A stretch of DNA of 64,000 nt, from contig DATEMU010000001.1 in the NCBI GenBank assembly GCA_035275405.1, forward strand, positions 248,001 to 312,000, given 5' to 3'. This document shows, piece by piece, positions 1 to 64,000 of this stretch; positions within the stretch are counted from its first letter, which is position 1, and the number at the start of each line of letters is the position of its first letter. The stretch is from Phycisphaerae bacterium. Its GTDB lineage: Bacteria; Planctomycetota; Phycisphaerae; UBA1845; UTPLA1. The notes below the pieces were generated by a model, which saw only the letters and a program-made list of their open reading frames with translations, was not told the origin of the DNA and made no database searches. The position numbers and the translations under genes are program-made.

Positions 1-1904
1 AACTGCCCCTCGGCCATACCCAATACGAAAGCGGCGCGGACCGGCGGATGGCGGCTGCGCTCGATCGAGCCGACGAGCACTTGATCGAGTGTCGCGGGAA
101 CGAGGCCAACCGTGAACTCAGACAGACCGGTTTCGATGATTTCCTGAAATTGCCGGCCGCTCATCGGCTCGTCGCCGAGGGCGGCGATGGTCTCATCGAA
201 CAGCTTCACAAGATCCGCCCACACCTGCTCGTGTTCCTCGGCCTCATCCAGTTCGCCGCGGGTCGCAGCGGCCTCGCACCAGCGGGCCAGGGTCATGCGT
301 ACATCGAGCCGCTCCAGCAGGGCGTAGAGTTGGGCGATCCAGTCGCGGCAGGGGGCATTCGGCGTTTTCGAACCCTCCCCCCGGCCCTCTCCCTGGGAGG
401 GAGAGGGAGTGCTCGGCCACCAGTCGCCGATTCGGTCCATAAGGGCCCGGCGCGAATGATTGACCTCCGCCAGGGCGCGGACCGCCGCGGGCGTCGCCGA
501 GCGCCGGCGATCACCGGGCTGGGCGGGATACGTCCAGTTTTCTTCCCAGGAGGCGGGCGTACAAAGCCCGTGGGCCAGTTGATAGTTTTCCAGTGCGTCG
601 GCTTCAGCGTCCGGCAAACCGCACAGACCAGTCTTGAGCAACATGGCCATGGCCGCATCGAAGGGGCCGTCGGCCCGCATAGTGACCGTCGCGCGGACGA
701 GTTGCACGAGCGGGTGATGGTAGGTCTGGCGACGCCGATCGATGAAAAACGGGATGTGGTGCGCCGCCAACTCGGCGGAGATCAAATCGTGGTAGGGCGT
801 CAGATCGCGGACGATGATGGCGATGTCGCGGAATCGCAACGGGCGATCACCTCGCTGTACGAGATCGACGATCGCCCGCACGGCGGCGGCGACTTCCGCG
901 CGGCGGTCGGGGGCCTCGAGGAGCCGGGCAGAATTCGGAATTCGGAATTCGGAGTGCGGAATCAGGGAAGAGCGCCCGGGCATTGGCGCGAAGAGATGAC
1001 GTTCCAGGCAGGCCAGGCTGGGCGCGTTCGCGAATCGCGGGCAGTTCTTCTCGGAAAGGAGGATCGGTTCTTCGATCGTCACTCCGGCATCTCGAATGGC
1101 CCGCGCGAGGTGAAACCACGTTCGCTCGGTGCGGGCAAAGAGCGAAACGTCGTCGGGCTCGACTTCGAATTCGCCTGCGCGCCGGTGATCGGGATCCAGG
1201 AGCAGGGCCAGGTCGATATGCGCGACCCGCTGCGCCAGGGCGACGATCATTCGCATCTGCTGTTCCGTCAATCCCGCGAATCCGTCGATCCAGACCCGCG
1301 CCCCCCGCAGCCACTCAATCGCGTCGAGCCGCGCCCGCGCCAGATCGAGCACGCTCTCCGGATCGACGCGATCGTCGCCGAGATAGTCGAGATACGCCCG
1401 CAGAAGCAGGGCCATGTCGTGCAGCCGGGGGGCCGACGGATCGCCCGCCGTCTCAGCCGCTTGCGCCGCCCCGTCGAGTTGATCGACGGTCACGGCTTCC
1501 TGAAGCAACTCGACGATCCCGCTCGAGACAGCGGCAATGAATCCCGGCCGCTCGGCGACCTTGCCGAATTCGCGGAGGCGTCGACGATGCCGCTGGATCA
1601 GCCGTCGCAGCGCCATTTGCCGGCCCATCGGGGTAAGCGGCGTCGGAATCGGTCCACCGATCCTGGCCTCGCTTAGGATTCGATGGGCCAGCCGCCGAAA
1701 GCTCAACACCTCGCAGCGACCCAGCGCCCCCGACGGCGACCGCGCCAGAAGTCCGCGCTCCATTTGCAAGGCGGCCTGTTCGGGGACCAGCAGTATCAGC
1801 TGGGGGCCGTCCGTGAGACTGCGGGCCAATTCCTCGCCGATGCCCGCGAGGCATCGATGCGTCTTCCCGCTACCTGCCCGACCGGCAATCAGGCGAACCG
1901 CCAT
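1..1904 (-). CDS. addB: AddB/RexB-type ATP-dependent nuclease subunit, 5' part (C-terminus beyond window)
   Basis: Reading the minus strand from the ATG at 1904 gives one open frame to the left window edge (about 634 codons). It starts with a Walker A motif, GRAGSGKT, at residues 8-15, followed by a stretch typical of AddB ('LILLVPEQAALQ'). Near the edge it has the family-like 'FVLGMAEGQF'. AddB pairs with AddA to resect double-strand breaks in recombinational repair. An AGGTAGG-like ribosome site lies about 8 bases before the ATG. The C-terminal nuclease domain and its iron-sulfur cysteines would lie outside the window, so nuclease competence cannot be judged. Two repeat-derived peptides interrupt the frame without breaking it (residues ~313-325 and ~499-511). 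Confidence 0.85.
   Translation of the reverse strand, partial: MAVRLIAGRAGSGKTHRCLAGIGEELARSLTDGPQLILLVPEQAALQMERGLLARSPSGALGRCEVLSFRRLAHRILSEARIGGPIPTPLTPMGRQMALRRLIQRHRRRLREFGKVAERPGFIAAVSSGIVELLQEAVTVDQLDGAAQAAETAGDPSAPRLHDMALLLRAYLDYLGDDRVDPESVLDLARARLDAIEWLRGARVWIDGFAGLTEQQMRMIVALAQRVAHIDLALLLDPDHRRAGEFEVEPDDVSLFARTERTWFHLARAIRDAGVTIEEPILLSEKNCPRFANAPSLACLERHLFAPMPGRSSLIPHSEFRIPNSARLLEAPDRRAEVAAAVRAIVDLVQRGDRPLRFRDIAIIVRDLTPYHDLISAELAAHHIPFFIDRRRQTYHHPLVQLVRATVTMRADGPFDAAMAMLLKTGLCGLPDAEADALENYQLAHGLCTPASWEENWTYPAQPGDRRRSATPAAVRALAEVNHSRRALMDRIGDWWPSTPSPSQGEGRGEGSKTPNAPCRDWIAQLYALLERLDVRMTLARWCEAAATRGELDEAEEHEQVWADLVKLFDETIAALGDEPMSGRQFQEIIETGLSEFTVGLVPATLDQVLVGSIERSRHPPVRAAFVLGMAEGQ
371..410. 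repeat. Short palindromic dispersed repeat inside addB
   Basis: Inverted repeat CCCTCTCCC-TG-GGAGGGAGAGGG within coding sequence. Read on the minus strand it encodes the peptide 'PSPSQGEGRGEG', which I recognise as the product of a widespread repeat in planctomycete and related genomes. It stays in frame with addB. Confidence 0.6.
931..966. repeat. GAATTCG tandem repeat inside addB
   Basis: Three near-perfect 8-mers (GAATTCGG) followed by a diverged copy and a tail GCGGAATCAGGGA. On the minus strand it encodes 'IPHSEFRIPNS' in frame with addB. The same peptide type recurs in unrelated proteins of many genomes, which argues for a mobile or slippage-prone repeat and not for conserved protein structure. 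Confidence 0.6.
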
Positions 1905-2052
1905 GAAGAAAACCTACCTGTGCTTGGATACCCGACGCCGTCACAACGGATGCTAGCGCAGCAGGATTGTGAGCGACGATATAGAATGAGCGTCGCCGCA
2001 CTGACGGTCAAGAAAGTAACCTGGCACGAACGAGTCGGAGGCCCTTGCCCCC

Positions 2053-3504
2053 ATGTCTGTCGCCCTGCTTGCCGCCGTGCCCGAATGGATCACCTATTTC
2101 TATCAATTCACGTCGTACTTCATCCTGTTCCTCGCTGCGGTGATCTCCACCGCAACCGCCACGCCGATTTACATCCTCCTCGCCACGCGGCTGGGCTGGG
2201 TCGACCAACCCGGCGGCCGAAAGCGTCACGAACGCGCGACTGCGACCATGGGCGGTGTCGTGATCTTCCTTGTCGTGACGGGCGGAACGCTGGTCGCCCT
2301 GAACCTGGAAAACCTCGTCGGCGAGCGGCTGCGTGAAAAGGCCGCTTACGTTTACGGCCTGCTGGCCTGCACGGGCTGCATGGTCCTCTTGGGAATGGTG
2401 GACGACCGGCATCAGATTCGGCCGAAGATCAAGCTCCTCGTGCAGACCGTCGTGGCCATCGCGGCCGTTTCGCTGGGCTTTCGCGTCCAGGCGATCACGC
2501 TGCCGGGGTTTGATTCGGTGGAATTGCCGGTCGCCGTCGGCGTACTGGCTTCCCTTCTCTGGATCGTCGGGATCACGAACGCGATCAACTTGACGGACGG
2601 CCTGGACGGACTGGCGGCCGGGATTTGTTTCCTCGCCTCGGCGGTCAACGCCATCGTCGCGATCTGGCTGGGCAATCACTACATGACGGTCATGATGGTG
2701 CTCCTGGCCGGCTCGCTGCTGGGGTTTCTGCGCTGGAACTTCCACCCGGCCCGCGTGTTCCTCGGCGATACGGGCTCTCTGTCGTTGGGAATGTTTCTCG
2801 CCCTGGCCTCGCTGCAATCCGCGCAGAAGGCGCACACAGTCGTGCTGATCCTCGTGCCGCTGTTCGCCTTGGGATATCCGATCTTCGACACACTGCTCGC
2901 CGTTGGTCGCCGGATGGTGCGGGGCCAGCCGCTCTTCGCCTCGGACCGCGACCACATCCACCATCGCCTCGTCGATCGTGGCCGCAGCCCGTCGGCGGCG
3001 GCGATCCAGATCTACGCGGCGAGCGTGATCGTTTGCGTGTTGTGCCTGGCGGCCATGACGGCGCACCATTTCGTACTGGGGCTCATCATCCTTGGTGTCA
3101 TCCTCATGGCCCTGTTTTCGGCACGAGTCCTCGGCTACTTGGAATGGGGCGGATGGGCAGCCCGGTGGTCGGGTCGCCAGGAGACGAAGGTCCTCCATGC
3201 GGCGGCGAACCTGGCGCGGCTAAAGATCGCGCAGGCGTCCAACCCCCAGGAGCTGGTCCGGGCGCTGGCCATCATCGCGCCCGAAATCGGCTGCCGGGAG
3301 ATCGCCGTCACAGTGGAGGGGGCGGAGACGTCGTGGATAGAACCAGGAATGCTAGACGACAAGGGCCAGGGATTCGAAGTCTCGCTATCCAAAGGGCGAA
3401 AGGTCCGGTTCACGTTATCGTCGGATGGTGAACTCGATGTTGAGCGGCGGTCCTTGGTTGAGGAACTGGCCGGATTGGTAGGCCAACGTCTATCCACTCA
3501 ATGA
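2053..3504 (+). CDS. WecA/MraY-type undecaprenyl-phosphate sugar-1-phosphate transferase with C-terminal extension
   Basis: Multi-pass inner-membrane enzyme of the polyprenyl-phosphate N-acetylhexosamine-1-phosphate transferase family. It would start a cell-surface polysaccharide by moving a sugar phosphate from a UDP-sugar to the lipid carrier. Diagnostic motifs are in order: 'KRHERATATMGG' (57-68), VDD (116-118), 'NAINLTDGLDG' (176-186), 'FLGDTGS' (236-242) and 'DRDHIHHRL' (298-306). The last is typical of WecA/TagO rather than MraY. About 120 extra residues after the last membrane segment (~360-483) look soluble and are unusual for the family. GGAGG at 2037-2041 supports the ATG. The stop overlaps the next gene by 4 bases (ATGA). 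The exact sugar substrate cannot be told. Confidence 0.88.
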   Translation: MSVALLAAVPEWITYFYQFTSYFILFLAAVISTATATPIYILLATRLGWVDQPGGRKRHERATATMGGVVIFLVVTGGTLVALNLENLVGERLREKAAYVYGLLACTGCMVLLGMVDDRHQIRPKIKLLVQTVVAIAAVSLGFRVQAITLPGFDSVELPVAVGVLASLLWIVGITNAINLTDGLDGLAAGICFLASAVNAIVAIWLGNHYMTVMMVLLAGSLLGFLRWNFHPARVFLGDTGSLSLGMFLALASLQSAQKAHTVVLILVPLFALGYPIFDTLLAVGRRMVRGQPLFASDRDHIHHRLVDRGRSPSAAAIQIYAASVIVCVLCLAAMTAHHFVLGLIILGVILMALFSARVLGYLEWGGWAARWSGRQETKVLHAAANLARLKIAQASNPQELVRALAIIAPEIGCREIAVTVEGAETSWIEPGMLDDKGQGFEVSLSKGRKVRFTLSSDGELDVERRSLVEELAGLVGQRLSTQ

Positions 3505-4010
3505 GTGAAGCCTTAATAATAATTGTCGCTTTTGCCGCAGCGTATTGTGTGGAGGCATGGATTTGGTGGGTACGCCGGCTTGGGCACGCGTCGCGCGCAG
3601 GCAGAAATTCCATGCCTTATCTGGCGGAGCAATTCGTCTTAGACATCGGAATAAACTGGCACTACAGAGAGGGCAGGCGGGTCGCGTTTTTTGGCTGCCT
3701 CATTGCCATCTCGATTCTCCTATTGCGACACTTTCTCAGCGTCCCCGGCTGGATTTGTTCAATCATCATCTTGACCACGTGGGTCTGGCTTAGATTGCTC
3801 CTTGAAAGACTACGAATCAGGCGATTCGCATGGACAAAGAAAGTGGAAGCGATGAATTACGAAATGTGTCTCAAGTGCGGATATCCCCTAATAGGACTGC
3901 CTTCAGTACACTCTTGCCCGGAGTGTGGACGATCATACGATTTGTACGACGTCAAACTCGAATGGAGTCGTAGAATAAAAGAGGCGGAGAAGGAGAGACT
4001 AACCCTGTAG
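3501..4010 (+). CDS. Small membrane protein with C-terminal zinc ribbon
   Basis: 169 residues. Hydrophobic segments lie at about 4-24, 62-80 and 83-102, followed by a ribbon with Cys123, Cys126, Cys139 and Cys142 ('CLKCGYPL ... CPECG'). This ribbon-on-membrane-anchor layout is common in Phycisphaerae, but no function is known to me. The ATG overlaps the stop of the sugar-phosphate transferase gene (ATGA at 3501-3504), so translation is probably coupled and a role with that enzyme is possible. Base composition is visibly more AT-rich than the flanking genes. Similar proteins lie at 19640-20230 and 38828-39487. Confidence 0.75.
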   Translation: MSEALIIIVAFAAAYCVEAWIWWVRRLGHASRAGRNSMPYLAEQFVLDIGINWHYREGRRVAFFGCLIAISILLLRHFLSVPGWICSIIILTTWVWLRLLLERLRIRRFAWTKKVEAMNYEMCLKCGYPLIGLPSVHSCPECGRSYDLYDVKLEWSRRIKEAEKERLTL

Positions 4011-4017
4011 ACTGTTT

Positions 4018-5199
4018 TCATTCCGGTATCCCCAACACCGGCCGCTTCATCCTCCGATCGATGAAGGTGACAAACGTATTCATGATCAGGATCGCCCAGT
4101 AGCACTCCCCCTCCACGACGCCGTAGAGGCGCATAAAGATTGTGATCACGCCGACGCCCGCCCCGAAAACAAGCTGCCCCAGAGCCCGCATCGGCGTCGA
4201 CGTCATATCCCCCGCCAGCAGAAACGCACCGAGCATCAGTTGCCCGGCCGTCAGGTGGTAGAGCACGTAAGCCATGCCCACGGCGCGGCCCTGTTCGACG
4301 GCGAAGATTGGCAGCCAGTAGTATCCCTCGCCCTCCGTCCCGATCTTGACCGGCAGAATCGCCGCCGCGATGCCCGCCGCCGCCAGCACCGCGACCGGCA
4401 CGTGCCAGCGCAGATAGCCGCGGTAAATCAGGTACAGGCCCGCGACGATGAGTGCCAGTGTGCACGTCTCGCCGATCGCGCCGGGAACGGTTCCCAGGAC
4501 TGTGTCGTGCCAGGGAGGCAATGCATCTCGGAGCAACGGCTCAAAGATCATCTCGTCGTCGGGTTTGATCTTCCCGTCGGCAAAGCGGCGCAAGGCTGAG
4601 ACCGGCGGCTCCAGGAGCAGCGCGTCGCCGGGGGCGGTCTTCGGCTCCAACGTCCAGCCCTGATACTCCGACATCTCAATCCGCCGGGCCGAACCCAAGT
4701 CGCCGGTGAAAAGATGGCCGCGCGTCAGTAGGGGGATGGCGACATTCTGACCGGTCATGGCCAGGCTGTTGACGAAGAGCATCTGCACGGCGACGCGGCC
4801 GACGAGCGCGGGGTGCCAGAGGTAATGACCGAGTCCCCCGAAAAGGACCTTGCCCACAACGATGGCGATCATCGAGCCCATCGCGGCGATGTACCATGCG
4901 GCGGTCGCGGGAAGCGTGAGGGCCAAAAGCAGGCCGATCAACCCGGCATGGGTCAGTCCGCCGACGACCGGCCGGCCGCGAGCGAAGGCAATGGCGAAGT
5001 CGGTGACAATGGCGGCGCTGACGGCGGAGGCGATGACAACCAGTGCGGCGGGACCGAAGAGCGCGACTCCCCAGACCGCTGCGACCGTGGCTGCAAAGGT
5101 CCAGGCGCGGAGGATATCATGGTGGGAATGACCGCTGATTCGATGCGGCGGCGCGTCGGGCGACAAGATCGCGGGCAACGTCATGATGGCTGCGCTCAT
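4018..5199 (-). CDS. RnfD/NqrB-family membrane subunit (divergent)
   Basis: 393 residues with many membrane helices. Family hallmarks are 'FGGLGHYLWHPALVGRV' (canonical FGGLG-N-FNPA-GRV) and 'GAIGETCTLALI' (canonical GSIGETSALAL). In true RnfD/NqrB a threonine in an S-x-A-T type motif before the second hallmark carries covalent FMN. I find no such motif between the two hallmarks here. The gene starts 9 bases after the rnfC-like stop, so the two form an operon. No RnfA, B, E or G gene lies in the window. It is likely part of an inner-membrane redox complex, but a standard Rnf ion pump is unproven. Confidence 0.78.
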   Translation of the reverse strand: MSAAIMTLPAILSPDAPPHRISGHSHHDILRAWTFAATVAAVWGVALFGPAALVVIASAVSAAIVTDFAIAFARGRPVVGGLTHAGLIGLLLALTLPATAAWYIAAMGSMIAIVVGKVLFGGLGHYLWHPALVGRVAVQMLFVNSLAMTGQNVAIPLLTRGHLFTGDLGSARRIEMSEYQGWTLEPKTAPGDALLLEPPVSALRRFADGKIKPDDEMIFEPLLRDALPPWHDTVLGTVPGAIGETCTLALIVAGLYLIYRGYLRWHVPVAVLAAAGIAAAILPVKIGTEGEGYYWLPIFAVEQGRAVGMAYVLYHLTAGQLMLGAFLLAGDMTSTPMRALGQLVFGAGVGVITIFMRLYGVVEGECYWAILIMNTFVTFIDRRMKRPVLGIPE

Positions 5200-5208
5200 G
5201 TCGTGGGC

Positions 5209-6516
5209 TTATCTCTTCGTGGACGCGAAGCGGCGCTGGGTACGCTCAATGGTCTGCGAGAGCGGCAGCCCGGCCGGGCAGACGTAGCTGCACAGCCCGC
5301 ACCCAATGCAGGCCGAAAGCTCCGCGAACGCGTCCGCCGCGCAGCTCGGTTGTGATTCTAATTGCACGAGCGCCGGTGGATCGAGACCGATCGGGCAATC
5401 CTCGACGCACCAGCCACAGTGGATGCACGGGATCGGGCTTCGCCAGTCGGCGCCGGAGAAAAACAGGAGCGCGGTCATGTCGGCCGACACGACGGAGTCC
5501 CCTCGCGAAAATGCCGTGCCGGTCAGTGGGCCGCCGCTGATGACGCGAGCCATCTCGCCTGAATCGCCGAGCCGTTCGGCGAGGTGCGCGATGGGCGTGC
5601 CGATGGGAACTCGGTAGGTTCCGGGTCGCGTAATGGCATCGCCGGCGATCGTCAATAACGTGTGCGTCATGGGGCGGTTGTCAAAGATCGCGTCGGCCGC
5701 CGAGCGAACGAGCGCCAACGGGAGAACGACGGCGCCGACATCCAATCCGGTTCCGCCGGGCGGCACTTCCCGATCGAGCAGTGTTTTGATCAAGATTGTC
5801 GGGTGGCACTGGGGGTAACAGCTCGCCAAGGGCACGACTTCGACAAACCGGCCCATCGCCTCCGACTCGATGCGCCGCGTAACGCGCCGGTGCCGATACG
5901 GAATGGCCAGGATCACCCGGCGAACGCCCAGGGCGTCGGCAATCTCGCACGTCGCGTCCACGATGCGCCCGGGCTGTTCGACGATCGTCCGCAAGTCGGC
6001 CGTCAGATAGGGTTCCGTCTCCATCCCATTGACGATCAGATCGGTCACCCCGGCCGCCGTGGCCTGCCGGATGACGACGTGGGCCGGCCCGCGCGGCTGC
6101 GGACCAACGACACCGTGTTCGGCGAGCTGCGCAATAAACGACTCATCGCCCCAATCCCAGGCATGGTGATACGCCTCGTCCTGACCGTCGGGTTCCAGGA
6201 TCGCACATGGCAGGTAGCCGTCATGGGCGGTCCAAACACGGTCGAGCCGGGTGATCGTGCCGGAGGTCGGGGCGTGAACAGGCACCGAGTCGGTCGAAGT
6301 CGGCTGCGACAAGCGCTGACCGCGAAGCACGCGCTCGCCGGGCTTTACCAGTGAAGAAGTAGCGAGGTCCTGGCGGACCTGGAGCGGGATGTGCATGGGA
6401 ACCGAGACCGCCAGCGTCTCGCTCAGGCGGCGCGCGGTGATCGCCTTATGGTCCGGCAGAAAGAGGCCGCCGTCGAATCCACGGCGCGGCCCCAGCAAAT
6501 TGAGCAACAACGACAT
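5209..6516 (-). CDS. RnfC-like protein with two [4Fe-4S] motifs and degenerate nucleotide site
   Basis: 435 residues. The N-terminus matches RnfC ('GRR'-type start, 'GFDGGLFLPDHK', then 'PVHAPTSGTI'), and two ferredoxin-type clusters close the protein: C364/C367/C370/C374 and C403/C406/C409/C413. Two places usually tied to NADH/FMN binding differ. The glycine-rich GxGGAGFP region reads 'GPQPRGPAH' (about 138-146), and the 'NGAECEPY' motif reads 'NGMETEPY' (163-170). It therefore may not accept electrons from NADH in the usual way. It sits between an unknown membrane protein gene (24 bases upstream) and the rnfD-like gene (9 bases downstream). Confidence 0.8.
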   Translation of the reverse strand: MSLLLNLLGPRRGFDGGLFLPDHKAITARRLSETLAVSVPMHIPLQVRQDLATSSLVKPGERVLRGQRLSQPTSTDSVPVHAPTSGTITRLDRVWTAHDGYLPCAILEPDGQDEAYHHAWDWGDESFIAQLAEHGVVGPQPRGPAHVVIRQATAAGVTDLIVNGMETEPYLTADLRTIVEQPGRIVDATCEIADALGVRRVILAIPYRHRRVTRRIESEAMGRFVEVVPLASCYPQCHPTILIKTLLDREVPPGGTGLDVGAVVLPLALVRSAADAIFDNRPMTHTLLTIAGDAITRPGTYRVPIGTPIAHLAERLGDSGEMARVISGGPLTGTAFSRGDSVVSADMTALLFFSGADWRSPIPCIHCGWCVEDCPIGLDPPALVQLESQPSCAADAFAELSACIGCGLCSYVCPAGLPLSQTIERTQRRFASTKR

Positions 6517-6540
6517 CGGTGTGTAACTCAGGACTGTCGG

Positions 6541-7677
6541 TTAACGAGGCACGAAGCTAACCGTGATGTGCAGGATGGTCCAGTAGAGGAAGGATTCCGG
6601 GGCCAGGAGCCAGGCCAGTGAGGAAGTGCGATCCAGCCCAATGGTCCAGACCAGGCCAATAGCCATTAACACGACCACCATGCCGATATGCAGCGTCTTG
6701 AACCCGCGGACGCTGGTTCGCATCCATGTCCACCAACCTTGTGAGGGCGCTTTTGGGGGGTGCTTCGCGAATTGGTACGCCGCGAAGATGTACCAGGCGA
6801 CGACGTGAAAAAGGATGAGCGAGTACGCCCGCGCCGTGAGTATGAGAGAGAGGCCTAGGACGGCGGCGACGCCGAACATGACCTTGAAGAGGACGGCGTG
6901 ATTGCGAAACAGAGTCTGCACGTCGGGATACTTGAGCCGGGCGGCGAAATGCCGGAGTACGATGGCAAATCCCACCGCGGAAAGCACGAACGGTGTCACA
7001 CTCAAGGCGATTCTGAGCGGCAGGGACATGGAACCGTCCAACCAGGAGGCGTTCAGCGTCGCCCAGTTCGCCAGGGCCGAAGTCGGCTCCGTCAATTTCT
7101 TGTAATAGAGCCCGAAAGGGATCGGCGCCCATACGAAGGCCCCCATGGTGAAGACGATCAGCCCGGTCATCCAGCGCACGAGCCCCTTAAACGCCGTCTT
7201 GTCGGCGATGGGCGCGGCCTCGCCGAGGACGGTGTAGAACATTGCCTCGTCGCGAAGTTCGTGGACGAGGAAATAGAGATAGACGCCGCTGTAGAGGAGT
7301 AGATTGGCCTTTCCGCCGCCTTTCCAATAGAGGGTGCACAACGCCGCCCCGGCGATGAGCAGCCCTGCGGCCCACAGCCGTTGCCGCAGGTTCTGGTTCT
7401 TCGGCGAGGAGATCATGAAGAGAAACCCGATGACGATGTGCGGGATGGTGATGTAGCGCATCGCCGCCTCGGACGCCTCGCGAATGAAGCGGATATCGGC
7501 GGGGTGGCGGTGCAGGATGCTCCGCTCGAAGTAGTAGCCGCACCAGAAGATGAACACGATCGCCGCGGTATAGAGACCGGCGCGGAGGAAATTCCGCTCG
7601 GTCACGCCGAGTCGGGCGCGTTCCGGTCGGGCGGCGTAGTCGAGTGCAATCGGTGGAGAACTCGTCCCGTTGGCCAT
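6541..7677 (-). CDS. Multi-pass membrane protein of unknown function, first gene of RnfC/D-like operon
   Basis: About 378 residues from the ATG at 7677. An upstream in-frame TTG at 7773 would add 32 unconvincing residues. Roughly nine to ten hydrophobic segments are visible. Several histidines sit in or next to them ('ITIPHIVIGF', 'FLVHELRDEAMF', 'LILFHVVAWY', 'TLHIGMVV', 'YWTILHITVS'), so heme or metal ligation is conceivable. I recognise no family. Its stop lies 24 bases before the rnfC-like start, and all three genes share a strand, which suggests it is a partner subunit. It lies 110 bases downstream of lpxA, so co-transcription with lpxA is also possible. Confidence 0.7.
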   Translation of the reverse strand: MANGTSSPPIALDYAARPERARLGVTERNFLRAGLYTAAIVFIFWCGYYFERSILHRHPADIRFIREASEAAMRYITIPHIVIGFLFMISSPKNQNLRQRLWAAGLLIAGAALCTLYWKGGGKANLLLYSGVYLYFLVHELRDEAMFYTVLGEAAPIADKTAFKGLVRWMTGLIVFTMGAFVWAPIPFGLYYKKLTEPTSALANWATLNASWLDGSMSLPLRIALSVTPFVLSAVGFAIVLRHFAARLKYPDVQTLFRNHAVLFKVMFGVAAVLGLSLILTARAYSLILFHVVAWYIFAAYQFAKHPPKAPSQGWWTWMRTSVRGFKTLHIGMVVVLMAIGLVWTIGLDRTSSLAWLLAPESFLYWTILHITVSFVPR

Positions 7678-7787
7678 GTGCCGGTTGACTCCCAATCCAG
7701 CGAGGGTGCAGCAGCCCGTCCGTAGGCTGCCGACGAGTGACTTATACGATAGCCGAAGTATGCGAAGAGGCAACCCGTATCGCCGCG

Positions 7788-8600
7788 CTATTCCTCTTCC
7801 GCCGCTTCCACGAGTTCGGCTGCTTTTCGCCCGCCGATAAAGCCCAGCTTGGACGGCGATCCGAGAAACTCGATGATCCGCTTACCCGTCCGCGTTCGCG
7901 CCTTCTCGGTAAACGCCTCAACCGCCTTGCGAAAGGGCAACTCGGAGCGAAACAGGGTACGGTAGGCCTCGCGGACTTCGTTGATTTCGTCGGGCTTGAA
8001 CTCACCGGACCGGCGAAGACCGATCGCGTTGTACCCGACGCACTGCGACTCGTGCAGCGTCTTCATGTAAGGCGGCACATCCTTGGTCACGCGGGCCCCG
8101 CCGCCGACCATCACATATTCCCCGATTCGCGCGAATTGGTGGACCAGGACGTAGCCGCTGACGATGGCGTTGTCGCCAATGATGACGTGTCCGGACAGCC
8201 CGGTGCAATTATACACCTTCACGCCGTTGCCCAACTCGCAATTGTGGCCGATGTGCGCGTAGCCGAGAATAAAGCAGTTCTCCCCGACGATCGTCGACGA
8301 CTCCGGCTGCGTCCCCCGATGGATGGAGGCGAACTCGCGGATGATCGTGCCCGCGCCGATGCGGCAGTACGTCCGCTCGCCGCTGAAGTGAAAATCCTGC
8401 GGCAGGTGCCCGACGACCGCACCGGGATGGATCTCGCAGCGCTCGCCGATCTCCGTCCAGCCGGACAGGTAGGCGTTCGGATAAATCTTGACGCCTGCAC
8501 CGATCTTGACCGGCCCCTCGACGACGACGTGCGGGCCGATGTCAGCGGAAGGATCGATCTGCGCCTGTTTATCGATGATGGCGGTGGGGTGGATGGGCAT
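7788..8600 (-). CDS. lpxA: UDP-N-acetylglucosamine O-acyltransferase
   Basis: 270 residues, the usual LpxA length. It carries out the first step of lipid A synthesis, moving a hydroxyacyl chain from acyl carrier protein to UDP-GlcNAc in the cytoplasm. The left-handed beta-helix hexapeptide pattern fills residues 1-190. The catalytic histidine is His119 in 'AHIGHNC', equivalent to E. coli His125, and 'VHQFARIG' follows as expected. The C-terminal helical domain is present. It is transcribed divergently from rimO with 134 bases between. The presence of lpxA implies an outer membrane with lipid A. No other lpx gene is adjacent. Confidence 0.93.
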   Translation of the reverse strand: MPIHPTAIIDKQAQIDPSADIGPHVVVEGPVKIGAGVKIYPNAYLSGWTEIGERCEIHPGAVVGHLPQDFHFSGERTYCRIGAGTIIREFASIHRGTQPESSTIVGENCFILGYAHIGHNCELGNGVKVYNCTGLSGHVIIGDNAIVSGYVLVHQFARIGEYVMVGGGARVTKDVPPYMKTLHESQCVGYNAIGLRRSGEFKPDEINEVREAYRTLFRSELPFRKAVEAFTEKARTRTGKRIIEFLGSPSKLGFIGGRKAAELVEAAEEE

Positions 8601-8699
8601 CTGGTCGGCGTACTCCTGAGTCCAACTCGGAAATCAATAGCAACCGGATTCTAACTCAAGCCGGCCCCTATGACGAGTGCGGAAAGCGGTTGTACCGGC

Positions 8700-8705
8700 T
8701 ATAAT
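8700..8705 (+). promoter_or_regulatory. Candidate -10 element of rimO
   Basis: Perfect TATAAT 30 bases before the rimO GTG, in the lpxA-rimO divergent gap. No good -35 box is visible at the expected distance, so only the -10 is called. Confidence 0.4.
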
Positions 8706-8734
8706 CGGGCCATTGCCGCACGGAGTTATCGAGA

Positions 8735-10171
8735 GTGACCGCACCCAACGTCTCCTTTGTTTCCCTCGGATGCCCGAAAAACCTCGTCGACTCCGAGAAG
8801 ATGCTCGGCCTCCTTGCTGAGGCGGGGTGCGGGATCGTCGGCGATGGCGGGGCGGCAGACGTCGTCGTCGTCAACACCTGCGGCTTTCTTTCGGCGTCGC
8901 GCGACGAGGCCATCGAAGTGCTCAAGGAGGCCGCCGCACAGAAGAAAAGCGGCGAGGTCAAGCGGCTCGTTGTCGCGGGCTGTCTCGTGCAGCGCGACGG
9001 TCAGGGGCTGGTCGACGCCGTGCCCGAGATCGACGCGCTAGTGGGCGTCAATAATCGCAACGACATCGTTCGGGCCGTATTGGGCGAAAAATCAAAAAGT
9101 CGCAAAGTCAAATCGAAGATCCACCGTGGCGGAAAATCAAAACAAGAAAATAAGAGCACATCGGAAAACGGCCGCACCGTGTTCCTCGGCGAGTATCACT
9201 CGGCGTCATGGATCGACGCGAACAAGTCTGATCGAGCGCGCCTGCGGTTGACGCCGACGCACTACGCCTACCTGCGCATGAGCGAGGGCTGCAACCAGAA
9301 GTGCACGTTCTGCACCATTCCCTCCATCCGTGGACCGATGCACTGCAAATCCGTCGACGAGATCATGGCCGAGGCCCGCGAGCTGATCGACGACGGCGCC
9401 GTCGAACTCAACCTCATCGGACAGGACACGACCAGCTACGGCATGGACATCGGCTACGAGCCGGGGCTATCGGGACTGCTGCGCGAGATGAAAACGCTCG
9501 ATGGCATCGAGTGGATTCGCCTGATGTACGCCTACCCTTCGGATTTCGCGGATGAAATGATCGACGCGATCGCCGATTGCGACAAAGTCGCCAAGTACAT
9601 CGACATCCCGCTGCAACACATCAACGATCGCGTGCTCAAGGCGATGTTCCGCCGCGTTACGCGAAAAGAAACGGAGGTCCTGCTCGAGAAACTCCGCAAG
9701 CGAATTCCGGGCGTGGCGATCCGTACGACCTTCATCGCGGGTTTCCCCGGCGAGACCGACGCGGAGCACCGCGAGCTGTGCGAGTTCGTCCGCGACTTCG
9801 GTTTCGACGCGATGGGTGTATTTCCCTACTCCAGCGAACCGGGCACACCCGCGCATCGGATGAAGGGTGCTTTGCCGCAGGAAACCGTCGAGCACCGCGT
9901 CATGGAACTGATGCAGATCCAACAGGAAGTCGCGTTCGCCAGAGCCGCCTCCGCCAAAGGCCGATCGTTGCGCGTAATGATTGACGATTTCGGAAAGGAC
10001 GGCGTCTATCCCGCCCGCCACCAGGGCCAGGCCCCCGATGTCGACAGCGTCACCTACGTCGAGGGCGGCGAACACGATCCCGGCGAGTTCGTCAACGTCC
10101 GCGTGACGGGTCACGGCGGCTACGATCTGCGAGCCAGGGCTGTCACAATGGGCCTGCCCATCCTTCGCTAA
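8735..10171 (+). CDS. rimO: Ribosomal protein S12 methylthiotransferase
   Basis: 478 residues from a GTG start, preceded by GGAG at a 9-base spacing. The enzyme adds a methylthio group to an aspartate of ribosomal protein S12. It has the N-terminal UPF0004 domain ('SLGCPKNLVDSE'), the radical-SAM triad C186-x3-C190-x2-C193 ('CNQKCTFC') and the C-terminal TRAM domain. It is about 35 residues longer than usual. The excess lies at residues ~117-150, a lysine/serine-rich stretch coded by an AT-rich repeat-like segment at the junction between the first domain and the radical-SAM domain. The 'SLGCPKN' start and 'GQDTTSYG' favour RimO over MiaB. Confidence 0.93.
   Translation: MTAPNVSFVSLGCPKNLVDSEKMLGLLAEAGCGIVGDGGAADVVVVNTCGFLSASRDEAIEVLKEAAAQKKSGEVKRLVVAGCLVQRDGQGLVDAVPEIDALVGVNNRNDIVRAVLGEKSKSRKVKSKIHRGGKSKQENKSTSENGRTVFLGEYHSASWIDANKSDRARLRLTPTHYAYLRMSEGCNQKCTFCTIPSIRGPMHCKSVDEIMAEARELIDDGAVELNLIGQDTTSYGMDIGYEPGLSGLLREMKTLDGIEWIRLMYAYPSDFADEMIDAIADCDKVAKYIDIPLQHINDRVLKAMFRRVTRKETEVLLEKLRKRIPGVAIRTTFIAGFPGETDAEHRELCEFVRDFGFDAMGVFPYSSEPGTPAHRMKGALPQETVEHRVMELMQIQQEVAFARAASAKGRSLRVMIDDFGKDGVYPARHQGQAPDVDSVTYVEGGEHDPGEFVNVRVTGHGGYDLRARAVTMGLPILR
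9086..9160. repeat. AT-rich AAAGTCAAA-type repeat inside rimO
   Basis: Lysine/serine-coding stretch with repeated AAATCAAAA and AAAGTC words in an otherwise GC-rich gene. The same word set appears inverted at 24080-24108 in the ArsR-type gene. It is inserted in frame at an inter-domain position. Confidence 0.5.
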
Positions 10172-10183
10172 ATACAAAACAAC

Positions 10184-10942
10184 TCAGTCCGCCAGCACCA
10201 TCCCCGCGTCAATGAGGAAGTGGATCAGAATCAATACTTCCAATCGGCGCTGTTTCATGAGTATGAATGGCACGCCGAATGCTAGGCCCGCGAAGGCGTA
10301 AACCACGCACATTTGGACGCTCCGCGGCGTACCGTGAATGAAGAGAAACGATACGACGGTAATGGGAAGCGCCCGCCACGGCGAGCCCACGATGCGAGTC
10401 AGCCGCGTAATGGCGAAGCCGCGAAACAGCACCTCCTCCGTCACGCCGGCCGTGAAGGCGACAAAGATGACAAATAGCCGCTCGGGCGTCGAAAGCGGAA
10501 TCATGAATTGCGGTTTGGAGCGCCCGATCCGCGGCAGACCGTCAGGATAATGAAGGCCGGGCGCAACGAACGCCGCGGCGATAAGTGCGGCGAGGATCGT
10601 TGCGAAGACCCACCACCAGCGCCGATACCAGCGCCAGTCCACACCGATCGACGACCACGGCTCGCGGTTTTTCTTGAGCGCCAACCAGACGAAGCCGAGC
10701 GGCACCCAATGAAAGGCCAGCACGAGCAGCCAAAAATACCACCAATGCGCCCGGCTGCCTCGGAAGATTTCGTGGATCAGAGGACCCACATACCCCGCAC
10801 AGTACGCTGCCGGGTAAGCAACCAACGCGAAAAACAACGCGAACCACGTCCAACTATCCAGTTTTCGCCTCCGCGCCGGTAGTCCGTTATCACCTTGAAT
10901 CGCGATAACCATGTGTTTCTTCGTTTGCAGCGAGTCGTTCAC
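10184..10942 (-). CDS. CPBP-family intramembrane protease (Abi/CAAX-like)
   Basis: 252 residues from a GTG at 10942; an ATG ten codons later is an alternative. There are about seven membrane segments. The glutamate motif EExxxR is present as 'GVTEEVLFRGF', followed by the 'FIHGTP' and 'HFLIDAG' histidine motifs, the catalytic set of the CPBP family. Substrates of bacterial members are mostly unknown, and roles in bacteriocin immunity or peptide maturation are family-level ideas only. It converges with rimO with 12 bases between. A second member lies at 37823-38710. Confidence 0.82.
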   Translation of the reverse strand: MNDSLQTKKHMVIAIQGDNGLPARRRKLDSWTWFALFFALVAYPAAYCAGYVGPLIHEIFRGSRAHWWYFWLLVLAFHWVPLGFVWLALKKNREPWSSIGVDWRWYRRWWWVFATILAALIAAAFVAPGLHYPDGLPRIGRSKPQFMIPLSTPERLFVIFVAFTAGVTEEVLFRGFAITRLTRIVGSPWRALPITVVSFLFIHGTPRSVQMCVVYAFAGLAFGVPFILMKQRRLEVLILIHFLIDAGMVLAD

Positions 10943-11051
10943 AATTACAAAAAACAGTCAATTCTCGGACATTTGCACGCGACGCATCTGCGCTCAGCTT
11001 CGATGCGCGCCAGCGCTGCCCATGATAATGACCGTTTGACCTCACTGACAA

Positions 11052-11081
11052 TTGACATTGGCCGTCATATTTGAGTAAGAT
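11052..11081 (+). promoter_or_regulatory. Sigma-70-type promoter for the Ig-like lipoprotein gene
   Basis: TTGACA (11052-11057), 18-base spacer, TAAGAT (11076-11081). This leaves a leader of about 120 bases before the ATG at 11208. Confidence 0.55.
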
Positions 11082-11207
11082 GGGAGCATTCTCAAGGGGT
11101 CGTATCGGGGCCCGGGGCATTCTCAGTTCTGGTTACGAGTGCCAATGCAACGGTGGTGGAGTTAAGCCCGCACCGTTCCAAGAATCGATTTTCGGAGGGT
11201 GAATTCA

Positions 11208-13949
11208 ATGAAGCCGTTTTCCGTCTGCAAGAAATTTCTCTGCCTTTCACTGGTTCTGGCAATCGCCGCGTGCGACCCGGTCGCCGTGCCCACGCTACCC
11301 ATCGCGACTCCGTCGCCGACACCGACTGCCGAAGTGGGACCGCGGCCGCGCCTCCCCAAGAGCGTCACCGGCTTTCTGCCGAAGTCCTCCTCGGCGCACG
11401 CTCTCACGGTGCCCTGTTCATCGAGCAACGGGCCGGCCATGGTCACAGACAAGCCTGATTACGCTCCGGGCGAAATCGCAACGCTGGCAGGTTGCGGCTT
11501 CTGGGCGGACGAGCCGATCGACATCAGCGTTTCCATCGACGATCCCATTACCGGCGCGCATATCGGCGACTACGACTGGAACGTCGAATTCACCGACGCC
11601 AATGGGGCCTTTAGTACGCAATACCTGATTCCACAAGAAGCCGCCTGGATGATCCTCACCGCCACGGCGATGGGTTACGAATCTGGCCTCATTGCCACCG
11701 TTACCTTTACTGATCATCCCGGCAGTAATTTCAGCCTCGCCGGGCCACCGGCGCCGTCAATGACCAAGACCGACGGGACGGGGATCGTCTCGATCTCCGT
11801 GAATGTCGCGCAGACCGGTGGCGCCGCCATCGCGCTCAACGGCGTGAAGGCCCGCGGAACGACGGCCGATGGTGTGGACGAGGGAACGCCCTTCGACGGC
11901 GTACTGTCCAAAGCGGGCGGAGGCTACGGCACCTGGACAGGGTCTTTCACTGGTATCGCCGGACGAACCTATCGATTGAGTGACGTTGAATTAACCCTGG
12001 GCGATGGACACCTGCCGACACCCGGCATTTCCCCCAATATTCTCTTGGACATCCCCGCCTGCAATACGGCGACCGTCGCAACGTGCCCCGTCGATGTCGA
12101 CGAAGGGGACACCACCGTCTCGGTTTCAGCGTCCCTGACTCGAACCGCGACGTTTGCGTACACCACACCGGCCGGCGCTGTGAATGATGGCGCGGTCACC
12201 TTTACCGTCACCCGAGACAGCGACGCGATGGTCATGGGAACCCTCTCCGGCGTGGCCGTCTCCAGTGGAACGACCGGAGCTCAACTGGTGACCGTGGCGG
12301 CTCTAACCTCCGGCGCCTATACACTGAGCGCGGTCTACACGGGCAACACGACGGCCTCCCCCGGCGGAATCCGTCACGCCAACAGCTCTAATTCCTGCGG
12401 CTTCAATGTCGCGTCCAGTTGTACAGCGCCCACCGGTGTGACCATTACTGCTCCTGCCGACGGCGCCGAAATCGAGGCCACCAACCACCCCGACTGTGAC
12501 GAGGCCGACGTGACGGTCACGGCTGAGGCGATCGGTGGCACTGCTCCGGTCACCCTCACCTACAAACTCGACGCCGGCGCGTTTCAGGCCTCGTCCACTT
12601 TCCTCGCCGTCGGGCTCGGAGCGCACACGATTACCGTGAAGGCCACGAACGCCTGCGGCAGCGCGGAAAGCTCCATCAACTTTACCATCGTGCCCGAAGA
12701 GGAGCCGATCACGTTCGTCGACATCACCAGTCCGGCGGATGGCGCGGAATTCGTCTCCTGCGACCCGGTGGACATCGCGGTCTCCGCGGATCACGACGGC
12801 ACGGACGTCACGTTAACTTGGTACGTAGACAATGTCGAAGTCGTGCCGGTCGCCGGGCAGATCAGCGTCGCGCCGGCCAACCCGCCCACTGGGGCGCGGA
12901 CCCTTAAGGTCGTGGCCAGCAATAACTGCACGCCGGTGTCGCCGCAGGATGAAATCACCATCTACGTCCGGGGGATCCCGGTCAGCGACGTTACGATCAG
13001 TGACCCGACTGCCGACCAGGTGTTCACCGCCGCGAATTGCACGGATGCCGAAGTGATCGTGAGTGCTTCGGTCAATGCCGACGCCTGCGAGCCTGTTACG
13101 TTCACTTACAGCCTGGATGGCGGCACTGCCCAGGCGTCGAACACTTTCACCGCCGCCCTCGGCTCACACAGCGTCATCGCTACGGCGAGTAATGAGTGGA
13201 ACACGACCCCGGTGGATAGTGACGCCGTGAGTTTCTCGGTAAAGGCCGAAACCGAAGTCACCATCGACCCTCTGCCCGCCGACTATGGCGCAGGGTCGTG
13301 CGAGCGAACCGTTACCGGCACGCTGAAGGATTCCTGCGGCACGGCGCTGGTAGGCGAAACCGTCACCCTGCTCGCCTCTATCAATGGCGGGTCGTTTGAT
13401 TCTGTGGGTTCCGATACGACCGATGGCAGTGGCGCGTGGAGCGTCACCTGGGGCGGAAGCGAGAACCTCATGCCCGGCAGCACGGTGCAGTATCGCGCGA
13501 CTTACGCCGGCAATGATTCCTACTTCCCGGATGACTCGCCCGATAGCGACTTGGTTCTCGTTCACTATGTCTGGGGCGGCGTCGGCCCACCGCTCAGCGA
13601 GACGACCGTACGAAAGGTCAAGCGCGGCAGCACTGTGCCGGTGAAGTTCAGGATCTACGACTGCGATGGCGCCGAAATCTGCACGAACATCGGCCTCGCC
13701 AACGGTGGCAAGCACACCGTCGCCCTCTACTACAACGCCAACGCGGTCCCGTACGGCGACGATACCTGGGAGGATGCCGGCAGCAGCAGCCCGAGCGGCA
13801 CCGACTTCCGCTATAGCGGAACGTGCGGCGACGGCCAGTGGATCTTCAACCTGAACACCGGCACCGCGCTGCTCAACTGCACCTACAAGATCGTCATCAA
13901 CCTGGACGACGGGAGTTCCCACAACGTGTTTATTTCCATCGTCCGTTGA
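11208..13949 (+). CDS. Large Ig-like repeat lipoprotein with C-terminal PxKF-type domain
   Basis: 913 residues. The N-terminus is a lipoprotein signal with lipobox I-A-A-C (Cys22), then a proline/threonine-rich linker. A domain opening 'VTDKPDYAPGEIATLAG' is the type seen at the start of surface Ig-like proteins. Several Ig-like repeats follow (each with 'ITSPADGAEF' or 'ISDPTADQVF' openings, ~400-680), then a module near 690-790. The C-terminal ~120 residues contain 'TVPVKFRIYDCDG', the PxKF pattern. GGAGGG at 11194-11199 fits the ATG at 11208 better than the in-frame GTG at 11199. It probably sits on the cell surface as a structural or adhesive protein; no enzyme motif is seen. Confidence 0.85.
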   Translation: MKPFSVCKKFLCLSLVLAIAACDPVAVPTLPIATPSPTPTAEVGPRPRLPKSVTGFLPKSSSAHALTVPCSSSNGPAMVTDKPDYAPGEIATLAGCGFWADEPIDISVSIDDPITGAHIGDYDWNVEFTDANGAFSTQYLIPQEAAWMILTATAMGYESGLIATVTFTDHPGSNFSLAGPPAPSMTKTDGTGIVSISVNVAQTGGAAIALNGVKARGTTADGVDEGTPFDGVLSKAGGGYGTWTGSFTGIAGRTYRLSDVELTLGDGHLPTPGISPNILLDIPACNTATVATCPVDVDEGDTTVSVSASLTRTATFAYTTPAGAVNDGAVTFTVTRDSDAMVMGTLSGVAVSSGTTGAQLVTVAALTSGAYTLSAVYTGNTTASPGGIRHANSSNSCGFNVASSCTAPTGVTITAPADGAEIEATNHPDCDEADVTVTAEAIGGTAPVTLTYKLDAGAFQASSTFLAVGLGAHTITVKATNACGSAESSINFTIVPEEEPITFVDITSPADGAEFVSCDPVDIAVSADHDGTDVTLTWYVDNVEVVPVAGQISVAPANPPTGARTLKVVASNNCTPVSPQDEITIYVRGIPVSDVTISDPTADQVFTAANCTDAEVIVSASVNADACEPVTFTYSLDGGTAQASNTFTAALGSHSVIATASNEWNTTPVDSDAVSFSVKAETEVTIDPLPADYGAGSCERTVTGTLKDSCGTALVGETVTLLASINGGSFDSVGSDTTDGSGAWSVTWGGSENLMPGSTVQYRATYAGNDSYFPDDSPDSDLVLVHYVWGGVGPPLSETTVRKVKRGSTVPVKFRIYDCDGAEICTNIGLANGGKHTVALYYNANAVPYGDDTWEDAGSSSPSGTDFRYSGTCGDGQWIFNLNTGTALLNCTYKIVINLDDGSSHNVFISIVR

Positions 13950-14039
13950 CATGGAGGTCGGCGCCGGCTCAGCGGGCAGTGTAAAGTGTCAGCGCCAATC
14001 GGCGGACGCCGATCAGAAAAGCGCCGTGGGGTCGCAGCG

Positions 14040-14440
14040 CGTCTCAAGTACGTGGCCCGCGGACCCGCCGTCGGCGCTGGCAGTATTCCCATTGCCTACC
14101 ACGGTTCCCCCAACCCCGCCGACCCGCCGCACGCACCCCCTCCCGACTCGGCCTGCCTGGGCGACGCCGTGATGACACCAACGTCCGGCGCTCCGCCGAC
14201 TCCGCCATCTACGGAATTCGCGCCGGTCAAGTTTACGGTCGGCGCGAGGAAGTGAATAATGCCGCCTCCGCCGCATCGACCGATCTTTTAAGTGCCTGGG
14301 CGGCCATCGCCGCCGTTCGCTTCTATCGTCCCCGCCTGGGTGATCGATCCCGGAGTCGCAAGTATCACAATGCCGCCGGCGCACGGGTCCCGCTCGAAAC
14401 CGAACGGTTCGATCGCGATACCCACTAAACTTTACCGCGA
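14040..14440 (-). pseudogene. Decayed fragment of a glycine-rich secreted repeat protein
   Basis: No intact gene lies between 13950 and 14636. One minus-strand frame reads, from about 14437 down, 'AGGIVILATPGSITQAGT', then 'IEANGGDGRPGT', stop, then 'CGGGGIIHFLAPTVNLTG' and 'SGGGACGGSAG', stop. This is the rhythm of the large glycine-rich surface proteins of planctomycetes and myxobacteria (GGxGGTIxI... blocks). It is broken by two stops, with a possible frameshift continuing as 'GNGNTASADGGSAG'. Upstream and downstream parts are missing. I infer a remnant of a deleted gene. The plus-strand open frames over the same stretch look random. Confidence 0.6.
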
Positions 14441-14540
14441 CGACCGGTGTCGTGGTCGAAAGGCCCAGCCTGTGCCTCTGCCCGATCCGGCGCAGCGGTC
14501 AATTCATCGAAATCTCCGAAATAGGCTGAAAAACATCGTT

Positions 14541-14577
14541 TGATCGGGTTGTTTATCGATATACCGATCAGTAAAAT
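14541..14577 (+). promoter_or_regulatory. Candidate promoter with inverted-repeat operator
   Basis: Perfect inverted repeat TGATCGG (14541-14547) and CCGATCA (14564-14570) with a 16-base spacer, overlapping a weak promoter TTGTTT (14549-14554), 17 bases, TAAAAT (14572-14577). It lies 60 bases before the gene at 14637. The base composition switches to AT-rich here. Confidence 0.4.
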
Positions 14578-14636
14578 CGAAGGCGCGGCCGGCGTTTAGT
14601 GTGGGGGTTCGTTATTGTGTTTTCCTGAGAGGCGTA

Positions 14637-16865
14637 ATGAAAATGCGAATTTCATGGAACGGCAGACTTTGTCCAACACGATTGGTCGTTGCTCTTATCG
14701 CGTTCGCCGCGACGCCGCTCGCGGCGCAGCCGTTCCCCTCGAACAACGTCAGCTTGCAAAGCTGGCTTCCGCTCTCCAGCTTTTCGCCGCTGCCCGAAAA
14801 CGGGAATGACTGTTGGGGCTACGTCTCCGGGTCCGGCCGCGAATATGCCCTCATGGGGCTCGCGAACCAACTCGCGGTAGTCGAGATTACCAATCCCGCC
14901 TCCCCTACGATCGTCGGCAGTATCTCGCACTCCAATAGTCTGTGGGCGGACGTGAAGGTCTACGGCAACTACTGCTACGTCTCCAACGAGACCGGCGGCG
15001 GCATCGACGTCGTCGATCTTTCCAACGTGGATGCGGGAACCGTTACGCTCGTGCAGCGCTTCACGGGCGGAGGCGTGTCCAGCGCGCATAATGTCGCCCT
15101 GAATGTCGAAAGCGGTTACCTGTACCTTTGTGGGGCCAATATCAACGGCGGCGCGTTGGTAGCGGTCAGTCTCGCCGATCCGGCCAACCCCGTGATCGCG
15201 GGATCATGGACGGCCTCAGCCGCCTACACGCACGATTCTCAGATCGTCACGTACACCAGCGGTCCTTATGCCGGTCGCGAGATTGCGTTTTGTAGTGATG
15301 GCGGGACCGGTTTTGACATCGTGGACGTGACCAACAAGTCCGCTATGTTTCTGGTCGCGCGACGCACCTATCCCAGCCTCAGCTATTGCCACCAGGGGTG
15401 GTTGAGCGAAGACCGAAATCATTTCTATATCAACGACGAGACGGATGGAATTAACCGTACGACAATCTTTGATGTTTCCGATATCGACAACCCGGTGATC
15501 GTGGGAGAATACAGCGCGGGCGTCGGTGCCACGGACCACAACCAATATGTTCTTGGGAACTTCATGTACGAGGCCGACTATCACGCCGGCTTAAGGATCT
15601 TCTGTCTGGACAATCCGCTCGCGCCTCTGCAGGTGGGTTACTTCGATACGTATCCCGAGGACAATAACTCCGGGTACGAGGGCGCGTGGAGCGTGTTCCC
15701 CTACTTCCCAAGCGGCAATGTGATCATCAGCGACATCAATCGCGGGCTCTTTGTGGTCGATCCATCGCAGGCCCTCACGGCCGGCAGCGTCGCGTTTTCC
15801 TACCCCGACGGACCTCCCGCGCTGCTTTGCCCGGATGGTGGCACGCGAGTTCGTGTCAATATCGCCGCGTCGTGTGGCGCGACGTTAAACGCCGCCAGCC
15901 CACAGCTTCATTATGACGCCGGTAGCGGTTACACCTCGGTGGCGCTGGAATTGGTCGCGCCCGGCGAGTATGACGCCGTTTTTCCGGCGATCCCGTGCCA
16001 GACGCAGGTTTCCTATTACGTAAGGGCGGACAGCAATCTCCCATCATCCTTTACCGACCCGGCCGGTGCCCCGGCTTCCACCTACTCCGCCGTCGTCGCC
16101 ACCGACAAGGTCATTTCCCTGACGGAAACGTTCGAGCTTGCCGGGGCCTGGACCGTTGGTGATCCCAGCTCGCCCGATACCGCCACGATCGGAATCTGGA
16201 GCCGCAACGTTCCGCAGCCGACAGCGGCCCAACCGGGGGACGATCATACGCCGGGTGCCGCAACGATGTGCTGGATAACGGACTACCGGGCTGGAACGGG
16301 CGTCGGGACATACGACGTGGACAACGGCAAGACGACCCTGCGTTCGCCAACGCTGGATTTAAGCACCATCTCCGACCCGTGGATCGGCTATTGGCGCTGG
16401 TACTCAAATACCGCCGGCTCGGCGCCGAACCAGGACGTCTTTACCGTCGATATCTCCTCGAACGACGGTTCGAGTTGGACGAATGTCGAGACCGTCGGTC
16501 CCGCGGGCCCCCAGACTTCCGGCGGCTGGTTTTATCACGAGTTCCGCGTGGCCGATATCGTCACGCCCAACAATCAAATCCGCCTGCGTTTCGTCGCGGC
16601 CGATGTCGCCCCGGGGTCCATCGTCGAGGCAGCGCTCGATGATTTCGAGATCTTTACCTACAAGTGCTGTCTCAAGGGCGATGCGAATGAAGACGGCATG
16701 GTCGATTCTTTCGATATCCAGGCCTACACCAACGCCTTTCTGGCCCAGCCGGTCTTTTGCACGACGATGTTCTGCAACCTGGATATGGACAGCGACCACG
16801 TGCTGGAGACGGGGGATGACGTAGAGGGCTTTGTGGCCTGCCTCCTCAACGGCGCGTGCCCGTAG
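14637..16865 (+). CDS. Secreted choice-of-anchor-B protein with C-terminal dockerin-like domain
   Basis: 742 residues from ATG 14637 (GAGAGG just upstream). A signal peptide ends near 'PLAAQ'. Residues ~30-380 form a beta-propeller of LVIVD type: repeated units such as 'LAVVEITNPASPTIVGSI', 'VAVSLADPANPVIAGSW' and 'IFDVSDIDNPVIVGEY', matching the choice-of-anchor-B family. A middle MAM-like/galactose-binding region follows (~490-680). The last ~60 residues hold two calcium-loop repeats, 'DANEDGMVDSFD' and 'DMDSDHVLETGD', a dockerin-like ending. In planctomycetes such endings are thought to help surface anchoring or sorting; a cellulosome is not implied. The function is unknown. Confidence 0.85.
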   Translation: MKMRISWNGRLCPTRLVVALIAFAATPLAAQPFPSNNVSLQSWLPLSSFSPLPENGNDCWGYVSGSGREYALMGLANQLAVVEITNPASPTIVGSISHSNSLWADVKVYGNYCYVSNETGGGIDVVDLSNVDAGTVTLVQRFTGGGVSSAHNVALNVESGYLYLCGANINGGALVAVSLADPANPVIAGSWTASAAYTHDSQIVTYTSGPYAGREIAFCSDGGTGFDIVDVTNKSAMFLVARRTYPSLSYCHQGWLSEDRNHFYINDETDGINRTTIFDVSDIDNPVIVGEYSAGVGATDHNQYVLGNFMYEADYHAGLRIFCLDNPLAPLQVGYFDTYPEDNNSGYEGAWSVFPYFPSGNVIISDINRGLFVVDPSQALTAGSVAFSYPDGPPALLCPDGGTRVRVNIAASCGATLNAASPQLHYDAGSGYTSVALELVAPGEYDAVFPAIPCQTQVSYYVRADSNLPSSFTDPAGAPASTYSAVVATDKVISLTETFELAGAWTVGDPSSPDTATIGIWSRNVPQPTAAQPGDDHTPGAATMCWITDYRAGTGVGTYDVDNGKTTLRSPTLDLSTISDPWIGYWRWYSNTAGSAPNQDVFTVDISSNDGSSWTNVETVGPAGPQTSGGWFYHEFRVADIVTPNNQIRLRFVAADVAPGSIVEAALDDFEIFTYKCCLKGDANEDGMVDSFDIQAYTNAFLAQPVFCTTMFCNLDMDSDHVLETGDDVEGFVACLLNGACP

Positions 16866-16989
16866 GGTAATTCGCGAATCCACGATGAGTCTGATAAGCG
16901 CTGGTTCCAGACCGACGGTCGGAAGCAGACCTCATGCCCGCGTGCCGGGCGGCCGAAAGGAGGAGGGGCTTCTCCCCGGAGGAACGGCC

Positions 16990-17295
16990 GTGATCACCTT
17001 CGTCTCCCACCCCGATCAGCGACGCGAACTGCGGTGCAACTCCGACGACGTCATTCGCTGGAAGCGCCCCGGGCGCATCGAGGACCACAAGGGCTGGACG
17101 CTCGACGCCTCGCCTTCGGGGATCGGCTTTCTGACGTTGGCCGAAGCCGCCCCGCAAATCGGCGACCGCCTTCATCTACGCAAGCTGCATGGAGAGACCT
17201 GGACCACTCTCGAGCGTACCGTTCGCGTTGCCCGCGCTGATCCGACAACGAACGACGAGTTCGTCGTGGTGGGTTGTGCGATCGAGAGCCGTTAA
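16990..17295 (+). CDS. Small PilZ-like domain protein
   Basis: 101 residues from the GTG at 16990, which has GGAGGA (16978-16983) six bases upstream. An ATG at 16885 in the same frame would add 35 low-complexity residues and has no ribosome site. The pattern 'RRELRCNSDDVIRWK ... TLDASPSGIGFL' with a following basic/acidic beta-barrel segment resembles PilZ (RxxxR ... D-S-x-G-x-G), which binds cyclic di-GMP, but the match is imperfect ('DASPSGIG'). It lies just downstream of the secreted dockerin gene, with no sign of shared function. Confidence 0.65.
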   Translation: MITFVSHPDQRRELRCNSDDVIRWKRPGRIEDHKGWTLDASPSGIGFLTLAEAAPQIGDRLHLRKLHGETWTTLERTVRVARADPTTNDEFVVVGCAIESR

Positions 17296-17376
17296 CCCCG
17301 CAAAAGCCAGTACCGCGCTTGTTAAGAGATGTGATGCATATATCCTTAGCGGCTAACTCCCGCTGGAGGATGTACC

Positions 17377-17742
17377 ATGGCCGGTCCGCCCGTTCCAAGT
17401 CCCATCGAGCCGCTTCCCTATGCCGGACCCCCAGCGATGCAGCCGGGCGCCGGCAAGGCGACCGCGTCGCTTATCCTCGGCATCATCAGCGTGGTGTTCT
17501 GGTTGTGCCCGCCCGTCGGTCTTGTCCTCTCGGTGACAGGATTGGTGCTCGGCATCATGGCGCAGCGTGAGTACCGCCGCCGCTCGGCGAAGGCGGGCAT
17601 CATCCTGTGCGTGATCGGACTGCTGTGCACGCTTGTGAACGGCGGATATGGCGCGTACATGGGAGCGACCGGGAAACATGCGTTGGTAAATCGCCTGCTG
17701 CCACAAACGACTCAGCCCGTCAGTACCAGTGTGGCGCCGTAG
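17377..17742 (+). CDS. DUF4190-like small membrane protein
   Basis: 121 residues. A proline-rich N-terminus (1-28) is followed by two hydrophobic helices, ~31-58 ('ASLILGIISVVFWLCPP') and ~70-95, joined by a short basic loop 'AQREYRRRSAKAG'. This is the DUF4190 layout seen in many bacterial small membrane proteins of unknown role. GGAGG 8 bases upstream supports the ATG. It converges with proS. Confidence 0.75.
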   Translation: MAGPPVPSPIEPLPYAGPPAMQPGAGKATASLILGIISVVFWLCPPVGLVLSVTGLVLGIMAQREYRRRSAKAGIILCVIGLLCTLVNGGYGAYMGATGKHALVNRLLPQTTQPVSTSVAP

Positions 17743-17748
17743 ATCGGC

Positions 17749-19551
17749 TCAACCGCCTTGTCGTATGAGTTCCAGCGCCCGGATCACAATCCCCGCCGGC
17801 GGGAGTTTCTCGACATCGGGCCTGGCCCGTTCCTTCAACTCCACCACCCCCTCCGCCAGCGCCTTCCGCCCGACCGTGATCCGCAATGGGATTCCGATCA
17901 AATCGGCGTCCTTGAACTTAAAGCCCGCCCGTTCATCCCGGTCATCAAAAAGCACGTCGATGCCCGCGGCCGTCAGTTCGTTGTAGATCCGCTCAGCGGT
18001 ATCCATCACCTCTTTTTCACGCGGGTCGAGCGCGACGATCAGCACGGAGAACGGTGCAATCGACGCCGGCCAAACAATCCCGGAATCGTCGCGATGCGCC
18101 TCGATCGCCGCCGCCATGATGCGATTCAGTCCGATACCGTAGCAGCCCATGATGAAGCTCTTGGGCTTGCCGTCGTTGTCGAGAAACGTAGCCTTGAGCG
18201 AGTCGCTGTATTTTGTGCCCAGCTTGAAGACGTGCCCGACCTCGATCGCCTTCTTGAGCCGAATCGGCGACGCGCTCCCCGTTGGCGACAGATCGCCATC
18301 CACGACGGTCCGCACGTCCGCGACGGTCACATTCTCGCCCGTGAGCGGGAAATCGCGTCCGGGGTTCACATTGATCGCGTGGTAGTCCGTTTTGTTCGCC
18401 CCCGTCGCGCCATTGCGCATGACGGCGACCGCCTGATCGATAATGACGCGGCACGCCCCCTTGAGCGAATGCGGTCCGGCGAAGCCGACATCCGCTCCGG
18501 TCAGTTGTCGAATCGTCCCCGGATCGGCTAGTTCGAGTCGCCCGCTGGCGATCCGGTTAAGTTTGTTCTCATTAACTTCATGATCCCCCCGCACTAGCAC
18601 CACAACCGGCAACGAGGCTGGAGATTCGCGGTGTGGGCTTGCTCCTACCTTTGTGCCTTCGTGCCTTTGTGCCTCCGTGCCTACGTAAACCAACGTCTTA
18701 ATCATCTGACTCGGCTTCGTCTTCAGAAAAGCGCACACCTCGTCAATCGTCCGCTGGCTCGGCGTGTGGACCTCGCTCATCGGCAGCATCTCGGCCGTAT
18801 CCTGCGACAAGGGCGCCGCCACGGCCCGCTCGGTGTTCGCCGCATAGTCGCCGTTCTCCGACAGCGCGACCATGTCCTCCCCCGCATCGGTCAGCACCAT
18901 GAACTCGTGCGAGGCGTCGCCGCCGATCGGCCCGCTCTCCGCCTCGACGGCGATGTACGGCAGACCGCAGCGGCTGAAGATGCGGCAATACGCGTCGTAC
19001 ATCTTCTGATAGCCCTCATCGAGGCTCGCCTTGTCGCGGTGGAAGCTGTACGCGTCCTTCATGAGGAACTCGCGCGTCCGCAGGACGCCGCTCTTGGGCC
19101 GCGCCTCCCCGCGGAACTTCACCTGAATCTGGTACAGGTTGATGGGCAGCATCTTGTAGCTGGACAAAAACGCCCGCGCGATCTCCGTGACCGGCTCCTC
19201 GTGCGTGGGGCCCAGCACCGTCTGCGCCCGCCAGTCCCCCTCGTCGCCGTCCTTCACCGGTCGGAGCTTGAGTAGCACCTCGCCCATCGCCGCGGTCCGA
19301 CCGGTCTGCTGCCACAGCTCGATGGGGTGCAGGACGGGCATGTGCAGCTCGATGGCCCCGGCGGCGTTCATCTCCTCACGGACAATGTCCTCAATCTTGC
19401 GGAGCGCGCGATAGCCCAGCGGCAGGTAGCTGTAGATGCCCGCCGCAAGTTGGCGAATCAGCCCGGCCCGGAGCATGAGCTGATGCGATGGGACGACGGC
19501 GTCCTTGGGGACTTCCTTGGTGGTGGGGATCAGGTAACGGGACCAGCGCAT
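17749..19551 (-). CDS. proS: Prolyl-tRNA synthetase, bacterial type
   Basis: 600 residues from the ATG at 19551, which has AGGTG upstream; the in-frame GTG at 19560 is less likely. The enzyme charges tRNA-Pro. The class II core begins 'YLIPTTKEVPKDA', and motif 2 and motif 3 regions are recognisable ('RTREFLMKDAYSFH', 'CYGIGLNRIMAA'). The YbaK-like editing insert of bacterial ProS is present (~225-400). Within it residues ~289-302 ('GTEAQRHEGTKV') are coded by a dispersed tandem repeat at 18645-18685, which explains the extra length over the usual ~570 residues. It converges with the DUF4190-like gene. Confidence 0.95.
   Translation of the reverse strand: MRWSRYLIPTTKEVPKDAVVPSHQLMLRAGLIRQLAAGIYSYLPLGYRALRKIEDIVREEMNAAGAIELHMPVLHPIELWQQTGRTAAMGEVLLKLRPVKDGDEGDWRAQTVLGPTHEEPVTEIARAFLSSYKMLPINLYQIQVKFRGEARPKSGVLRTREFLMKDAYSFHRDKASLDEGYQKMYDAYCRIFSRCGLPYIAVEAESGPIGGDASHEFMVLTDAGEDMVALSENGDYAANTERAVAAPLSQDTAEMLPMSEVHTPSQRTIDEVCAFLKTKPSQMIKTLVYVGTEAQRHEGTKVGASPHRESPASLPVVVLVRGDHEVNENKLNRIASGRLELADPGTIRQLTGADVGFAGPHSLKGACRVIIDQAVAVMRNGATGANKTDYHAINVNPGRDFPLTGENVTVADVRTVVDGDLSPTGSASPIRLKKAIEVGHVFKLGTKYSDSLKATFLDNDGKPKSFIMGCYGIGLNRIMAAAIEAHRDDSGIVWPASIAPFSVLIVALDPREKEVMDTAERIYNELTAAGIDVLFDDRDERAGFKFKDADLIGIPLRITVGRKALAEGVVELKERARPDVEKLPPAGIVIRALELIRQGG
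18645..18685. repeat. GTGCCTTCGT-type tandem repeat inside proS
   Basis: About three and a half units of a ~10-base word (TTTGTGCCTTCGTGCC...), giving 'EAQRHEGTK' in the protein. I recognise it as a common dispersed repeat of planctomycete-type genomes, usually intergenic. Here it lies in frame in an essential gene's editing domain. Confidence 0.6.
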
Positions 19552-19639
19552 GCGGGGCACCTCAAAATGTCGGACTAACTTACGAACCCAGCATTAGTGC
19601 ATGAACCGGCCGATTCCGCAAGCGTAGGATGATCGAGCG

Positions 19640-20230
19640 ATGGATCGCCAAGTGATCATGTGCCAAAGGCGGGTCTTGCGTGCGCTGACGATTTCGGGCG
19701 GCGCGGCGGCGGGCGTCCTCTTCAGCCTGGCCGCGACCAGCTACCGATTCAACTGGTCCCTCGGGGGCGACAAGGCCGATGGCTCCATGCCCACGCCATC
19801 CTGGGGCTGCGCCGCCGAACGCGGCTATTTCTACGTCAATCGCACCTCAGAAAAACTTATCTTTGACGTCGGGGATGAGGGAACCTTCATCCTATCAGTT
19901 CCACCCGATGTCGAGCGGTCGTTTCAACGCCTCTTCGGATTGAGCGCCAGCAAGGAGATTTGGGTCACGGGAAACATCTACGATCCGGACGCCCGGCACG
20001 AATACCATCATCAAACGGTTTGGGTATCCCTGTGGCTTCTGGGCGGGATGTGCGCGGTCCTGCCCCTGGTGCAATGGTCGAGGGGAATGTTCATTCGGCG
20101 AGCAGATAGACTGCGGGATCGCTGCGCGGTCTGCCGTTATTGCCTCCACGGCAATCAAAGCGGCATCTGTCCCGAGTGCGGCGCGTCGATTCCCGACGCG
20201 CAGCGTGCGCTTCTCGGCATCAACCCCTAA
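19640..20230 (+). CDS. Membrane protein with C-terminal zinc ribbon
   Basis: 196 residues. One hydrophobic helix lies near 14-32, an extracytoplasmic region of ~100 residues follows, then a second helix ('VSLWLLGGMCAVLPLVQW') and a C-terminal ribbon 'CAVCRYCLHG ... CPECG'. The ribbon is related to those at 3501-4010 and 38828-39487; the rest is not obviously similar. No function is known to me. It converges with asnA, overlapping by four bases at the stops. Confidence 0.72.
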   Translation: MDRQVIMCQRRVLRALTISGGAAAGVLFSLAATSYRFNWSLGGDKADGSMPTPSWGCAAERGYFYVNRTSEKLIFDVGDEGTFILSVPPDVERSFQRLFGLSASKEIWVTGNIYDPDARHEYHHQTVWVSLWLLGGMCAVLPLVQWSRGMFIRRADRLRDRCAVCRYCLHGNQSGICPECGASIPDAQRALLGINP

Positions 20231-21357
20231 TCCAGGACGAAGATATTTTTCCGCCGGCACATCTCCTTCAACACCTTCGGCCAGACTGTCACACTGACCT
20301 CTCCCAAATGCGCCTTGCGGAGCAGCAGCATGGTCGTCCGCGATTGCCCGATCCTGCCGCCGATGCTCAGCGGAATCTCGTCCTTGAGGATCGCCTGGTG
20401 GTAGGGCAGCTTCAGGAAATCGAGCTGTCGCGTGATCTCCAACTGCATCTTGAGAGTCTCTTTCGTGACGCGAATGCCCATCGACGTCAGCTCGTGCCGC
20501 CGCCGCGTGACCGGGTTCCACACCAGGATGTCGCCGTTCAGCCCGTGCATTGGTTGGCCCGAGACCGAGGCCGTCTCCGTGACCCAATCGTCGTAATCCG
20601 CCGCCCGCAGCTCGTGCGGATAGCCGTCGGTTAGCGTCCAGCCGATCCCGATGATGAAGACCGCCGGGTGCTTTTGCAGGATCGCCGTCTCGCGGGCCTT
20701 CCGCGGCAGGTCGGGATACATGTCGAGGATCTCCTCGGCGTGCAGAAAGACAAGCTCGTCGGGGAGATTCGGGTACCGGTTCGTCCGCAGGGCGGGGAAT
20801 TGCCCCTGGATGAACCCCTCGGCCCCTTTGATGACCTTCCAAATCCTGCGGACCGTATCCTTCAGGAAATTCAGGTTCCTCTGCTCCGGTGTAATCACCT
20901 TTTCCCAATCCCACTGATCCACATAGACGCTGTGATCGTGGTCGAGGAAGTAGTCCTTGCGGACCGCCCGCATGTCCGTGACCAGCCCCTCGCCGACCTT
21001 CATGTCGAATTGCTTGAGGGCCATCCGCTTCCACTTCGTCGCCGCCTGGACGACCTGCGCATCGACGGGGTGCTTGTTGTGGTCGTTGGTGATGTGGAAT
21101 TGAATCGGAGTCCGCGAACCGTCCCGATCGAGGAAATCGTTCACGCCGCTCTCCACGTCGACAATTAGCGGCACCTCGACGCGGATGAGATTCAGTTCCT
21201 TGCACAAGTGATCCTCGATGTAGCGCTTCAATGCCGTGAGCGCGAGTTGCGTCTCCTTGTTCGAAAGGAGCGATCGATAATCCGCCGGCAGGATCTTTTC
21301 GACCTCTTCGTACGTTCCAATGCCCGGTCCGGCGAGATCCGCTTTTTTGTCTGCCAT
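20227..21357 (-). CDS. asnA: Aspartate-ammonia ligase
   Basis: 376 residues from the ATG at 21357, which has GGAGG eight bases upstream. It makes asparagine from aspartate, ammonia and ATP (AMP-forming). The sequence follows AsnA throughout: 'LIRVEVPLIVD', 'IQFHITNDHNKHP', 'DQWDWEKVI', 'SIGGRIGQSR'. It is ~45 residues longer than E. coli AsnA, mostly an N-terminal addition plus a stretch around residues 165-210. AsnA is related to class II tRNA synthetases. A terminator for the upstream operon lies between it and the DUF1579 gene, so asnA probably has its own promoter. Confidence 0.93.
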   Translation of the reverse strand: MADKKADLAGPGIGTYEEVEKILPADYRSLLSNKETQLALTALKRYIEDHLCKELNLIRVEVPLIVDVESGVNDFLDRDGSRTPIQFHITNDHNKHPVDAQVVQAATKWKRMALKQFDMKVGEGLVTDMRAVRKDYFLDHDHSVYVDQWDWEKVITPEQRNLNFLKDTVRRIWKVIKGAEGFIQGQFPALRTNRYPNLPDELVFLHAEEILDMYPDLPRKARETAILQKHPAVFIIGIGWTLTDGYPHELRAADYDDWVTETASVSGQPMHGLNGDILVWNPVTRRRHELTSMGIRVTKETLKMQLEITRQLDFLKLPYHQAILKDEIPLSIGGRIGQSRTTMLLLRKAHLGEVSVTVWPKVLKEMCRRKNIFVLD

Positions 21358-21499
21358 GATGTGTCCTCCAAGGAGTGAAAGGGCGGCTGCACAGGACAAT
21401 ACCGAAGCCGAAACCGTCGGCCCCGGTCTGTTGTTGATGGAGGACCTAGCAAGAGGTGTGCCAGAAACATTCGAGGAGTCGGCGACCCCCCGCCAGACG

Positions 21500-21537
21500 A
21501 AAAAATCAGGCCCACGGACACGCATCCGCGGGCCTGA
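21500..21537 (-). terminator. Rho-independent terminator of the ArsR/SRPBCC operon
   Basis: On the minus strand a 13-base-pair stem (arms 21525-21537 and 21506-21518, one G-U pair, 6-base loop) is followed directly by six U residues (21500-21505). It lies 72 bases after the DUF1579 stop. Confidence 0.8.
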
Positions 21538-21609
21538 GTGGTAACGCCGGAAGGGCGAGCCCGATCTTCCGGCTTCCATACCTGTGGAAAAAGGGCGGCT
21601 AACCTCGAA

Positions 21610-22128
21610 TTACTTGACCCGCGTATAAACGGTCTCGACCACGCGGAATTCCTGACCCCCGCACGAGTCGTACGCCTCAAAGACGTGCCGATCGTCGCCC
21701 TCGATGCGGATCACGAACCGCGTCGGCCGCTTGCCCATCGCGTCATCCATCTCGCAATGAAACGTCAAGGTCTTGCCGTCCGTGCCCATGTCGCCGGTCA
21801 TCAGGTAGACGCCCGTGCCCATGTCGCCCAGCGCGACGCTGACGTATCTTTTTTTGTATACATCGTAGCCGATGATGGTCATCGTCCTCGTCCGCTGGCC
21901 CATGCAGGAGCCCTCGATGTCCGCGACGACAAACCGGCCGTCGAAGGCCAGCTTATTTTCGCTCCGCCCCTTCGATTCGGTCGGCGGGGCCGTCGGGTCC
22001 ATCCACTGCTTGGTAGCCGTCGTCCAATGGCCCACCAGCTTCTCCAGCCCCTTGTGCTCTGGGCCGGGCATGGCGCAGCGCATCCACTCCTGCATCATCT
22101 TCTGTATTGCCGCGGGGTCAGGTTTCAT
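21610..22128 (-). CDS. DUF1579 family protein
   Basis: 172 residues from the ATG at 22128 (GGAG upstream). The pattern 'KLVGHWTTATKQWMDP' and 'GRFVVADIEGSCMG ... TIIGYDVYKKRYVSVALG' matches DUF1579, a lipocalin-like beta-barrel family of unknown function often found beside SRPBCC proteins. It is the last gene of the four-gene operon led by the ArsR-type regulator and is followed by a clear terminator. It has no signal peptide, so it should be cytoplasmic. Confidence 0.82.
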   Translation of the reverse strand: MKPDPAAIQKMMQEWMRCAMPGPEHKGLEKLVGHWTTATKQWMDPTAPPTESKGRSENKLAFDGRFVVADIEGSCMGQRTRTMTIIGYDVYKKRYVSVALGDMGTGVYLMTGDMGTDGKTLTFHCEMDDAMGKRPTRFVIRIEGDDRHVFEAYDSCGGQEFRVVETVYTRVK

Positions 22129-22171
22129 CGTATCTCCTTTTGGCGGCCCCCGTCTCGGGGGCCAATGGATT

Positions 22172-22996
22172 CTATTTCGCCAGCGCGCGATCGAGTACGG
22201 GCATGAGGTCGCGCTCCAAGTTTTCGCACACCTCGCCGGGAAGTCCATACGTCGAGAACCACGTCCAGACCTCCTCCGTCCCCTCCGGCCCGCACGCCTC
22301 GATTCCTAACCGGAAAAACGCGTTGTTCAGATTCGTTACCGTGCCGGAGAATGCCCGCGGCGGCGTGTTCACAGCGACGATACCCTCGATGTGGTGATCT
22401 GTGCCCACGATCTCCAGTCGATAGCGATCGCCTTCCTTCAGGCCTTCGATGCTTCCGCGAAATACCTTTCCCGCGGGTCCGATGAGCCGACTCGCCGTTT
22501 GAGCGACCGACAGGCTTGTTGGCTTCTTCGACCAAACGACGCGCCGGTCTCGGCCGCGATGGTTCTCGAGATAATGCCGCAGGCCACGCAGCTCAAAGGC
22601 CCAACCGCCGGAGACCCCGTCGTATTCCTTGTCCCATTTGGCGTCCTTACCGAAGCCGGAATGCACAACGCGCAGGATCGTCCTCCCGCTACGGCCTTCA
22701 AGGTGGTAATCGACGGCGATCCTCTGGCGCTCGACATCCGGCGCGCCCGCATCCCAGGTCGGCCAGCCGGTCCGCAGGTGCTTGTTCGGCTCCCAGACCT
22801 GGATCGGCGATTCCCCTTCAAACGGCGGGCCCCACGAGGTCCAGATGCTGCCGCCCACGCCCGGCTTGACCTTGGCATTCAGCGGGAACCAGCGCGTCAG
22901 TTCCAGTGAATCCGTCAACGCCTTCCACACGGCCTCGGGAGGGGCGTTGATTCCCAGTTGCATCTCAAACGATCGGGTATCGGGTTTCGTTTCCAT
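22172..22996 (-). CDS. SRPBCC (AHSA1-like) domain protein, second of a tandem pair
   Basis: 274 residues from the ATG at 22996 (GGAG eight bases before it). The alternative ATG at 23140 would add a hydrophobic N-terminus, which I judge less likely because AHSA1-like proteins are cytoplasmic. The fold signature is 'INAPPEAVWKALTDSLELTRWFP', then 'LRVVHSGFG' and 'GWAFELRGLRHYLENH'. A second, weaker SRPBCC-like half follows (residues ~165-274). It is paralogous along its whole length to the preceding gene, so this is a tandem duplication. The ligand is unknown. Confidence 0.82.
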   Translation of the reverse strand: METKPDTRSFEMQLGINAPPEAVWKALTDSLELTRWFPLNAKVKPGVGGSIWTSWGPPFEGESPIQVWEPNKHLRTGWPTWDAGAPDVERQRIAVDYHLEGRSGRTILRVVHSGFGKDAKWDKEYDGVSGGWAFELRGLRHYLENHRGRDRRVVWSKKPTSLSVAQTASRLIGPAGKVFRGSIEGLKEGDRYRLEIVGTDHHIEGIVAVNTPPRAFSGTVTNLNNAFFRLGIEACGPEGTEEVWTWFSTYGLPGEVCENLERDLMPVLDRALAK

Positions 22997-23171
22997 AGGG
23001 TTTGCTCCTTGGATTTCTTGCAGGATTGGGTTGTCGGCTCGCGCGTCAACGGGAGGGTCGGCGACGGCGTACTGCGGCGGTTCGTAAAACAAAGCGCTGA
23101 AGGCTACCGCTATTTTCATTACGATTCGGTACATAAACATACGTCTCTCTCCGGCTCGCCTCTGATTGCCT

Positions 23172-24020
23172 CTATGTCTCCGCGAAAAGCGTGTGGAGCA
23201 ACCCGTCGAAGCGGGTTTGCAATTCCGCAACTCGTTCCTGCGGCACGGCATAGGTCCCCATGAAAAAGTTCACGTCGCGGCGATTGAAGAGCGTCAATTC
23301 TTCAATGTGCAGCCGCATCCACGCGTCGTTCAGGTTCGTAACCGTCGCGGAAAAGCCCTTGGGCGGCTTCCAGGCATGTACCACGCCTTCGAGCCGATCG
23401 CCTGCCGCCGTCGTGAACGCGTATCGCGCATCGGCCTGCGACGGGGCCGGGTGTTCGACTTGCAGCAACCCGGCGGGGCTCATCAACTTGCCCCACGCTT
23501 CCTCGATCGAAACGTGCGGAATCGCCACGCGGCAATAAATGCAGCGCCGCGGCGTGCCCCGATGGCGCTCCAGGTAGAGCTTGAGACCAGCGAGCTGAAA
23601 ATCCCAGCCGCTCACCGTCCCGTCGTATTGCGAATCCCACGAAGCGTCCGCTGCAAAGCCGGAGTGAACCAGCCGCAGTACCGTTTCGCCGCCGCGCGAT
23701 TCGAGCGTGTATTCGACGGCGACTTGATAGGGGATCTTGAACGGCGGCTCCGGCTCACCCGGCTTGGCGGGCGGCGTCGGTTCGACATAGATCAGCTTCA
23801 GCCGCTTGTTCGGCTCCCACGCCGCGATGGGCGTCTCGTGTTGCCAGTCGGTCTTCCACGCCATCCACATCGAGCCGCCTTCACCCGGTTTGACCCGGGC
23901 TTCGAGCGGGAACCAACGCGTCAACTCCTCCGCGTCCGTCAGTGCCTTCCACACGGCCTCAACGGGCGCGAGGACGCGAATCTCCTTTTCAATTGATCGC
24001 GGGCCTTTATCGTTGCTCAT
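23172..24020 (-). CDS. SRPBCC (AHSA1-like) domain protein, first of a tandem pair
   Basis: 282 residues from the ATG at 24020. It has the same architecture as the neighbour at 22172-22996: 'VLAPVEAVWKALTDAEELTRWFP', 'LRLVHSGFAAD', 'GWDFQLAGLKLYLERH', then a second half with a related fold. AHSA1-type SRPBCC proteins have a hydrophobic cavity for lipids or other small molecules and are often placed next to an ArsR-family repressor, as here. A hairpin repeat lies between this gene and the regulator (24037-24057). The actual ligand cannot be read from sequence. Confidence 0.83.
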   Translation of the reverse strand: MSNDKGPRSIEKEIRVLAPVEAVWKALTDAEELTRWFPLEARVKPGEGGSMWMAWKTDWQHETPIAAWEPNKRLKLIYVEPTPPAKPGEPEPPFKIPYQVAVEYTLESRGGETVLRLVHSGFAADASWDSQYDGTVSGWDFQLAGLKLYLERHRGTPRRCIYCRVAIPHVSIEEAWGKLMSPAGLLQVEHPAPSQADARYAFTTAAGDRLEGVVHAWKPPKGFSATVTNLNDAWMRLHIEELTLFNRRDVNFFMGTYAVPQERVAELQTRFDGLLHTLFAET

Positions 24021-24036
24021 GGGGATCTCTTGTGTG

Positions 24037-24057
24037 GCACCGGCTAATAGCCGGTGC
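24037..24057. repeat. Hairpin-forming dispersed repeat in operon gap
   Basis: Perfect 9-base-pair hairpin GCACCGGCT-AAT-AGCCGGTGC between the regulator stop and the first SRPBCC start. It resembles 'accggct...agccggt' repeats common in planctomycetes. It could affect message stability or expression ratio. Confidence 0.6.
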
Positions 24058-24068
24058 AAAACTGGCAC

Positions 24069-24713
24069 TTATGCTTCTCGTTTTGACTTTTTGATAGTTT
24101 GACTTTTCGGCGTTTCTTCCTCGCCCTTCGTAATCGCCGGGTACCCCCCGACGAAAAACCGATACAGCCGCCCACCCGGCGCGGTCTCGTGGTGATACTT
24201 CGCCGTCAACCGCGCCACCTCTTGCGTAAGCTCCTCCGCGAAGCCATTACGATCTTCGGCACTGGCAAAGCGAATATCCGCCTGCAAATTGAACGTCGGC
24301 AACGGCTGTTTCGCCTTGTCCGCGCGATGTTGAAGGATAGCCAGTTCGCGAATGGTCCGCGCTGCGACCGCGACCATGTACCCAGATGAAAAGCGATCCG
24401 GGATGCGGCTGGGGTCCGATGCCAGAGACCCCAGTACCTCCGGGCTGATCAGATAGCTCCGTGCGGTCGCCTGCACGATCCGCTCCAGGCAGTTGCCCTT
24501 GCGCTGTTGCTTCACAAACCGGACAAGACCGTTTTTTTCGAGTTCACGAAGATGGTAGTTGATCTTCTGTCGCGGCAGCCCCATCTCCCGCGCCAGCCCC
24601 GTCGCCGAATTCGGCTCGGCCAGCCGGCCCACGAGCCGGAGCCGAATGGGATGCAGCAATACGGCCCCTTGGTCGGGCTGTTGCAGGACTTGAATGGCGG
24701 CGGAACTGGACAT
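24069..24713 (-). CDS. ArsR-type winged-helix transcriptional regulator
   Basis: 214 residues. The N-terminal winged helix (~20-85) reads 'LLHPIRLRLVGRLAEP', 'GLAREMGLPRQKINYHLREL' and 'KNGLVRFV', typical of ArsR-family repressors. The rest (~90-200) is a helical/beta domain with no recognised family. No metal-binding cysteines are seen, so a metal sensor is unlikely. The last residues, 'PKSQTIKKSKREA', are coded by an AT-rich repeat. It heads an operon with two SRPBCC genes and a DUF1579 gene. The promoter carries a perfect palindrome, so autoregulation is likely. Confidence 0.82.
   Translation of the reverse strand: MSSSAAIQVLQQPDQGAVLLHPIRLRLVGRLAEPNSATGLAREMGLPRQKINYHLRELEKNGLVRFVKQQRKGNCLERIVQATARSYLISPEVLGSLASDPSRIPDRFSSGYMVAVAARTIRELAILQHRADKAKQPLPTFNLQADIRFASAEDRNGFAEELTQEVARLTAKYHHETAPGGRLYRFFVGGYPAITKGEEETPKSQTIKKSKREA
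24080..24108. repeat. AAAGTCAAA-type repeat at the 3' end of the regulator gene
   Basis: On the minus strand AAAAGTCAAAC..TCAAAAAGTCAAAAC, the same word family as in rimO (9086-9160). It supplies the C-terminal tail of the regulator. Confidence 0.5.
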
Positions 24714-24730
24714 CTTCGTTTACCGACATT

Positions 24731-24761
24731 ATTATATGTCTTGACAATATTAGTTGTCAAG
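24731..24761 (-). promoter_or_regulatory. Consensus promoter overlapped by a palindromic operator
   Basis: Minus strand: TTGACA (24760-24755), 18 bases, TATAAT (24736-24731), both perfect. A perfect inverted repeat CTTGACAA-N6-TTGTCAAG (24740-24761) covers the -35 box and most of the spacer. The regulator ATG lies only 17 bases after the -10. A bound dimer would block RNA polymerase, the usual ArsR mode. Confidence 0.8.
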
Positions 24762-24887
24762 CGATTTTCGGCTATTTTCTTGAAGAATCTCTCGTGGGGG
24801 AAACTCAATGCTCCGATCCACCGACGGCGCAAAGGCTTAGGGAAAACCCCACCGCTGTGGCCGTTGCCGCTGACGAATTGAACGGGT

Positions 24888-25424
24888 CTATCGCGGCGCT
24901 GGGGGCGCGAGGATCGACAAATACGCTTCCCACGGTCCGGTCTCGGCTTTGTATTGGTACGCCAATACCTTGCAGATTTGGGAGATGTGGTTGAGGTCGT
25001 GCACCGTCCAGGTCGCCAAAAGCTGCGCAAGCGTGACCGGCCCCAGCGCCGGATGCGTCCCGCGCTTGGCCAGGTTTTCCGGCGTCAGCGTCAGCGCCCG
25101 CAGTGCGGCAATGTTCTCCTCCCGCAGTTTGCCGAACAAATCAACCAAATCCGGGAGCTTTTTCTCGCGGCACATCACGGAATGACCGTCGCGATCAAAC
25201 GGCTGAAACGGCGGCGATTCCCCGCGATCCAGGATATGCCGCGCCCGCGGCACCCAGTCCGTCCGCTCGCCGTGGATCAAGTGTCCGACCACCTCATGCG
25301 GCGACCACGTCCCCGGCCCGTAATTCGCGTACCACCACGCCTCCGGCAACTCGACCAGCAACGCACGGATGATACGCGGCATCCGGGCAAGAATCGCCAT
25401 GGATTCGTCAACAGAGAATTTCAT
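24888..25424 (-). CDS. DinB-like four-helix protein
   Basis: 178 residues, GAGG six bases before the ATG. The helical bundle pattern of DinB/YfiT proteins is clear: 'PEAWWYANYGPGTWSPHEVVGHLIHGERTDW' region with a metal-type His, and 'WTVHDLNHISQICKVLAYQY' near the C-terminus supplying the second and third His. Family members are metal-dependent, some acting as thiol transferases, but most have no assigned role. It lies on the same strand upstream of the ArsR promoter and is not obviously part of that operon. Confidence 0.85.
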   Translation of the reverse strand: MKFSVDESMAILARMPRIIRALLVELPEAWWYANYGPGTWSPHEVVGHLIHGERTDWVPRARHILDRGESPPFQPFDRDGHSVMCREKKLPDLVDLFGKLREENIAALRALTLTPENLAKRGTHPALGPVTLAQLLATWTVHDLNHISQICKVLAYQYKAETGPWEAYLSILAPPAPR

Positions 25425-25522
25425 GCGTAGCCTCTTTGCTCTGAGGATGGAGCGATGGAACAGTTCGCGGTAAACGGCTTGGAGATATTACTCCCAGGAA
25501 GGGCGGGGGGGTTCGATCAAAC

Positions 25523-25594
25523 AGCGGGCGACGCGACTCGAACGCGCAACATCTAGCTTGGAAGGCTAGTGCTCTACCATTGAGCTACACCCGC
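25523..25594 (-). tRNA. tRNA-Gly (anticodon TCC)
   Basis: The minus strand folds into a full cloverleaf: acceptor GCGGGTG/CGCCCGC with one G-U pair, D arm GCTC...GAGC, anticodon loop CTTCCAA giving TCC, T arm GCGCG-TTCGAGT-CGCGT, discriminator U. The CCA is not encoded. Confidence 0.96.
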
Positions 25595-25604
25595 GCGATC
25601 CGGC

Positions 25605-25634
25605 ATTTTAGCACGGTGATCATCGACCTTGCAA
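25605..25634 (-). promoter_or_regulatory. Promoter of tRNA-Gly
   Basis: Minus strand TTGCAA (25634-25629), 18 bases, TAAAAT (25610-25605), ending 10 bases before the tRNA. Confidence 0.55.
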
Positions 25635-25704
25635 CCGATGCGTCACGACGGGGGCGATCCCCCGGGCTGGTGAGGTTCGCAAGAACCGGTAGAATCCGGT
25701 CGCA

Positions 25705-27054
25705 ATGAAAATCCTCGTCATCGGTAGCGGCGGGCGCGAGCACGCGATTTGTTGGAAACTCGCGGCATCACCGCGCCGGCCCCGACTGTACTGCGCCCCC
25801 GGCAACGCCGGCACGGCCCACCTCGCCGAAAACGTCAACATCCCCGCCGACAACATCGAGAAGCTCCTCGCCTTCGCCAGGAAGGAACGCATCGACCTGA
25901 CCGTCGTCGGGCCGGAAGACCCGCTCTGCGGCGGAATCGTCGATCAATTCGAGTCCGCCGGCCTGAGGATCTTTGGTCCATTCGCCGCCGCCGCCCGCCT
26001 CGAGGGCGACAAGGCCTTCGCCAAGCAGCTCATGCGCGAGGCCGGCGTGCCGACCGCCGAGTGCCGCGTCTTCGGTCCCACCAATCAGGAAATCGCCCAG
26101 GCCAAGCAGGCCGGTCGCGACAAGGACGAGGCCGCATCGCCCGGCTTTCAAAGCGGCTACGACATGGCCCGCCACTACGTCTCCACCCGCGATGAGGGCA
26201 TCGTCATCAAGGCCAGCGGTCTCGCCAAAGGCAAGGGCGTCTTCGTCCACCACGACCCGGCGGACGGGCTACTGACGCTCGAAGAACTTATGGTCCAGCG
26301 CAAACTCGGCGACGCCGGCCGCCGGGTCGTCATCGAGGAACTATTGCTCGGCCGCGAGGTCAGTGTCCTCGCCTTGATCGACGGCCAGACGATTTACACC
26401 CTGGAGACCGCCTCCGACCATAAGCGGCTCGGCGAGAATGAGACCGGGCCGAATACGGGCGGCATGGGGGCCTACAGCCCGTCGGACGTTTTGACCGAGG
26501 CCGACCTGGCGACGATCGAGCGCGAAGTGTACGTGCCGATCGTCGATGCCCTGCGGCGGGACGAAGTCGTTTATCGCGGCGTGCTCTACGCGGGCATCAT
26601 GATGACGGCGGGGGGGCCGAAGGTCCTCGAGTTCAACTGCCGCTTCGGCGATCCGGAAACTCAGCCGATATTGATGCGCATGGAAAGCGATTTGCTCGAC
26701 GCCCTGGAGGCGACGGTCAACGGCACGCTGGACCAGATCGAGCTTCGTTGGAGTTCTGACTCGGCCGTTTGTGTTGTCATGGCCTCGGCCGGTTACCCGG
26801 AGCAATACGCCAAAGGCGAATCGATCAGCGGCTTGACAGAGGCCGCGGCGCTGGACGGCGTACAGGTCTTTCACGCCGGCACGGCCGTTTCCAAAGGGGA
26901 GGTGGTGACGGCGGGGGGGCGCGTGCTCGGCGTAACGGCGCACGGTGAAAGCATCGCGCAGGCGCGGCGGCGGGCCTACGAAGCGACGCAGCAAATCTCG
27001 TTCAAGGGCGCGTACTTTCGCGGCGACATCGCCATGCGCGTGTCGGGAAGATAG
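25705..27054 (+). CDS. purD: Phosphoribosylamine-glycine ligase
   Basis: 449 residues. The second step of purine synthesis: joins glycine to phosphoribosylamine using ATP. It starts 'MKILVIGSGGREHAICWKL', the family N-terminus, and the ATP-grasp core is intact ('VIKASGLAKGKGVFV', 'NTGGMGAYSP', 'EFNCRFGDPETQP'). It is slightly longer than the usual ~425 residues because of an insertion around residues 130-150. A TAGAAT box ends only eight bases before the ATG, so the message may be almost leaderless. murD follows 77 bases later after a hairpin repeat. Confidence 0.95.
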   Translation: MKILVIGSGGREHAICWKLAASPRRPRLYCAPGNAGTAHLAENVNIPADNIEKLLAFARKERIDLTVVGPEDPLCGGIVDQFESAGLRIFGPFAAAARLEGDKAFAKQLMREAGVPTAECRVFGPTNQEIAQAKQAGRDKDEAASPGFQSGYDMARHYVSTRDEGIVIKASGLAKGKGVFVHHDPADGLLTLEELMVQRKLGDAGRRVVIEELLLGREVSVLALIDGQTIYTLETASDHKRLGENETGPNTGGMGAYSPSDVLTEADLATIEREVYVPIVDALRRDEVVYRGVLYAGIMMTAGGPKVLEFNCRFGDPETQPILMRMESDLLDALEATVNGTLDQIELRWSSDSAVCVVMASAGYPEQYAKGESISGLTEAAALDGVQVFHAGTAVSKGEVVTAGGRVLGVTAHGESIAQARRRAYEATQQISFKGAYFRGDIAMRVSGR

Positions 27055-27070
27055 AGCGGGCTGCCCAGCT

Positions 27071-27112
27071 TGGTCGGGTGGCACGGTCTGATCGCTTCGA
27101 TCAGGCCGTGGC
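27071..27112. repeat. GGGTGGCACGGTCT hairpin repeat, copy 1
   Basis: Thirteen-base-pair hairpin: CACGGTCTGATCG, loop CTT, CGATCAGGCCGTG (one G-U pair), between purD and murD. It shares outer arms with the two copies at 36369-36450 while the inner arm differs. Confidence 0.7.
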
Positions 27113-27131
27113 GATAACGCAGGGATGCGGT

Positions 27132-28526
27132 ATGACCCACGAATTCTCCGGGAAGCGCATCGTCGTCATGGGCCTCGGCCGTTTCGGCGGCGGTATCGGC
27201 GTCACGCGCTGGCTCTGCAAGCAAGGCGCGAACGTCCACGTGACCGACTTGGCAACCCGTGACGATCTTGCCGCGAGTCTCGATGCGCTCATAGGACTTC
27301 CATTCACGCACCGCCTGGGCAGCCACGACGAATGCGACCTCGACGGCTGCAATCTCCTTGTTGTCAGTCCCGCTGTGGACAAGGTGAAATCCGATTTCTT
27401 CAAGGCCGCCATTCGCCGGGGCATCCCATGGACCAGCGAGATGAATCTCTTCCTGCAGCGCTGCCGCGGCCAAATCGTCGGCATCACCGGTACCGTCGGC
27501 AAGAGCACGACGACGGCGATGATTGGCGCGATTCTGGAATCCGCGCACCGATCCACCGGCTGGGGGCACGGCCGCGTCTGGCTCGGCGGCAACATTGGCA
27601 AGTCGCTTCTGGATGAACTGCCGTCCATCGGTAAACGCGATATTGTCGTACTGGAACTATCGAGTTTTCAACTGGAAGACGCGGCACAAATCCGTCGCAG
27701 CCCGCAAATCGCCGTGGTGACGAACCTCCGCGACAACCATCTCGATCGCCACGGAACCATGCCGGCCTACGCCGACGCCAAAGCGAACATCTACCGCTTT
27801 CAGTCGGCCGATGACTGGGTCGTCATGCCAAAAGGGGAGGGAATCGAACATCTACCGGCCGACTGGACGGATCGGCGGCAACTCGTTCGTTACGGGATCG
27901 ACGCAACATCGCGCCGCATTCGAATCGAAGGCCGCGCTGAAACCGGCTTGCCAACCAGTGATACCGCCGTTCAACTCGCCGTGCCCGGTCTGCATAACCT
28001 GCAGAACGCCGCCGCCGCCCTGGCCGTTGCTCGCATCCTCGGCGTCACTGACCCTGCGTCCTGCGTCGCGCTCGCCCACTTTGCCGGTCTGGTCCATCGC
28101 CTCGAATTCGTCCGAGAGTATCAGGGCGTCAAATATTACAACGACTCCAAGGCGACCACGCCGGACGCCGCGATGACCTCGCTCCGCGCTTTCGACGGCG
28201 GCGTCGTGATGATGGTCGGCGGCTCCGACAAGGGCAGTCCTTTCGAAGAATTGGGACGCCTGATTGCCCAGCGAGCCAAAGCCGCCGTCTGCATCGGTCA
28301 AACGGCGCCCCAAATCGCGGCCGCCATCGTCTCGGCCAAGTGCGACACGCCTGGCCCAGAAATCCGCACGGCGACGACGTTTTCGGAAGCGATTGATTCT
28401 GCCCGCGAATTGGCGGAAAAAGGAGACGTGGTCCTCCTGTCGCCTGCATGCGCAAGTTACGACTGGTTCAAGAATTACGAAGAGCGAGGTGACCATTTCA
28501 AGAAAACCGTGCTGGGCTGGCCCTAA
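27132..28526 (+). CDS. murD: UDP-N-acetylmuramoyl-alanine-D-glutamate ligase
   Basis: 464 residues from the ATG at 27132 (AGGGA upstream); a longer frame from 27078 would translate the hairpin repeat and is unlikely. It adds D-glutamate to UDP-MurNAc-Ala in peptidoglycan synthesis. Rossmann start 'IVVMGLGRFGGG', ATP loop 'GITGTVGKSTTT' (Val where Asn is usual), 'NLRDNHLDRHGTM', and C-terminal 'YYNDSKATTPDA ... MVGGSDKG'. All Mur-ligase motifs are present, so the bacterium probably makes peptidoglycan. No other mur gene is next to it. Confidence 0.93.
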   Translation: MTHEFSGKRIVVMGLGRFGGGIGVTRWLCKQGANVHVTDLATRDDLAASLDALIGLPFTHRLGSHDECDLDGCNLLVVSPAVDKVKSDFFKAAIRRGIPWTSEMNLFLQRCRGQIVGITGTVGKSTTTAMIGAILESAHRSTGWGHGRVWLGGNIGKSLLDELPSIGKRDIVVLELSSFQLEDAAQIRRSPQIAVVTNLRDNHLDRHGTMPAYADAKANIYRFQSADDWVVMPKGEGIEHLPADWTDRRQLVRYGIDATSRRIRIEGRAETGLPTSDTAVQLAVPGLHNLQNAAAALAVARILGVTDPASCVALAHFAGLVHRLEFVREYQGVKYYNDSKATTPDAAMTSLRAFDGGVVMMVGGSDKGSPFEELGRLIAQRAKAAVCIGQTAPQIAAAIVSAKCDTPGPEIRTATTFSEAIDSARELAEKGDVVLLSPACASYDWFKNYEERGDHFKKTVLGWP

Positions 28527-28568
28527 GGCACGCAAATTGCATGGCTATCTCCAATAGAGGTACACGCC

Positions 28569-30518
28569 ATGTCCACCACCATACTGGATACTCCCCCTGT
28601 CCCCGGCCGCGCCGCGAGCCTTCCCACGCCCGCCTGGCAAGCCCGCTACCCCGAGAAAATTGCGACGGCCCGAAAGGCCGTCGCCCGCGTCCGCCACGGT
28701 CATCGCGTCTTCATCGGCTCGGGCGCCGGCGAGCCGCAATCGCTCGTCGAGGCGCTCTCCGCCCGCGAGGATCTTTCCGACACCGAGATCGTGCACATCA
28801 TGACGCTCGGCGTGGCGACCTATGCCGAGCCGCGTTTGGGCGACCGCTTTCGACACAACGCCTTTTTCATCGGCCCCAATGTCCGCGAGGCCGTCGCCCA
28901 GGGCCGCGCGGATTACACGCCCATCTTCCTGTCCGAGATCGCGGCCCTCTTCAAGACCGGCCGCGTGGTCATCGATGTCGCGCTGATCGAAGTGAGCCCA
29001 CCGGACGAACACGGCTATTGCAGCTTCGGCGTCTCGACGGACGTCGTCAAACCCGCCGCCGAATGCGCCGAGTTCGTGATCGCTGAAGTGAACGAACAGA
29101 TGCCCCGAGCGCTGGGCGACTGTTTCATTCACGTCCGCGACATCGACCTGATCGTACCAAGTGACCGGCCGATCCTGGAGGCGGTGCAGGGCGAGCCGGA
29201 CGAACTGTCTCAGCGGATCGCCCGGCACATCGCCAATCTCGTCGAGGACGGAGCGACGCTGCAATTGGGCATTGGCACCATCCCCGACGCGGTCCTTCAC
29301 TACCTCACGGACTTCAAGAACCTCGGCATCCACACCGAGATGTTCAGCGACGGAATCATCCCCCTCGTGGAGCAGGGGATCATCACGAATTCCGAAAAAA
29401 CGCTGCACCGCGGAAAGATCATCGCCAGCTTCGTCATGGGCTCGCGCCGGTTGTACGACTTCATCGACAACAACCCCCTGATCGAATTCCGTCCGACCCA
29501 TTACGTGAACGACCCGTTCATCATTGCTCAGAATGCGAAGATGATCTCGATCAACTCGGCGATCGAGGTGGATGTGACCGGTCAGGTCTGCGCGGACTCG
29601 CTGGGGCCCATGTTCTACAGCGGCATCGGCGGACAGGTTGACTTTACGCGCGGCGCGGCGCGTTCCAAGGGCGGCAAGCCGATCATCGCCCTGCCCTCGA
29701 CGGCCGAGAATGGGACGATTTCGCGCATCGTACCGTACTTGAAACAGGGCGCCGGCGTGGTGACCAGCCGCGGCGATGTGCATTACGTCGTGACCGAGTA
29801 TGGTTCGGCCTATCTGCACGGTAAGACCATGCGCGAGCGGGCCATGGCCCTCATACAGATCGCCGACCCAAAGTTCCGCCCGTGGCTCATGGCCGAGGCC
29901 AAGGCGCGGCATCTCATTTATGCGGACCAGATCGAACTCGCGGTACGGACGCCGGAGTACCCGGATACACTGGAACGGACGCTGACGCTCAAGGATGGTG
30001 CACAAGCCTTCATGCGGCCGATCAAGCTCACCGACGAAACGCTGCTCCGCGAGATGTTCTACAAGCTCTCTCCGGAGTCGATCCACTATCGCTTTTTCCG
30101 AATGATCAAGGCCATGCCGCACGAGAAGCTGCAACAGTTCCTCCGCGTGGATTACGACGCGGACATGGCCCTCGTCGTGCTCACCAGCGAATCCGATGAG
30201 GATGCCGACATGATCGGAATTGCGCACTATTCCAAGAACCTGCACACCAATTTCGCCGACGCCGCCTTTCTCGTCCGCGACGACTGGCAGGGCAAGGGCG
30301 TCGGCACGGCCCTGATGAACGGACTGGTGGCCGTGGCCCGCGAGCACGGCATCGCCGGCTTCACCGCCGACGTGCTCATGGACAACTCAGGGATGCTCCG
30401 AATCTTCCACAAGTGCGGATATCCTGTCGAGAGCGAACTGAACGAAGGCGAGTATCAACTGCGGATCCCGTTTGAGAAAAAGCGCTCCCGCCGGCGCGCC
30501 GAGTCATCGGAGGATTAG
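28569..30518 (+). CDS. Acetyl-CoA hydrolase/CoA-transferase fused to a GNAT acetyltransferase
   Basis: 649 residues. Residues ~20-470 are a class I CoA-transferase of the acetyl-CoA hydrolase/4-hydroxybutyrate CoA-transferase group. The likely catalytic glutamate is Glu333 in 'NSAIEVDVTGQV', with 'GIGGQVDFTRGA' and 'VTEYGSAYLHGK' after it. Residues ~480-640 are a GNAT domain with the acetyl-CoA loop 'VRDDWQGKGVGTALM'. Such fusions are known from other bacteria. The GNAT half might acetylate a protein or regulate the first half; which is unknown. It starts 42 bases after murD. Confidence 0.88.
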   Translation: MSTTILDTPPVPGRAASLPTPAWQARYPEKIATARKAVARVRHGHRVFIGSGAGEPQSLVEALSAREDLSDTEIVHIMTLGVATYAEPRLGDRFRHNAFFIGPNVREAVAQGRADYTPIFLSEIAALFKTGRVVIDVALIEVSPPDEHGYCSFGVSTDVVKPAAECAEFVIAEVNEQMPRALGDCFIHVRDIDLIVPSDRPILEAVQGEPDELSQRIARHIANLVEDGATLQLGIGTIPDAVLHYLTDFKNLGIHTEMFSDGIIPLVEQGIITNSEKTLHRGKIIASFVMGSRRLYDFIDNNPLIEFRPTHYVNDPFIIAQNAKMISINSAIEVDVTGQVCADSLGPMFYSGIGGQVDFTRGAARSKGGKPIIALPSTAENGTISRIVPYLKQGAGVVTSRGDVHYVVTEYGSAYLHGKTMRERAMALIQIADPKFRPWLMAEAKARHLIYADQIELAVRTPEYPDTLERTLTLKDGAQAFMRPIKLTDETLLREMFYKLSPESIHYRFFRMIKAMPHEKLQQFLRVDYDADMALVVLTSESDEDADMIGIAHYSKNLHTNFADAAFLVRDDWQGKGVGTALMNGLVAVAREHGIAGFTADVLMDNSGMLRIFHKCGYPVESELNEGEYQLRIPFEKKRSRRRAESSED

Positions 30519-30567
30519 GCCGCGCCCAACAGCGGGATTCGCTGCCGAACCGGGGCCCTCGCAATCC

Positions 30568-31761
30568 TCAGAAGATCACCCCCACCGCACGATCGATCAA
30601 CTGCTCGAGTGGGATCATCGTGAGTGTCAGGGGGAGCAGTGGCAGGGCAATCAACAGCGCCAACCGGAAGACCGTTACCTTTCCAAACGGAACCAGCCGC
30701 ATTTCGCGCACGACCTCGAAGCTGTTTGATAAATCGGCCAGCGACTGAATGTCCGCGCTTCCCACCAGCGACTCGCCTTCCGCCGTGCGGCCCTCGATCC
30801 ACTTCCTGCGAAATTCCGCGACATAGCCGCTCGCGACGATGCCGTACTCCCGCAACCCTGTTCGTCTCGCATTGGCCAGTTGGGTCACGAAGAAGAGCAG
30901 CGGCGTTAAAACGAGCAGCAGCAGGAAGATCATCCAGGCGACAATCTCCAGCTTGAATTGGGGTAGCGTGGCGCCTTCATGCCAGATCTTTCCGCCGAAT
31001 ACGCCGGCGAACACGACGGAATGCGCGAGCAGGACGGGTGCAAAGGCGAAGACGCTGCCTCCCAGGAAGCCGAGCCCGGCGGCCCGATCGGGGTGAAGCG
31101 CATTCAAGTTCAACGGAATCTGTCGGGAGACCTGCCAGAGAAAACGGCACCAGATGAACAGGCGAAAGTACCATCGAATCCACAGTAAACGCCCGATCGT
31201 CAAGCTGACGCAAAAGTACCAGTAACCGGCCGCGGTGAGCTGCTGCTGGTCGCCGATCGGAGCCGAGTACCATGTTGGCACATGCGTCTCGACGTACTTA
31301 TTCCCAAACCAGTAACCGCCGACGAGTGCGAATGCGAGCACCACCACTTCCGCGAGCATCGAATTCCGCAGACGCATCGCCGAGGCAATGAGGCCCTCGA
31401 ATTGCGGCCGATACTCGGGCGTGACGATGCCGCGTTCCAGGAACTGCCGGACGACCCCCTTGATTCGCCGATGAACGGTCACCTCGGCGGCGATAAGAAG
31501 CGGCACACACAAGAGAAATCGCGCGTGCGCACCGATGTCATAGAGAAACGGCACCCCCAGCCCGCCGACGGCGTGACCTGATAAAAGCGTCAACACGAGC
31601 AGGGGCAGCCAGGCCACGAGCGAAATCACGACGATCCGTCGGGCGACGAGGTCCATCGAGGGCCTGACCAGCCCGGTACGCAGGAGAAGCTGGAAGAGTG
31701 GCCCGCCCTGCACGAGCGAAAAATCGGTCGGCTCATCAAAGTATGCGATCGACTTACCCAC
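30568..31761 (-). CDS. Multi-pass membrane protein of unknown function
   Basis: About 397 residues from the GTG at 31761, chosen because AAGGAGG lies nine bases before it. The in-frame TTG at 31791 would start upstream of that site. Six or seven hydrophobic segments are seen, with the N-terminal ~35 residues and a loop near 300-350 probably cytoplasmic. Conserved-looking signatures include 'HPDRAAGLGFLGGS' and 'LREYGIVASGYVAEF'. I do not recognise the family. It stands alone between the CoA-transferase fusion (convergent) and rlmN. Confidence 0.75.
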   Translation of the reverse strand: MGKSIAYFDEPTDFSLVQGGPLFQLLLRTGLVRPSMDLVARRIVVISLVAWLPLLVLTLLSGHAVGGLGVPFLYDIGAHARFLLCVPLLIAAEVTVHRRIKGVVRQFLERGIVTPEYRPQFEGLIASAMRLRNSMLAEVVVLAFALVGGYWFGNKYVETHVPTWYSAPIGDQQQLTAAGYWYFCVSLTIGRLLWIRWYFRLFIWCRFLWQVSRQIPLNLNALHPDRAAGLGFLGGSVFAFAPVLLAHSVVFAGVFGGKIWHEGATLPQFKLEIVAWMIFLLLLVLTPLLFFVTQLANARRTGLREYGIVASGYVAEFRRKWIEGRTAEGESLVGSADIQSLADLSNSFEVVREMRLVPFGKVTVFRLALLIALPLLPLTLTMIPLEQLIDRAVGVIF

Positions 31762-32025
31762 CTCAAGACACCTCCTTGCGAGATTCCTCAATTAGACTCG
31801 CCCGATGACGCCGCCGCAACGTGGGGCTGGCCGACATTGGCTTCGCAACTGCGTCTATGCAATACTCGTGCCAGAGTTTGGGCCAAGAGTGGAGGCGTTC
31901 CTGTCAGAACGCATCTCTTCCGACTGGAGCGGGTGAATGGCGGGATGGCCGACGCGTACAGGGTTTGCGGCGACTAGGGGTTGCGACGGTTGGAAACTGC
32001 GGGAGAAAAAGCTGGGCGGAGAAAT

Positions 32026-32937
32026 TCAGGTGAAAAACGGGATCTTTCCAAGCTGCCCGCACGCTGCCATGGCTCGTTGCCCCTTCGTATTTCGACGAAA
32101 TGTCAACTGCCCCAGTCGCATCAGCGTTTCCTGAAAGCGAATGACGTTTGCCTCGGCCGGTGGCTCAAACGGCAGGCCTTCGCACGGATTCCAAGGAATC
32201 AGATTGACGCACGTCCGCAGCCCCCGCAGATAATCCGCCAATTCCTCGGCATGCTCTGGTGCGTCATTAACTCCGCCCAAGAGCACGTATTCAATCAAAA
32301 CGTGTCCGCCGGCCCGCACCGGGTATTCGCCGATGGCCTCGCGCAGCGCCGCCATCGAATCCGTCCGATTAATCGGCATGATCCGTGACCGGATTTCGTC
32401 GTTCGGTGCATTCAGAGAAACGGCCAGTTTCAATCGCCGCCAGCGAAGCGCCGCCAGGCGCCGAATGCCGTCACAGCGGCCGACGGTGGAAACCGTGATT
32501 CGACGGCGGGGTATCGACTCGACCCGGTCGTCATGCATCGCCCGAATGGCGGCAATGACATTGTCGAAATTGTCGAGCGGCTCGCCCATCCCCATGAATA
32601 CGACATTGCGGATATTCGCCCCAAAATGACGCCGCGCCGCCGAGACTTGCCCGAGAATCTCCGCCACCGAAAGATTGCGCAGCAGTCCCATTCGCCCTGT
32701 CTGACAAAACGTGCAGCCCCGGCCACACCCGATCTGCGAAGAGACGCAGAGCGTCCGCCACGTCGTATCGCGGGCCCCCATTGGGACAATGACGGATTCA
32801 ATCTCATAGCCCTCGGGCGTGCCCTGACAAAACTTGACCACGTCGCCGTCGAGGAGTGAGCGCGTCACGGGCAAGACGCCGTCCGTCTTTCCGGACTGGT
32901 CATTGGAAGCATCTCGAAGAACCAAAGCGGCGGTCAT
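32026..32937 (-). CDS. rlmN: RlmN-family radical-SAM RNA methyltransferase, short form
   Basis: 303 residues. RlmN methylates C2 of A2503 in 23S rRNA and A37 in some tRNAs. All catalytic parts are present: Cys64 (E. coli Cys118) in 'TLCVSSQIGC', radical-SAM C71-x3-C75-x2-C78, 'VFMGMGEPLDN', and the methyl-carrying cysteine in 'AMAACGQL'. It lacks about 50-60 residues of the N-terminal helical domain of E. coli RlmN. The ATG at 32937 follows GGAGG at 11 bases. It could be a distinct RlmN/Cfr subfamily with another RNA target. Confidence 0.85.
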   Translation of the reverse strand: MTAALVLRDASNDQSGKTDGVLPVTRSLLDGDVVKFCQGTPEGYEIESVIVPMGARDTTWRTLCVSSQIGCGRGCTFCQTGRMGLLRNLSVAEILGQVSAARRHFGANIRNVVFMGMGEPLDNFDNVIAAIRAMHDDRVESIPRRRITVSTVGRCDGIRRLAALRWRRLKLAVSLNAPNDEIRSRIMPINRTDSMAALREAIGEYPVRAGGHVLIEYVLLGGVNDAPEHAEELADYLRGLRTCVNLIPWNPCEGLPFEPPAEANVIRFQETLMRLGQLTFRRNTKGQRAMAACGQLGKIPFFT

Positions 32938-33050
32938 ATGGAGCCAGGCCTCCAATAAAGGGATAACATAGTCCGACCGGCTTCCCGTCTCAACGTACGG
33001 CCATGAATCGCCGAGAGACTTCAGAAAAACGGCCCCGTGCTCGCCTCACC

Positions 33051-33079
33051 TTGACGCGGGCGGATTCGCGGACAATGAT
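33051..33079 (+). promoter_or_regulatory. Candidate promoter of tRNA-Cys
   Basis: TTGACG (33051-33056), 17 bases, AATGAT (33074-33079), 35 bases before the tRNA. Confidence 0.4.
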
Positions 33080-33114
33080 ACCCTTCTCAGGGAAGTACGG
33101 CCCCAAAATAAGTC

Positions 33115-33188
33115 GGCCGCGTACCCAAGTGGTTCAAGGGGACGGATTGCAAATCCGTTATTCGTCGGTTCGAATCCGACCGCGGCCT
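33115..33188 (+). tRNA. tRNA-Cys (anticodon GCA)
   Basis: Cloverleaf with acceptor GGCCGCG/CGCGGCC, anticodon stem ACGGA/TCCGT around loop TTGCAAA (GCA), T arm GTCGG-TTCGAAT-CCGAC, discriminator U; no encoded CCA. The 280 bases after it up to 33468 hold no gene I can support. Confidence 0.96.
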
Positions 33189-33468
33189 TTCGACACGACC
33201 AACGATTGTAATCACTATATCCAACGCGTGTTACCATGCACGGTGTTGGCCTCTCTATGCTTTTGGCGAGACCGTACCGGCGAAGCCTACCACTGCCTCG
33301 CACTGGGGCCCATTCACTGCATCCATTCGCATTGATTGTCCCCTCCATGCCATTCCCGCTGGACAATACCGATCGGCAAAATCCCTTATTGCGGAATGGG
33401 CTATTACTGCGGTATGCTTCTATGTCGGATTCGGCTGATGTCAGCCGTTCCAGGATGTCAGGGAGTAA

Positions 33469-33801
33469 ATGGAAATGGCAAGAAACAGTTTACGTTGTGA
33501 CGCGTGCAAGCGATCGTTCTCAATGCCGGCGCATTTGGCGCGGCACATGAGTGCGATGCACGGTCGCCGCCGCAAGGCTAACGGCAAGCGCCGGGGACGT
33601 CCCATGGCGCGACGCGTCGGTCGGCCGCGAAAAGTCGGCGCTCGCCGCGGATATGCCCGGGGCGTCGGTCGGCCGCGCGGCACAACCACCAGCGTCATGA
33701 AGCTGGCCCGCATGAGCATTGAGCAACTGGGCGCCTTGATTGACGCCGCCCGCGTGGAGGCCCGGCGCCGCATTTCGCAGCTCAGCGACGCTTTCGCATA
33801 G
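33469..33801 (+). CDS. C2H2 zinc finger plus AT-hook small DNA-binding-type protein
   Basis: 110 residues. Residues 10-31 are a textbook C2H2 finger: Cys10, Cys13, His26 and His31, with Phe17 and Leu23 at the structural positions. A highly basic stretch (33-71) follows with three AT-hook cores GRP at 43-45, 51-53 and 67-69 ('KRRGRPMA', 'VGRPRKVG', 'VGRPRGTT'). The last ~35 residues form a predicted helix. The combination is typical of eukaryotic chromatin proteins and rare in bacteria. It is probably a DNA-binding, nucleoid-type protein. AGGGAG lies just before the ATG; 33475 is an alternative start. Confidence 0.8.
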   Translation: MEMARNSLRCDACKRSFSMPAHLARHMSAMHGRRRKANGKRRGRPMARRVGRPRKVGARRGYARGVGRPRGTTTSVMKLARMSIEQLGALIDAARVEARRRISQLSDAFA

Positions 33802-33881
33802 CACTCAAGGAAGATCTGTCTTCTGAAAAGATCCAGAAGCGCGCCGCCGCGGCGCATTGAGGATAGCCGGACGGCCGGGGA

Positions 33882-35462
33882 CTAATCGTCCACGTCGGGG
33901 GCCTTCGCCGTCTTCTTGGCTTCGGTTGCTTTTTGTCCGTCAGCCGCTGGCGTCTCCCGCGGCGAAATGGCGGGTTCAATGGGTGTCGTTGGTCGCGCCT
34001 CATCCTGCCCGATGTGCGCGCGGGGTGTCAAATCCGTCACGCTCGCCGCGACGACGATCGGCAGTCGCGCCGATGGGCTGAACGTCTGACCGGCCGAGTG
34101 AATGCCCACCAATCGTCCGACCAGGTGCTCGACATCGGGTTCGACCGAACGGGGTATGTCCACATAGGCGATCGTTTCGTTGCTGTCCTGACCGACCAGC
34201 CGGAAGCGGCGGTGGTCCGACGTGAAGACGGCGCTCTTTCGTAGTTCGCCTTCCAGGTCGAACTTCACCATGGCCGCCTCGGTCCGCCGGCGCATGAGCT
34301 TCATCCGCTCGGCGTCCATGTTGGCGCGATAATTGGCCAGCTCGACCTCGTCGGTTCGCAGGCCCTTCCGCGAATCGCGAATTGCCGCGCGATCGCGAAT
34401 CTGCCGCGCGCGAATCTTGGCGATCTGCGCTGTTACGTTGTCGTCGGACTGTGCCGCGATCTCATCGTAACGCTTGCCCAGGGCGTCGAGGTTCTGCTGA
34501 TCAAAGGGCTTCTGCGAAACCGCCCGCAGTTCGCTCTCCAAAATATCCAGCATCGCCCGGTAACGTCCGGCCGACGGCGCGATCTTCTCCGCGGGCTGCA
34601 CCGCCGGCTTTTGCGCCTCCTCGGCCTTGGGCATCGTTGGTGGGGCGGCGATCTCGTCGACGCTCTCCGTCGTGCCGGGCGCCGTCACGAGCGGCCCATC
34701 CTCCACACTCGCAGCGGGGGTATTCGGATCGGTCGGTGTATCGGAAGCGATGGGCGGTTGCACAGGCTGCGCCTGTCCCGGGTCGCTGATCGGCGTTGTT
34801 CCAGAGCCGGAGATGTTCGCCGCCGGATCGACCGGAGTCGCCGTCTCGCCGATCCCCACGGGCGATTCGATCGCACCGCCGGCCGGGGGTGGCGCATCGC
34901 TTGTCGCCGTCTCAACGGGCGGCGGATTGGCGCTCACATGCCGCTCGACCAAGCCCGTCGATAAATCCGCCCCCACGGGCTTCACGTATTGCTTGGAGAT
35001 GTAAAGCGTGGCGCCGATCGGTGGGGCGATCTTGAAAAAGCCCTCGGCCTCGCCCTGAATCTCGACCGTCGCACCCTTGTTGAGCACGACCTGCGTCGAG
35101 CTCTTCTTCGATTCCAACTGGCTGCCGGCGCGGATGTAGACCTTCTCCTGCTTGATCGTGCCGGTCTTCGCCCCTGCCTTGCGATCGACCACAGCCATAT
35201 CCACGTAGCTGAAGCTGCCAGCCGGGGGGGCGATCTGGTACCACCCGAACTTCTCTCCGAGTACCAGCACCCGGTCGCCCGGGTTCAGTTTCGTCGTCGG
35301 GTACCAGTTGCTTCCCGCGCCGCTGCGGACATAGACATTGGTCGCCGAGACCTCACCCTCCCAGGGAAAGGCCCCGCCGGGGTTGGATTGGGCCAGGGAA
35401 CTCGTCGCCGAGACCGCCGTCAGAATGGTAACCAACAGAGTCTTGTAAACCGCCGATCGCAT
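33882..35462 (-). CDS. Secreted protein with two bacterial SH3 domains
   Basis: 526 residues. A signal peptide ends near 'SSLAQ' (25). SH3b domain 1 (~37-92, 'VYVRSGAGSNWYPTTKLNPGD') and domain 2 (~100-163, 'VYIRAGSQLESKK') follow, then a long proline/threonine-rich linker (~175-290). A helical, probably coiled-coil region spans ~295-410, and a C-terminal beta-rich region has 'RFRLVGQDSNETIAYVDIP'. SH3b domains often bind cell-wall peptides, so a periplasmic wall-associated role is a fair guess; no hydrolase domain is present. Its upstream gap carries a promoter and an inverted repeat. Confidence 0.82.
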   Translation of the reverse strand: MRSAVYKTLLVTILTAVSATSSLAQSNPGGAFPWEGEVSATNVYVRSGAGSNWYPTTKLNPGDRVLVLGEKFGWYQIAPPAGSFSYVDMAVVDRKAGAKTGTIKQEKVYIRAGSQLESKKSSTQVVLNKGATVEIQGEAEGFFKIAPPIGATLYISKQYVKPVGADLSTGLVERHVSANPPPVETATSDAPPPAGGAIESPVGIGETATPVDPAANISGSGTTPISDPGQAQPVQPPIASDTPTDPNTPAASVEDGPLVTAPGTTESVDEIAAPPTMPKAEEAQKPAVQPAEKIAPSAGRYRAMLDILESELRAVSQKPFDQQNLDALGKRYDEIAAQSDDNVTAQIAKIRARQIRDRAAIRDSRKGLRTDEVELANYRANMDAERMKLMRRRTEAAMVKFDLEGELRKSAVFTSDHRRFRLVGQDSNETIAYVDIPRSVEPDVEHLVGRLVGIHSAGQTFSPSARLPIVVAASVTDLTPRAHIGQDEARPTTPIEPAISPRETPAADGQKATEAKKTAKAPDVDD

Positions 35463-35512
35463 TTGCGTACCTCCGTGTCTTGCGTGCGCATCCTGTTGCG
35501 CAAATCAGTGGT

Positions 35513-35563
35513 CAGGATGGAACATCCTGTCAAAACAATACGACTTTCCGGCCAGCCTGTCAA
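35513..35563 (-). promoter_or_regulatory. Promoter and inverted repeat for the SH3-domain gene
   Basis: Minus strand TTGACA (35563-35558), 17 bases, TATTGT (35540-35535). Just downstream, in the leader, lies a perfect inverted repeat CAGGATG-GAA-CATCCTG (35513-35529), a possible operator or leader hairpin. Confidence 0.45.
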
Positions 35564-35671
35564 TAATTCTCCCGTTTCGACGCCTAATCTGACACCCTCG
35601 GATCCAGAGGCTATGATCGTCGCCGACCGTCCCGGATTGGGGGCGGCCGAGGCGACGAGCCGAGGTGCGGC

Positions 35672-36364
35672 GTGCTGGTTTATCTCGTTCGACATGCCCA
35701 CTCCCTGGCCAACGCCGGGGAGGATGAGGGTCTCAACTCTGGTCTCTCCCCGCTCGGCATGCGCCAAGTCGATGCCCTGACCCGCCGCTTCGCCGACACG
35801 CAATTCACAGCCGTCTATAGCAGCCCCTTCCGACGCTGTCTGGAGACTGCATTGCCTATCGCGGCGCTGCACCTGGAGCCGGTCCGATTGCGACAAGAAA
35901 TATTCGAATTTCACGGCCTTACTTCGGTGTCCGGGATCGAAAGCGGCCTCCCCGGCGTGGAGGAGTTGGTCGGACATCATCCCGGCCGAGTCGTTGCCTG
36001 CCCGGATTGTGACGGCCCCATTTACTGGCCCGCGCTCGACGAACCCTTTGAAGCAATGGTCGCCCGGGCCCAGGCCTTTGCCGCCTACCTCAAGGGCCGT
36101 TGGCGCGGGGAGAAGGACAAGGTCCTCGTCGTCGGACACGGCAGTCCGATCGCCCGGCTGATCGAGGCGTGGCTGACCGACCGGCCCGGTCCTGCGTTCC
36201 AATTCGTCATCGACAACGCCACGGTCCACCTGCTTCGCTTCCGCGGCGGCGTCAGCAGCCTGCTACAGCTCAACGACACGTCACACCTGACCGGCCTGAT
36301 TGCCCCCGAATCCCCCTTCGGCCCGACGACCGGCGCGCCCGAAATGAAGGGCGCCGAGTGGTAG
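35672..36364 (+). CDS. Histidine phosphatase family protein
   Basis: 230 residues from a GTG preceded by GAGGTG. The catalytic arginine-histidine pair is 'LVRHAHS' (His8), the second arginine is in 'YSSPFRRCLETA', and the second histidine is in 'VLVVGHGSPIARL'. This is the phosphoglycerate-mutase-like fold, whose members remove phosphate from many small molecules or proteins. The insert 'GHHPGRVVACPDCDGPIYW' (~100-118) with a CxxC pair is unusual. No signal peptide. The substrate is not predictable; an inverted pair of hairpin repeats follows the stop. Confidence 0.85.
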   Translation: MLVYLVRHAHSLANAGEDEGLNSGLSPLGMRQVDALTRRFADTQFTAVYSSPFRRCLETALPIAALHLEPVRLRQEIFEFHGLTSVSGIESGLPGVEELVGHHPGRVVACPDCDGPIYWPALDEPFEAMVARAQAFAAYLKGRWRGEKDKVLVVGHGSPIARLIEAWLTDRPGPAFQFVIDNATVHLLRFRGGVSSLLQLNDTSHLTGLIAPESPFGPTTGAPEMKGAEW

Positions 36365-36368
36365 TACG

Positions 36369-36450
36369 TGGGTGGCACGGTCTCGCAGCAGCGAGGCCGT
36401 GGCTTCAATGGCACAGCACGGCCTGACTGTTGTCAGACCGTGCCACCCTG
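36369..36450. repeat. GGGTGGCACGGTCT hairpin repeat, inverted pair (copies 2 and 3)
   Basis: Two hairpins in opposite orientation between convergent genes. Copy 2 (36369-36403) has outer arms GGTGGCACGGTCT/AGGCCGTGGC with inner CGC-agca-GCG. Copy 3 (36413-36449) is its inverted relative with inner GAC-aaca-GTC. They may act as a two-way terminator. Confidence 0.7.
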
Positions 36451-36459
36451 TTTCGGTCG

Positions 36460-37743
36460 TTAGCCCAAGATCGCCGCCACCGTCGCCCGTTGGAACTCGT
36501 ACGGGTCGAACAGGCTTCGCGCGCGGCGAGCTGCCGCCGAGCGGATTCGCGAATACAGGTCCGAGTCGGTCAATAGCCGTGCCAGGGCCTCCGCCAGCTT
36601 CCGCGCATCCTCCGGGGGCACGACCAGTCCGCTCGCCTCGTCCACCAGCATCTCCGGCAAGCCACCCACATTGGATACGATGCACGGAATCCCCCGCGCC
36701 ATCGCCTCGATGACGCTGTTGGCCATCGACTCCCGGCGCGAGGCCTGCACGCAAATATCCACTTCGTCGTAGATCCGGGCGCGATCGCTCAAGTAGCCCG
36801 CGAAGCGCACCCGCTCGGCAAGGCCGCTATTTCGTGCTCGCGCTTGCAGAATCGGCACCAGCGGCCCGTCGCCGTAGTACGTTAGCCGTGCCGCGGGGTT
36901 TCGCCGCGCGACGATGGAAAATGCGTCAAAGAGCGTGTCCGCTCCCTTCGCCGCCGTGACGCGACCGACGGCCGCAATTCGCAGCGCTCTCGCGGCCGGT
37001 GTTTGCACGGCGCCCAGTGCGGTCTCACCATTGCGGATAACACAACATCGATCACGGCTGAATCCATATTGCCGGGCGTAACCCTCCGCGACGCGGCGGC
37101 TGTTGAAGATCATGGCATCCGCACACCACGCCGGGATTCGCCGCCGCCAGACCGGCCGGCGCTGCCACAGCCGCGGGGCGGGCAGCATTCCCTTCAACCG
37201 CGGCGCGGCCTCGGCCGGTGTCTCCGGCATCTGCCGGATCGACGTCACTACCCGCAGCCGCAGCGATTTGGCCGCCAGCAGCGAGTTCACGAACGCCCCG
37301 CCGCTCGCCTGCTGTACCGCGAAGACCGTGTCCGCATGGACCGCCCGCAACCACCGCCGCCGCTGAAGGAACACGCCCAAATCCAACCGGGCGTCGCCCG
37401 ACAGGTTCTCATCCAGCCAGCCCGTCCGTTCGACGGTCAGTTCATTCGGCCCGTGCGCCGCAAGCAGCTCGTCATAGATCGAGTCTCCCGAATAGCCGAC
37501 GTGTACCCGCGTCCCGACGCGCAGCAGCGCCTCAATCGCCTGCTGAATGTACTTTTCCGCCCCCCCCGTGAGCGTCTGACCGTCCACGCGGACATGATGC
37601 ACGGCCAACAGCGCGACCCTCCGTCCCCGGCCGACCTGGGGCACGGCCCGCCCGGACCGCGACGCATCCGCCCGCCCGCCGGCCGGTCGTTCAATCTGCG
37701 GAGGAATCGGATCATGGATGCCGAGTTCGAGGAGTTGAGGCAT
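36460..37743 (-). CDS. GT4-type glycosyltransferase
   Basis: 427 residues. GT-B fold: the N-terminal acceptor domain begins properly at ~42 ('RVALLAVHHVRVDGQTLTGGAEKY'). The C-terminal nucleotide-sugar domain has 'IAAVGRVTAAKGADTLFDAF', 'YYGDGPLV' and the E-x7-E type motif 'RRESMANSVIEAMARGIPCI'. It transfers a sugar to a surface glycan or lipid; donor and acceptor are unknown. The first ~40 residues are arginine/glycine-rich and poorly conserved-looking, and no ribosome site is evident, so the true start may be internal. It lies downstream of the CPBP gene on the same strand. Confidence 0.85.
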   Translation of the reverse strand: MPQLLELGIHDPIPPQIERPAGGRADASRSGRAVPQVGRGRRVALLAVHHVRVDGQTLTGGAEKYIQQAIEALLRVGTRVHVGYSGDSIYDELLAAHGPNELTVERTGWLDENLSGDARLDLGVFLQRRRWLRAVHADTVFAVQQASGGAFVNSLLAAKSLRLRVVTSIRQMPETPAEAAPRLKGMLPAPRLWQRRPVWRRRIPAWCADAMIFNSRRVAEGYARQYGFSRDRCCVIRNGETALGAVQTPAARALRIAAVGRVTAAKGADTLFDAFSIVARRNPAARLTYYGDGPLVPILQARARNSGLAERVRFAGYLSDRARIYDEVDICVQASRRESMANSVIEAMARGIPCIVSNVGGLPEMLVDEASGLVVPPEDARKLAEALARLLTDSDLYSRIRSAAARRARSLFDPYEFQRATVAAILG

Positions 37744-37822
37744 GGTGATGTACCCGGGCCAGGCAGCGCGCCGGCGGCGCGAGGAGCCGCCCTTACGGTT
37801 ATCGGCTTTTGGAGGGGCTGCG

Positions 37823-38710
37823 TTACTGGCCGGTGACTTCCGATGTGGTTCCCAGAGGCGGGCGGAGCGGTATGGTTACGGCCCGTGCGATCGGGGGAGC
37901 AGACTGCCTCCGGAAGATCGCGGCGGTCCAGACCAAGCCGAGGAGCACCAGCGCAGCGCCGGAGAGGTCGAGCCAGAGGGCCTGAAATCGCGGTGGACCC
38001 CCGGCTCCGCTCGGCGGGTATCCCGCGATTTCCACGCCCCCCATCGCGAGCATGGTCGGCAGGCCGTTGTTGAGCGCATGACCCCACAGACACGGCCAAA
38101 GACTGCGCGAATGGACGCGCCACCAGCCGAACAGCATGCCGAGGATCAACGCCACCGGAAATTGGATGGGATTCAGATGCATCAGGGCGAAGAGAATGGA
38201 TGACGCCACAATGGCCCAGCGGACCTTGAAGCGGTTCAGGAAGCCGTTCAGAATCAAACCGCGAAAAAGGGGCTCTTCCGTGATCGGCGCCACGACGACC
38301 AGGAAAAAGAGTACCCCGTAAATGTTCTCTTCGTCACCGAGCGGCATCTCGAGCATGTCGCGCCAGAAGCCGCGCAGCGGCAGCGCCCACGACAAGAAAT
38401 TGAGTAACTCGCAAATCAGCACGTTGATCCCGATCACGGTGACGCTCAGGGCGATGAGTCCGCCCACCGTTACGCCCTGAAAGGGCAGCAGGTCGCCGAT
38501 TGATTCATCCGATTCGAGGCATCCCCACGCATAGACGAGGCCGAGAGCAAGGCAATTGATGAGACCAAGGTGCCAGGATTGAAACTCCAGTCCCATTCGA
38601 CAGAGGAGGAACCCCCCGACGAAGCTCAGGAAAAACTGGAGCACGAGGGCCGTGAGGATCAGGAGGATCGCGCGCGGAATGGAGGGATAGGGTTTGCTGG
38701 GAGTGGCCAC
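37823..38710 (-). CDS. CPBP-family intramembrane protease
   Basis: 295 residues from a GTG at 38710. Seven or eight membrane helices. The active-site motifs are 'PITEEPLFRGLIL' (EExxxR), 'ALMHLNPIQFP' and 'WGHALNNG'. It is longer than the member at 10184-10942 and has a cytoplasmic C-terminal tail. The substrate is unknown. Confidence 0.85.
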   Translation of the reverse strand: MATPSKPYPSIPRAILLILTALVLQFFLSFVGGFLLCRMGLEFQSWHLGLINCLALGLVYAWGCLESDESIGDLLPFQGVTVGGLIALSVTVIGINVLICELLNFLSWALPLRGFWRDMLEMPLGDEENIYGVLFFLVVVAPITEEPLFRGLILNGFLNRFKVRWAIVASSILFALMHLNPIQFPVALILGMLFGWWRVHSRSLWPCLWGHALNNGLPTMLAMGGVEIAGYPPSGAGGPPRFQALWLDLSGAALVLLGLVWTAAIFRRQSAPPIARAVTIPLRPPLGTTSEVTGQ

Positions 38711-38827
38711 GGCGGGATTATACTCGCAGTCCCACTGGGGATGAATGGGCGGGAATTCGACGGCGGAATGACCGTGCGGCGAGGACCCTGCGGGTATGAT
38801 GGCAGTGGCATCGGAGCGGGCCTCAAG

Positions 38828-39487
38828 ATGACCGAGTACGATGTGGTCTTGCTGGCGATAATGGGTCCGGGCGGCGCGCTATTGCTCTGGCTCCTGCGTT
38901 TTGATTTTCTGCGCTGGCGGCGCTACCGGCGACGTCAAAACCGATGGTGTCTCGAGTGCGGCTACGACTTGCGAAGCCATGAAAGCGGCCGATGCCCGGA
39001 ATGCGGATGGATAATTGAACCCGACTTTGGCCGGTCGGTGGAAATCAAGAGCGAATTGCGGGCCGCGCTTCCTATGGTGTCGGTGTTTTTCATTGCCAGC
39101 GCCGTTACTTCGCTCATTTGCCATGTGATTTCTGTCTATATGCTGTCGCAGTTCAATACTCATCTCGATCGCGCGCTGACGTTTACACTTGAAGTTGTTG
39201 GCGTGTTGTTCGGGGCACTCGGAGGTCTCGCCGTCGCCCTGGTCATCATCCGGGCTTCGCACCACACGATTAGGAAGAACGCGACCCTCGCCGCGCAGTT
39301 GGGCGCGTTACTTACGATGTTCCTCTGGTGCCCGCGCGTCATCGACGTAGCCATCACAGGAAACGGAAATGATCTGGGAGGCAATCCATCGGCATCAGGC
39401 TACGGCCAAATCACATCGATTATGGCATTTCTTGCAATGTCAGGACTAACAGCGTATTTCTTGGCGGGACCACGAAGTCAGCAATGA
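38828..39487 (+). CDS. Membrane protein with internal zinc ribbon
   Basis: 219 residues from the ATG at 38828; a longer frame back to 38570 would run antisense through the CPBP gene. One membrane helix (~4-24) comes first, then the ribbon 'CLECGYDLRSHESGRCPECG' (about 43-62), then three or four helices (~80-210). Here the ribbon follows the first helix instead of closing the protein as in the paralogs at 3501-4010 and 19640-20230. It converges with the large secreted protein gene, only five bases apart. Confidence 0.72.
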   Translation: MTEYDVVLLAIMGPGGALLLWLLRFDFLRWRRYRRRQNRWCLECGYDLRSHESGRCPECGWIIEPDFGRSVEIKSELRAALPMVSVFFIASAVTSLICHVISVYMLSQFNTHLDRALTFTLEVVGVLFGALGGLAVALVIIRASHHTIRKNATLAAQLGALLTMFLWCPRVIDVAITGNGNDLGGNPSASGYGQITSIMAFLAMSGLTAYFLAGPRSQQ

Positions 39488-39492
39488 GGAAC

Positions 39493-42189
39493 TTATGGCC
39501 GCGGCCGCGGATCCGGCGGGTTGGGAACATACGGCGCGATCGGGTTCATCAGGTCTTCCTCGTCGCGGGGCCAATTCACCTCGTCGCCGATGAAGGTGTC
39601 CAGCACCAGCAGAGTGCGTGATGTCACGGAATGGGAAAGATCGCCGCTGGACGAGGCGACCGGGATGACGACATAGCCGAGGAAGCGCTCATCGCGGGGG
39701 CGATTGGCGAAGGTAGATTTGGCGTCGGCGGGTTCGTTCAGGAGCGTGACGTATGCTGTCAGGGCCTCGGGTTTGACGAAGAGAAGATCGCGGGCTTTGC
39801 CGTCCTTCTGATAGGCGAGCGCCGCGCAGGCCTCACGGTCCCAGTCGAGGACGTTGTTCACGGCGACATCCTGGTCCTTGCCCGGTTGCCAGGTTGTCGA
39901 GAGGACGCGATAGGTCGCCGACGCCTTGCGGTCGGGCGCCGCGAGGGCAAAAAAGCCGCCCGCTTTTTCGATGTGAAAGTCAATGGCAAGGTTGGGAATG
40001 CCGGTGATCCGCTGCAAGTCCGTGGCGGTGAGGCGCGGCAGAAACTCCTGATAGTCCTTCTTCACGTCGCGCCACAAATAGTGCTCGCCGGCCTTCGGCG
40101 GCGTGTACTTCGGGACGAGTCCCTCGGCGGGCGGCTCGTTGAGGTACGCCAGACCGGGAAGGGCCTGGCCGTTGAAGTCGCAGAAGCGGACGGAGAAGCC
40201 CCAGCCCTTATCGCGCGGTGAGGGCCAGGCCTCGACGACCAACCGCAGTTCGTTCCAGCCCGCCTTGAGTGGGGCGTGCGCGGCGACGGTATCGACGAGA
40301 TTCTTGTCCTCGTAGTTGCCCGCGGAGTAGTAGCGGCCTTCGTGGATCAGGCAGCCGTTGAGCCACGCGGCTAATCCGTCGTTCTGACCGATCCACATGC
40401 GGACGTCCTGGTCGATCGGCGAATACACCCACGTCGTAGCCTCGGCCAATGCCGCACCGGACTTGCCCAGCAGCTTGGCGAGATCAACGAAGTCGGCGTC
40501 GCTGACGACGGTGACGGTATGGAGGGAGGGTCCGGAGTTGATCGGATCGAGTACGTGGTGTCGCAGTGGCTCAGAACTATTGCCGGACTCGCGTACCGGA
40601 AATGGTCCTTTGATTTGCCAGAGTCGCACATGATTGCCCGGCGAGCACAAATCGGTCATCTTCGGCCGCAACGCCATCGCCGGAGTGAAGTTGTAGCGCA
40701 GCGCCGCGCGAAGGCTGTATGTCTCATGCGGCACTGGTTGGTGACCGCAGTCCCAGAGGTCGTCGCCGGCGGGATACCCCTCGCCGATCTCGCCGACGTG
40801 CGCCGCCCAGGTGTAATGCTGATACCAGGCTTGGAACATCTCCTTCCAGCCGGCGTCGTCGTAAAGGCAGGAGATCGCCGCGCCTTTCGGCCCGCTGTCG
40901 CCACCGGCGGTCAGGACATTGGGCTCCTTGTCAGTCGCGACGCGCGGGCGGATGAAGATGACGCTGTCGAACCAGCCGCGGTCGCCGACGAGGTCCTCTT
41001 TAGGGCCGTGTACGCCGCCTGGATATGTGCGGAAGGCGTGGGCGGTCTCGTCCTTGAACTCGTGCGTGGTAGTGATGATCCGCACAGCCCCGCCCGTGGC
41101 CGCTTCGACCATCCGCTGCACGACGATCCAGTCGCCCTTGATATCGAAAAGGCGATCGTTGGGAATGGACTTGTTCTGACGCGATTCGAGGATGACCAGG
41201 AGCGTGTACCAGGGCGAGACCTTTTTGGGGAAGGATGCCTCGTAGCAGCGCTCCATGTAGGGCAATTGCTTGAACTGGTTTGCGTCGAGGCGATCGAGCA
41301 TCTCGCCCGCGCGGAACTGACTCTCGGCGTGCAGCGGGTAGATGACCCGGCACTCGTTGAATTCGCCGAAGGCCGGCCCGAAGAGGCTGCACTGCTGGAG
41401 GTAAAGCGCCCAGCGCCAATGTTCCATGAAGTTGCCGGAGAGCTTGCGCGGCCGCGTTTCGAAGCCGAACAGGCGGACGCCGCGCCGGGCGATGCGGGCA
41501 AGCGTCTCGTTTTGCGACTGTGCGAGCTTGCGGTATTCGAGGAGGGCGTTGACGTTGTCCCCGCCGATCTCGAAGGCCAGGGCCTTGAAGTACGCCTTGA
41601 TCTCCGGGTCCGAGGCGGCGTCGTAAAATGCCGCAATCGGCCCGTTCAACGTCTCGTTGAGCAGGAGCGGATCGGGCATGGCGAACACCGCAAAATCGAA
41701 TTGATCGGCGCGGCTTTCGAGGACGGCCTTGATGGCCATGCGACCGGTCGCGTATTCCGGATTTCGGCGGATGACGTCGAGGTTAATGACGTAGGCCGTA
41801 ACGAACGGGTGCAGGTTCCACGGCGGCAGTTCCTGACCGGCAATGGTGAACTTGATGGTGGCGGGAACCTGCTCCATCTCTGGCGGGGCATCCGGATCGG
41901 CGGGCTGCGACATGGGGAACCGGAATTCCTTGGCCGCTTTGGGCTGCTTGCCCATGAGTACGAGGGCCTGCGGCAAGGGTCCGTTCGCCCCCATGGGCAG
42001 CCGCCACGAATCTTCGGGTTTGTCTTTGGTGATCTGACCGGAACCCATGCGGAGGACGGTCACGTCGGGATGGCCGGCGGCCCCGGCCCGCGCGGTCAAC
42101 ACAATGGCGGCAAACAGGGCGATGCAGTGAAAGGTCGGTCGATTCATCGGGCGGTGCAGATTCCTTGAACTAAACCGTGAAGTCTTCAT
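39493..42189 (-). CDS. Large secreted protein of unknown function, last gene of the vWA/ExbBD operon
   Basis: 898 residues (884 if the ATG at 42147 is used). A signal peptide is clear ('FHCIALFAAIVLTARAGA'). A helical middle part follows, then a block around 590-680 with 'WIGQNDGLAAWLNGCLIHEG' and 'LKAGWNELRLVVEAW', the beta-sandwich (galactose-binding-like) pattern used as sugar- or protein-binding modules in planctomycetes. The first 590 residues match nothing I know; a scattering of His/Glu ('HEFKDETAHAF') is seen but no certain protease motif. It starts 39 bases after the OB-like gene, so it is probably the exported partner of the ExbBD system. Confidence 0.78.
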   Translation of the reverse strand: MKTSRFSSRNLHRPMNRPTFHCIALFAAIVLTARAGAAGHPDVTVLRMGSGQITKDKPEDSWRLPMGANGPLPQALVLMGKQPKAAKEFRFPMSQPADPDAPPEMEQVPATIKFTIAGQELPPWNLHPFVTAYVINLDVIRRNPEYATGRMAIKAVLESRADQFDFAVFAMPDPLLLNETLNGPIAAFYDAASDPEIKAYFKALAFEIGGDNVNALLEYRKLAQSQNETLARIARRGVRLFGFETRPRKLSGNFMEHWRWALYLQQCSLFGPAFGEFNECRVIYPLHAESQFRAGEMLDRLDANQFKQLPYMERCYEASFPKKVSPWYTLLVILESRQNKSIPNDRLFDIKGDWIVVQRMVEAATGGAVRIITTTHEFKDETAHAFRTYPGGVHGPKEDLVGDRGWFDSVIFIRPRVATDKEPNVLTAGGDSGPKGAAISCLYDDAGWKEMFQAWYQHYTWAAHVGEIGEGYPAGDDLWDCGHQPVPHETYSLRAALRYNFTPAMALRPKMTDLCSPGNHVRLWQIKGPFPVRESGNSSEPLRHHVLDPINSGPSLHTVTVVSDADFVDLAKLLGKSGAALAEATTWVYSPIDQDVRMWIGQNDGLAAWLNGCLIHEGRYYSAGNYEDKNLVDTVAAHAPLKAGWNELRLVVEAWPSPRDKGWGFSVRFCDFNGQALPGLAYLNEPPAEGLVPKYTPPKAGEHYLWRDVKKDYQEFLPRLTATDLQRITGIPNLAIDFHIEKAGGFFALAAPDRKASATYRVLSTTWQPGKDQDVAVNNVLDWDREACAALAYQKDGKARDLLFVKPEALTAYVTLLNEPADAKSTFANRPRDERFLGYVVIPVASSSGDLSHSVTSRTLLVLDTFIGDEVNWPRDEEDLMNPIAPYVPNPPDPRPRP

Positions 42190-42228
42190 CCCTTCGGCTA
42201 TTGTCGCCGGGTCGCAAAGTGATGCAAG

Positions 42229-43077
42229 TCAGGATGCGGAGGGAGTCGAGTTTGACGACTTGGAGTCCACCGGGTTCTCGGACGCGCGCGGCGGGGCGTT
42301 GTCCGGCGGCAGCCATGCGAAATCGTCGTCGGTGTCCCGGCGCGCCGGGACGCGCGTACCGGATCGGCCTGCAAGGTGCGAGTCTCGTGCCGCCGTTCGG
42401 CGCGTTGCGGCACGGCGCAGCCACAGCCAGAGAATGGCCAGAAGCGCGATTCCGGGGATGAGCCAACGATCGAGCGAGGCTGCCGGTCCACCGCCGGGAA
42501 TGCCCGTGGCGGGAGGCGAGAGGAGGTGGAGGTTCTTGGCGACGATCAGCGGGCCGGCGCCGGTTTCCCCGGCGCTGGTTTGAAAGGCGCGAACTTTGAT
42601 GAAATAGCCCTTCACGCGGACGCGCGAACGTAGCGGAACCGCCAATGGCTCCTGCGTACAAATGACGGCGCCCAGCGCGCGGGTGCCGGTCTCCGACAAT
42701 TCGCATTGGTAGAGCCTGCCGAGCCCCTCGCGGTTGGTTACATCGAAAGCGCGGATGGCCTGCAGTGTGCCTTCGATGACGACGGGCTTGCCGCGAAAGT
42801 CGCTGGGGCGTTCGAGGAGCAGGGTCCAGGGGAGCGATTCAGGGGATTCCTTGCCGGCAAGGGCGACATCAGCTTTCCCCGACGCGACGAATCGGCAGAA
42901 CCAATAGAAGGCTGGATCGTCGAAGGAAAAGACATTGTCACGGACATCTTCGAGGAGGCGGGCGGCGTGCGCGAGGTCGTCGGCCTCTGGTTGTGCAAGT
43001 GCGGCGCCAGGCATCAATGCGACGAGTGCGACGGCGAACGGCATCAGACGATGTTTCGATAGGCGGCTGGCGTTCAT
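42229..43077 (-). CDS. OB-like exported protein with C-terminal membrane anchor
   Basis: 282 residues. Signal peptide (ends 'AALAQP', ~29). A beta-barrel-like domain (~95-190) has 'FRGKPVVIEGTLQAIRAF' and 'LRSRVRVKGYFIKVRAF', the rhythm of an OB-fold. A membrane helix follows (~208-222, 'WLIPGIALLAILWLWL') and a basic, proline/serine-rich cytoplasmic tail. Its ATG overlaps the TPR gene stop by four bases (ATGA), so the two are co-translated. No known family. Confidence 0.75.
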   Translation of the reverse strand: MNASRLSKHRLMPFAVALVALMPGAALAQPEADDLAHAARLLEDVRDNVFSFDDPAFYWFCRFVASGKADVALAGKESPESLPWTLLLERPSDFRGKPVVIEGTLQAIRAFDVTNREGLGRLYQCELSETGTRALGAVICTQEPLAVPLRSRVRVKGYFIKVRAFQTSAGETGAGPLIVAKNLHLLSPPATGIPGGGPAASLDRWLIPGIALLAILWLWLRRAATRRTAARDSHLAGRSGTRVPARRDTDDDFAWLPPDNAPPRASENPVDSKSSNSTPSAS

Positions 43078-45740
43078 TGCGAATCACCGCGGCCATCGGC
43101 CTCGCGGGCCTTGGCGGCCAATTCCAGCAGTCGCCCCTGCCATGGCGGGCCGCCGAGGTCGGGGAACCACGCCTTTTCGGATTCTATTCCCTTCCATACA
43201 TCGGCCGCGCGACCGTGGCGGAGTTGATGCGCGAGCCAGTAATACCGCGCCTCCCAATAGACCTCGGGCGAGCGTTGGCGGAGGGAAGCATCTTCGAGGA
43301 GCCTGCCCCATTGCGCTTCGGCGCGATCGGCGGCGTCCGGATGGCTGGAGCTGGCGGCGAGTTGTTCTTCCAGCAGCGCCGCCCTGCGGAGATGGTCGCC
43401 GTTGGCCGGGTCGGCGGCGATGAGCTCGTCGTATTGGGCGCGGGCCGCGGCAAACTCGCCGAGCTGGACGAGGGCCTCGGCCAAACCGACCCTGGCCGCG
43501 ATCGCGGCGCGACGTAATTCGTCGCCATCCGGTTGTTTGTCCATCCACGCGATCAGCTCGCGGAGGATGCCCGCGCAGGCGGACCAGTTCTTCTTCGCAT
43601 CGTCCGTGCGGTCGGCTTTTTGTAAGCGGCGGGCGGCGCCTTCGTAATGCGCGGCCAGCGCCGCGAGGAGAGGGCCGCGCTGCGCCCCGGAGGCGTCATT
43701 CAGGATCGCGTCGAATTCCCGGCGGGCAGCGGCTTCATCGCCCCGGCTGGTAAGACATCGAAGCCGAAGGAGCAGGACGCGCTCGGATTGCGGCATTCTT
43801 TGCAGAATCGACAGGGCGTCATCGATGCGCTCCAGGTCCGGACCGGCCAACAACTCCGCGGCGGCGAGGTTCGCTTCATCGACTGACGGCTGGGAGGCGG
43901 TTGAAGTGGTGGTCGGCATCCCGGCGACGGCGATCCAGGCGTCGGCGGCGGCCTTTGCGGCTTCACGGCGAGCCTGGTGAGCCGCGTCGGGAGCAAGCTG
44001 ATCGTAGAGCCGCTGGCGGCAGATCGCGATGCCCCAGCGGGCGGAACGATAACGGGATGACTTTTCTGGAATGCGGGCGTAGGCCTCAAGGGCTCTGTTC
44101 CATTGACCCGTCTCCTGGTGCGCGAGGGCGGCGACCCAACGGGCTTCTCCAGCGAGATCATTGCGGGGATAACGATCGGCCAAATGAGTGGCGGCGCGGG
44201 TGAGGTTGTCGTAGTTTGCGGTCGATTTTTCCGAATTCGCGATCTGCCGCCGGCAATGATAGGCATAGACGGCCGCCTGCTCGGCAAGATCGCCGCGCGA
44301 TTCCTCCCGCGCAATGCCCTCGAATTGTTCAGCGGCGGCGGATAGGTCCCCGATCTGAAAACGACAAACCGCCAGGTTGAAGGCGGCTTCCGTCCTCTCC
44401 GGGTCTTTGTCGGCGCGGCTGAGCAGCAGCGTCAGGGGTTCGATCGCCTGTCGGTACTGGGCTTCTTTCATCCAGCGCGCGGACAGCAGCGACAATTCGG
44501 CGTCGCCGAGTTCGGCAAGGTTCTGGCGCGGACCGCGCAACGCCGCAAGGTAGACTTGGGCGATTTCCGTCCACGGCCCGCCTTGTTTGGCGATCTCGTT
44601 GAATTCCGCCGCGGCCTTGTCGCGCAGAGCGGCCCGGCTGGCGGCATTGCGGCCTGCGGCCTTTGACTCCAGGAGGTAGCTATAAGCGGTCACTAACGGA
44701 GCGAGGCGTTGATAGAAGTTGGATGCGCCGTCCGGATCGTTCGTTCGCTCCAGTTCCGCCAGCTCCCGGCGGGCTGCGTCGAACTCCCCGGCGGCAAGAT
44801 GCGTCCGGGACTGTTCAAAGCGGGCGCGAATAATCACCGCGGACGACGCGACCGACAGGCGGACGCGATCGAACGCGGAATGGGCTTCGGTCGTCCGACC
44901 GCTCTCGCGAAGGGCGACGCCCGCGCCCAGGAGGGCGTTGTATTTTTGCTCGGAGTCTCTGGCGGAACGGGCGAGCGCGTCGAAATCGGCGAGCGCGCCA
45001 TCGAGGAGGGCCTGGCGGCGTCCCGGCGCGCCGGGATCATTGGCCGATTCGGCGGGGTCGCGATCGACCATCGCCAGATAGACGGCGGTCCAGGCGGCGT
45101 TGAGGCGGCGCTGCTCGGCCAGCCGCGCGATCTTCGCGGCCAGGCCCAGGAGCAGATATTGTTCTTCCTGGGTGCGCAGGCCCACGAGCAATTCGTCCAA
45201 CCGGACGGCCGATTGTCTGTAGAGGAGATGCGCGTCGTTCAGCAGGCCGACGATTCGCGGGCGATCATAGTCAAGTCCGCTCGTCACTTCGTAACGATCC
45301 AGGTCGGGGGCCGCCTGGCGTCGAAGGATGAGTTCAGAGAGTTCGACCTGCCAGAGGGCGATGTCGTAGCGTCGGCGCAGGCCGCGCAGCCAATTGGAGT
45401 CCCTGGCCAGCGTGAGAGCGCGGCGGTATTCGCTTGAGGCCTTTTCGAGAAACTTCTGCCGCTCCACGTCCGCCTTGGCGCCGATCGCCGCCTTGGCGTA
45501 GGCGCGGGCGATGTGGATGCGGTGCATGGTGGGCGCACCGGCGAGAAGCTCCTCCACGAGTTCCGGCATGTCCCGGTCGGTGAGTTCGTCGACAAGCGCC
45601 CGCTGCTCGCGCGGCAGGGCGTCGTCGGGTTCGCGCTCCGCGACGTCCGGCGACTGTGCCAGGGCGGCCGCGGCGCACCCCGCGAGCGCCAGCAGGGCCA
45701 GCGGCGTTCGGCGCAGCGTTCTCGGCGAGAGGGCGTCCAT
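43074..45740 (-). CDS. Large TPR-repeat exported protein or lipoprotein
   Basis: 888 residues from the ATG at 45740, two bases after the second exbD stop. A longer frame from 46154 would overlap exbD and is rejected. The signal sequence 'LALLALAGCAAAALAQ' contains a lipobox-like L-A-G-C and also an Ala-x-Ala site, so it is a lipoprotein or periplasmic. The rest is helical repeats of TPR type (e.g. 'EAAFNLAVCRFQIGDLSAAAEQFEGIA', 'ALEAYARIPEKSSRYRSARW', 'AEALVQLGEFAAARAQYDELI'). TPR proteins commonly accompany ExbB/ExbD sets as periplasmic scaffolds. Confidence 0.83.
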   Translation of the reverse strand: MDALSPRTLRRTPLALLALAGCAAAALAQSPDVAEREPDDALPREQRALVDELTDRDMPELVEELLAGAPTMHRIHIARAYAKAAIGAKADVERQKFLEKASSEYRRALTLARDSNWLRGLRRRYDIALWQVELSELILRRQAAPDLDRYEVTSGLDYDRPRIVGLLNDAHLLYRQSAVRLDELLVGLRTQEEQYLLLGLAAKIARLAEQRRLNAAWTAVYLAMVDRDPAESANDPGAPGRRQALLDGALADFDALARSARDSEQKYNALLGAGVALRESGRTTEAHSAFDRVRLSVASSAVIIRARFEQSRTHLAAGEFDAARRELAELERTNDPDGASNFYQRLAPLVTAYSYLLESKAAGRNAASRAALRDKAAAEFNEIAKQGGPWTEIAQVYLAALRGPRQNLAELGDAELSLLSARWMKEAQYRQAIEPLTLLLSRADKDPERTEAAFNLAVCRFQIGDLSAAAEQFEGIAREESRGDLAEQAAVYAYHCRRQIANSEKSTANYDNLTRAATHLADRYPRNDLAGEARWVAALAHQETGQWNRALEAYARIPEKSSRYRSARWGIAICRQRLYDQLAPDAAHQARREAAKAAADAWIAVAGMPTTTSTASQPSVDEANLAAAELLAGPDLERIDDALSILQRMPQSERVLLLRLRCLTSRGDEAAARREFDAILNDASGAQRGPLLAALAAHYEGAARRLQKADRTDDAKKNWSACAGILRELIAWMDKQPDGDELRRAAIAARVGLAEALVQLGEFAAARAQYDELIAADPANGDHLRRAALLEEQLAASSSHPDAADRAEAQWGRLLEDASLRQRSPEVYWEARYYWLAHQLRHGRAADVWKGIESEKAWFPDLGGPPWQGRLLELAAKAREADGRGDSQ

Positions 45741-45744
45741 GTCA

Positions 45745-46215
45745 TCACGATTCGTCGGTACGGACCGGCGTCGATCCGCCGCCGATGACCAGTTCGAGAT
45801 TGGGAAAGCCGGCGCGCTGACAGGTGTCCATGGCCGAAATGACGCTTTCGAAGCGAACGGCGGGCTCCGCCAACAGGAGCACGCGACCCGCGGCGTCAGC
45901 GCCGGCGTCCTTTCTCTCGGTGAGCAGGCTCGACAACACGTCAAAGGAACTCTCGGCCAATGCCTGCCCCATGACCAGTATCCGCAGCCCCCCGGGCGAT
46001 TCGCGGAGTTCGATCCGCACGACGGGCACGATGGAGACCCGAGCGCCGCCCCCCGGGCCGATTTGAGTAGGTAAGCGCGTCGGGAGCACTCCTTCGGGTG
46101 TGGCGAAACCCGTTCCGAGCATGAAAAAAATGAGGATGACCATGACGACATCAACCATGGGCGCGAGGTTGGGGATGCGGACGCGCGGCGCGCGACCGTG
46201 CAGATTTGGCATCAT
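45745..46215 (-). CDS. ExbD/TolR-family protein (second copy)
   Basis: 156 residues. One N-terminal membrane helix contains the essential aspartate, Asp22 in 'NLAPMVDVVMVILIFFML', then a periplasmic domain with 'AMDTCQRAGFPNLELVIG'. ExbD subunits sit inside an ExbB pentamer and use the proton flow. The ATG overlaps the first exbD stop (ATGA at 46212-46215). It is about as diverged from the first copy as paralogs in two-ExbD systems usually are. Confidence 0.88.
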   Translation of the reverse strand: MMPNLHGRAPRVRIPNLAPMVDVVMVILIFFMLGTGFATPEGVLPTRLPTQIGPGGGARVSIVPVVRIELRESPGGLRILVMGQALAESSFDVLSSLLTERKDAGADAAGRVLLLAEPAVRFESVISAMDTCQRAGFPNLELVIGGGSTPVRTDES

Positions 46216-46649
46216 GGTCCGGCTCCGTCGTACCGCAGCGCCCCGAAGGTGATGTCCGACACACCCGCCCTGGCACAACCCTGCAGAACGGCATCGATGT
46301 GACCGTAGGGCAGCCGCCGATCGGCGCGGATCATGCACGTGATGTCAGGATGCTCCTGCGCCTGAGTGTCGATGTGATTCAGGACTTCTGCCAGGCTGCG
46401 CGGTTCCTCGCGGATCAGATACCTGGGTGCTCCGCGACCGTCGGCATCGGCGATGTTGATGACGATCCGTCGGTCGCGATCGCCGCCCTCCGGGTCCTGC
46501 GCGGCACGGGCGACGGGCAGGTCGATCCGGCTGATTTCCTGCTCCACCATCCGCGTGGCGAGCATGAAGAAAATGAGCAGGCACATCATGACATCGACCA
46601 TGGGGGCCAGGTTGAGATCGAAGGATGCGGCCGATGGGATGTTTCGCAT
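46212..46649 (-). CDS. ExbD/TolR-family protein (first copy)
   Basis: 145 residues. Single helix with Asp19 in 'NLAPMVDVMMCLLIFFML', then a periplasmic domain ending 'DAVLQGCARAGVSDITFGAL'. GAGGA six bases before the ATG. It starts 23 bases after exbB and overlaps the second exbD. Two ExbD proteins per ExbB is a layout seen in other planctomycete and myxobacterial systems. Confidence 0.9.
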   Translation of the reverse strand: MRNIPSAASFDLNLAPMVDVMMCLLIFFMLATRMVEQEISRIDLPVARAAQDPEGGDRDRRIVINIADADGRGAPRYLIREEPRSLAEVLNHIDTQAQEHPDITCMIRADRRLPYGHIDAVLQGCARAGVSDITFGALRYDGAGP

Positions 46650-46672
46650 GCCGGTCCTCGTTAAGGGAACGC

Positions 46673-47494
46673 TCAGCCCGCCACCGGCGCGGCCGCCGGC
46701 TCGTTCTTGGAGATGGAATCGTTCTTGGGGACGGAATCGTTTTTGGCGGTGGTCGCGACCGCCGAACCGACGGTGATCGGCCGGAAATATTCAAGGAGAT
46801 CAATGACGGCGGCGTGCGCGGAGGTCGTGAAGGCGTCCACGCGGCTGCGGCAGATTCCGAAAAAGCCGAGGGAGATAATGGCGACGGCGAGGCCGAGGAA
46901 GGTATTGACGAGGGCGAGGCTGATACCGCCCGCAAGATTTTCCGGTTTGTAGGCGCCGTGCGCATCCTGCATCGCGCCGAAGGCGCGGATCATTCCGAGC
47001 ACGGTGCCCAGCAGTCCCATGAGCGGGGCGAGATTTCCGATGATGTTCAAATACTCAACCTTGCGAAACAGGCGGCTGGACCAGGCGGCGGCGCGTTCCT
47101 GCGAGGCCTCGTACATGGCGTCGAAGCCGTTGCGCCCGTGGCGCAGGCCGATCGTCAGGACGTCAGCGAACATCGACCGGCTGGCACGGACGGACTCGAT
47201 GCACTCCTTGAACTTGCGGGCCTCGATGAGCTGGCGCGTTTCCTCGAACTCGGCCGCCGGCAGCATGGTCGCGTTCCGGATCGACCAGAAATGCTCGACG
47301 ATGATGGTCACGGAGGCGAGGGAAAGCAGGAGGATGATCGCGCCCGGCCACTCGGCCCCTTCGAGGATGACCTGGAGGAGCGATTTTCCGGCGGTCGTGG
47401 GGGTATCGGCGGCGAAGATTACGGTGGCGCTGCCGGCAAAGACCATCGCTGCGAGGACGGCAGCGCGAAGGTAGTACATTTTCGCTCGGTGCAT
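46673..47494 (-). CDS. ExbB/TolQ/MotA-family proton channel protein
   Basis: 273 residues from the ATG at 47494. A hydrophobic signal-like start (~10-26) precedes the first true helix (~45-62). The family core is 'NIIGNLAPLMGLLGTVLGMIRAF' followed by 'LVNTFLGLAVAIISLGFF'. ExbB forms the stator that converts the proton gradient into movement of a TonB- or Tol-type partner. It starts 16 bases after the vWA gene. The C-terminal tail carries the imperfect repeat 'KNDSVPKNDSISKNE', coded by a small tandem repeat of 15 bases. Confidence 0.9.
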   Translation of the reverse strand: MHRAKMYYLRAAVLAAMVFAGSATVIFAADTPTTAGKSLLQVILEGAEWPGAIILLLSLASVTIIVEHFWSIRNATMLPAAEFEETRQLIEARKFKECIESVRASRSMFADVLTIGLRHGRNGFDAMYEASQERAAAWSSRLFRKVEYLNIIGNLAPLMGLLGTVLGMIRAFGAMQDAHGAYKPENLAGGISLALVNTFLGLAVAIISLGFFGICRSRVDAFTTSAHAAVIDLLEYFRPITVGSAVATTAKNDSVPKNDSISKNEPAAAPVAG

Positions 47495-47510
47495 GTGGGG
47501 CCCTTGGCGT

Positions 47511-48560
47511 TTAGCGGCGGAGGTCCTCTTCGGTGACATGCTTATACACGCCGCCGTTGGATTCGGCGATGGCCCGGAGCACCCGCTCGCCTTCGCCCAT
47601 TGTGTCATACACGAAAAGTATCGCATTGATCGTGGATTGCCGGTTTCGGTTGAACTGCCGGATCGTTCGGACGATGTTCTTGTTTTCCTCGCCGAAGTCG
47701 CCGTCGGAAAGCAGGAACAGCACGTCCGGCTTGTAACCCAGGCCGAGCCGTATCGCGGCCACCGGCTCGGTCTGGCCGCTGGGCACGATGCGGCCGATGG
47801 CAGCGAAGGCGTGTTGTTTGTTGGCGAGGGTCGCGGGCTTCATTCGCGAAAATAACTCCGTCGGCTTGCCCTCGTTGAACCAGATCACCTCAAAAATCTG
47901 GTCGCGCTCCAGCGAGCCGATGGCCCGTTTCAATTCGCGCTGGAGCAGGCCAAACGTGTCGCTCATGGACCCGCTGCGGTCCATGACATAGACAATCGAG
48001 CGCGCCCGCTGGCCTTCGCCGACGCCCCACAGGCTTCCCACAGGACCGCCGCCGGCGAGATCCCGATCTCCCAGACCGGTTCCCTGGCCACCCTGACCCG
48101 ATGCGGAATCGAGACCGATGCCCACCACATCGCCTCGGCGCAGTTCTCCGGCGGCGTCGGCCAGTCCCGCGCCGGTAGGTACCGAACTGGCCTCGATGGG
48201 AGGCTGTTCCTGCTTCAAAAGATCGGAAAGGTCGGTCGAATCGCTCTTGAACTCGGCGGCCTTCGAGGAATCCGGCCGCTCGATGTAGGCGTAACCGGGG
48301 AATTGAAATCCTCCGCCGGGCGCGGTCGATTCCACCGCGGAGACCACGTGCACCTTAAAGTCGCGATCGGAGGGCTCGATGGTGCCTCCGATGGCCCATG
48401 TGGCGAGCCCCAGCAGAAGGACCATGAAAGCGTGAACGAGAAGGCTGATACCCGCGGAGCCGACAGTCTGCACGTAACCTCCGGCCTTGGGCTGAGGCGA
48501 AAGTGCATCGGCATTGGCGGGTGGCTCGAAGGTCGCGGGGGGCAATGGAAGGGGCTCCAT
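47511..48560 (-). CDS. vWA-domain protein with TonB-like N-terminal anchor
   Basis: 349 residues. A proline-rich cytoplasmic start (1-30) leads into one membrane helix (~38-57, 'ISLLVHAFMVLLLGLATW') that contains Ser39-x3-His43, the spacing of the functional Ser/His pair in TonB's helix. A glycine/serine-rich periplasmic linker follows. Residues ~187-349 are a von Willebrand A domain with MIDAS motif D194-R-S196-G-S198 and 'LFLLSDGDFG'. TonB would have a short C-terminal receptor-binding domain here. It is the first gene of the ExbB/ExbD operon, so it is the natural candidate for the part moved by the motor. Its ligand is unknown. Confidence 0.88.
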   Translation of the reverse strand: MEPLPLPPATFEPPANADALSPQPKAGGYVQTVGSAGISLLVHAFMVLLLGLATWAIGGTIEPSDRDFKVHVVSAVESTAPGGGFQFPGYAYIERPDSSKAAEFKSDSTDLSDLLKQEQPPIEASSVPTGAGLADAAGELRRGDVVGIGLDSASGQGGQGTGLGDRDLAGGGPVGSLWGVGEGQRARSIVYVMDRSGSMSDTFGLLQRELKRAIGSLERDQIFEVIWFNEGKPTELFSRMKPATLANKQHAFAAIGRIVPSGQTEPVAAIRLGLGYKPDVLFLLSDGDFGEENKNIVRTIRQFNRNRQSTINAILFVYDTMGEGERVLRAIAESNGGVYKHVTEEDLRR

Positions 48561-48704
48561 TACGGGCTGTCCGGTGTGTTCGGTCGTGGGCGACGATGGA
48601 TTATACGCGGCACAGCAGGGGTATCAAAGCGTGTCGCACAAAAAGCGATTGCGAATCCGCCGGGATCGAGGGATCGAGAGCGCCGAAGGCGGCAGGTCCC
48701 CTGA

Positions 48705-49778
48705 TTATTGTGTTTGGGTTACGGACTGGGCGAGTTCCTTTGACGTCTCGTAGTACTTGAGGACACGCTTGAATTCCTCGGCTTGTTCGCCGGTGGTCAG
48801 GTCGATGGCTTTTTTCTGGGTGGCGATGGCGGCGTCGATCATGCCCATGGTGCACTGGGTCTGCGCGAGTAAGAGCAGGGCCTCGGCGTCCTGACCGTTG
48901 GTCAGTTCGTTGGCTCGATTGACGCTGCGATAGAGCATGGCGGCGTTTCGATCGGAGAGCGGCTTTTCCAATTCGACGGCGGCAAGCTGCAGCAGACCGT
49001 CGGACGAGTCCTTCATGGCCACTTCGATCTTGGCCTCCCAGGCGGGGATCTGGTCCTCCATGTCGAATTCGGCGAGAAGTTGCTTCTTGATCAAGTACGC
49101 CTGAATGTCGTTTGGCTTGAGGGCCATGATCTCATCAAGGATTTTGAAGACCCGCTCCTTGTCCTGGTTCCCGTAAGCGGCGCGAAGCTCACCCATCAAC
49201 TCGTTGGCCTTCTTGGCGTTAGCCGCGGCTTTCTTGGCGGCGACGATGTCGAAGCTGCCGGTCAGGACCTGTTTGATGGTATCGTCCATGACCTTGGTGT
49301 CGGCGAGGGGGTTGCCGGTCCACACGATGGTGCCGGTCTTATCGACGACAAACGCGTAGGGGATGCCTTCGACGTCTTTCATCCAGACGTTTTGGGTGTC
49401 CATGTCTTCGTCGGAGCCGACGAAGTAGGGCATCTCCAGCTTCAACTTCTTGGCCTTGCCGCTTAAGAAGCTGGCGATCGTGTCAGGCTCTTCGTTGCTG
49501 ATCCCGAGGACCACGAGACCGTCCTTCTGATGTTTCCGGTGAAGCTCGGCGAGGTGGGGAACGCTCTTCATGCACGGACCGCACCACGTCGCCCAGAATT
49601 CGACGAGGAAAATGTGCTTCTCGGCGCCCTTGTCGTTAGGGAGGGCGGGCGGCGCCAGGGTCATCCACTTGGCGACTTTCACCGGCGGGGCCTTGTCGCC
49701 GATCTGCGGGGCGGCACGAACCAGGGAAGGAAATAATACCGCGAACGTGGTCGCAAGAAGCAGGGAGTATCGTGTCAT
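48705..49778 (-). CDS. Exported thioredoxin-like (TlpA/ResA type) protein with helical C-terminal region
   Basis: 357 residues. Signal peptide (~1-22), then a TlpA-like redoxin domain with the active site Trp-Cys66-Gly-Pro-Cys69 and 'GIPYAFVVDKTGTIVW' (cis-proline loop). Residues ~190-350 form TPR-like helices. Such proteins reduce or isomerise disulfides outside the cytoplasm. It is 144 bases upstream of the vWA gene on the same strand and may or may not belong to that operon. Confidence 0.87.
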   Translation of the reverse strand: MTRYSLLLATTFAVLFPSLVRAAPQIGDKAPPVKVAKWMTLAPPALPNDKGAEKHIFLVEFWATWCGPCMKSVPHLAELHRKHQKDGLVVLGISNEEPDTIASFLSGKAKKLKLEMPYFVGSDEDMDTQNVWMKDVEGIPYAFVVDKTGTIVWTGNPLADTKVMDDTIKQVLTGSFDIVAAKKAAANAKKANELMGELRAAYGNQDKERVFKILDEIMALKPNDIQAYLIKKQLLAEFDMEDQIPAWEAKIEVAMKDSSDGLLQLAAVELEKPLSDRNAAMLYRSVNRANELTNGQDAEALLLLAQTQCTMGMIDAAIATQKKAIDLTTGEQAEEFKRVLKYYETSKELAQSVTQTQ

Positions 49779-49873
49779 GTTGTCCTTTTCAAACAGGGTG
49801 GTCAGTTCCCATCCGTTCGGCTCGTGGCCGGGCGGCAGCTACGCCATCCCTGTAGAATGCTATCCTATTTACC

Positions 49874-50632
49874 GTGGATCGGCCAGCCTTTGACACGACC
49901 GTACGCCCGGCCCTGCCCCTGTATCAGGGGCAGTCGGGGCCCTGCGCCTATCTGCCGGGACGGACCGCAACTCATGAATACATGCTGAGCCGGCAATTGG
50001 CCCCGGAAAGCTATCAACGGCTCATGGACGCCGGGTTTCGCCGCAGCGGGTGTATTGTCTATCGTCCGATTTGCGAGGGGTGCCGGGAGTGCATACCGAT
50101 CCGCGTGCCGGTTCGGGATTTCGCGCCCAGTCGTTCGCAGCGGCGGGTGCAACGGCGCAACGCCGATGTCCGCGTGACGATTGACGTGCCAAGAGCGACG
50201 GATGAGAAATGGCGCCTCTACCACGAATACCGTCTATGGCAACACGACGACGTGGGGGGCGACGAGCGGGAGGATTTTGAGGAATTTCTTTACCACTCGC
50301 CGCTCGAAGAGGCCGGGCGAACCTTTACCCTCGAGATGTGTTACTGGATTGGAGAGCGGCTGGCGGCGGTGGGGATTGTGGACGTCTGTCCGGACTCCCT
50401 GTCCAGCGTTTATGTTTATTTCGATCCGATCCATGCCCAGCGCAGCCTGGGGGTCTTCAGCGCCTTGTGCGAGATTGAGGAATGTCGGCGGAAGGGGTTG
50501 GCGTACTGGTATGTCGGGTACTACGTTCAGGATTGTCGCCAAATGAATTACAAGGCCCAGTACCGGCCGTATGAGTTGCTGGGGCGGGACGGGGTGTGGC
50601 GGAGACCGCGCGCGGAGGGGGCTTTGCCATGA
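49874..50632 (+). CDS. bpt: Aspartate/glutamate leucyltransferase (N-degron pathway)
   Basis: 252 residues from a GTG. Bpt attaches Leu from Leu-tRNA to proteins starting with Asp or Glu, marking them for ClpS/ClpAP. The N-terminal domain has the conserved 'GPCAYLPGR' and the cysteine motif 'CEGCRECIPIRVPV'; the C-terminal acyl-transferase domain has 'YVYFDPIHAQRSLGVFSALCEIE' and 'YWYVGYYVQDCRQMNYKAQY'. A TAGAAT box lies 15 bases before the start. The final bases overlap the next gene (ATGA). Confidence 0.92.
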   Translation: MDRPAFDTTVRPALPLYQGQSGPCAYLPGRTATHEYMLSRQLAPESYQRLMDAGFRRSGCIVYRPICEGCRECIPIRVPVRDFAPSRSQRRVQRRNADVRVTIDVPRATDEKWRLYHEYRLWQHDDVGGDEREDFEEFLYHSPLEEAGRTFTLEMCYWIGERLAAVGIVDVCPDSLSSVYVYFDPIHAQRSLGVFSALCEIEECRRKGLAYWYVGYYVQDCRQMNYKAQYRPYELLGRDGVWRRPRAEGALP

Positions 50633-51588
50633 GGACAGGAATTGAAAAGCGCCGGCTTTCGACGCTGAAGGTCCATGAGTGTGACGACCCGTCGCAATCG
50701 CTTCTCCTGAGCCTGGAAGCGGTGCTTTCCGCCTACGGTCGATGCGTTCCTCGCGACGAGCTTGCGGCGGCTTTGGGTGATGCGTTTCTTTTAACTTACG
50801 CCGCCGAGGCCCGGCCGGGAGAACAGTGGAACACCTATGGGCGGCACGCATTCCTCGAGTCAGCGGCTCGTTTGTACGGTCTGGAGCTGCGCGATCTTCA
50901 CCCACCGGATGCGGCGCCATTGCCGCTGCCTCCGCCGGAGTTTGAGGATCACTTTACGGACAGCTACCTGCCCCTAGTGCGAACGGCGCTGGACCACGAA
51001 CACCCGGCGCTGGCATGGATGGGCTGGCCGGCGCCGCAGCGGGCGATTTGGGGAGTCATTACAGATTACGATCCGTCGCGAGGCGAATGTCTCGGACGCT
51101 CCATCTACTCGGGCGGGCGGACGGTGGCGCTCGCGGCCGCGCCGGTGCAGATATACACGGTACAGGAATATCGAGAGACGACTCCGCCTCCGCCGGCGAT
51201 CATCGATGTGGCGCTTAATCGCGCTGCGGCGGTGCTCGCCGATCGGCTGCCCGTGAAGTATCGCGTGGTGACGGGCGTGGTGGCGTTGGAGAAGTGGCGG
51301 GCGGCGGCGATGGAGGATTCTGGTGCGGATTGGCATTCGCGTCTGGTGCAGTCATTCGTGACTGGTCGCAGGCGAGCGGTGGAGTTCTTTCGACTGCACT
51401 GTGGCGCCGCTTCGGCTGATCAGGCGGCGGCGGTCGAGCAATACGCGGCGATCTTCGAGGAGCAGGTGCAGTTCCTGGCGCCGCTGGCGCGTGAGTCGAA
51501 CGGACCGGCTGAGTTGCAAAAGGAGCTGCCGGCGGTCTTGGATTTGATTATCGCGTTGGAGCAGCGGGGGGCGGCGGTTATTCAATGA
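50629..51588 (+). CDS. Unknown protein, possible BtrH/C39-peptidase-like fold
   Basis: 319 residues, ATG overlapping the bpt stop, with GGAGGGG upstream. Its start 'DPSQSLLLSLEAVLSAYG' and 'LAWMGWPAPQRAIWGVITDYD ... SIYSGGRTVALA' resemble the BtrH/C39 papain-like layout, but the position where that family has a catalytic cysteine is serine. The last ~120 residues are helical. No enzyme activity can be assigned. Coupling with bpt suggests a shared function or just shared expression. Confidence 0.68.
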   Translation: MRTGIEKRRLSTLKVHECDDPSQSLLLSLEAVLSAYGRCVPRDELAAALGDAFLLTYAAEARPGEQWNTYGRHAFLESAARLYGLELRDLHPPDAAPLPLPPPEFEDHFTDSYLPLVRTALDHEHPALAWMGWPAPQRAIWGVITDYDPSRGECLGRSIYSGGRTVALAAAPVQIYTVQEYRETTPPPPAIIDVALNRAAAVLADRLPVKYRVVTGVVALEKWRAAAMEDSGADWHSRLVQSFVTGRRRAVEFFRLHCGAASADQAAAVEQYAAIFEEQVQFLAPLARESNGPAELQKELPAVLDLIIALEQRGAAVIQ

Positions 51589-51844
51589 CCCGGCGGCGGG
51601 GGTTACGGATGTCGCAGGACACGCCCACGTTGCCGATCCAGCGGTCCCAAGCGGAATGGTCGGAGATATCGACGCCGGCGGCTTTGGCCTGGCGCTGGAG
51701 ATACGTCTGCAATTCAATGAGGAAGTCGGTGTCCATCAGCTCGGGGTGGTCGCCCAAGTGCTGATGCAGCACGCGGTACACAAGCTTCAATTCCTCGGCA
51801 TCGAGCGCCGCCACGACCGCATCGGCACGTTCTTCAAAGCTCAT
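51578..51844 (-). CDS. Small acidic helical protein of unknown function
   Basis: 88 residues, GGAGG five bases before the ATG. Mostly helical, starting 'FEERADAVVAALDAEELKLV', with 'HLGDHPELMDTDFLIELQ'. I do not recognise a family. It converges with the gene before it, overlapping by 11 bases, and is followed upstream by a repeat at 51895-51918. Confidence 0.65.
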   Translation of the reverse strand: MSFEERADAVVAALDAEELKLVYRVLHQHLGDHPELMDTDFLIELQTYLQRQAKAAGVDISDHSAWDRWIGNVGVSCDIRNPRRRVIE

Positions 51845-51894
51845 GAGACCTCCGGGCTGATCGAATTAGTTCGGGCTCGGCCCGCCACAAGTGT

Positions 51895-51918
51895 CGGCGG
51901 GCAGAACCCGCCCTACGG
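51895..51918. repeat. CGGCGGGCAGAACCCGCCCTACGG repeat
   Basis: Imperfect hairpin GGCGGG-cagaa-CCCGCC between the small gene and argF, of a type often found between genes in planctomycete-like genomes. Confidence 0.5.
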
Positions 51919-51934
51919 GACATTGTAGCGTCAA

Positions 51935-52867
51935 TCAGACCGCTCCGGCGAGCAGGAGCATCAATGCCTTTTGCGCGTGCAGGCGGTTTTCGGCCTCGTC
52001 AAAAATGGCGGAGTTCTTCGTCCGCGTCACATCGTAGGTGATCTCGTCGCCGTAATGCGCGGGGAGGCAGTGCAGGAGGACGCAGTCGGGATTGGCGAGC
52101 GAAAGCACTTTCATGTCGATGGTGTAGCCGGCGAAGATTTTCTTGCGGGCGGCGGCCTCGGCTTCCTGGCCCATGCTCGCCCAGACGTCGGTGTAGAGGA
52201 CGTCCGCGCCCTTGACCGCGCCCGGCATGTCACTACTGACGTTGACGCTGCCGCCAGTTTCCTTGCCGATCGCCTGGCTGTCGGCCAGAACCTCTGGTTT
52301 CGGTTGGTAGCCCTGGGGGGCGATGATCGTGACGTGCATCCCGGCGAGCGCGCCGCCGAGCATGATCGAATGCGCGACGTTGTTACCGTCGCCGCAATAG
52401 ACCCAGCGGAGACCGGCGAGCTTGCCGCGTCGCTCCTGGATTGCCTGCAGGTCGGCGAGGATCTGGCAGGGGTGCTCGTGGTCGGAGAGGCCGTTGATGA
52501 CGGGGACGCGCGAGTGCTTGGCGAGGTCGGTCACGATGTTGTGGCCGAAGGTGCGGGCCATGATGAGGTCGGCCATCCGCGACAGGACGATCGCGATGTC
52601 TTCGGTCGTCTCCCGCTGGCCAATGCTGATGTCGTTGGGAGAGAGATAGATCGCGTGACCGCCCAACTGCGTCATGCCCGCCTCGAAGGAGACGCGGGTC
52701 CGCAGGGAGGGCTTTTGGAAGATCATGGCGAGTGTCTTACCCGCGAGCTTCTGGCGATACTCGGCGGGTTTTTTCTTGACGGCTGCGGCGGTGGTGAGAA
52801 TTTGTCCCAGCTCATCGGGAGTGAGGTCCTTCATGGAGGCTAGGCTGCGAGATTTGAGCGCGCTCAT
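51935..52867 (-). CDS. argF: Ornithine carbamoyltransferase
   Basis: 310 residues from the ATG at 52867 (GGAG upstream). Makes citrulline from ornithine and carbamoyl phosphate. The carbamoyl-phosphate loop is 'FQKPSLRTRVSFEAG', then 'LSDHEHPCQILADL', 'DVWASMGQE' and the ornithine site 'HCLPAHYGDE'. 'HYGDE' replaces the frequent 'HRGEE', which is within known variation. The next gene upstream encodes a cyclic-diphosphoglycerate-synthetase-like GTPase on the same strand, and rocD is nearby. Confidence 0.92.
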   Translation of the reverse strand: MSALKSRSLASMKDLTPDELGQILTTAAAVKKKPAEYRQKLAGKTLAMIFQKPSLRTRVSFEAGMTQLGGHAIYLSPNDISIGQRETTEDIAIVLSRMADLIMARTFGHNIVTDLAKHSRVPVINGLSDHEHPCQILADLQAIQERRGKLAGLRWVYCGDGNNVAHSIMLGGALAGMHVTIIAPQGYQPKPEVLADSQAIGKETGGSVNVSSDMPGAVKGADVLYTDVWASMGQEAEAAARKKIFAGYTIDMKVLSLANPDCVLLHCLPAHYGDEITYDVTRTKNSAIFDEAENRLHAQKALMLLLAGAV

Positions 52868-52984
52868 GTGTTCGTACTCCTTTTTGCTATTACGGGCGAG
52901 AATATTACGGAACAAAGGCGGGGGGGACAATGACTGTTGAAAAGGTTCGACTCGTGACACGAGCGAACGCTACGGTAGAGCGCA

Positions 52985-54319
52985 TTACTTGAAGCGCGGG
53001 TGACTACCTAGGACTAATGCGAGCTTCTCAGCCCCGTCGCCGGCGAGTTCGTAGGCCACGCGGAGGGCGGGCTTGTTGAGTTTGAGGAGGCGGGCGAGGT
53101 CGATCGGTGTGCCGACGAGGACGAGGTCGCAGGGGGCGGCGTTGATGGTCGCTTCGAGATCGTTCATCTGCTCGCGACCGTAACCCATCGCGGGCAGGAT
53201 GTCGGTCAGGTGCGGGTATTTGGCGAAGACGGCTTTGATTGAGCCAGCGGCGTAGGGGCGGGGGTCGATGATCGCCGCAGCGCCGAATTGCTCGGCCGCG
53301 ACGTGGGCGGCGCCGTAGCGCATTTCGCCGTGGGTGAGCGTCGGGCCATCCTCGACGACGAGGACCCGCTTGCCTCGGATTTGCTCGTGGCCATCACAGA
53401 TTATCGCTGAGTCGGCGCGGATGACGCGGGCCTTGGGGTTCAGCCGTTTGGCGTTGGCCTCAACGGTGCCGATGTCCTCCGGTTTCGCCGTGTTGACCTT
53501 GTTGATGACAATGACATCCGCCATGCGTAAGTTCGTCTCGCCGGGGTAGTAGCGCGTCTCGTGACCCGGTCGGTGGGGGTCAGCGACGACAATGTGCAGG
53601 TCGGGCTTGAAGAAGGGCGTGTCGTTGTTGCCGCCGTCCCAGACGACGACGTCGGCCTCTTTCTCGGCGGCGCGGAGGATCTGTTCATAGTCGATTCCGG
53701 CGAAGAGGAGATTGCCCGCCCGAATGTGCAACTCGTACTCCTCGCGCTCCTCAATGGTGCACTCGTAGCGATCCATGTCTTCGAGCGTCGCGAAGCGCTG
53801 GCAGATTTGCCTGGTCAGATCGCCGTAGGGCATGGGGTGGCGGCAGACCGCAATTTTTTTGCCCATCCCGCGCAGGGTCTTGGCGACATGGCGGGTGGTC
53901 TGGCTCTTTCCGGAGCCGGTGCGGACGGCGCAGATCGCCACAACGGGCTTGGTGGAGGGCAGCATCGTCTTGGCCGTGCCGATCATGCCGAAATTCGCCC
54001 CGGCGGCGTTAACCCGCGCGCCCATGTGCATGACGTATTCGTGCGTCACGTCGGAGTAGGAAAAGACGGCGAGGTTGATGCCGTACTGCCGGATGAGCGA
54101 TTCGACTTGCTCCTCCGGATAAATGGGGATGCCCTGCGGGTAGCGCGGCCCGGCGAGGTGCGGCGGATAGACGCGGCCTTCGATATTGGGGATCTGCGTC
54201 GCGGTAAAGGCGACCACCTGGTACCGCGGGTCGTTGCGATAGCAGCAGTTGAAATTGTGAAAGTCCCGGCCGGCGGCGCCGAGGATGAGGACGGAAACGG
54301 GCTTGACGTTGTCAGCCAT
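52985..54319 (-). CDS. Cyclic 2,3-diphosphoglycerate synthetase-like P-loop protein
   Basis: 444 residues from the ATG at 54319. N-terminal Rossmann-like domain ('SVLILGAAGRDFHNFN'), then a P-loop NTPase domain ('AVRTGSGKSQTTRHVAKTL', 'VVWDGGNNDTPF', 'VINKVNTAKP'). This matches the family named after archaeal cyclic 2,3-diphosphoglycerate synthetase; in bacteria most members have no proven product. It sits directly upstream of argF on the same strand, 117 bases apart, so a link to carbamoyl-phosphate or ornithine metabolism is an inference. Confidence 0.82.
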   Translation of the reverse strand: MADNVKPVSVLILGAAGRDFHNFNCCYRNDPRYQVVAFTATQIPNIEGRVYPPHLAGPRYPQGIPIYPEEQVESLIRQYGINLAVFSYSDVTHEYVMHMGARVNAAGANFGMIGTAKTMLPSTKPVVAICAVRTGSGKSQTTRHVAKTLRGMGKKIAVCRHPMPYGDLTRQICQRFATLEDMDRYECTIEEREEYELHIRAGNLLFAGIDYEQILRAAEKEADVVVWDGGNNDTPFFKPDLHIVVADPHRPGHETRYYPGETNLRMADVIVINKVNTAKPEDIGTVEANAKRLNPKARVIRADSAIICDGHEQIRGKRVLVVEDGPTLTHGEMRYGAAHVAAEQFGAAAIIDPRPYAAGSIKAVFAKYPHLTDILPAMGYGREQMNDLEATINAAPCDLVLVGTPIDLARLLKLNKPALRVAYELAGDGAEKLALVLGSHPRFK

Positions 54320-54562
54320 GTCACAACTCCCGCGGCGAATCAACTCATGGCGAGATAAACATGAAGATACCAACCTTCGAGTGATGGATCAAGATCGCAA
54401 TCGATGTCGTTGCATTCGCGACCGTCCTTTTTTGGCGTGATCCGCACGCCGATGCGCAAATACTGGCGGAACAGAGGCGCCCCGACTATCATTCCTGTCC
54501 CCCTGTCGGCCATGGATGGCTGCGCGCCGCGCACCCCCCGACGAAATCACCCGGGAGAGATC

Positions 54563-55516
54563 ATGCTTACACGGAGATGGTATTGTCGCATCGGGATCAC
54601 TGTCCTCCTCGGCGCGCTGACCGGTTGCCATGCGCCGGCTTCCAAACTCAGTGAAGCAGACCTTGGCGAGCCGTCAAAGGTTAAATCCGCCGCTCCGTCT
54701 TATTGGGAGCACGAACCGAAAGGGCCCGTCACGTCGGGGTATCGCAAGGTGGCTCTCGTCGAGTTTGCCATCGAGTACGTCACGGAGAAACTCGAATCGC
54801 TGGCCGACAATCAGCCAGGCGTCGTGATTCACGAGTTCATCCCCATCGGGCTGGCGACGTCGATGGCGGGGGCCGGGCGGATTCGCATACAGCTCGACGA
54901 GGCGATGCGGAAGGAGTTCCCCGACGAGTTGCATCGCTTTTTTGTGGACCGGCTGGAGGCCGAGGGAATGACGCTCGTTCCCCGCGAAGCAATTCGGGCG
55001 TCAAAGGCCTTTAAGAGTCTGCGGCTTGAGAAACCCGGTTACCGGGACCTCGGGCACGCGTTCAACGTTGCGGGGACGGATGTCGGAGTCCCGCGCCTTC
55101 TGGTGGTTGAGCCCGCCACAGGGTTTGACGTGATCGTCGGCACGAACGACTTTCGAACCGTGGAACAGGTCGAGCAGGACCTCATCAAGGAAGTTGGCGC
55201 GGATGTTGCGTTGCGGGTGCGCTTTCGGTTGAGCGTGTACCGGCAGTTCGCCTCGATGGAAAAATGGTCGATCCTGCGGGTGACAAAGGGCGACACGTTC
55301 GGATACCACTTTGCCGAGCGGTCGTTGGTGTCCGATGAGACCGTTGTAGGGAAAGAACAATTCCTGCCGGTGGCGGGAATCATCAAACAGATCGACACTG
55401 ATCAGTATCGTCTGGCCATCAAAAAACTATACCCGCCGTTTCTGAACATGGCGGTGCACACGCTGGTGGAACAATCGACCATTGCAGAAGCCGCGCCGAT
55501 TGAAGACGCGTCTTAA
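54563..55516 (+). CDS. Lipoprotein of unknown function
   Basis: 317 residues from the ATG at 54563 (GGGAGAG upstream). Lipoprotein signal 'ITVLLGALTGC' with Cys23. The mature part (~30-317) contains repeated alpha/beta segments, e.g. 'KVALVEFAIEYVTEKLESL' and 'DVALRVRFRLSVYRQF', and resembles periplasmic proteins of the CsgG/curli-like type only loosely. The fold is not assigned. It stands between the diverging GTPase gene and rocD (convergent). Confidence 0.75.
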   Translation: MLTRRWYCRIGITVLLGALTGCHAPASKLSEADLGEPSKVKSAAPSYWEHEPKGPVTSGYRKVALVEFAIEYVTEKLESLADNQPGVVIHEFIPIGLATSMAGAGRIRIQLDEAMRKEFPDELHRFFVDRLEAEGMTLVPREAIRASKAFKSLRLEKPGYRDLGHAFNVAGTDVGVPRLLVVEPATGFDVIVGTNDFRTVEQVEQDLIKEVGADVALRVRFRLSVYRQFASMEKWSILRVTKGDTFGYHFAERSLVSDETVVGKEQFLPVAGIIKQIDTDQYRLAIKKLYPPFLNMAVHTLVEQSTIAEAAPIEDAS

Positions 55517-55538
55517 GAGACGGCCTTCATCGCCAGGC

Positions 55539-56783
55539 CTATTTCACCGGTTCCGCCTCGGCGAGGATCGGCCCGATCCGGTCCATTGCCCAGTCGATCT
55601 CGTCTTTCTTGATGATCAGCGGCGGGGCGAAGCGAATCACGTCTTCGTGGGCGTCCTTGCAGAGGATGCCCTCGGCCATGAACTTCTCGCAGAAGCCGCG
55701 GGCGTTGCCGTATTCGGGCTTGATTTGCACGCCGATCAAGAGACCGCGGCCGCGGATTTCCTTGACGGCGGGGGATTTGACGGCCTTGAGCTTGTCGCGG
55801 AAGTACGCGCCCTGCTCGCGGGCCGCCTGCTCCAGGCCCTCGTTCGCAATCATTTCGATCGCCACACGGGCGACGGCGCAGGCCAGCGGATTGCCGCCGA
55901 AGGTGGAGCCGTGGTCGCCGGGCTTGAAGACGCTCATGATCTCGCGCGACGTGACGATCGCTGAGATGGGGACGATCCCGCCACCCAGGGCCTTGCCGAG
56001 GCACATCATGTCCGGTCGGGCCGCGTCGCCCTCGTGCTGCCAGGCAAAGCGGTCGCCCGTGCGGCAGAGACCGGTCTGGATCTCGTCGGCGATGAAAAGG
56101 ATGTTGTGCTTAGTGCAGATCTCGCGGACTTTCCTCAGGTACCCCTCGGGCGGGACGAGGATACCGCTCTCAGCCTGGATAGGCTCGACGAGGAATGCGG
56201 CCGTGTTCTTGGTGATGGCCTTCTCGAGTGCGGCGGGATCGCCGAAGTTTACCAGCGGGAAGCCGGGCGTGAAGGGGCCAAATCCGTCGCGATACTGCGC
56301 GTCGGTGCTAAAGCTGACGACGGTGACGGTGCGGCCGTGGAAGTTGCCCTTGGCGCAGATGATCTCGGCCTTGTCCTTTTCGATGCCCTTGACCTTGTAG
56401 CCCCACTTGCGGGCGGTCTTGATGGCCGTCTCGACGGCCTCCGCGCCGCTGTTCATCGGCAGCACGCATTCGTAGCCGGACATCTCGCAGAGTTCCTTGC
56501 AGAAGGGGCCGAGCTGATCATTGTGAAAGGCGCGGCTCGTGAGCGTCACCTTGGAAAGCTGCTTGGTCGCCGCCGCGATCAGCCGCTCGTGAGAGTAGCC
56601 GAAGTTCAGGGCGGAGTAGGCCGAGAGCATGTCCAGGTAGCGGTTGTCGTCGACGTCCGTCACCCAGCAGCCCTCGCCGGATTCGATGATGACCGGGAGC
56701 GGGTGGTAGTTGTGCGCCCCGTACTCGTCGGCGATGCGGAGATGTTCGGAGGTTTTGGAGTCCTTGGCGACGGCGGTGATCAT
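55539..56783 (-). CDS. rocD: Ornithine aminotransferase
   Basis: 414 residues from the ATG at 56783 (AGGGGA upstream). Converts ornithine and 2-oxoglutarate to glutamate semialdehyde and glutamate. PLP-enzyme signs: 'YHPLPVIIESGEGCWVTDVD', 'NSGAEAVETAIKTARKWGY', 'FIADEIQTGLCRTG', and the PLP lysine in 'MCLGKALGGGIVPISAI'. Its length and sequence fit OAT better than acetylornithine aminotransferase. Near argF and tRNA-Arg, though not in one operon. Confidence 0.92.
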   Translation of the reverse strand: MITAVAKDSKTSEHLRIADEYGAHNYHPLPVIIESGEGCWVTDVDDNRYLDMLSAYSALNFGYSHERLIAAATKQLSKVTLTSRAFHNDQLGPFCKELCEMSGYECVLPMNSGAEAVETAIKTARKWGYKVKGIEKDKAEIICAKGNFHGRTVTVVSFSTDAQYRDGFGPFTPGFPLVNFGDPAALEKAITKNTAAFLVEPIQAESGILVPPEGYLRKVREICTKHNILFIADEIQTGLCRTGDRFAWQHEGDAARPDMMCLGKALGGGIVPISAIVTSREIMSVFKPGDHGSTFGGNPLACAVARVAIEMIANEGLEQAAREQGAYFRDKLKAVKSPAVKEIRGRGLLIGVQIKPEYGNARGFCEKFMAEGILCKDAHEDVIRFAPPLIIKKDEIDWAMDRIGPILAEAEPVK

Positions 56784-56895
56784 GGTTTGTCCCCTGAGTT
56801 GGCGTCCCTGCGATTCGACCGGCAAAGGGGGCCGGTTCGGCGGGGATGATAGCGGGTAGGCGGGGCGGGTCAACAATACGCGCGTGAAAGGCAGC

Positions 56896-56923
56896 TTGTC
56901 GGGCCCGACAACGGGGATAAAAT
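56896..56923 (+). promoter_or_regulatory. Candidate promoter of tRNA-Arg
   Basis: TTGTCG (56896-56901), 16 bases, TAAAAT (56918-56923), 28 bases before the tRNA. The same TAAAAT box precedes tRNA-Gly. Confidence 0.45.
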
Positions 56924-56951
56924 GGCAGCGGCTCGCCATGGCGGGCGAAAA

Positions 56952-57025
56952 GTCCCCGTAGCTCAATTGGATAGAGTGTCGGCCTCCGAAGCCGAAGGTT
57001 ACAGGTTCGACTCCTGTCGGGGACG
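56952..57025 (+). tRNA. tRNA-Arg (anticodon CCG)
   Basis: Cloverleaf: acceptor GTCCCCG/CGGGGAC, D arm with AGCTC...GAGT, anticodon loop CTCCGAA giving CCG, T arm ACAGG-TTCGACT-CCTGT, discriminator G; no encoded CCA. Its last 29 bases recur at 59581-59609. Confidence 0.96.
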
Positions 57026-57073
57026 TATCAAGTACGTTTGGAATTGACTTGCCGAGCCCCCTCGGCCAATTGC

Positions 57074-58021
57074 ATGCTGTTACAGAACCAAGGCTTGCTG
57101 CCTCGTCATCTGACGCCCCTTGTTCTCGTCTGCCTTATGTTTGGTTGTGCCCAACCCACGACTCGAGGCGGTGACAGCGCGATCGAGACCAAGAGGCAGC
57201 TTTACAGCGACGCAATGGGCTCGCTCAGGAGGATGCGCGTAAGTGTTGATTTCAAAGGAGAGCGGCTTGAGAGCGCCTTTGACCTGATTCAAGAGAAATC
57301 GGAATACCCGCTCCACATCAACTGGGAAGCCCTCGAGGCAGCCAGTATCGAACCGGATCAGCCGGTCACATTGAAACTGGAGGACGTCGATTTGGCAACC
57401 CTCCTCGAAGAGCTTCTGGTGGCGGCCGGAGCAGAAAACGAGACTGTGCTAGGTTACGAGGTGGTCTCTCAGATTCTTGTGTCGACCACAGAAACCCTGC
57501 CTGATCGGCCTGACGGAATCTGGACAACTCCCCATAATGACGAGCGGGTAAGAGAAGGCCTCATATACAAAGTCTCACTGAGACACGATCCGACATCGCC
57601 CACTGGTCTATACGTGCCAGCGGATCTTGAAGAATGCTTTACGGAGTTGAAACGGATGCTGACTCCGGAACTGGTCGCTGAGATGAAGGCTGATCCGGAT
57701 GAAAAACTTATTGTTCATCACTTCGGTCTCGGCCTCTGGATCAGGAATAACTGGGGGCTTTGGGGAAACTCGCGGCTCGCCAAATACTTCGAGAGTCACG
57801 GAGTCCATCACCCGGACGATATGTCAGGGATCATCCTGACGTCCTTTTGGCGGCGGTTGAACAACCAGCCTCTCAGATTCGAGGAACAGATCGAATTCTA
57901 TCAAACGTATTGGAAGAAACAGAGGGAAATAGCAGCGACGCAGAAGGACGACCAAGCCGAGGGCGAAGAGGAAGGCGACGAGAGAATAGAAGACGATGGT
58001 GAAGCCGAGGACGATGAGTAG
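57074..58021 (+). CDS. Lipoprotein with STN-like and DUF6794-like regions
   Basis: 315 residues from ATG 57074. A lipoprotein-like signal ends at 'LMFGC' (Cys25). Residues ~55-125 ('VSVDFKGERLESAFDLIQ ... VTLKLEDVDLATLLEELLVA') match the short secretin/TonB N-terminal (STN) type domain common in planctomycetes. Residues ~180-290, with 'HFGLGLWIRNNWGLWG' and 'HHPDDMSGIILTSFW', match the DUF6794 pattern. A very acidic tail closes it. Base composition is clearly more AT-rich than the neighbours. It directly follows tRNA-Arg. Confidence 0.75.
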   Translation: MLLQNQGLLPRHLTPLVLVCLMFGCAQPTTRGGDSAIETKRQLYSDAMGSLRRMRVSVDFKGERLESAFDLIQEKSEYPLHINWEALEAASIEPDQPVTLKLEDVDLATLLEELLVAAGAENETVLGYEVVSQILVSTTETLPDRPDGIWTTPHNDERVREGLIYKVSLRHDPTSPTGLYVPADLEECFTELKRMLTPELVAEMKADPDEKLIVHHFGLGLWIRNNWGLWGNSRLAKYFESHGVHHPDDMSGIILTSFWRRLNNQPLRFEEQIEFYQTYWKKQREIAATQKDDQAEGEEEGDERIEDDGEAEDDE

Positions 58022-58069
58022 CGCGAACTTCTGCGAGAATCAGCTCGTCCGCGCTTGTGGTGCCCTCGC

Positions 58070-59437
58070 CTACATTGCGGGACGGTTCGTTGCCCGCGGG
58101 GCAGCGCGCTGAATTACCGGTCGTTTCTTCGGCTCCGGAGGCGGCAGGCCCTTTTCAATCACCTTCTCAATGGCGGCGCAGAAGATGTCCAGCTCCTGCG
58201 TCGTCGTGTAGACGTTCGGCGTCACCCGGATCCCCTGGAAATCCTCATGCATGATCGGCGTCACCATGATCTTGTGCTTGTGCCATAGATGCTCGCCGAG
58301 ATTGACCGAATCCGCGCCCTCGATCATGAACACCCCGATCGCGCAGGAATGCGCCGGGTCCAGGTTCGTATGGATCTTGACCTTGTGATGCTTACTTAAT
58401 CGCCGGGCCCAGTAGTCTCGCAGCCAACGCAGCCGCGCCTCCTTCCGCGCCGGGCCGATCCCCTCATAGAACGTGAGCGCCTCGGCGATCGCCAGCCGCG
58501 GCGCCGCCGGGTGCGTCCCGATCTCCTCGAACTTGCGGATATCCCCATCTTTCTCAGGTAGCGCCGCCTGGAGCGGCCAGAGGCTGCGAATCAGGTCCTT
58601 CTTCACGAACAATAAACCCGTCCCGATCGGCGCCGTCAGCCACTTGTGCAGGCTCACGCCGTAGATGTCGCAATCCAGGTCGGTGTACTGAAAGGCGAAC
58701 TGGGCGAAGGCGTGGGCGCCGTCGACGATCGTGCGGATGCCGCGCGACCGGGCGATGCGGCAGATGTCCCGCACTGGCAGGATCTCGCCCGTGATGTTCA
58801 CGATGTGACACATTAGCAGGACCTTCGTCTTCGGCGTCATGTTCTGCTCAAAGAGCTTCACCACTTCGTCGTTGGACCGGATCGGCACGGGCAGCTTGAT
58901 CTGCCTCATCACGATCCCTTCGCGCCGCTCGCGCTGCTGGATGGTGGCGATCATCCGCGGGTAATCCTGCGTGGTGGTCAGGATTTCGTCGCCCGGCTTC
59001 AGGTCGATCCCATTGAGCGCGATCTGCAGGCTCTCGCTGGCGTTTCGCGTGATGGCCATCTCCTCCGCATCGCACCCGAACGCCCGGGCCAGCCGCACGC
59101 GAACCAACTCCACTTGCGGGTCCTGATGGTCCCACATCCAGCGCGCAGGGGCATGGTTGGCCCAGTCGAGCTGCCGCTTGTAGGCCTCGTGCACCACGCG
59201 CGGCGACGGGCATACCCCACCGTTGTTGAGGTTGATGATCGAGCGGTCGATGTCGAAGGCCTGCTGGACGTTGAACCAGAAATCCTCCGCCCCCGCAGCC
59301 GCCTGCGGTCTCTGGTTCAGCGGCGCAGACTCCTGCGCCCGGGCGACATGCTCCGCCCAGTCATCTCTCAGCCATGCATACGCAAAGAGACCGGTCCCCG
59401 CGACAGTGCGAAGGAAACCGCGACGATTTTTTTCCAT
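58070..59437 (-). CDS. Tat-exported aminotransferase class V-like PLP enzyme
   Basis: 455 residues. Twin-arginine signal 'NRRGFLRTVAGTGLFAYAW' (4-22), so it is exported folded with its cofactor. The PLP fold is class V (isopenicillin-N-epimerase/cysteine-desulfurase-like): 'NLNNGGVCPSPRVV', 'TRNASESLQIAL', 'VDGAHAFAQF', and the PLP lysine in 'GVSLHKWLTAPIGTGLLF'. Exported members of this group are found in planctomycetes and relatives, but their substrates are unknown. It is transcribed toward the lipoprotein gene. Confidence 0.87.
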   Translation of the reverse strand: MEKNRRGFLRTVAGTGLFAYAWLRDDWAEHVARAQESAPLNQRPQAAAGAEDFWFNVQQAFDIDRSIINLNNGGVCPSPRVVHEAYKRQLDWANHAPARWMWDHQDPQVELVRVRLARAFGCDAEEMAITRNASESLQIALNGIDLKPGDEILTTTQDYPRMIATIQQRERREGIVMRQIKLPVPIRSNDEVVKLFEQNMTPKTKVLLMCHIVNITGEILPVRDICRIARSRGIRTIVDGAHAFAQFAFQYTDLDCDIYGVSLHKWLTAPIGTGLLFVKKDLIRSLWPLQAALPEKDGDIRKFEEIGTHPAAPRLAIAEALTFYEGIGPARKEARLRWLRDYWARRLSKHHKVKIHTNLDPAHSCAIGVFMIEGADSVNLGEHLWHKHKIMVTPIMHEDFQGIRVTPNVYTTTQELDIFCAAIEKVIEKGLPPPEPKKRPVIQRAAPRATNRPAM

Positions 59438-59561
59438 CGATAGGCTCCAGGACCCCTATTCCGCGATTGTATCGTGCTGAGAGAGTTCGCAAGATCAAAT
59501 TCGCCTTTTTCCGGGGCTTGCGGGAACGTGCAGGATGAATAAAATCGAAGCAATAGACACA

Positions 59562-59609
59562 GTCCTAGCTCAAGTAGACAGGTTACAGGCTCAAATCCTG
59601 TCGGGGACG
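59562..59609 (+). pseudogene. Degenerate tRNA-Arg copy (3' tRNA fragment)
   Basis: A 30-base block at 59581-59610 is 27/30 identical to the 3' end of tRNA-Arg(CCG) (56997-57026), including all of CTGTCGGGGACGT. Just before it, GTCC and TAGCTCAA keep traces of the tRNA's 5' part, but the anticodon arm is missing. It cannot fold as a tRNA. It may be a decayed tandem tRNA or an old integration-site duplication. Confidence 0.65.
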
Positions 59610-59652
59610 TGTTGGGCGAGTGCTCTCAATATCAAGGTTTGAGGGGTATTTC

Positions 59653-61092
59653 ATGAACACCAAGATACTTTTGCGCAGCGTGCTGGCGTTGGCCGTCGTC
59701 ACGGGACTGGGTGCAGCTCTCGTCGCTTTCGCCTGTGACGATAACCCAACCACGCAACCGGTCAGCAAGCGTTACGAGGAGCAGGCGAAGAAGATCATCG
59801 ACGCCGCGCTCGCGGGCAACGACGCGTGGAAGAAGATGGAGGAGTTATGCGACGGGATCGGCCATCGGCTCAGCGGGTCAGAGGCGCTGGATAAGGCCGT
59901 CGCCTGGGCCGTGGCGACGATGAAGGCCGACGGACAGGAAAATGTCCGCGCCGAGCCGGTCATGGTGCCCAAGTGGGTCCGCGGCGAGGAGTCGCTGACG
60001 ATGGTCGAGCCGTATCGCTATCCACTGGTGATGTCCGGCCTGGGATTATCGGTAGGGACGCCCACCGACGGGCTCACCGCAGATGTGCTGGTTGTCGCAG
60101 ATGAAAAAGAATTGGAAGCGGCGGGAGATAAGGCACGCGGACGGATAGTCTTGTTCAACAACCCCATGCAGACTTACGATCCGAACAAGGGCTCCGGTTA
60201 CGGGACAGCGGTACGGTTCCGGCACAAGGGAGCGGTACTGGCCAGCGCGCAGGGGGCGACGGCGTGTCTCGTGCGGAGCGTGACGGCGCGGAGCCTGCGC
60301 TCGCCGCACACGGGAGCGATGTCGTACGCCGATGCGAAGGAAAAAATTCCCGCCGCGGCGATCTCGACCGAGGACGCGGAGATGATCTGCCGGCTCGCCG
60401 CGCGCGGGCAGGCGGTGAAAGTGACGCTGAAGATGGGGGCCCAGGACCACGGCATGGTCCCGTCGGCCAACGTTGTCGGCGAGCTGCGCGGCCGTGAGCA
60501 CCCCGAAGAAATCGTGGTGATCGGCGGGCATATCGATTCATGGGATGCGGGACAGGGAGCCCACGACGATGGGGCCGGCTGTGTTATTGCGATGGAGGCG
60601 ATCAATGTCCTGCGGAAGCTCAATATGATCCCGCAGAGGACGATCCGCGTCGTGCTGTGGACGAACGAAGAAAATGGGCTGGCGGGCGGCAAGCAATACG
60701 CCAAGGACCACGAAGCCGAGCTGGCCAAGCACGTCGCGGCGATCGAGTCGGACTCCGGCGCGTTTCGCCCTGAAGGGTACTCCGTCGAATGCCTCGACGG
60801 CCGCCGACAGACGGTCGCGGCCGGGCAGCTCGTCGAATTGATGAAGTTGCTGTCGCCGCTGGGGCGGATGGATGTCAGCGTGGGGCATTCGGGGGCGGAT
60901 ATCAGCCCGATGAAACCCGGCGGCGTCGTGCTGATGGGCTTTGACGTCGAAGGGTCGAAGTACTTCGACTACCACCACACCCACGCGGATACGCTGGACA
61001 AGGTTAATCCGCAGGACCTGTCGCAGTGCGTGGCGTCGATGGCGGTTACGGCGTATGTCATCGCGGAGATGCCGGAGCGACTGGGGGAATAA
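59653..61092 (+). CDS. Exported M28-family metallopeptidase (carboxypeptidase Q-like)
   Basis: 479 residues from the ATG at 59653 (GAGGGG upstream). The signal peptide 'SVLALAVVTGLGAALVAFAC' could be lipoprotein type. The M28 zinc ligands are visible in order: 'GGHIDSWDAGQGAHDDGAG' (His, Asp), 'TNEENGLAGG' (Glu pair), 'IESDSGAF' (Asp) and 'YFDYHHTHADTLD' (His). A PA-like insert precedes the catalytic part. It likely trims peptides outside the cytoplasm. The tRNA remnant lies 44 bases upstream. Confidence 0.87.
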   Translation: MNTKILLRSVLALAVVTGLGAALVAFACDDNPTTQPVSKRYEEQAKKIIDAALAGNDAWKKMEELCDGIGHRLSGSEALDKAVAWAVATMKADGQENVRAEPVMVPKWVRGEESLTMVEPYRYPLVMSGLGLSVGTPTDGLTADVLVVADEKELEAAGDKARGRIVLFNNPMQTYDPNKGSGYGTAVRFRHKGAVLASAQGATACLVRSVTARSLRSPHTGAMSYADAKEKIPAAAISTEDAEMICRLAARGQAVKVTLKMGAQDHGMVPSANVVGELRGREHPEEIVVIGGHIDSWDAGQGAHDDGAGCVIAMEAINVLRKLNMIPQRTIRVVLWTNEENGLAGGKQYAKDHEAELAKHVAAIESDSGAFRPEGYSVECLDGRRQTVAAGQLVELMKLLSPLGRMDVSVGHSGADISPMKPGGVVLMGFDVEGSKYFDYHHTHADTLDKVNPQDLSQCVASMAVTAYVIAEMPERLGE

Positions 61093-61101
61093 TTCGGATC
61101 G

Positions 61102-61175
61102 CGACAGAGACACAGAGAAAATAAATAATTTCTTGTCGGCGTACTCTGTGCCTCGGAGCCTCTGTGGTAAATTCT
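61102..61175. repeat. CAGAGACACAGAG / CTCTGTGCCTC inverted dispersed repeat
   Basis: Left half 61102-61120 (GACAGAGACACAGAGAAAA), right half 61142-61175 (CTCTGTGCCTCGGAGCCTCTGTGG...), imperfectly inverted, between the convergent peptidase and deiminase genes. I recognise it as a widespread intergenic repeat type; it might serve as a terminator. Confidence 0.55.
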
Positions 61176-61186
61176 GATCGATCAGA

Positions 61187-62893
61187 TTAAGGGGCGATGG
61201 TGTTTACGAACTGCTGTAAGTCGGCGCCGTCGACGAAGGTGTCGCCGTTCAGGTCGGCGAGGTCAATGTCGCAGCCGCCGTACGTGTCGGGATCGACCAG
61301 GGCGTCGACCATGTTCGGCACGTCGGCCAGTTCCACCAGGCAGTTGCAGTCCATGTCGCCCACGGGCGAGGGGCCGGAAATCGACAGATTGGACGTGCTG
61401 GCGTCGACGCCGAGCTTGTCCAGGGCGTTGCGGGCCACGACTTTGATGCGGGCCTGTTGCGAGCAGATGTTCGGCACGGTCCAGAGGTGCGAGCCGTCGT
61501 CGGCGGTCATGCTGGCAATCGTCGTGTCATAGTTCACCCCGCCGTCCGTGGAGAGCAGGAGGTCCACGTTGACCACGCCCACGTCGTCGTCAGTGATCCA
61601 GTTAATCTCGATGTCAGCGCCGGGCGTCAGCACCTCGCCGCCGCGATAGTTCTCCAGATACGCCGTGGGGTTCGCGCCACCGAGATGGATCGGCACGTGC
61701 ATGACAATGCAGTGCATGACGCCCGCCAATCCGACCATCGCCTGGCAATTCACCTGAATAATCGTCTTGCCCGGCATGGCCGTCTGCCACGTCGCAAGGG
61801 CTTGGCCGTTGTGACCGGCGGAGACAATCGTTGCGTTGGTATAGGTGGGCAGAAGGATCACATCATTGAGGAGCACGACATTGGTGTAGGTGTAGTGGAC
61901 GCCGCTGAGTGATCGCGCCGGGACGCGATACACGGTATACCCCTGACCGGCCATGTAAGTCGCGGCGTTGTCGCAGATGACATCCTGCGTCGATCCGACG
62001 TTGTTGGGCCAGTCGCTGATGACCACCTTGTCGTCGGCGATGACCTGCATCCACATGTCGAGATGCTGGGTGGAATCGACCGACGTGGGAAACGGCGGGA
62101 AGATGTGCGTGTCCACGTTCTGGAAATCCTGCCAGATATCGTGAATCTGCGTGTGGGAAAGGCCGGGGTTCTCGTTCCAAATGAGTTCCGTGGCGTAGGA
62201 GCGATTCAGGGCGTCGAGATGGTAGTTGCCGCCCCCGTGGACGAGCTGGTGTTCGTAATAGGCGTGATGTTTGACCGTCGAAAAGTAAGACGGAAACGCG
62301 TCGTCATTGGGGCGCGTAGGCCGGTTGTAGTCGTGGTCGACGATGCCCCGGCATTGGCCGTGGTAGATATAGCGTGGGCCGTAGTCGCGAATCCACACGG
62401 AGTCGGTCGTGCGGATGACGAACTGGACGTTACTCATGTTGGCGCCGGCGGTGGTCAGCATCGACGTGGCGGTTGATTGTTCGCCGGAGGTATCCACCAC
62501 GACATAGGCCCTGGCCGCCGCGGTCGTGGTAATATGTTTGATCATGGTGGGCAGGATGTCGGTGCTGCTGTTCACGAAGGGACTTCCGCCCTCCCACGCG
62601 AACAGCAATCCCTCCATCGGCTCATACTCCGCGACACAGTGGATAGGCAGGGTCGGTGGGGCGGTGAGGGCGCGACTGGAGGGAACATGAGGAAAACGCT
62701 TGAGGAATTCGCGCTCCAGTTCGGTCATGTAGCGCGGAATCGTCGCGCCTTCGGGATAGATCAGTTCATCGCCGACCCATAGCGGCTCATCGTGGACGAT
62801 CTCCGGCTCGCCGCCGATGACCGGCGCGATCGCGATGAGCGTAGAGAACAACACGCTCGTGGGAACGAGGAAGCATCGCTTAAGATAACGCAT
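61187..62893 (-). CDS. Secreted peptidyl-arginine-deiminase-like protein with dockerin-like end
   Basis: 568 residues. Signal peptide (~1-27). Residues ~80-390 are the agmatine-deiminase/PPAD fold: 'WIRDYGPRYIYH', 'LVHGGGNYHLDAL', 'QHLDMWMQVI' and the C-terminal cysteine in 'GVMHCIVMHVPIHLGG'. A beta-sandwich region follows (~400-500, 'INWITDDDVGVVNVDLLLSTDGG'), then a dockerin-like end with 'DMDCNCLVELAD' and 'DLNGDTFVDGAD'. It would turn arginine in exported proteins or peptides to citrulline. A surface-bound deiminase is unusual outside Porphyromonas; the dockerin-like end suggests surface anchoring. Confidence 0.86.
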   Translation of the reverse strand: MRYLKRCFLVPTSVLFSTLIAIAPVIGGEPEIVHDEPLWVGDELIYPEGATIPRYMTELEREFLKRFPHVPSSRALTAPPTLPIHCVAEYEPMEGLLFAWEGGSPFVNSSTDILPTMIKHITTTAAARAYVVVDTSGEQSTATSMLTTAGANMSNVQFVIRTTDSVWIRDYGPRYIYHGQCRGIVDHDYNRPTRPNDDAFPSYFSTVKHHAYYEHQLVHGGGNYHLDALNRSYATELIWNENPGLSHTQIHDIWQDFQNVDTHIFPPFPTSVDSTQHLDMWMQVIADDKVVISDWPNNVGSTQDVICDNAATYMAGQGYTVYRVPARSLSGVHYTYTNVVLLNDVILLPTYTNATIVSAGHNGQALATWQTAMPGKTIIQVNCQAMVGLAGVMHCIVMHVPIHLGGANPTAYLENYRGGEVLTPGADIEINWITDDDVGVVNVDLLLSTDGGVNYDTTIASMTADDGSHLWTVPNICSQQARIKVVARNALDKLGVDASTSNLSISGPSPVGDMDCNCLVELADVPNMVDALVDPDTYGGCDIDLADLNGDTFVDGADLQQFVNTIAP

Positions 62894-63074
62894 GCATCAA
62901 ACCCCAGAGGGGAGGCCGAACATCCATGCCAGGATGCCAATTCTATCCAATCGGCCCACGGGCTTCAAGATGCGGCGGGTCGAATGATATTATCGCGCCC
63001 CCGATGGCTTACGCGCCATTGGCACCGCTGACCGCGGTTTGTCGGTGCAGAGGGCGGCGGATAACATCGAGTCT

Positions 63075-64000
63075 ATGTCGCAAAGGGCGTACTTGCGGTG
63101 TATCCGGCCGGACTGTGCGGCTACCACCAGTCTCACCAATACGGCCTACGCCTGCGATCGATGCGGCTCGCTCCTGGATGTAGCCTATGATTGGGGCCGA
63201 TGCTCGCCGCCAAGGGCGTTGAAGGAGTTTGAGGGCCGCTGGGCCGGGCGGGCGAATCCGCTCGATTTTTCGGGGGTCTGGCGGTTTCGGGAACTCCTGC
63301 CGTTCGCGGACGAGGGAGACCTCGTCACCATCGGCGAGGGGCAGACGATCCTCCAGACCCCGGATGTAAAGGCTCTCGATCTGCCGCTCAGTCCGGGCCG
63401 CCTGCACTTCCAATACGAGGGATTGAACCCGTCGGGTAGCTTCAAAGATAACGGCATGGCGGCGGCGTTCACGATGGCCCGTCGGCTCGGCCGGTCGCGC
63501 GTCGCCTGCGCCTCGACGGGCAACACCAGCGCGAGCATGGCCCTGTACGCCGGTCTGACGCGGCTGACGGATGGTCGGCCGATGCAGGCAACCGTCTTCA
63601 TCGGCGAGGGCAGGATCGCCTTCGGCAAGCTCTCGCAGGCGCTGGACCATGGGGCGCTGACGCTTCAGGTGCAGGGCGATTTCGACGCGTGTATGAAGCG
63701 AATCCGCGAGGCCGCCGACCGGCTGGGCCTGTACGTGATGAACTCGATCAACCCGTTCCGTCTGGAGGGGCAGAAGACGATCATGTACCGCGTCCTGGAG
63801 GGCCTCGGCTGGGAGCCGCCGGACTGGATCGTGGTGCCGGGCGGCAATCTGGGGAACACGAGCGCGTTCGGCAAGGCGTTCATCGAGCTGCGCGAGCTGG
63901 GTCTGGTCAAGCGCATGCCGCGGTTGGCGGTCGTGAACGCGGCGGGGGCCAACACGCTATCCGAGTTGTTCAACCGCCACGTCTTGCGTTGGAACAACGG
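63075..64000 (+). CDS. thrC: Threonine synthase, N-terminal part (runs off window)
   Basis: Open from the ATG at 63075 to the right edge (308 codons). Makes threonine from O-phosphohomoserine. A zinc-ribbon-like start ('[12 protein letters not shown]', 'CDRCG') is typical of many ThrC proteins; the PLP lysine is in '[15 protein letters not shown]'. Next come '[18 protein letters not shown]', '[14 protein letters not shown]' and '[17 protein letters not shown]'. The C-terminal ~100 residues lie outside. An in-frame GTG at 63045 is a possible earlier start. Confidence 0.92.

Follow-up and report, generated by a model that had tools for sequence, protein, structure and literature searches.

What does a motor of the ExbB/ExbD type pull on when its TonB-like arm ends in a von Willebrand A (vWA) domain? 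Among arms that transmit the proton-motive force as far as the outer membrane, TonB and TolA have been studied best. An operon in a 64,000-nucleotide stretch of a Phycisphaerae genome (hereafter, the window) suggests a third kind of arm. In our reading, to which we assign a probability of about 0.68, this operon encodes a proton-driven force transducer of an already published vWA class, which pulls on a partner in the envelope, probably the TPR protein encoded in the same operon.

The operon comprises seven genes (Table 1), separated, from vwa to the gene of the secreted protein, by 16, 23, -4, 4, -4 and 39 bases. All of the genes proposed in the initial annotation were present, but the gap between exbD2 and the TPR gene is 4 bases and not 2, and the range given there, 42189 to 48560, ends at the start codon of the secreted-protein gene, which reaches 39493. 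Pfam matches (MotA_ExbB, 3e-26; ExbD twice, 2e-22 and 1e-14; TPR, 2e-11) agreed with the genes read as ExbB, two ExbD proteins and an 888-residue TPR protein. The best NCBIfam models for the motor genes were tolQ and tolR, both under their cut-offs. A thioredoxin-like gene upstream (48705-49778) was rejected as an operon member, as a seed search found no homologue of it beside orthologous operons. None of the seven operon proteins matched a PADLOC-DB model at an E value of 0.01, and a role in anti-phage defence was rejected.

Table 1. Genes of the vWA operon (positions in the window)
Gene	Product	Position	Strand	Remark
vwa	vWA force transducer, 349 aa; helix ~35-58 (Ser39-x3-His43), beta-prone segment ~66-72, Gly-rich linker, C-terminal vWA domain	47511..48560	-	first gene of operon
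exbB	ExbB/TolQ-type motor subunit, 273 aa; Thr164 and Thr198	46673..47494	-	
exbD1	ExbD1/TolR-type subunit, 145 aa; Asp19	46212..46649	-	
exbD2	ExbD2/TolR-type subunit, 156 aa; Asp22	45745..46215	-	paralogue distinct from ExbD1
TPR gene	exported TPR protein, 888 aa	43074..45740	-	order-wide partner of motor genes
OB-fold gene	OB-fold protein, 282 aa; signal sequence, C-terminal membrane helix, DFxW	42229..43077	-	
secreted-protein gene	exported protein, 898 aa	39493..42189	-	loose link to operon

The product of the first gene matched Pfam vWA models at 3e-5, under the Pfam cut-off. A profile of 35 orthologues compared with the PDB matched solved vWA domains, that of inter-alpha-inhibitor H4 at 6e-12 and that of the calcium-channel alpha-2/delta subunit also, and on the basis of this profile match the C-terminal domain is assigned to the vWA fold. 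A single hydrophobic helix (approximately residues 35 to 58) lies ahead of the domain, the linker measures 129 residues with 19% Gly, and the metal ion-dependent adhesion site (MIDAS) consists of D194, S196, S198, T264 and D286. The helix with its Ser39-x3-His43 pair, the glycine-rich linker and the intact MIDAS, all described in the initial annotation, were indeed seen in the protein.

Orthologues were drawn from 60 relatives and from 80 named genome loci, mostly of Phycisphaerae and other Planctomycetota; because these sets overlap, they were reduced to distinct sequences ahead of counting. In an alignment of 35 sequences with 20 to 57% identity to the window protein, the 12 invariant columns include S39 and H43, and D194, S198 and D286 of the MIDAS are likewise invariant. 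Position 196 is Ser in 34 of the 35 sequences. At position 264 of the MIDAS, 29 sequences have Thr and 6 have Ala, the latter all from a single family (f5). Given the Ala in this family, metal use by the vWA domain may not be universal. Among 98 distinct full-length vWA proteins, 97 carry S-x3-H in the helix, compared with 9% after letter shuffling of the same windows, and the sole exception is a different, unrelated vWA protein (L102). Conservation of the pair had been named at the outset as a test of the TonB analogy, and these counts speak for it.

The spacing of the pair is identical to that of S16/H20 in Escherichia coli TonB, as had been proposed, and also to that of S18/H22 in TolA (both sequences were fetched as yardsticks). 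Of the published SHLS motif, the last two letters are only partly kept, with mostly L, F or M at position 50 and mostly T, V or S at position 54. A predicted beta-strand (the "motor box") has been described after the TolA/TonB helix, with a suggested contact to the dimeric subunit of the motor (PMC12204202). In the vWA family, the mean Chou-Fasman beta-propensity peaks 25 residues after the His, compared with +25 in TonB and +28 in TolA, and the window protein reads DFKVHVV at this position (approximately residues 66 to 72). Judged by propensity, the vWA family thus possesses the predicted motor box that characterizes the published class.

The motor residues are conserved as well. The membrane Asp is present in 94 of 94 ExbD1 and 94 of 94 ExbD2 sequences examined, including five that were missed by the search pattern and in which the Asp was recognised by eye. 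ExbB T164 and T198, which we take to be the counterparts of the pore threonines of E. coli, do not vary across 19 sequences, among them the second ExbB of the same genome. As two different ExbD paralogues are encoded at nearly all linked loci, a mixed ExbD1-ExbD2 dimer is likely. The genome also carries a second motor cluster (L078; G000:C19:4000-23690, 4913-12625), which encodes a TPR protein of 1054 aa, ExbB, one ExbD and a PD40 beta-propeller protein of 1094 aa that is anchored in the membrane. This cluster looks Tol-like but contains neither a vWA nor a TolA gene.

The vwa gene is most commonly followed by exbB, exbD1, exbD2 and the TPR gene. All four lie downstream of vwa at 58 of the 80 named loci, and several of the other 22 stop at a contig edge. 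The expectation that the same order would recur in other Planctomycetota was therefore borne out widely. In many families outside that of the window genome, a small exported TPR gene (product of approximately 360 to 400 aa) lies between vwa and exbB, for example at L040, L041, L043, L046 and L049.

The vWA protein could instead be a force-free, membrane-tethered chaperone or scaffold of the Bat or YfbK-like kind, co-expressed by chance with a motor that serves another transducer. Bat operons also contain vWA and TPR pairs. Some vWA orthologues, moreover, have no adjacent motor: motor genes are absent within reach of the vWA gene in some Planctomycetia, and none was found downstream of the S-x3-H vWA proteins at Pirellula-type and related loci (L156, L158-L160 and L163-L165), whose motor may be encoded elsewhere. 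However, in a phylum-wide sample of 149 genomes, exbB adjoined vwa for 12 of 20 proteins with S-x3-H and for none of 9 without it (p=0.003); the search profile contained the helix, and adjacency played no part in the selection of hits. The invariance of the TonB-type pair, its tie to motor adjacency and the motor-box spacing all argue against a force-free scaffold, which we regard as highly improbable. Coupling of the helix to the motor is well supported by sequence, and the conserved Ser/His pair and the gene order support the original proposal of a TonB/TolA-like helix that is coupled to an ExbB/ExbD motor and ends in a vWA domain.

The partner of the vWA domain had been sought in either the secreted or the TPR protein. 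The OB-fold and secreted-protein genes follow the TPR gene at the core locus only in the family of the window genome. The predicted structure of the OB-fold protein, in which a long C-terminal helix comes after an OB domain, bears out its earlier description as OB-like. In its orthologues, the C-terminal D-F-x-W that follows the membrane helix is invariant and presumably lies in the cytoplasm. For the secreted protein, the predicted structure comprises a TPR region (approximately 180 to 321), a domain similar to 6o38 chain F (320 to 514; Z 10.4) and a PA14/GH2-type beta-sandwich (515 to 690). The entry 6o38 represents the secreted metalloprotease CpaA bound to its chaperone, and a protease function was therefore considered. 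However, the secreted protein of the operon has no HExxH, nor is one conserved across ten of its orthologues, and it was thereby ruled out as a standard zinc protease.

A beta-sandwich of this type is typical of sugar-binding modules, and a gliding role has been proposed for the class (PMC12204202). Both would suit an arm that acts in gliding or attachment by pulling on adhesins or on secreted proteins of the cell surface, and whose tip is the PA14-bearing secreted protein. However, the secreted-protein gene is separated from vwa in three genomes (G003, G009 and G011), and its family occurs in two (G012 and G044) in which no vWA gene was detected. Furthermore, the gene is mostly confined to one family, and other families do not have it beside the core genes. 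Surface pulling is thus unlikely in our estimate. For the same genomic reasons, the secreted protein is the weaker candidate, and this half of the initial proposal is weakened. Throughout the order the TPR gene comes after the motor genes, which, as far as gene order can tell, makes its product the better candidate for the partner.

Another possibility is a TonB substitute that energises the import of nutrients or macromolecules across the outer membrane. In the window genome itself (96% complete), no TonB-dependent receptor barrel was found, nor any match to the TonB C-terminal domain (PF03544) or to the TonB_2/TolA-type domain (PF13103). Among 61 genomes (this one and the 60 relatives), a receptor barrel occurs in 23, a TonB C-terminus over the cut-off in 3 and the vWA gene, as a single copy, in 56. 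A substitute for TonB would account for the 20 of 23 receptor-bearing relatives without a recognisable TonB C-terminal domain. However, the vWA gene is kept in 34 of the 38 genomes without a receptor barrel, and receptor-driven nutrient import is therefore not the main job of the vWA machine in most hosts; we consider the TonB-substitute explanation improbable. Six of the receptor loci in genomes without a recognisable TonB (L199-L204) have no TonB-like or motor gene nearby, while in G043 (L205) TonB adjoins its receptor. A broader version, in which the vWA arm has replaced both TonB and TolA as the general transducer of the order and also powers the receptors of the 20 TonB-less genomes, seems similarly doubtful to us. 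It would have one motor with a heterodimeric ExbD and a metal-gated grip maintain the envelope in nearly all genomes. As the vWA gene is near-universal and single-copy, its distribution suggests a housekeeping envelope role.

The force-transducer reading that we prefer builds on what can be read directly from the operon and its relatives, namely the genes, the fold family, the conserved motor and docking residues, their spacing and the gene order. ExbB, presumably as a pentamer, would assemble with one ExbD1 and one ExbD2 into a 5:2 motor, and protons would cross via Asp19 and Asp22 of the two ExbD proteins and the threonine ring of ExbB. The vWA helix would dock on the side of ExbB through Ser39 and His43, as in TonB and TolA, and the short beta segment that follows it may touch the ExbD pair. 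From there, the flexible linker of approximately 129 residues could span the periplasm and carry the vWA domain, which would grip its partner in a metal-dependent manner and pull as the motor turns. The partner would most likely be the exported TPR protein that the operon itself encodes, and the task most likely the maintenance or remodelling of the envelope, as for Tol-Pal, and not nutrient import.

As a third arm, the vWA protein has an unrelated gripping domain and is near-universal and single-copy in an order whose genomes mostly have no recognisable TonB; it illustrates how this motor family is re-tooled and offers an entry point to an envelope process in Planctomycetota. The operon shares with TonB-ExbB-ExbD the S-x3-H helix motif, the post-helix beta segment and the motor residues. 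In contrast to that system, it has two different ExbD proteins and no TonB C-terminal domain, and the genome has no receptor; the vWA protein matches vWA models only, and PF03544 is absent from the whole genome. With Tol-Pal (TolQRA-TolB-Pal-CpoB), it has in common the TolQ/TolR-type motor, the TolA-like helix motif and a TPR protein in the cluster, whereas a vWA domain stands in place of the TolA C-terminal domain, and inspection of the operon and of orthologous loci revealed neither tolB nor pal. The TPH-vWA/TolQ pairs (PMC12204202, Fig. 4c-d) likewise consist of a TolQ-like motor and a vWA protein anchored in the membrane. However, a separate TolR/ExbD is missing from these pairs and the proton Asp lies in their vWA helix, whereas the helix described here has Ser/His and no Asp and is accompanied by two ExbD proteins.

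The closest system is the class of vWA force transducers (Tichowtungia type; PMC12204202, Mol Biol Evol 2025, Fig. 4a-b), which is characterized by an SHLS helix, a vWA tip, a TPR gene, a TolQ-like gene and paired TolR-like genes, and for which AF3 models of other members place the helix on the motor, consistent with the docking proposed here. The operon belongs to this class. The initial annotation had considered it an undescribed TonB-type system, which is not the case, because the class has already been reported, including Planctomycetes with TPR and paired TolR-like genes; no other paper on it was found in the literature searched. What is new here is the order-wide conservation, the independence from TonB-dependent receptors and the weak linkage of the secreted protein, so that the published class gains a quantified conservation and a ranking of partner candidates. 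Shared with the class are the TonB/TolA helix motif, the motor-box linker, the vWA domain and the TolQ-like, two TolR-like and TPR genes. However, the vWA gene often lies downstream of the TPR, tolQ and tolR genes in the published systems, whereas here it comes first; the family of the window genome adds the OB-fold gene and often the TPR/PA14 secreted-protein gene, while other families of the order insert the small TPR gene.
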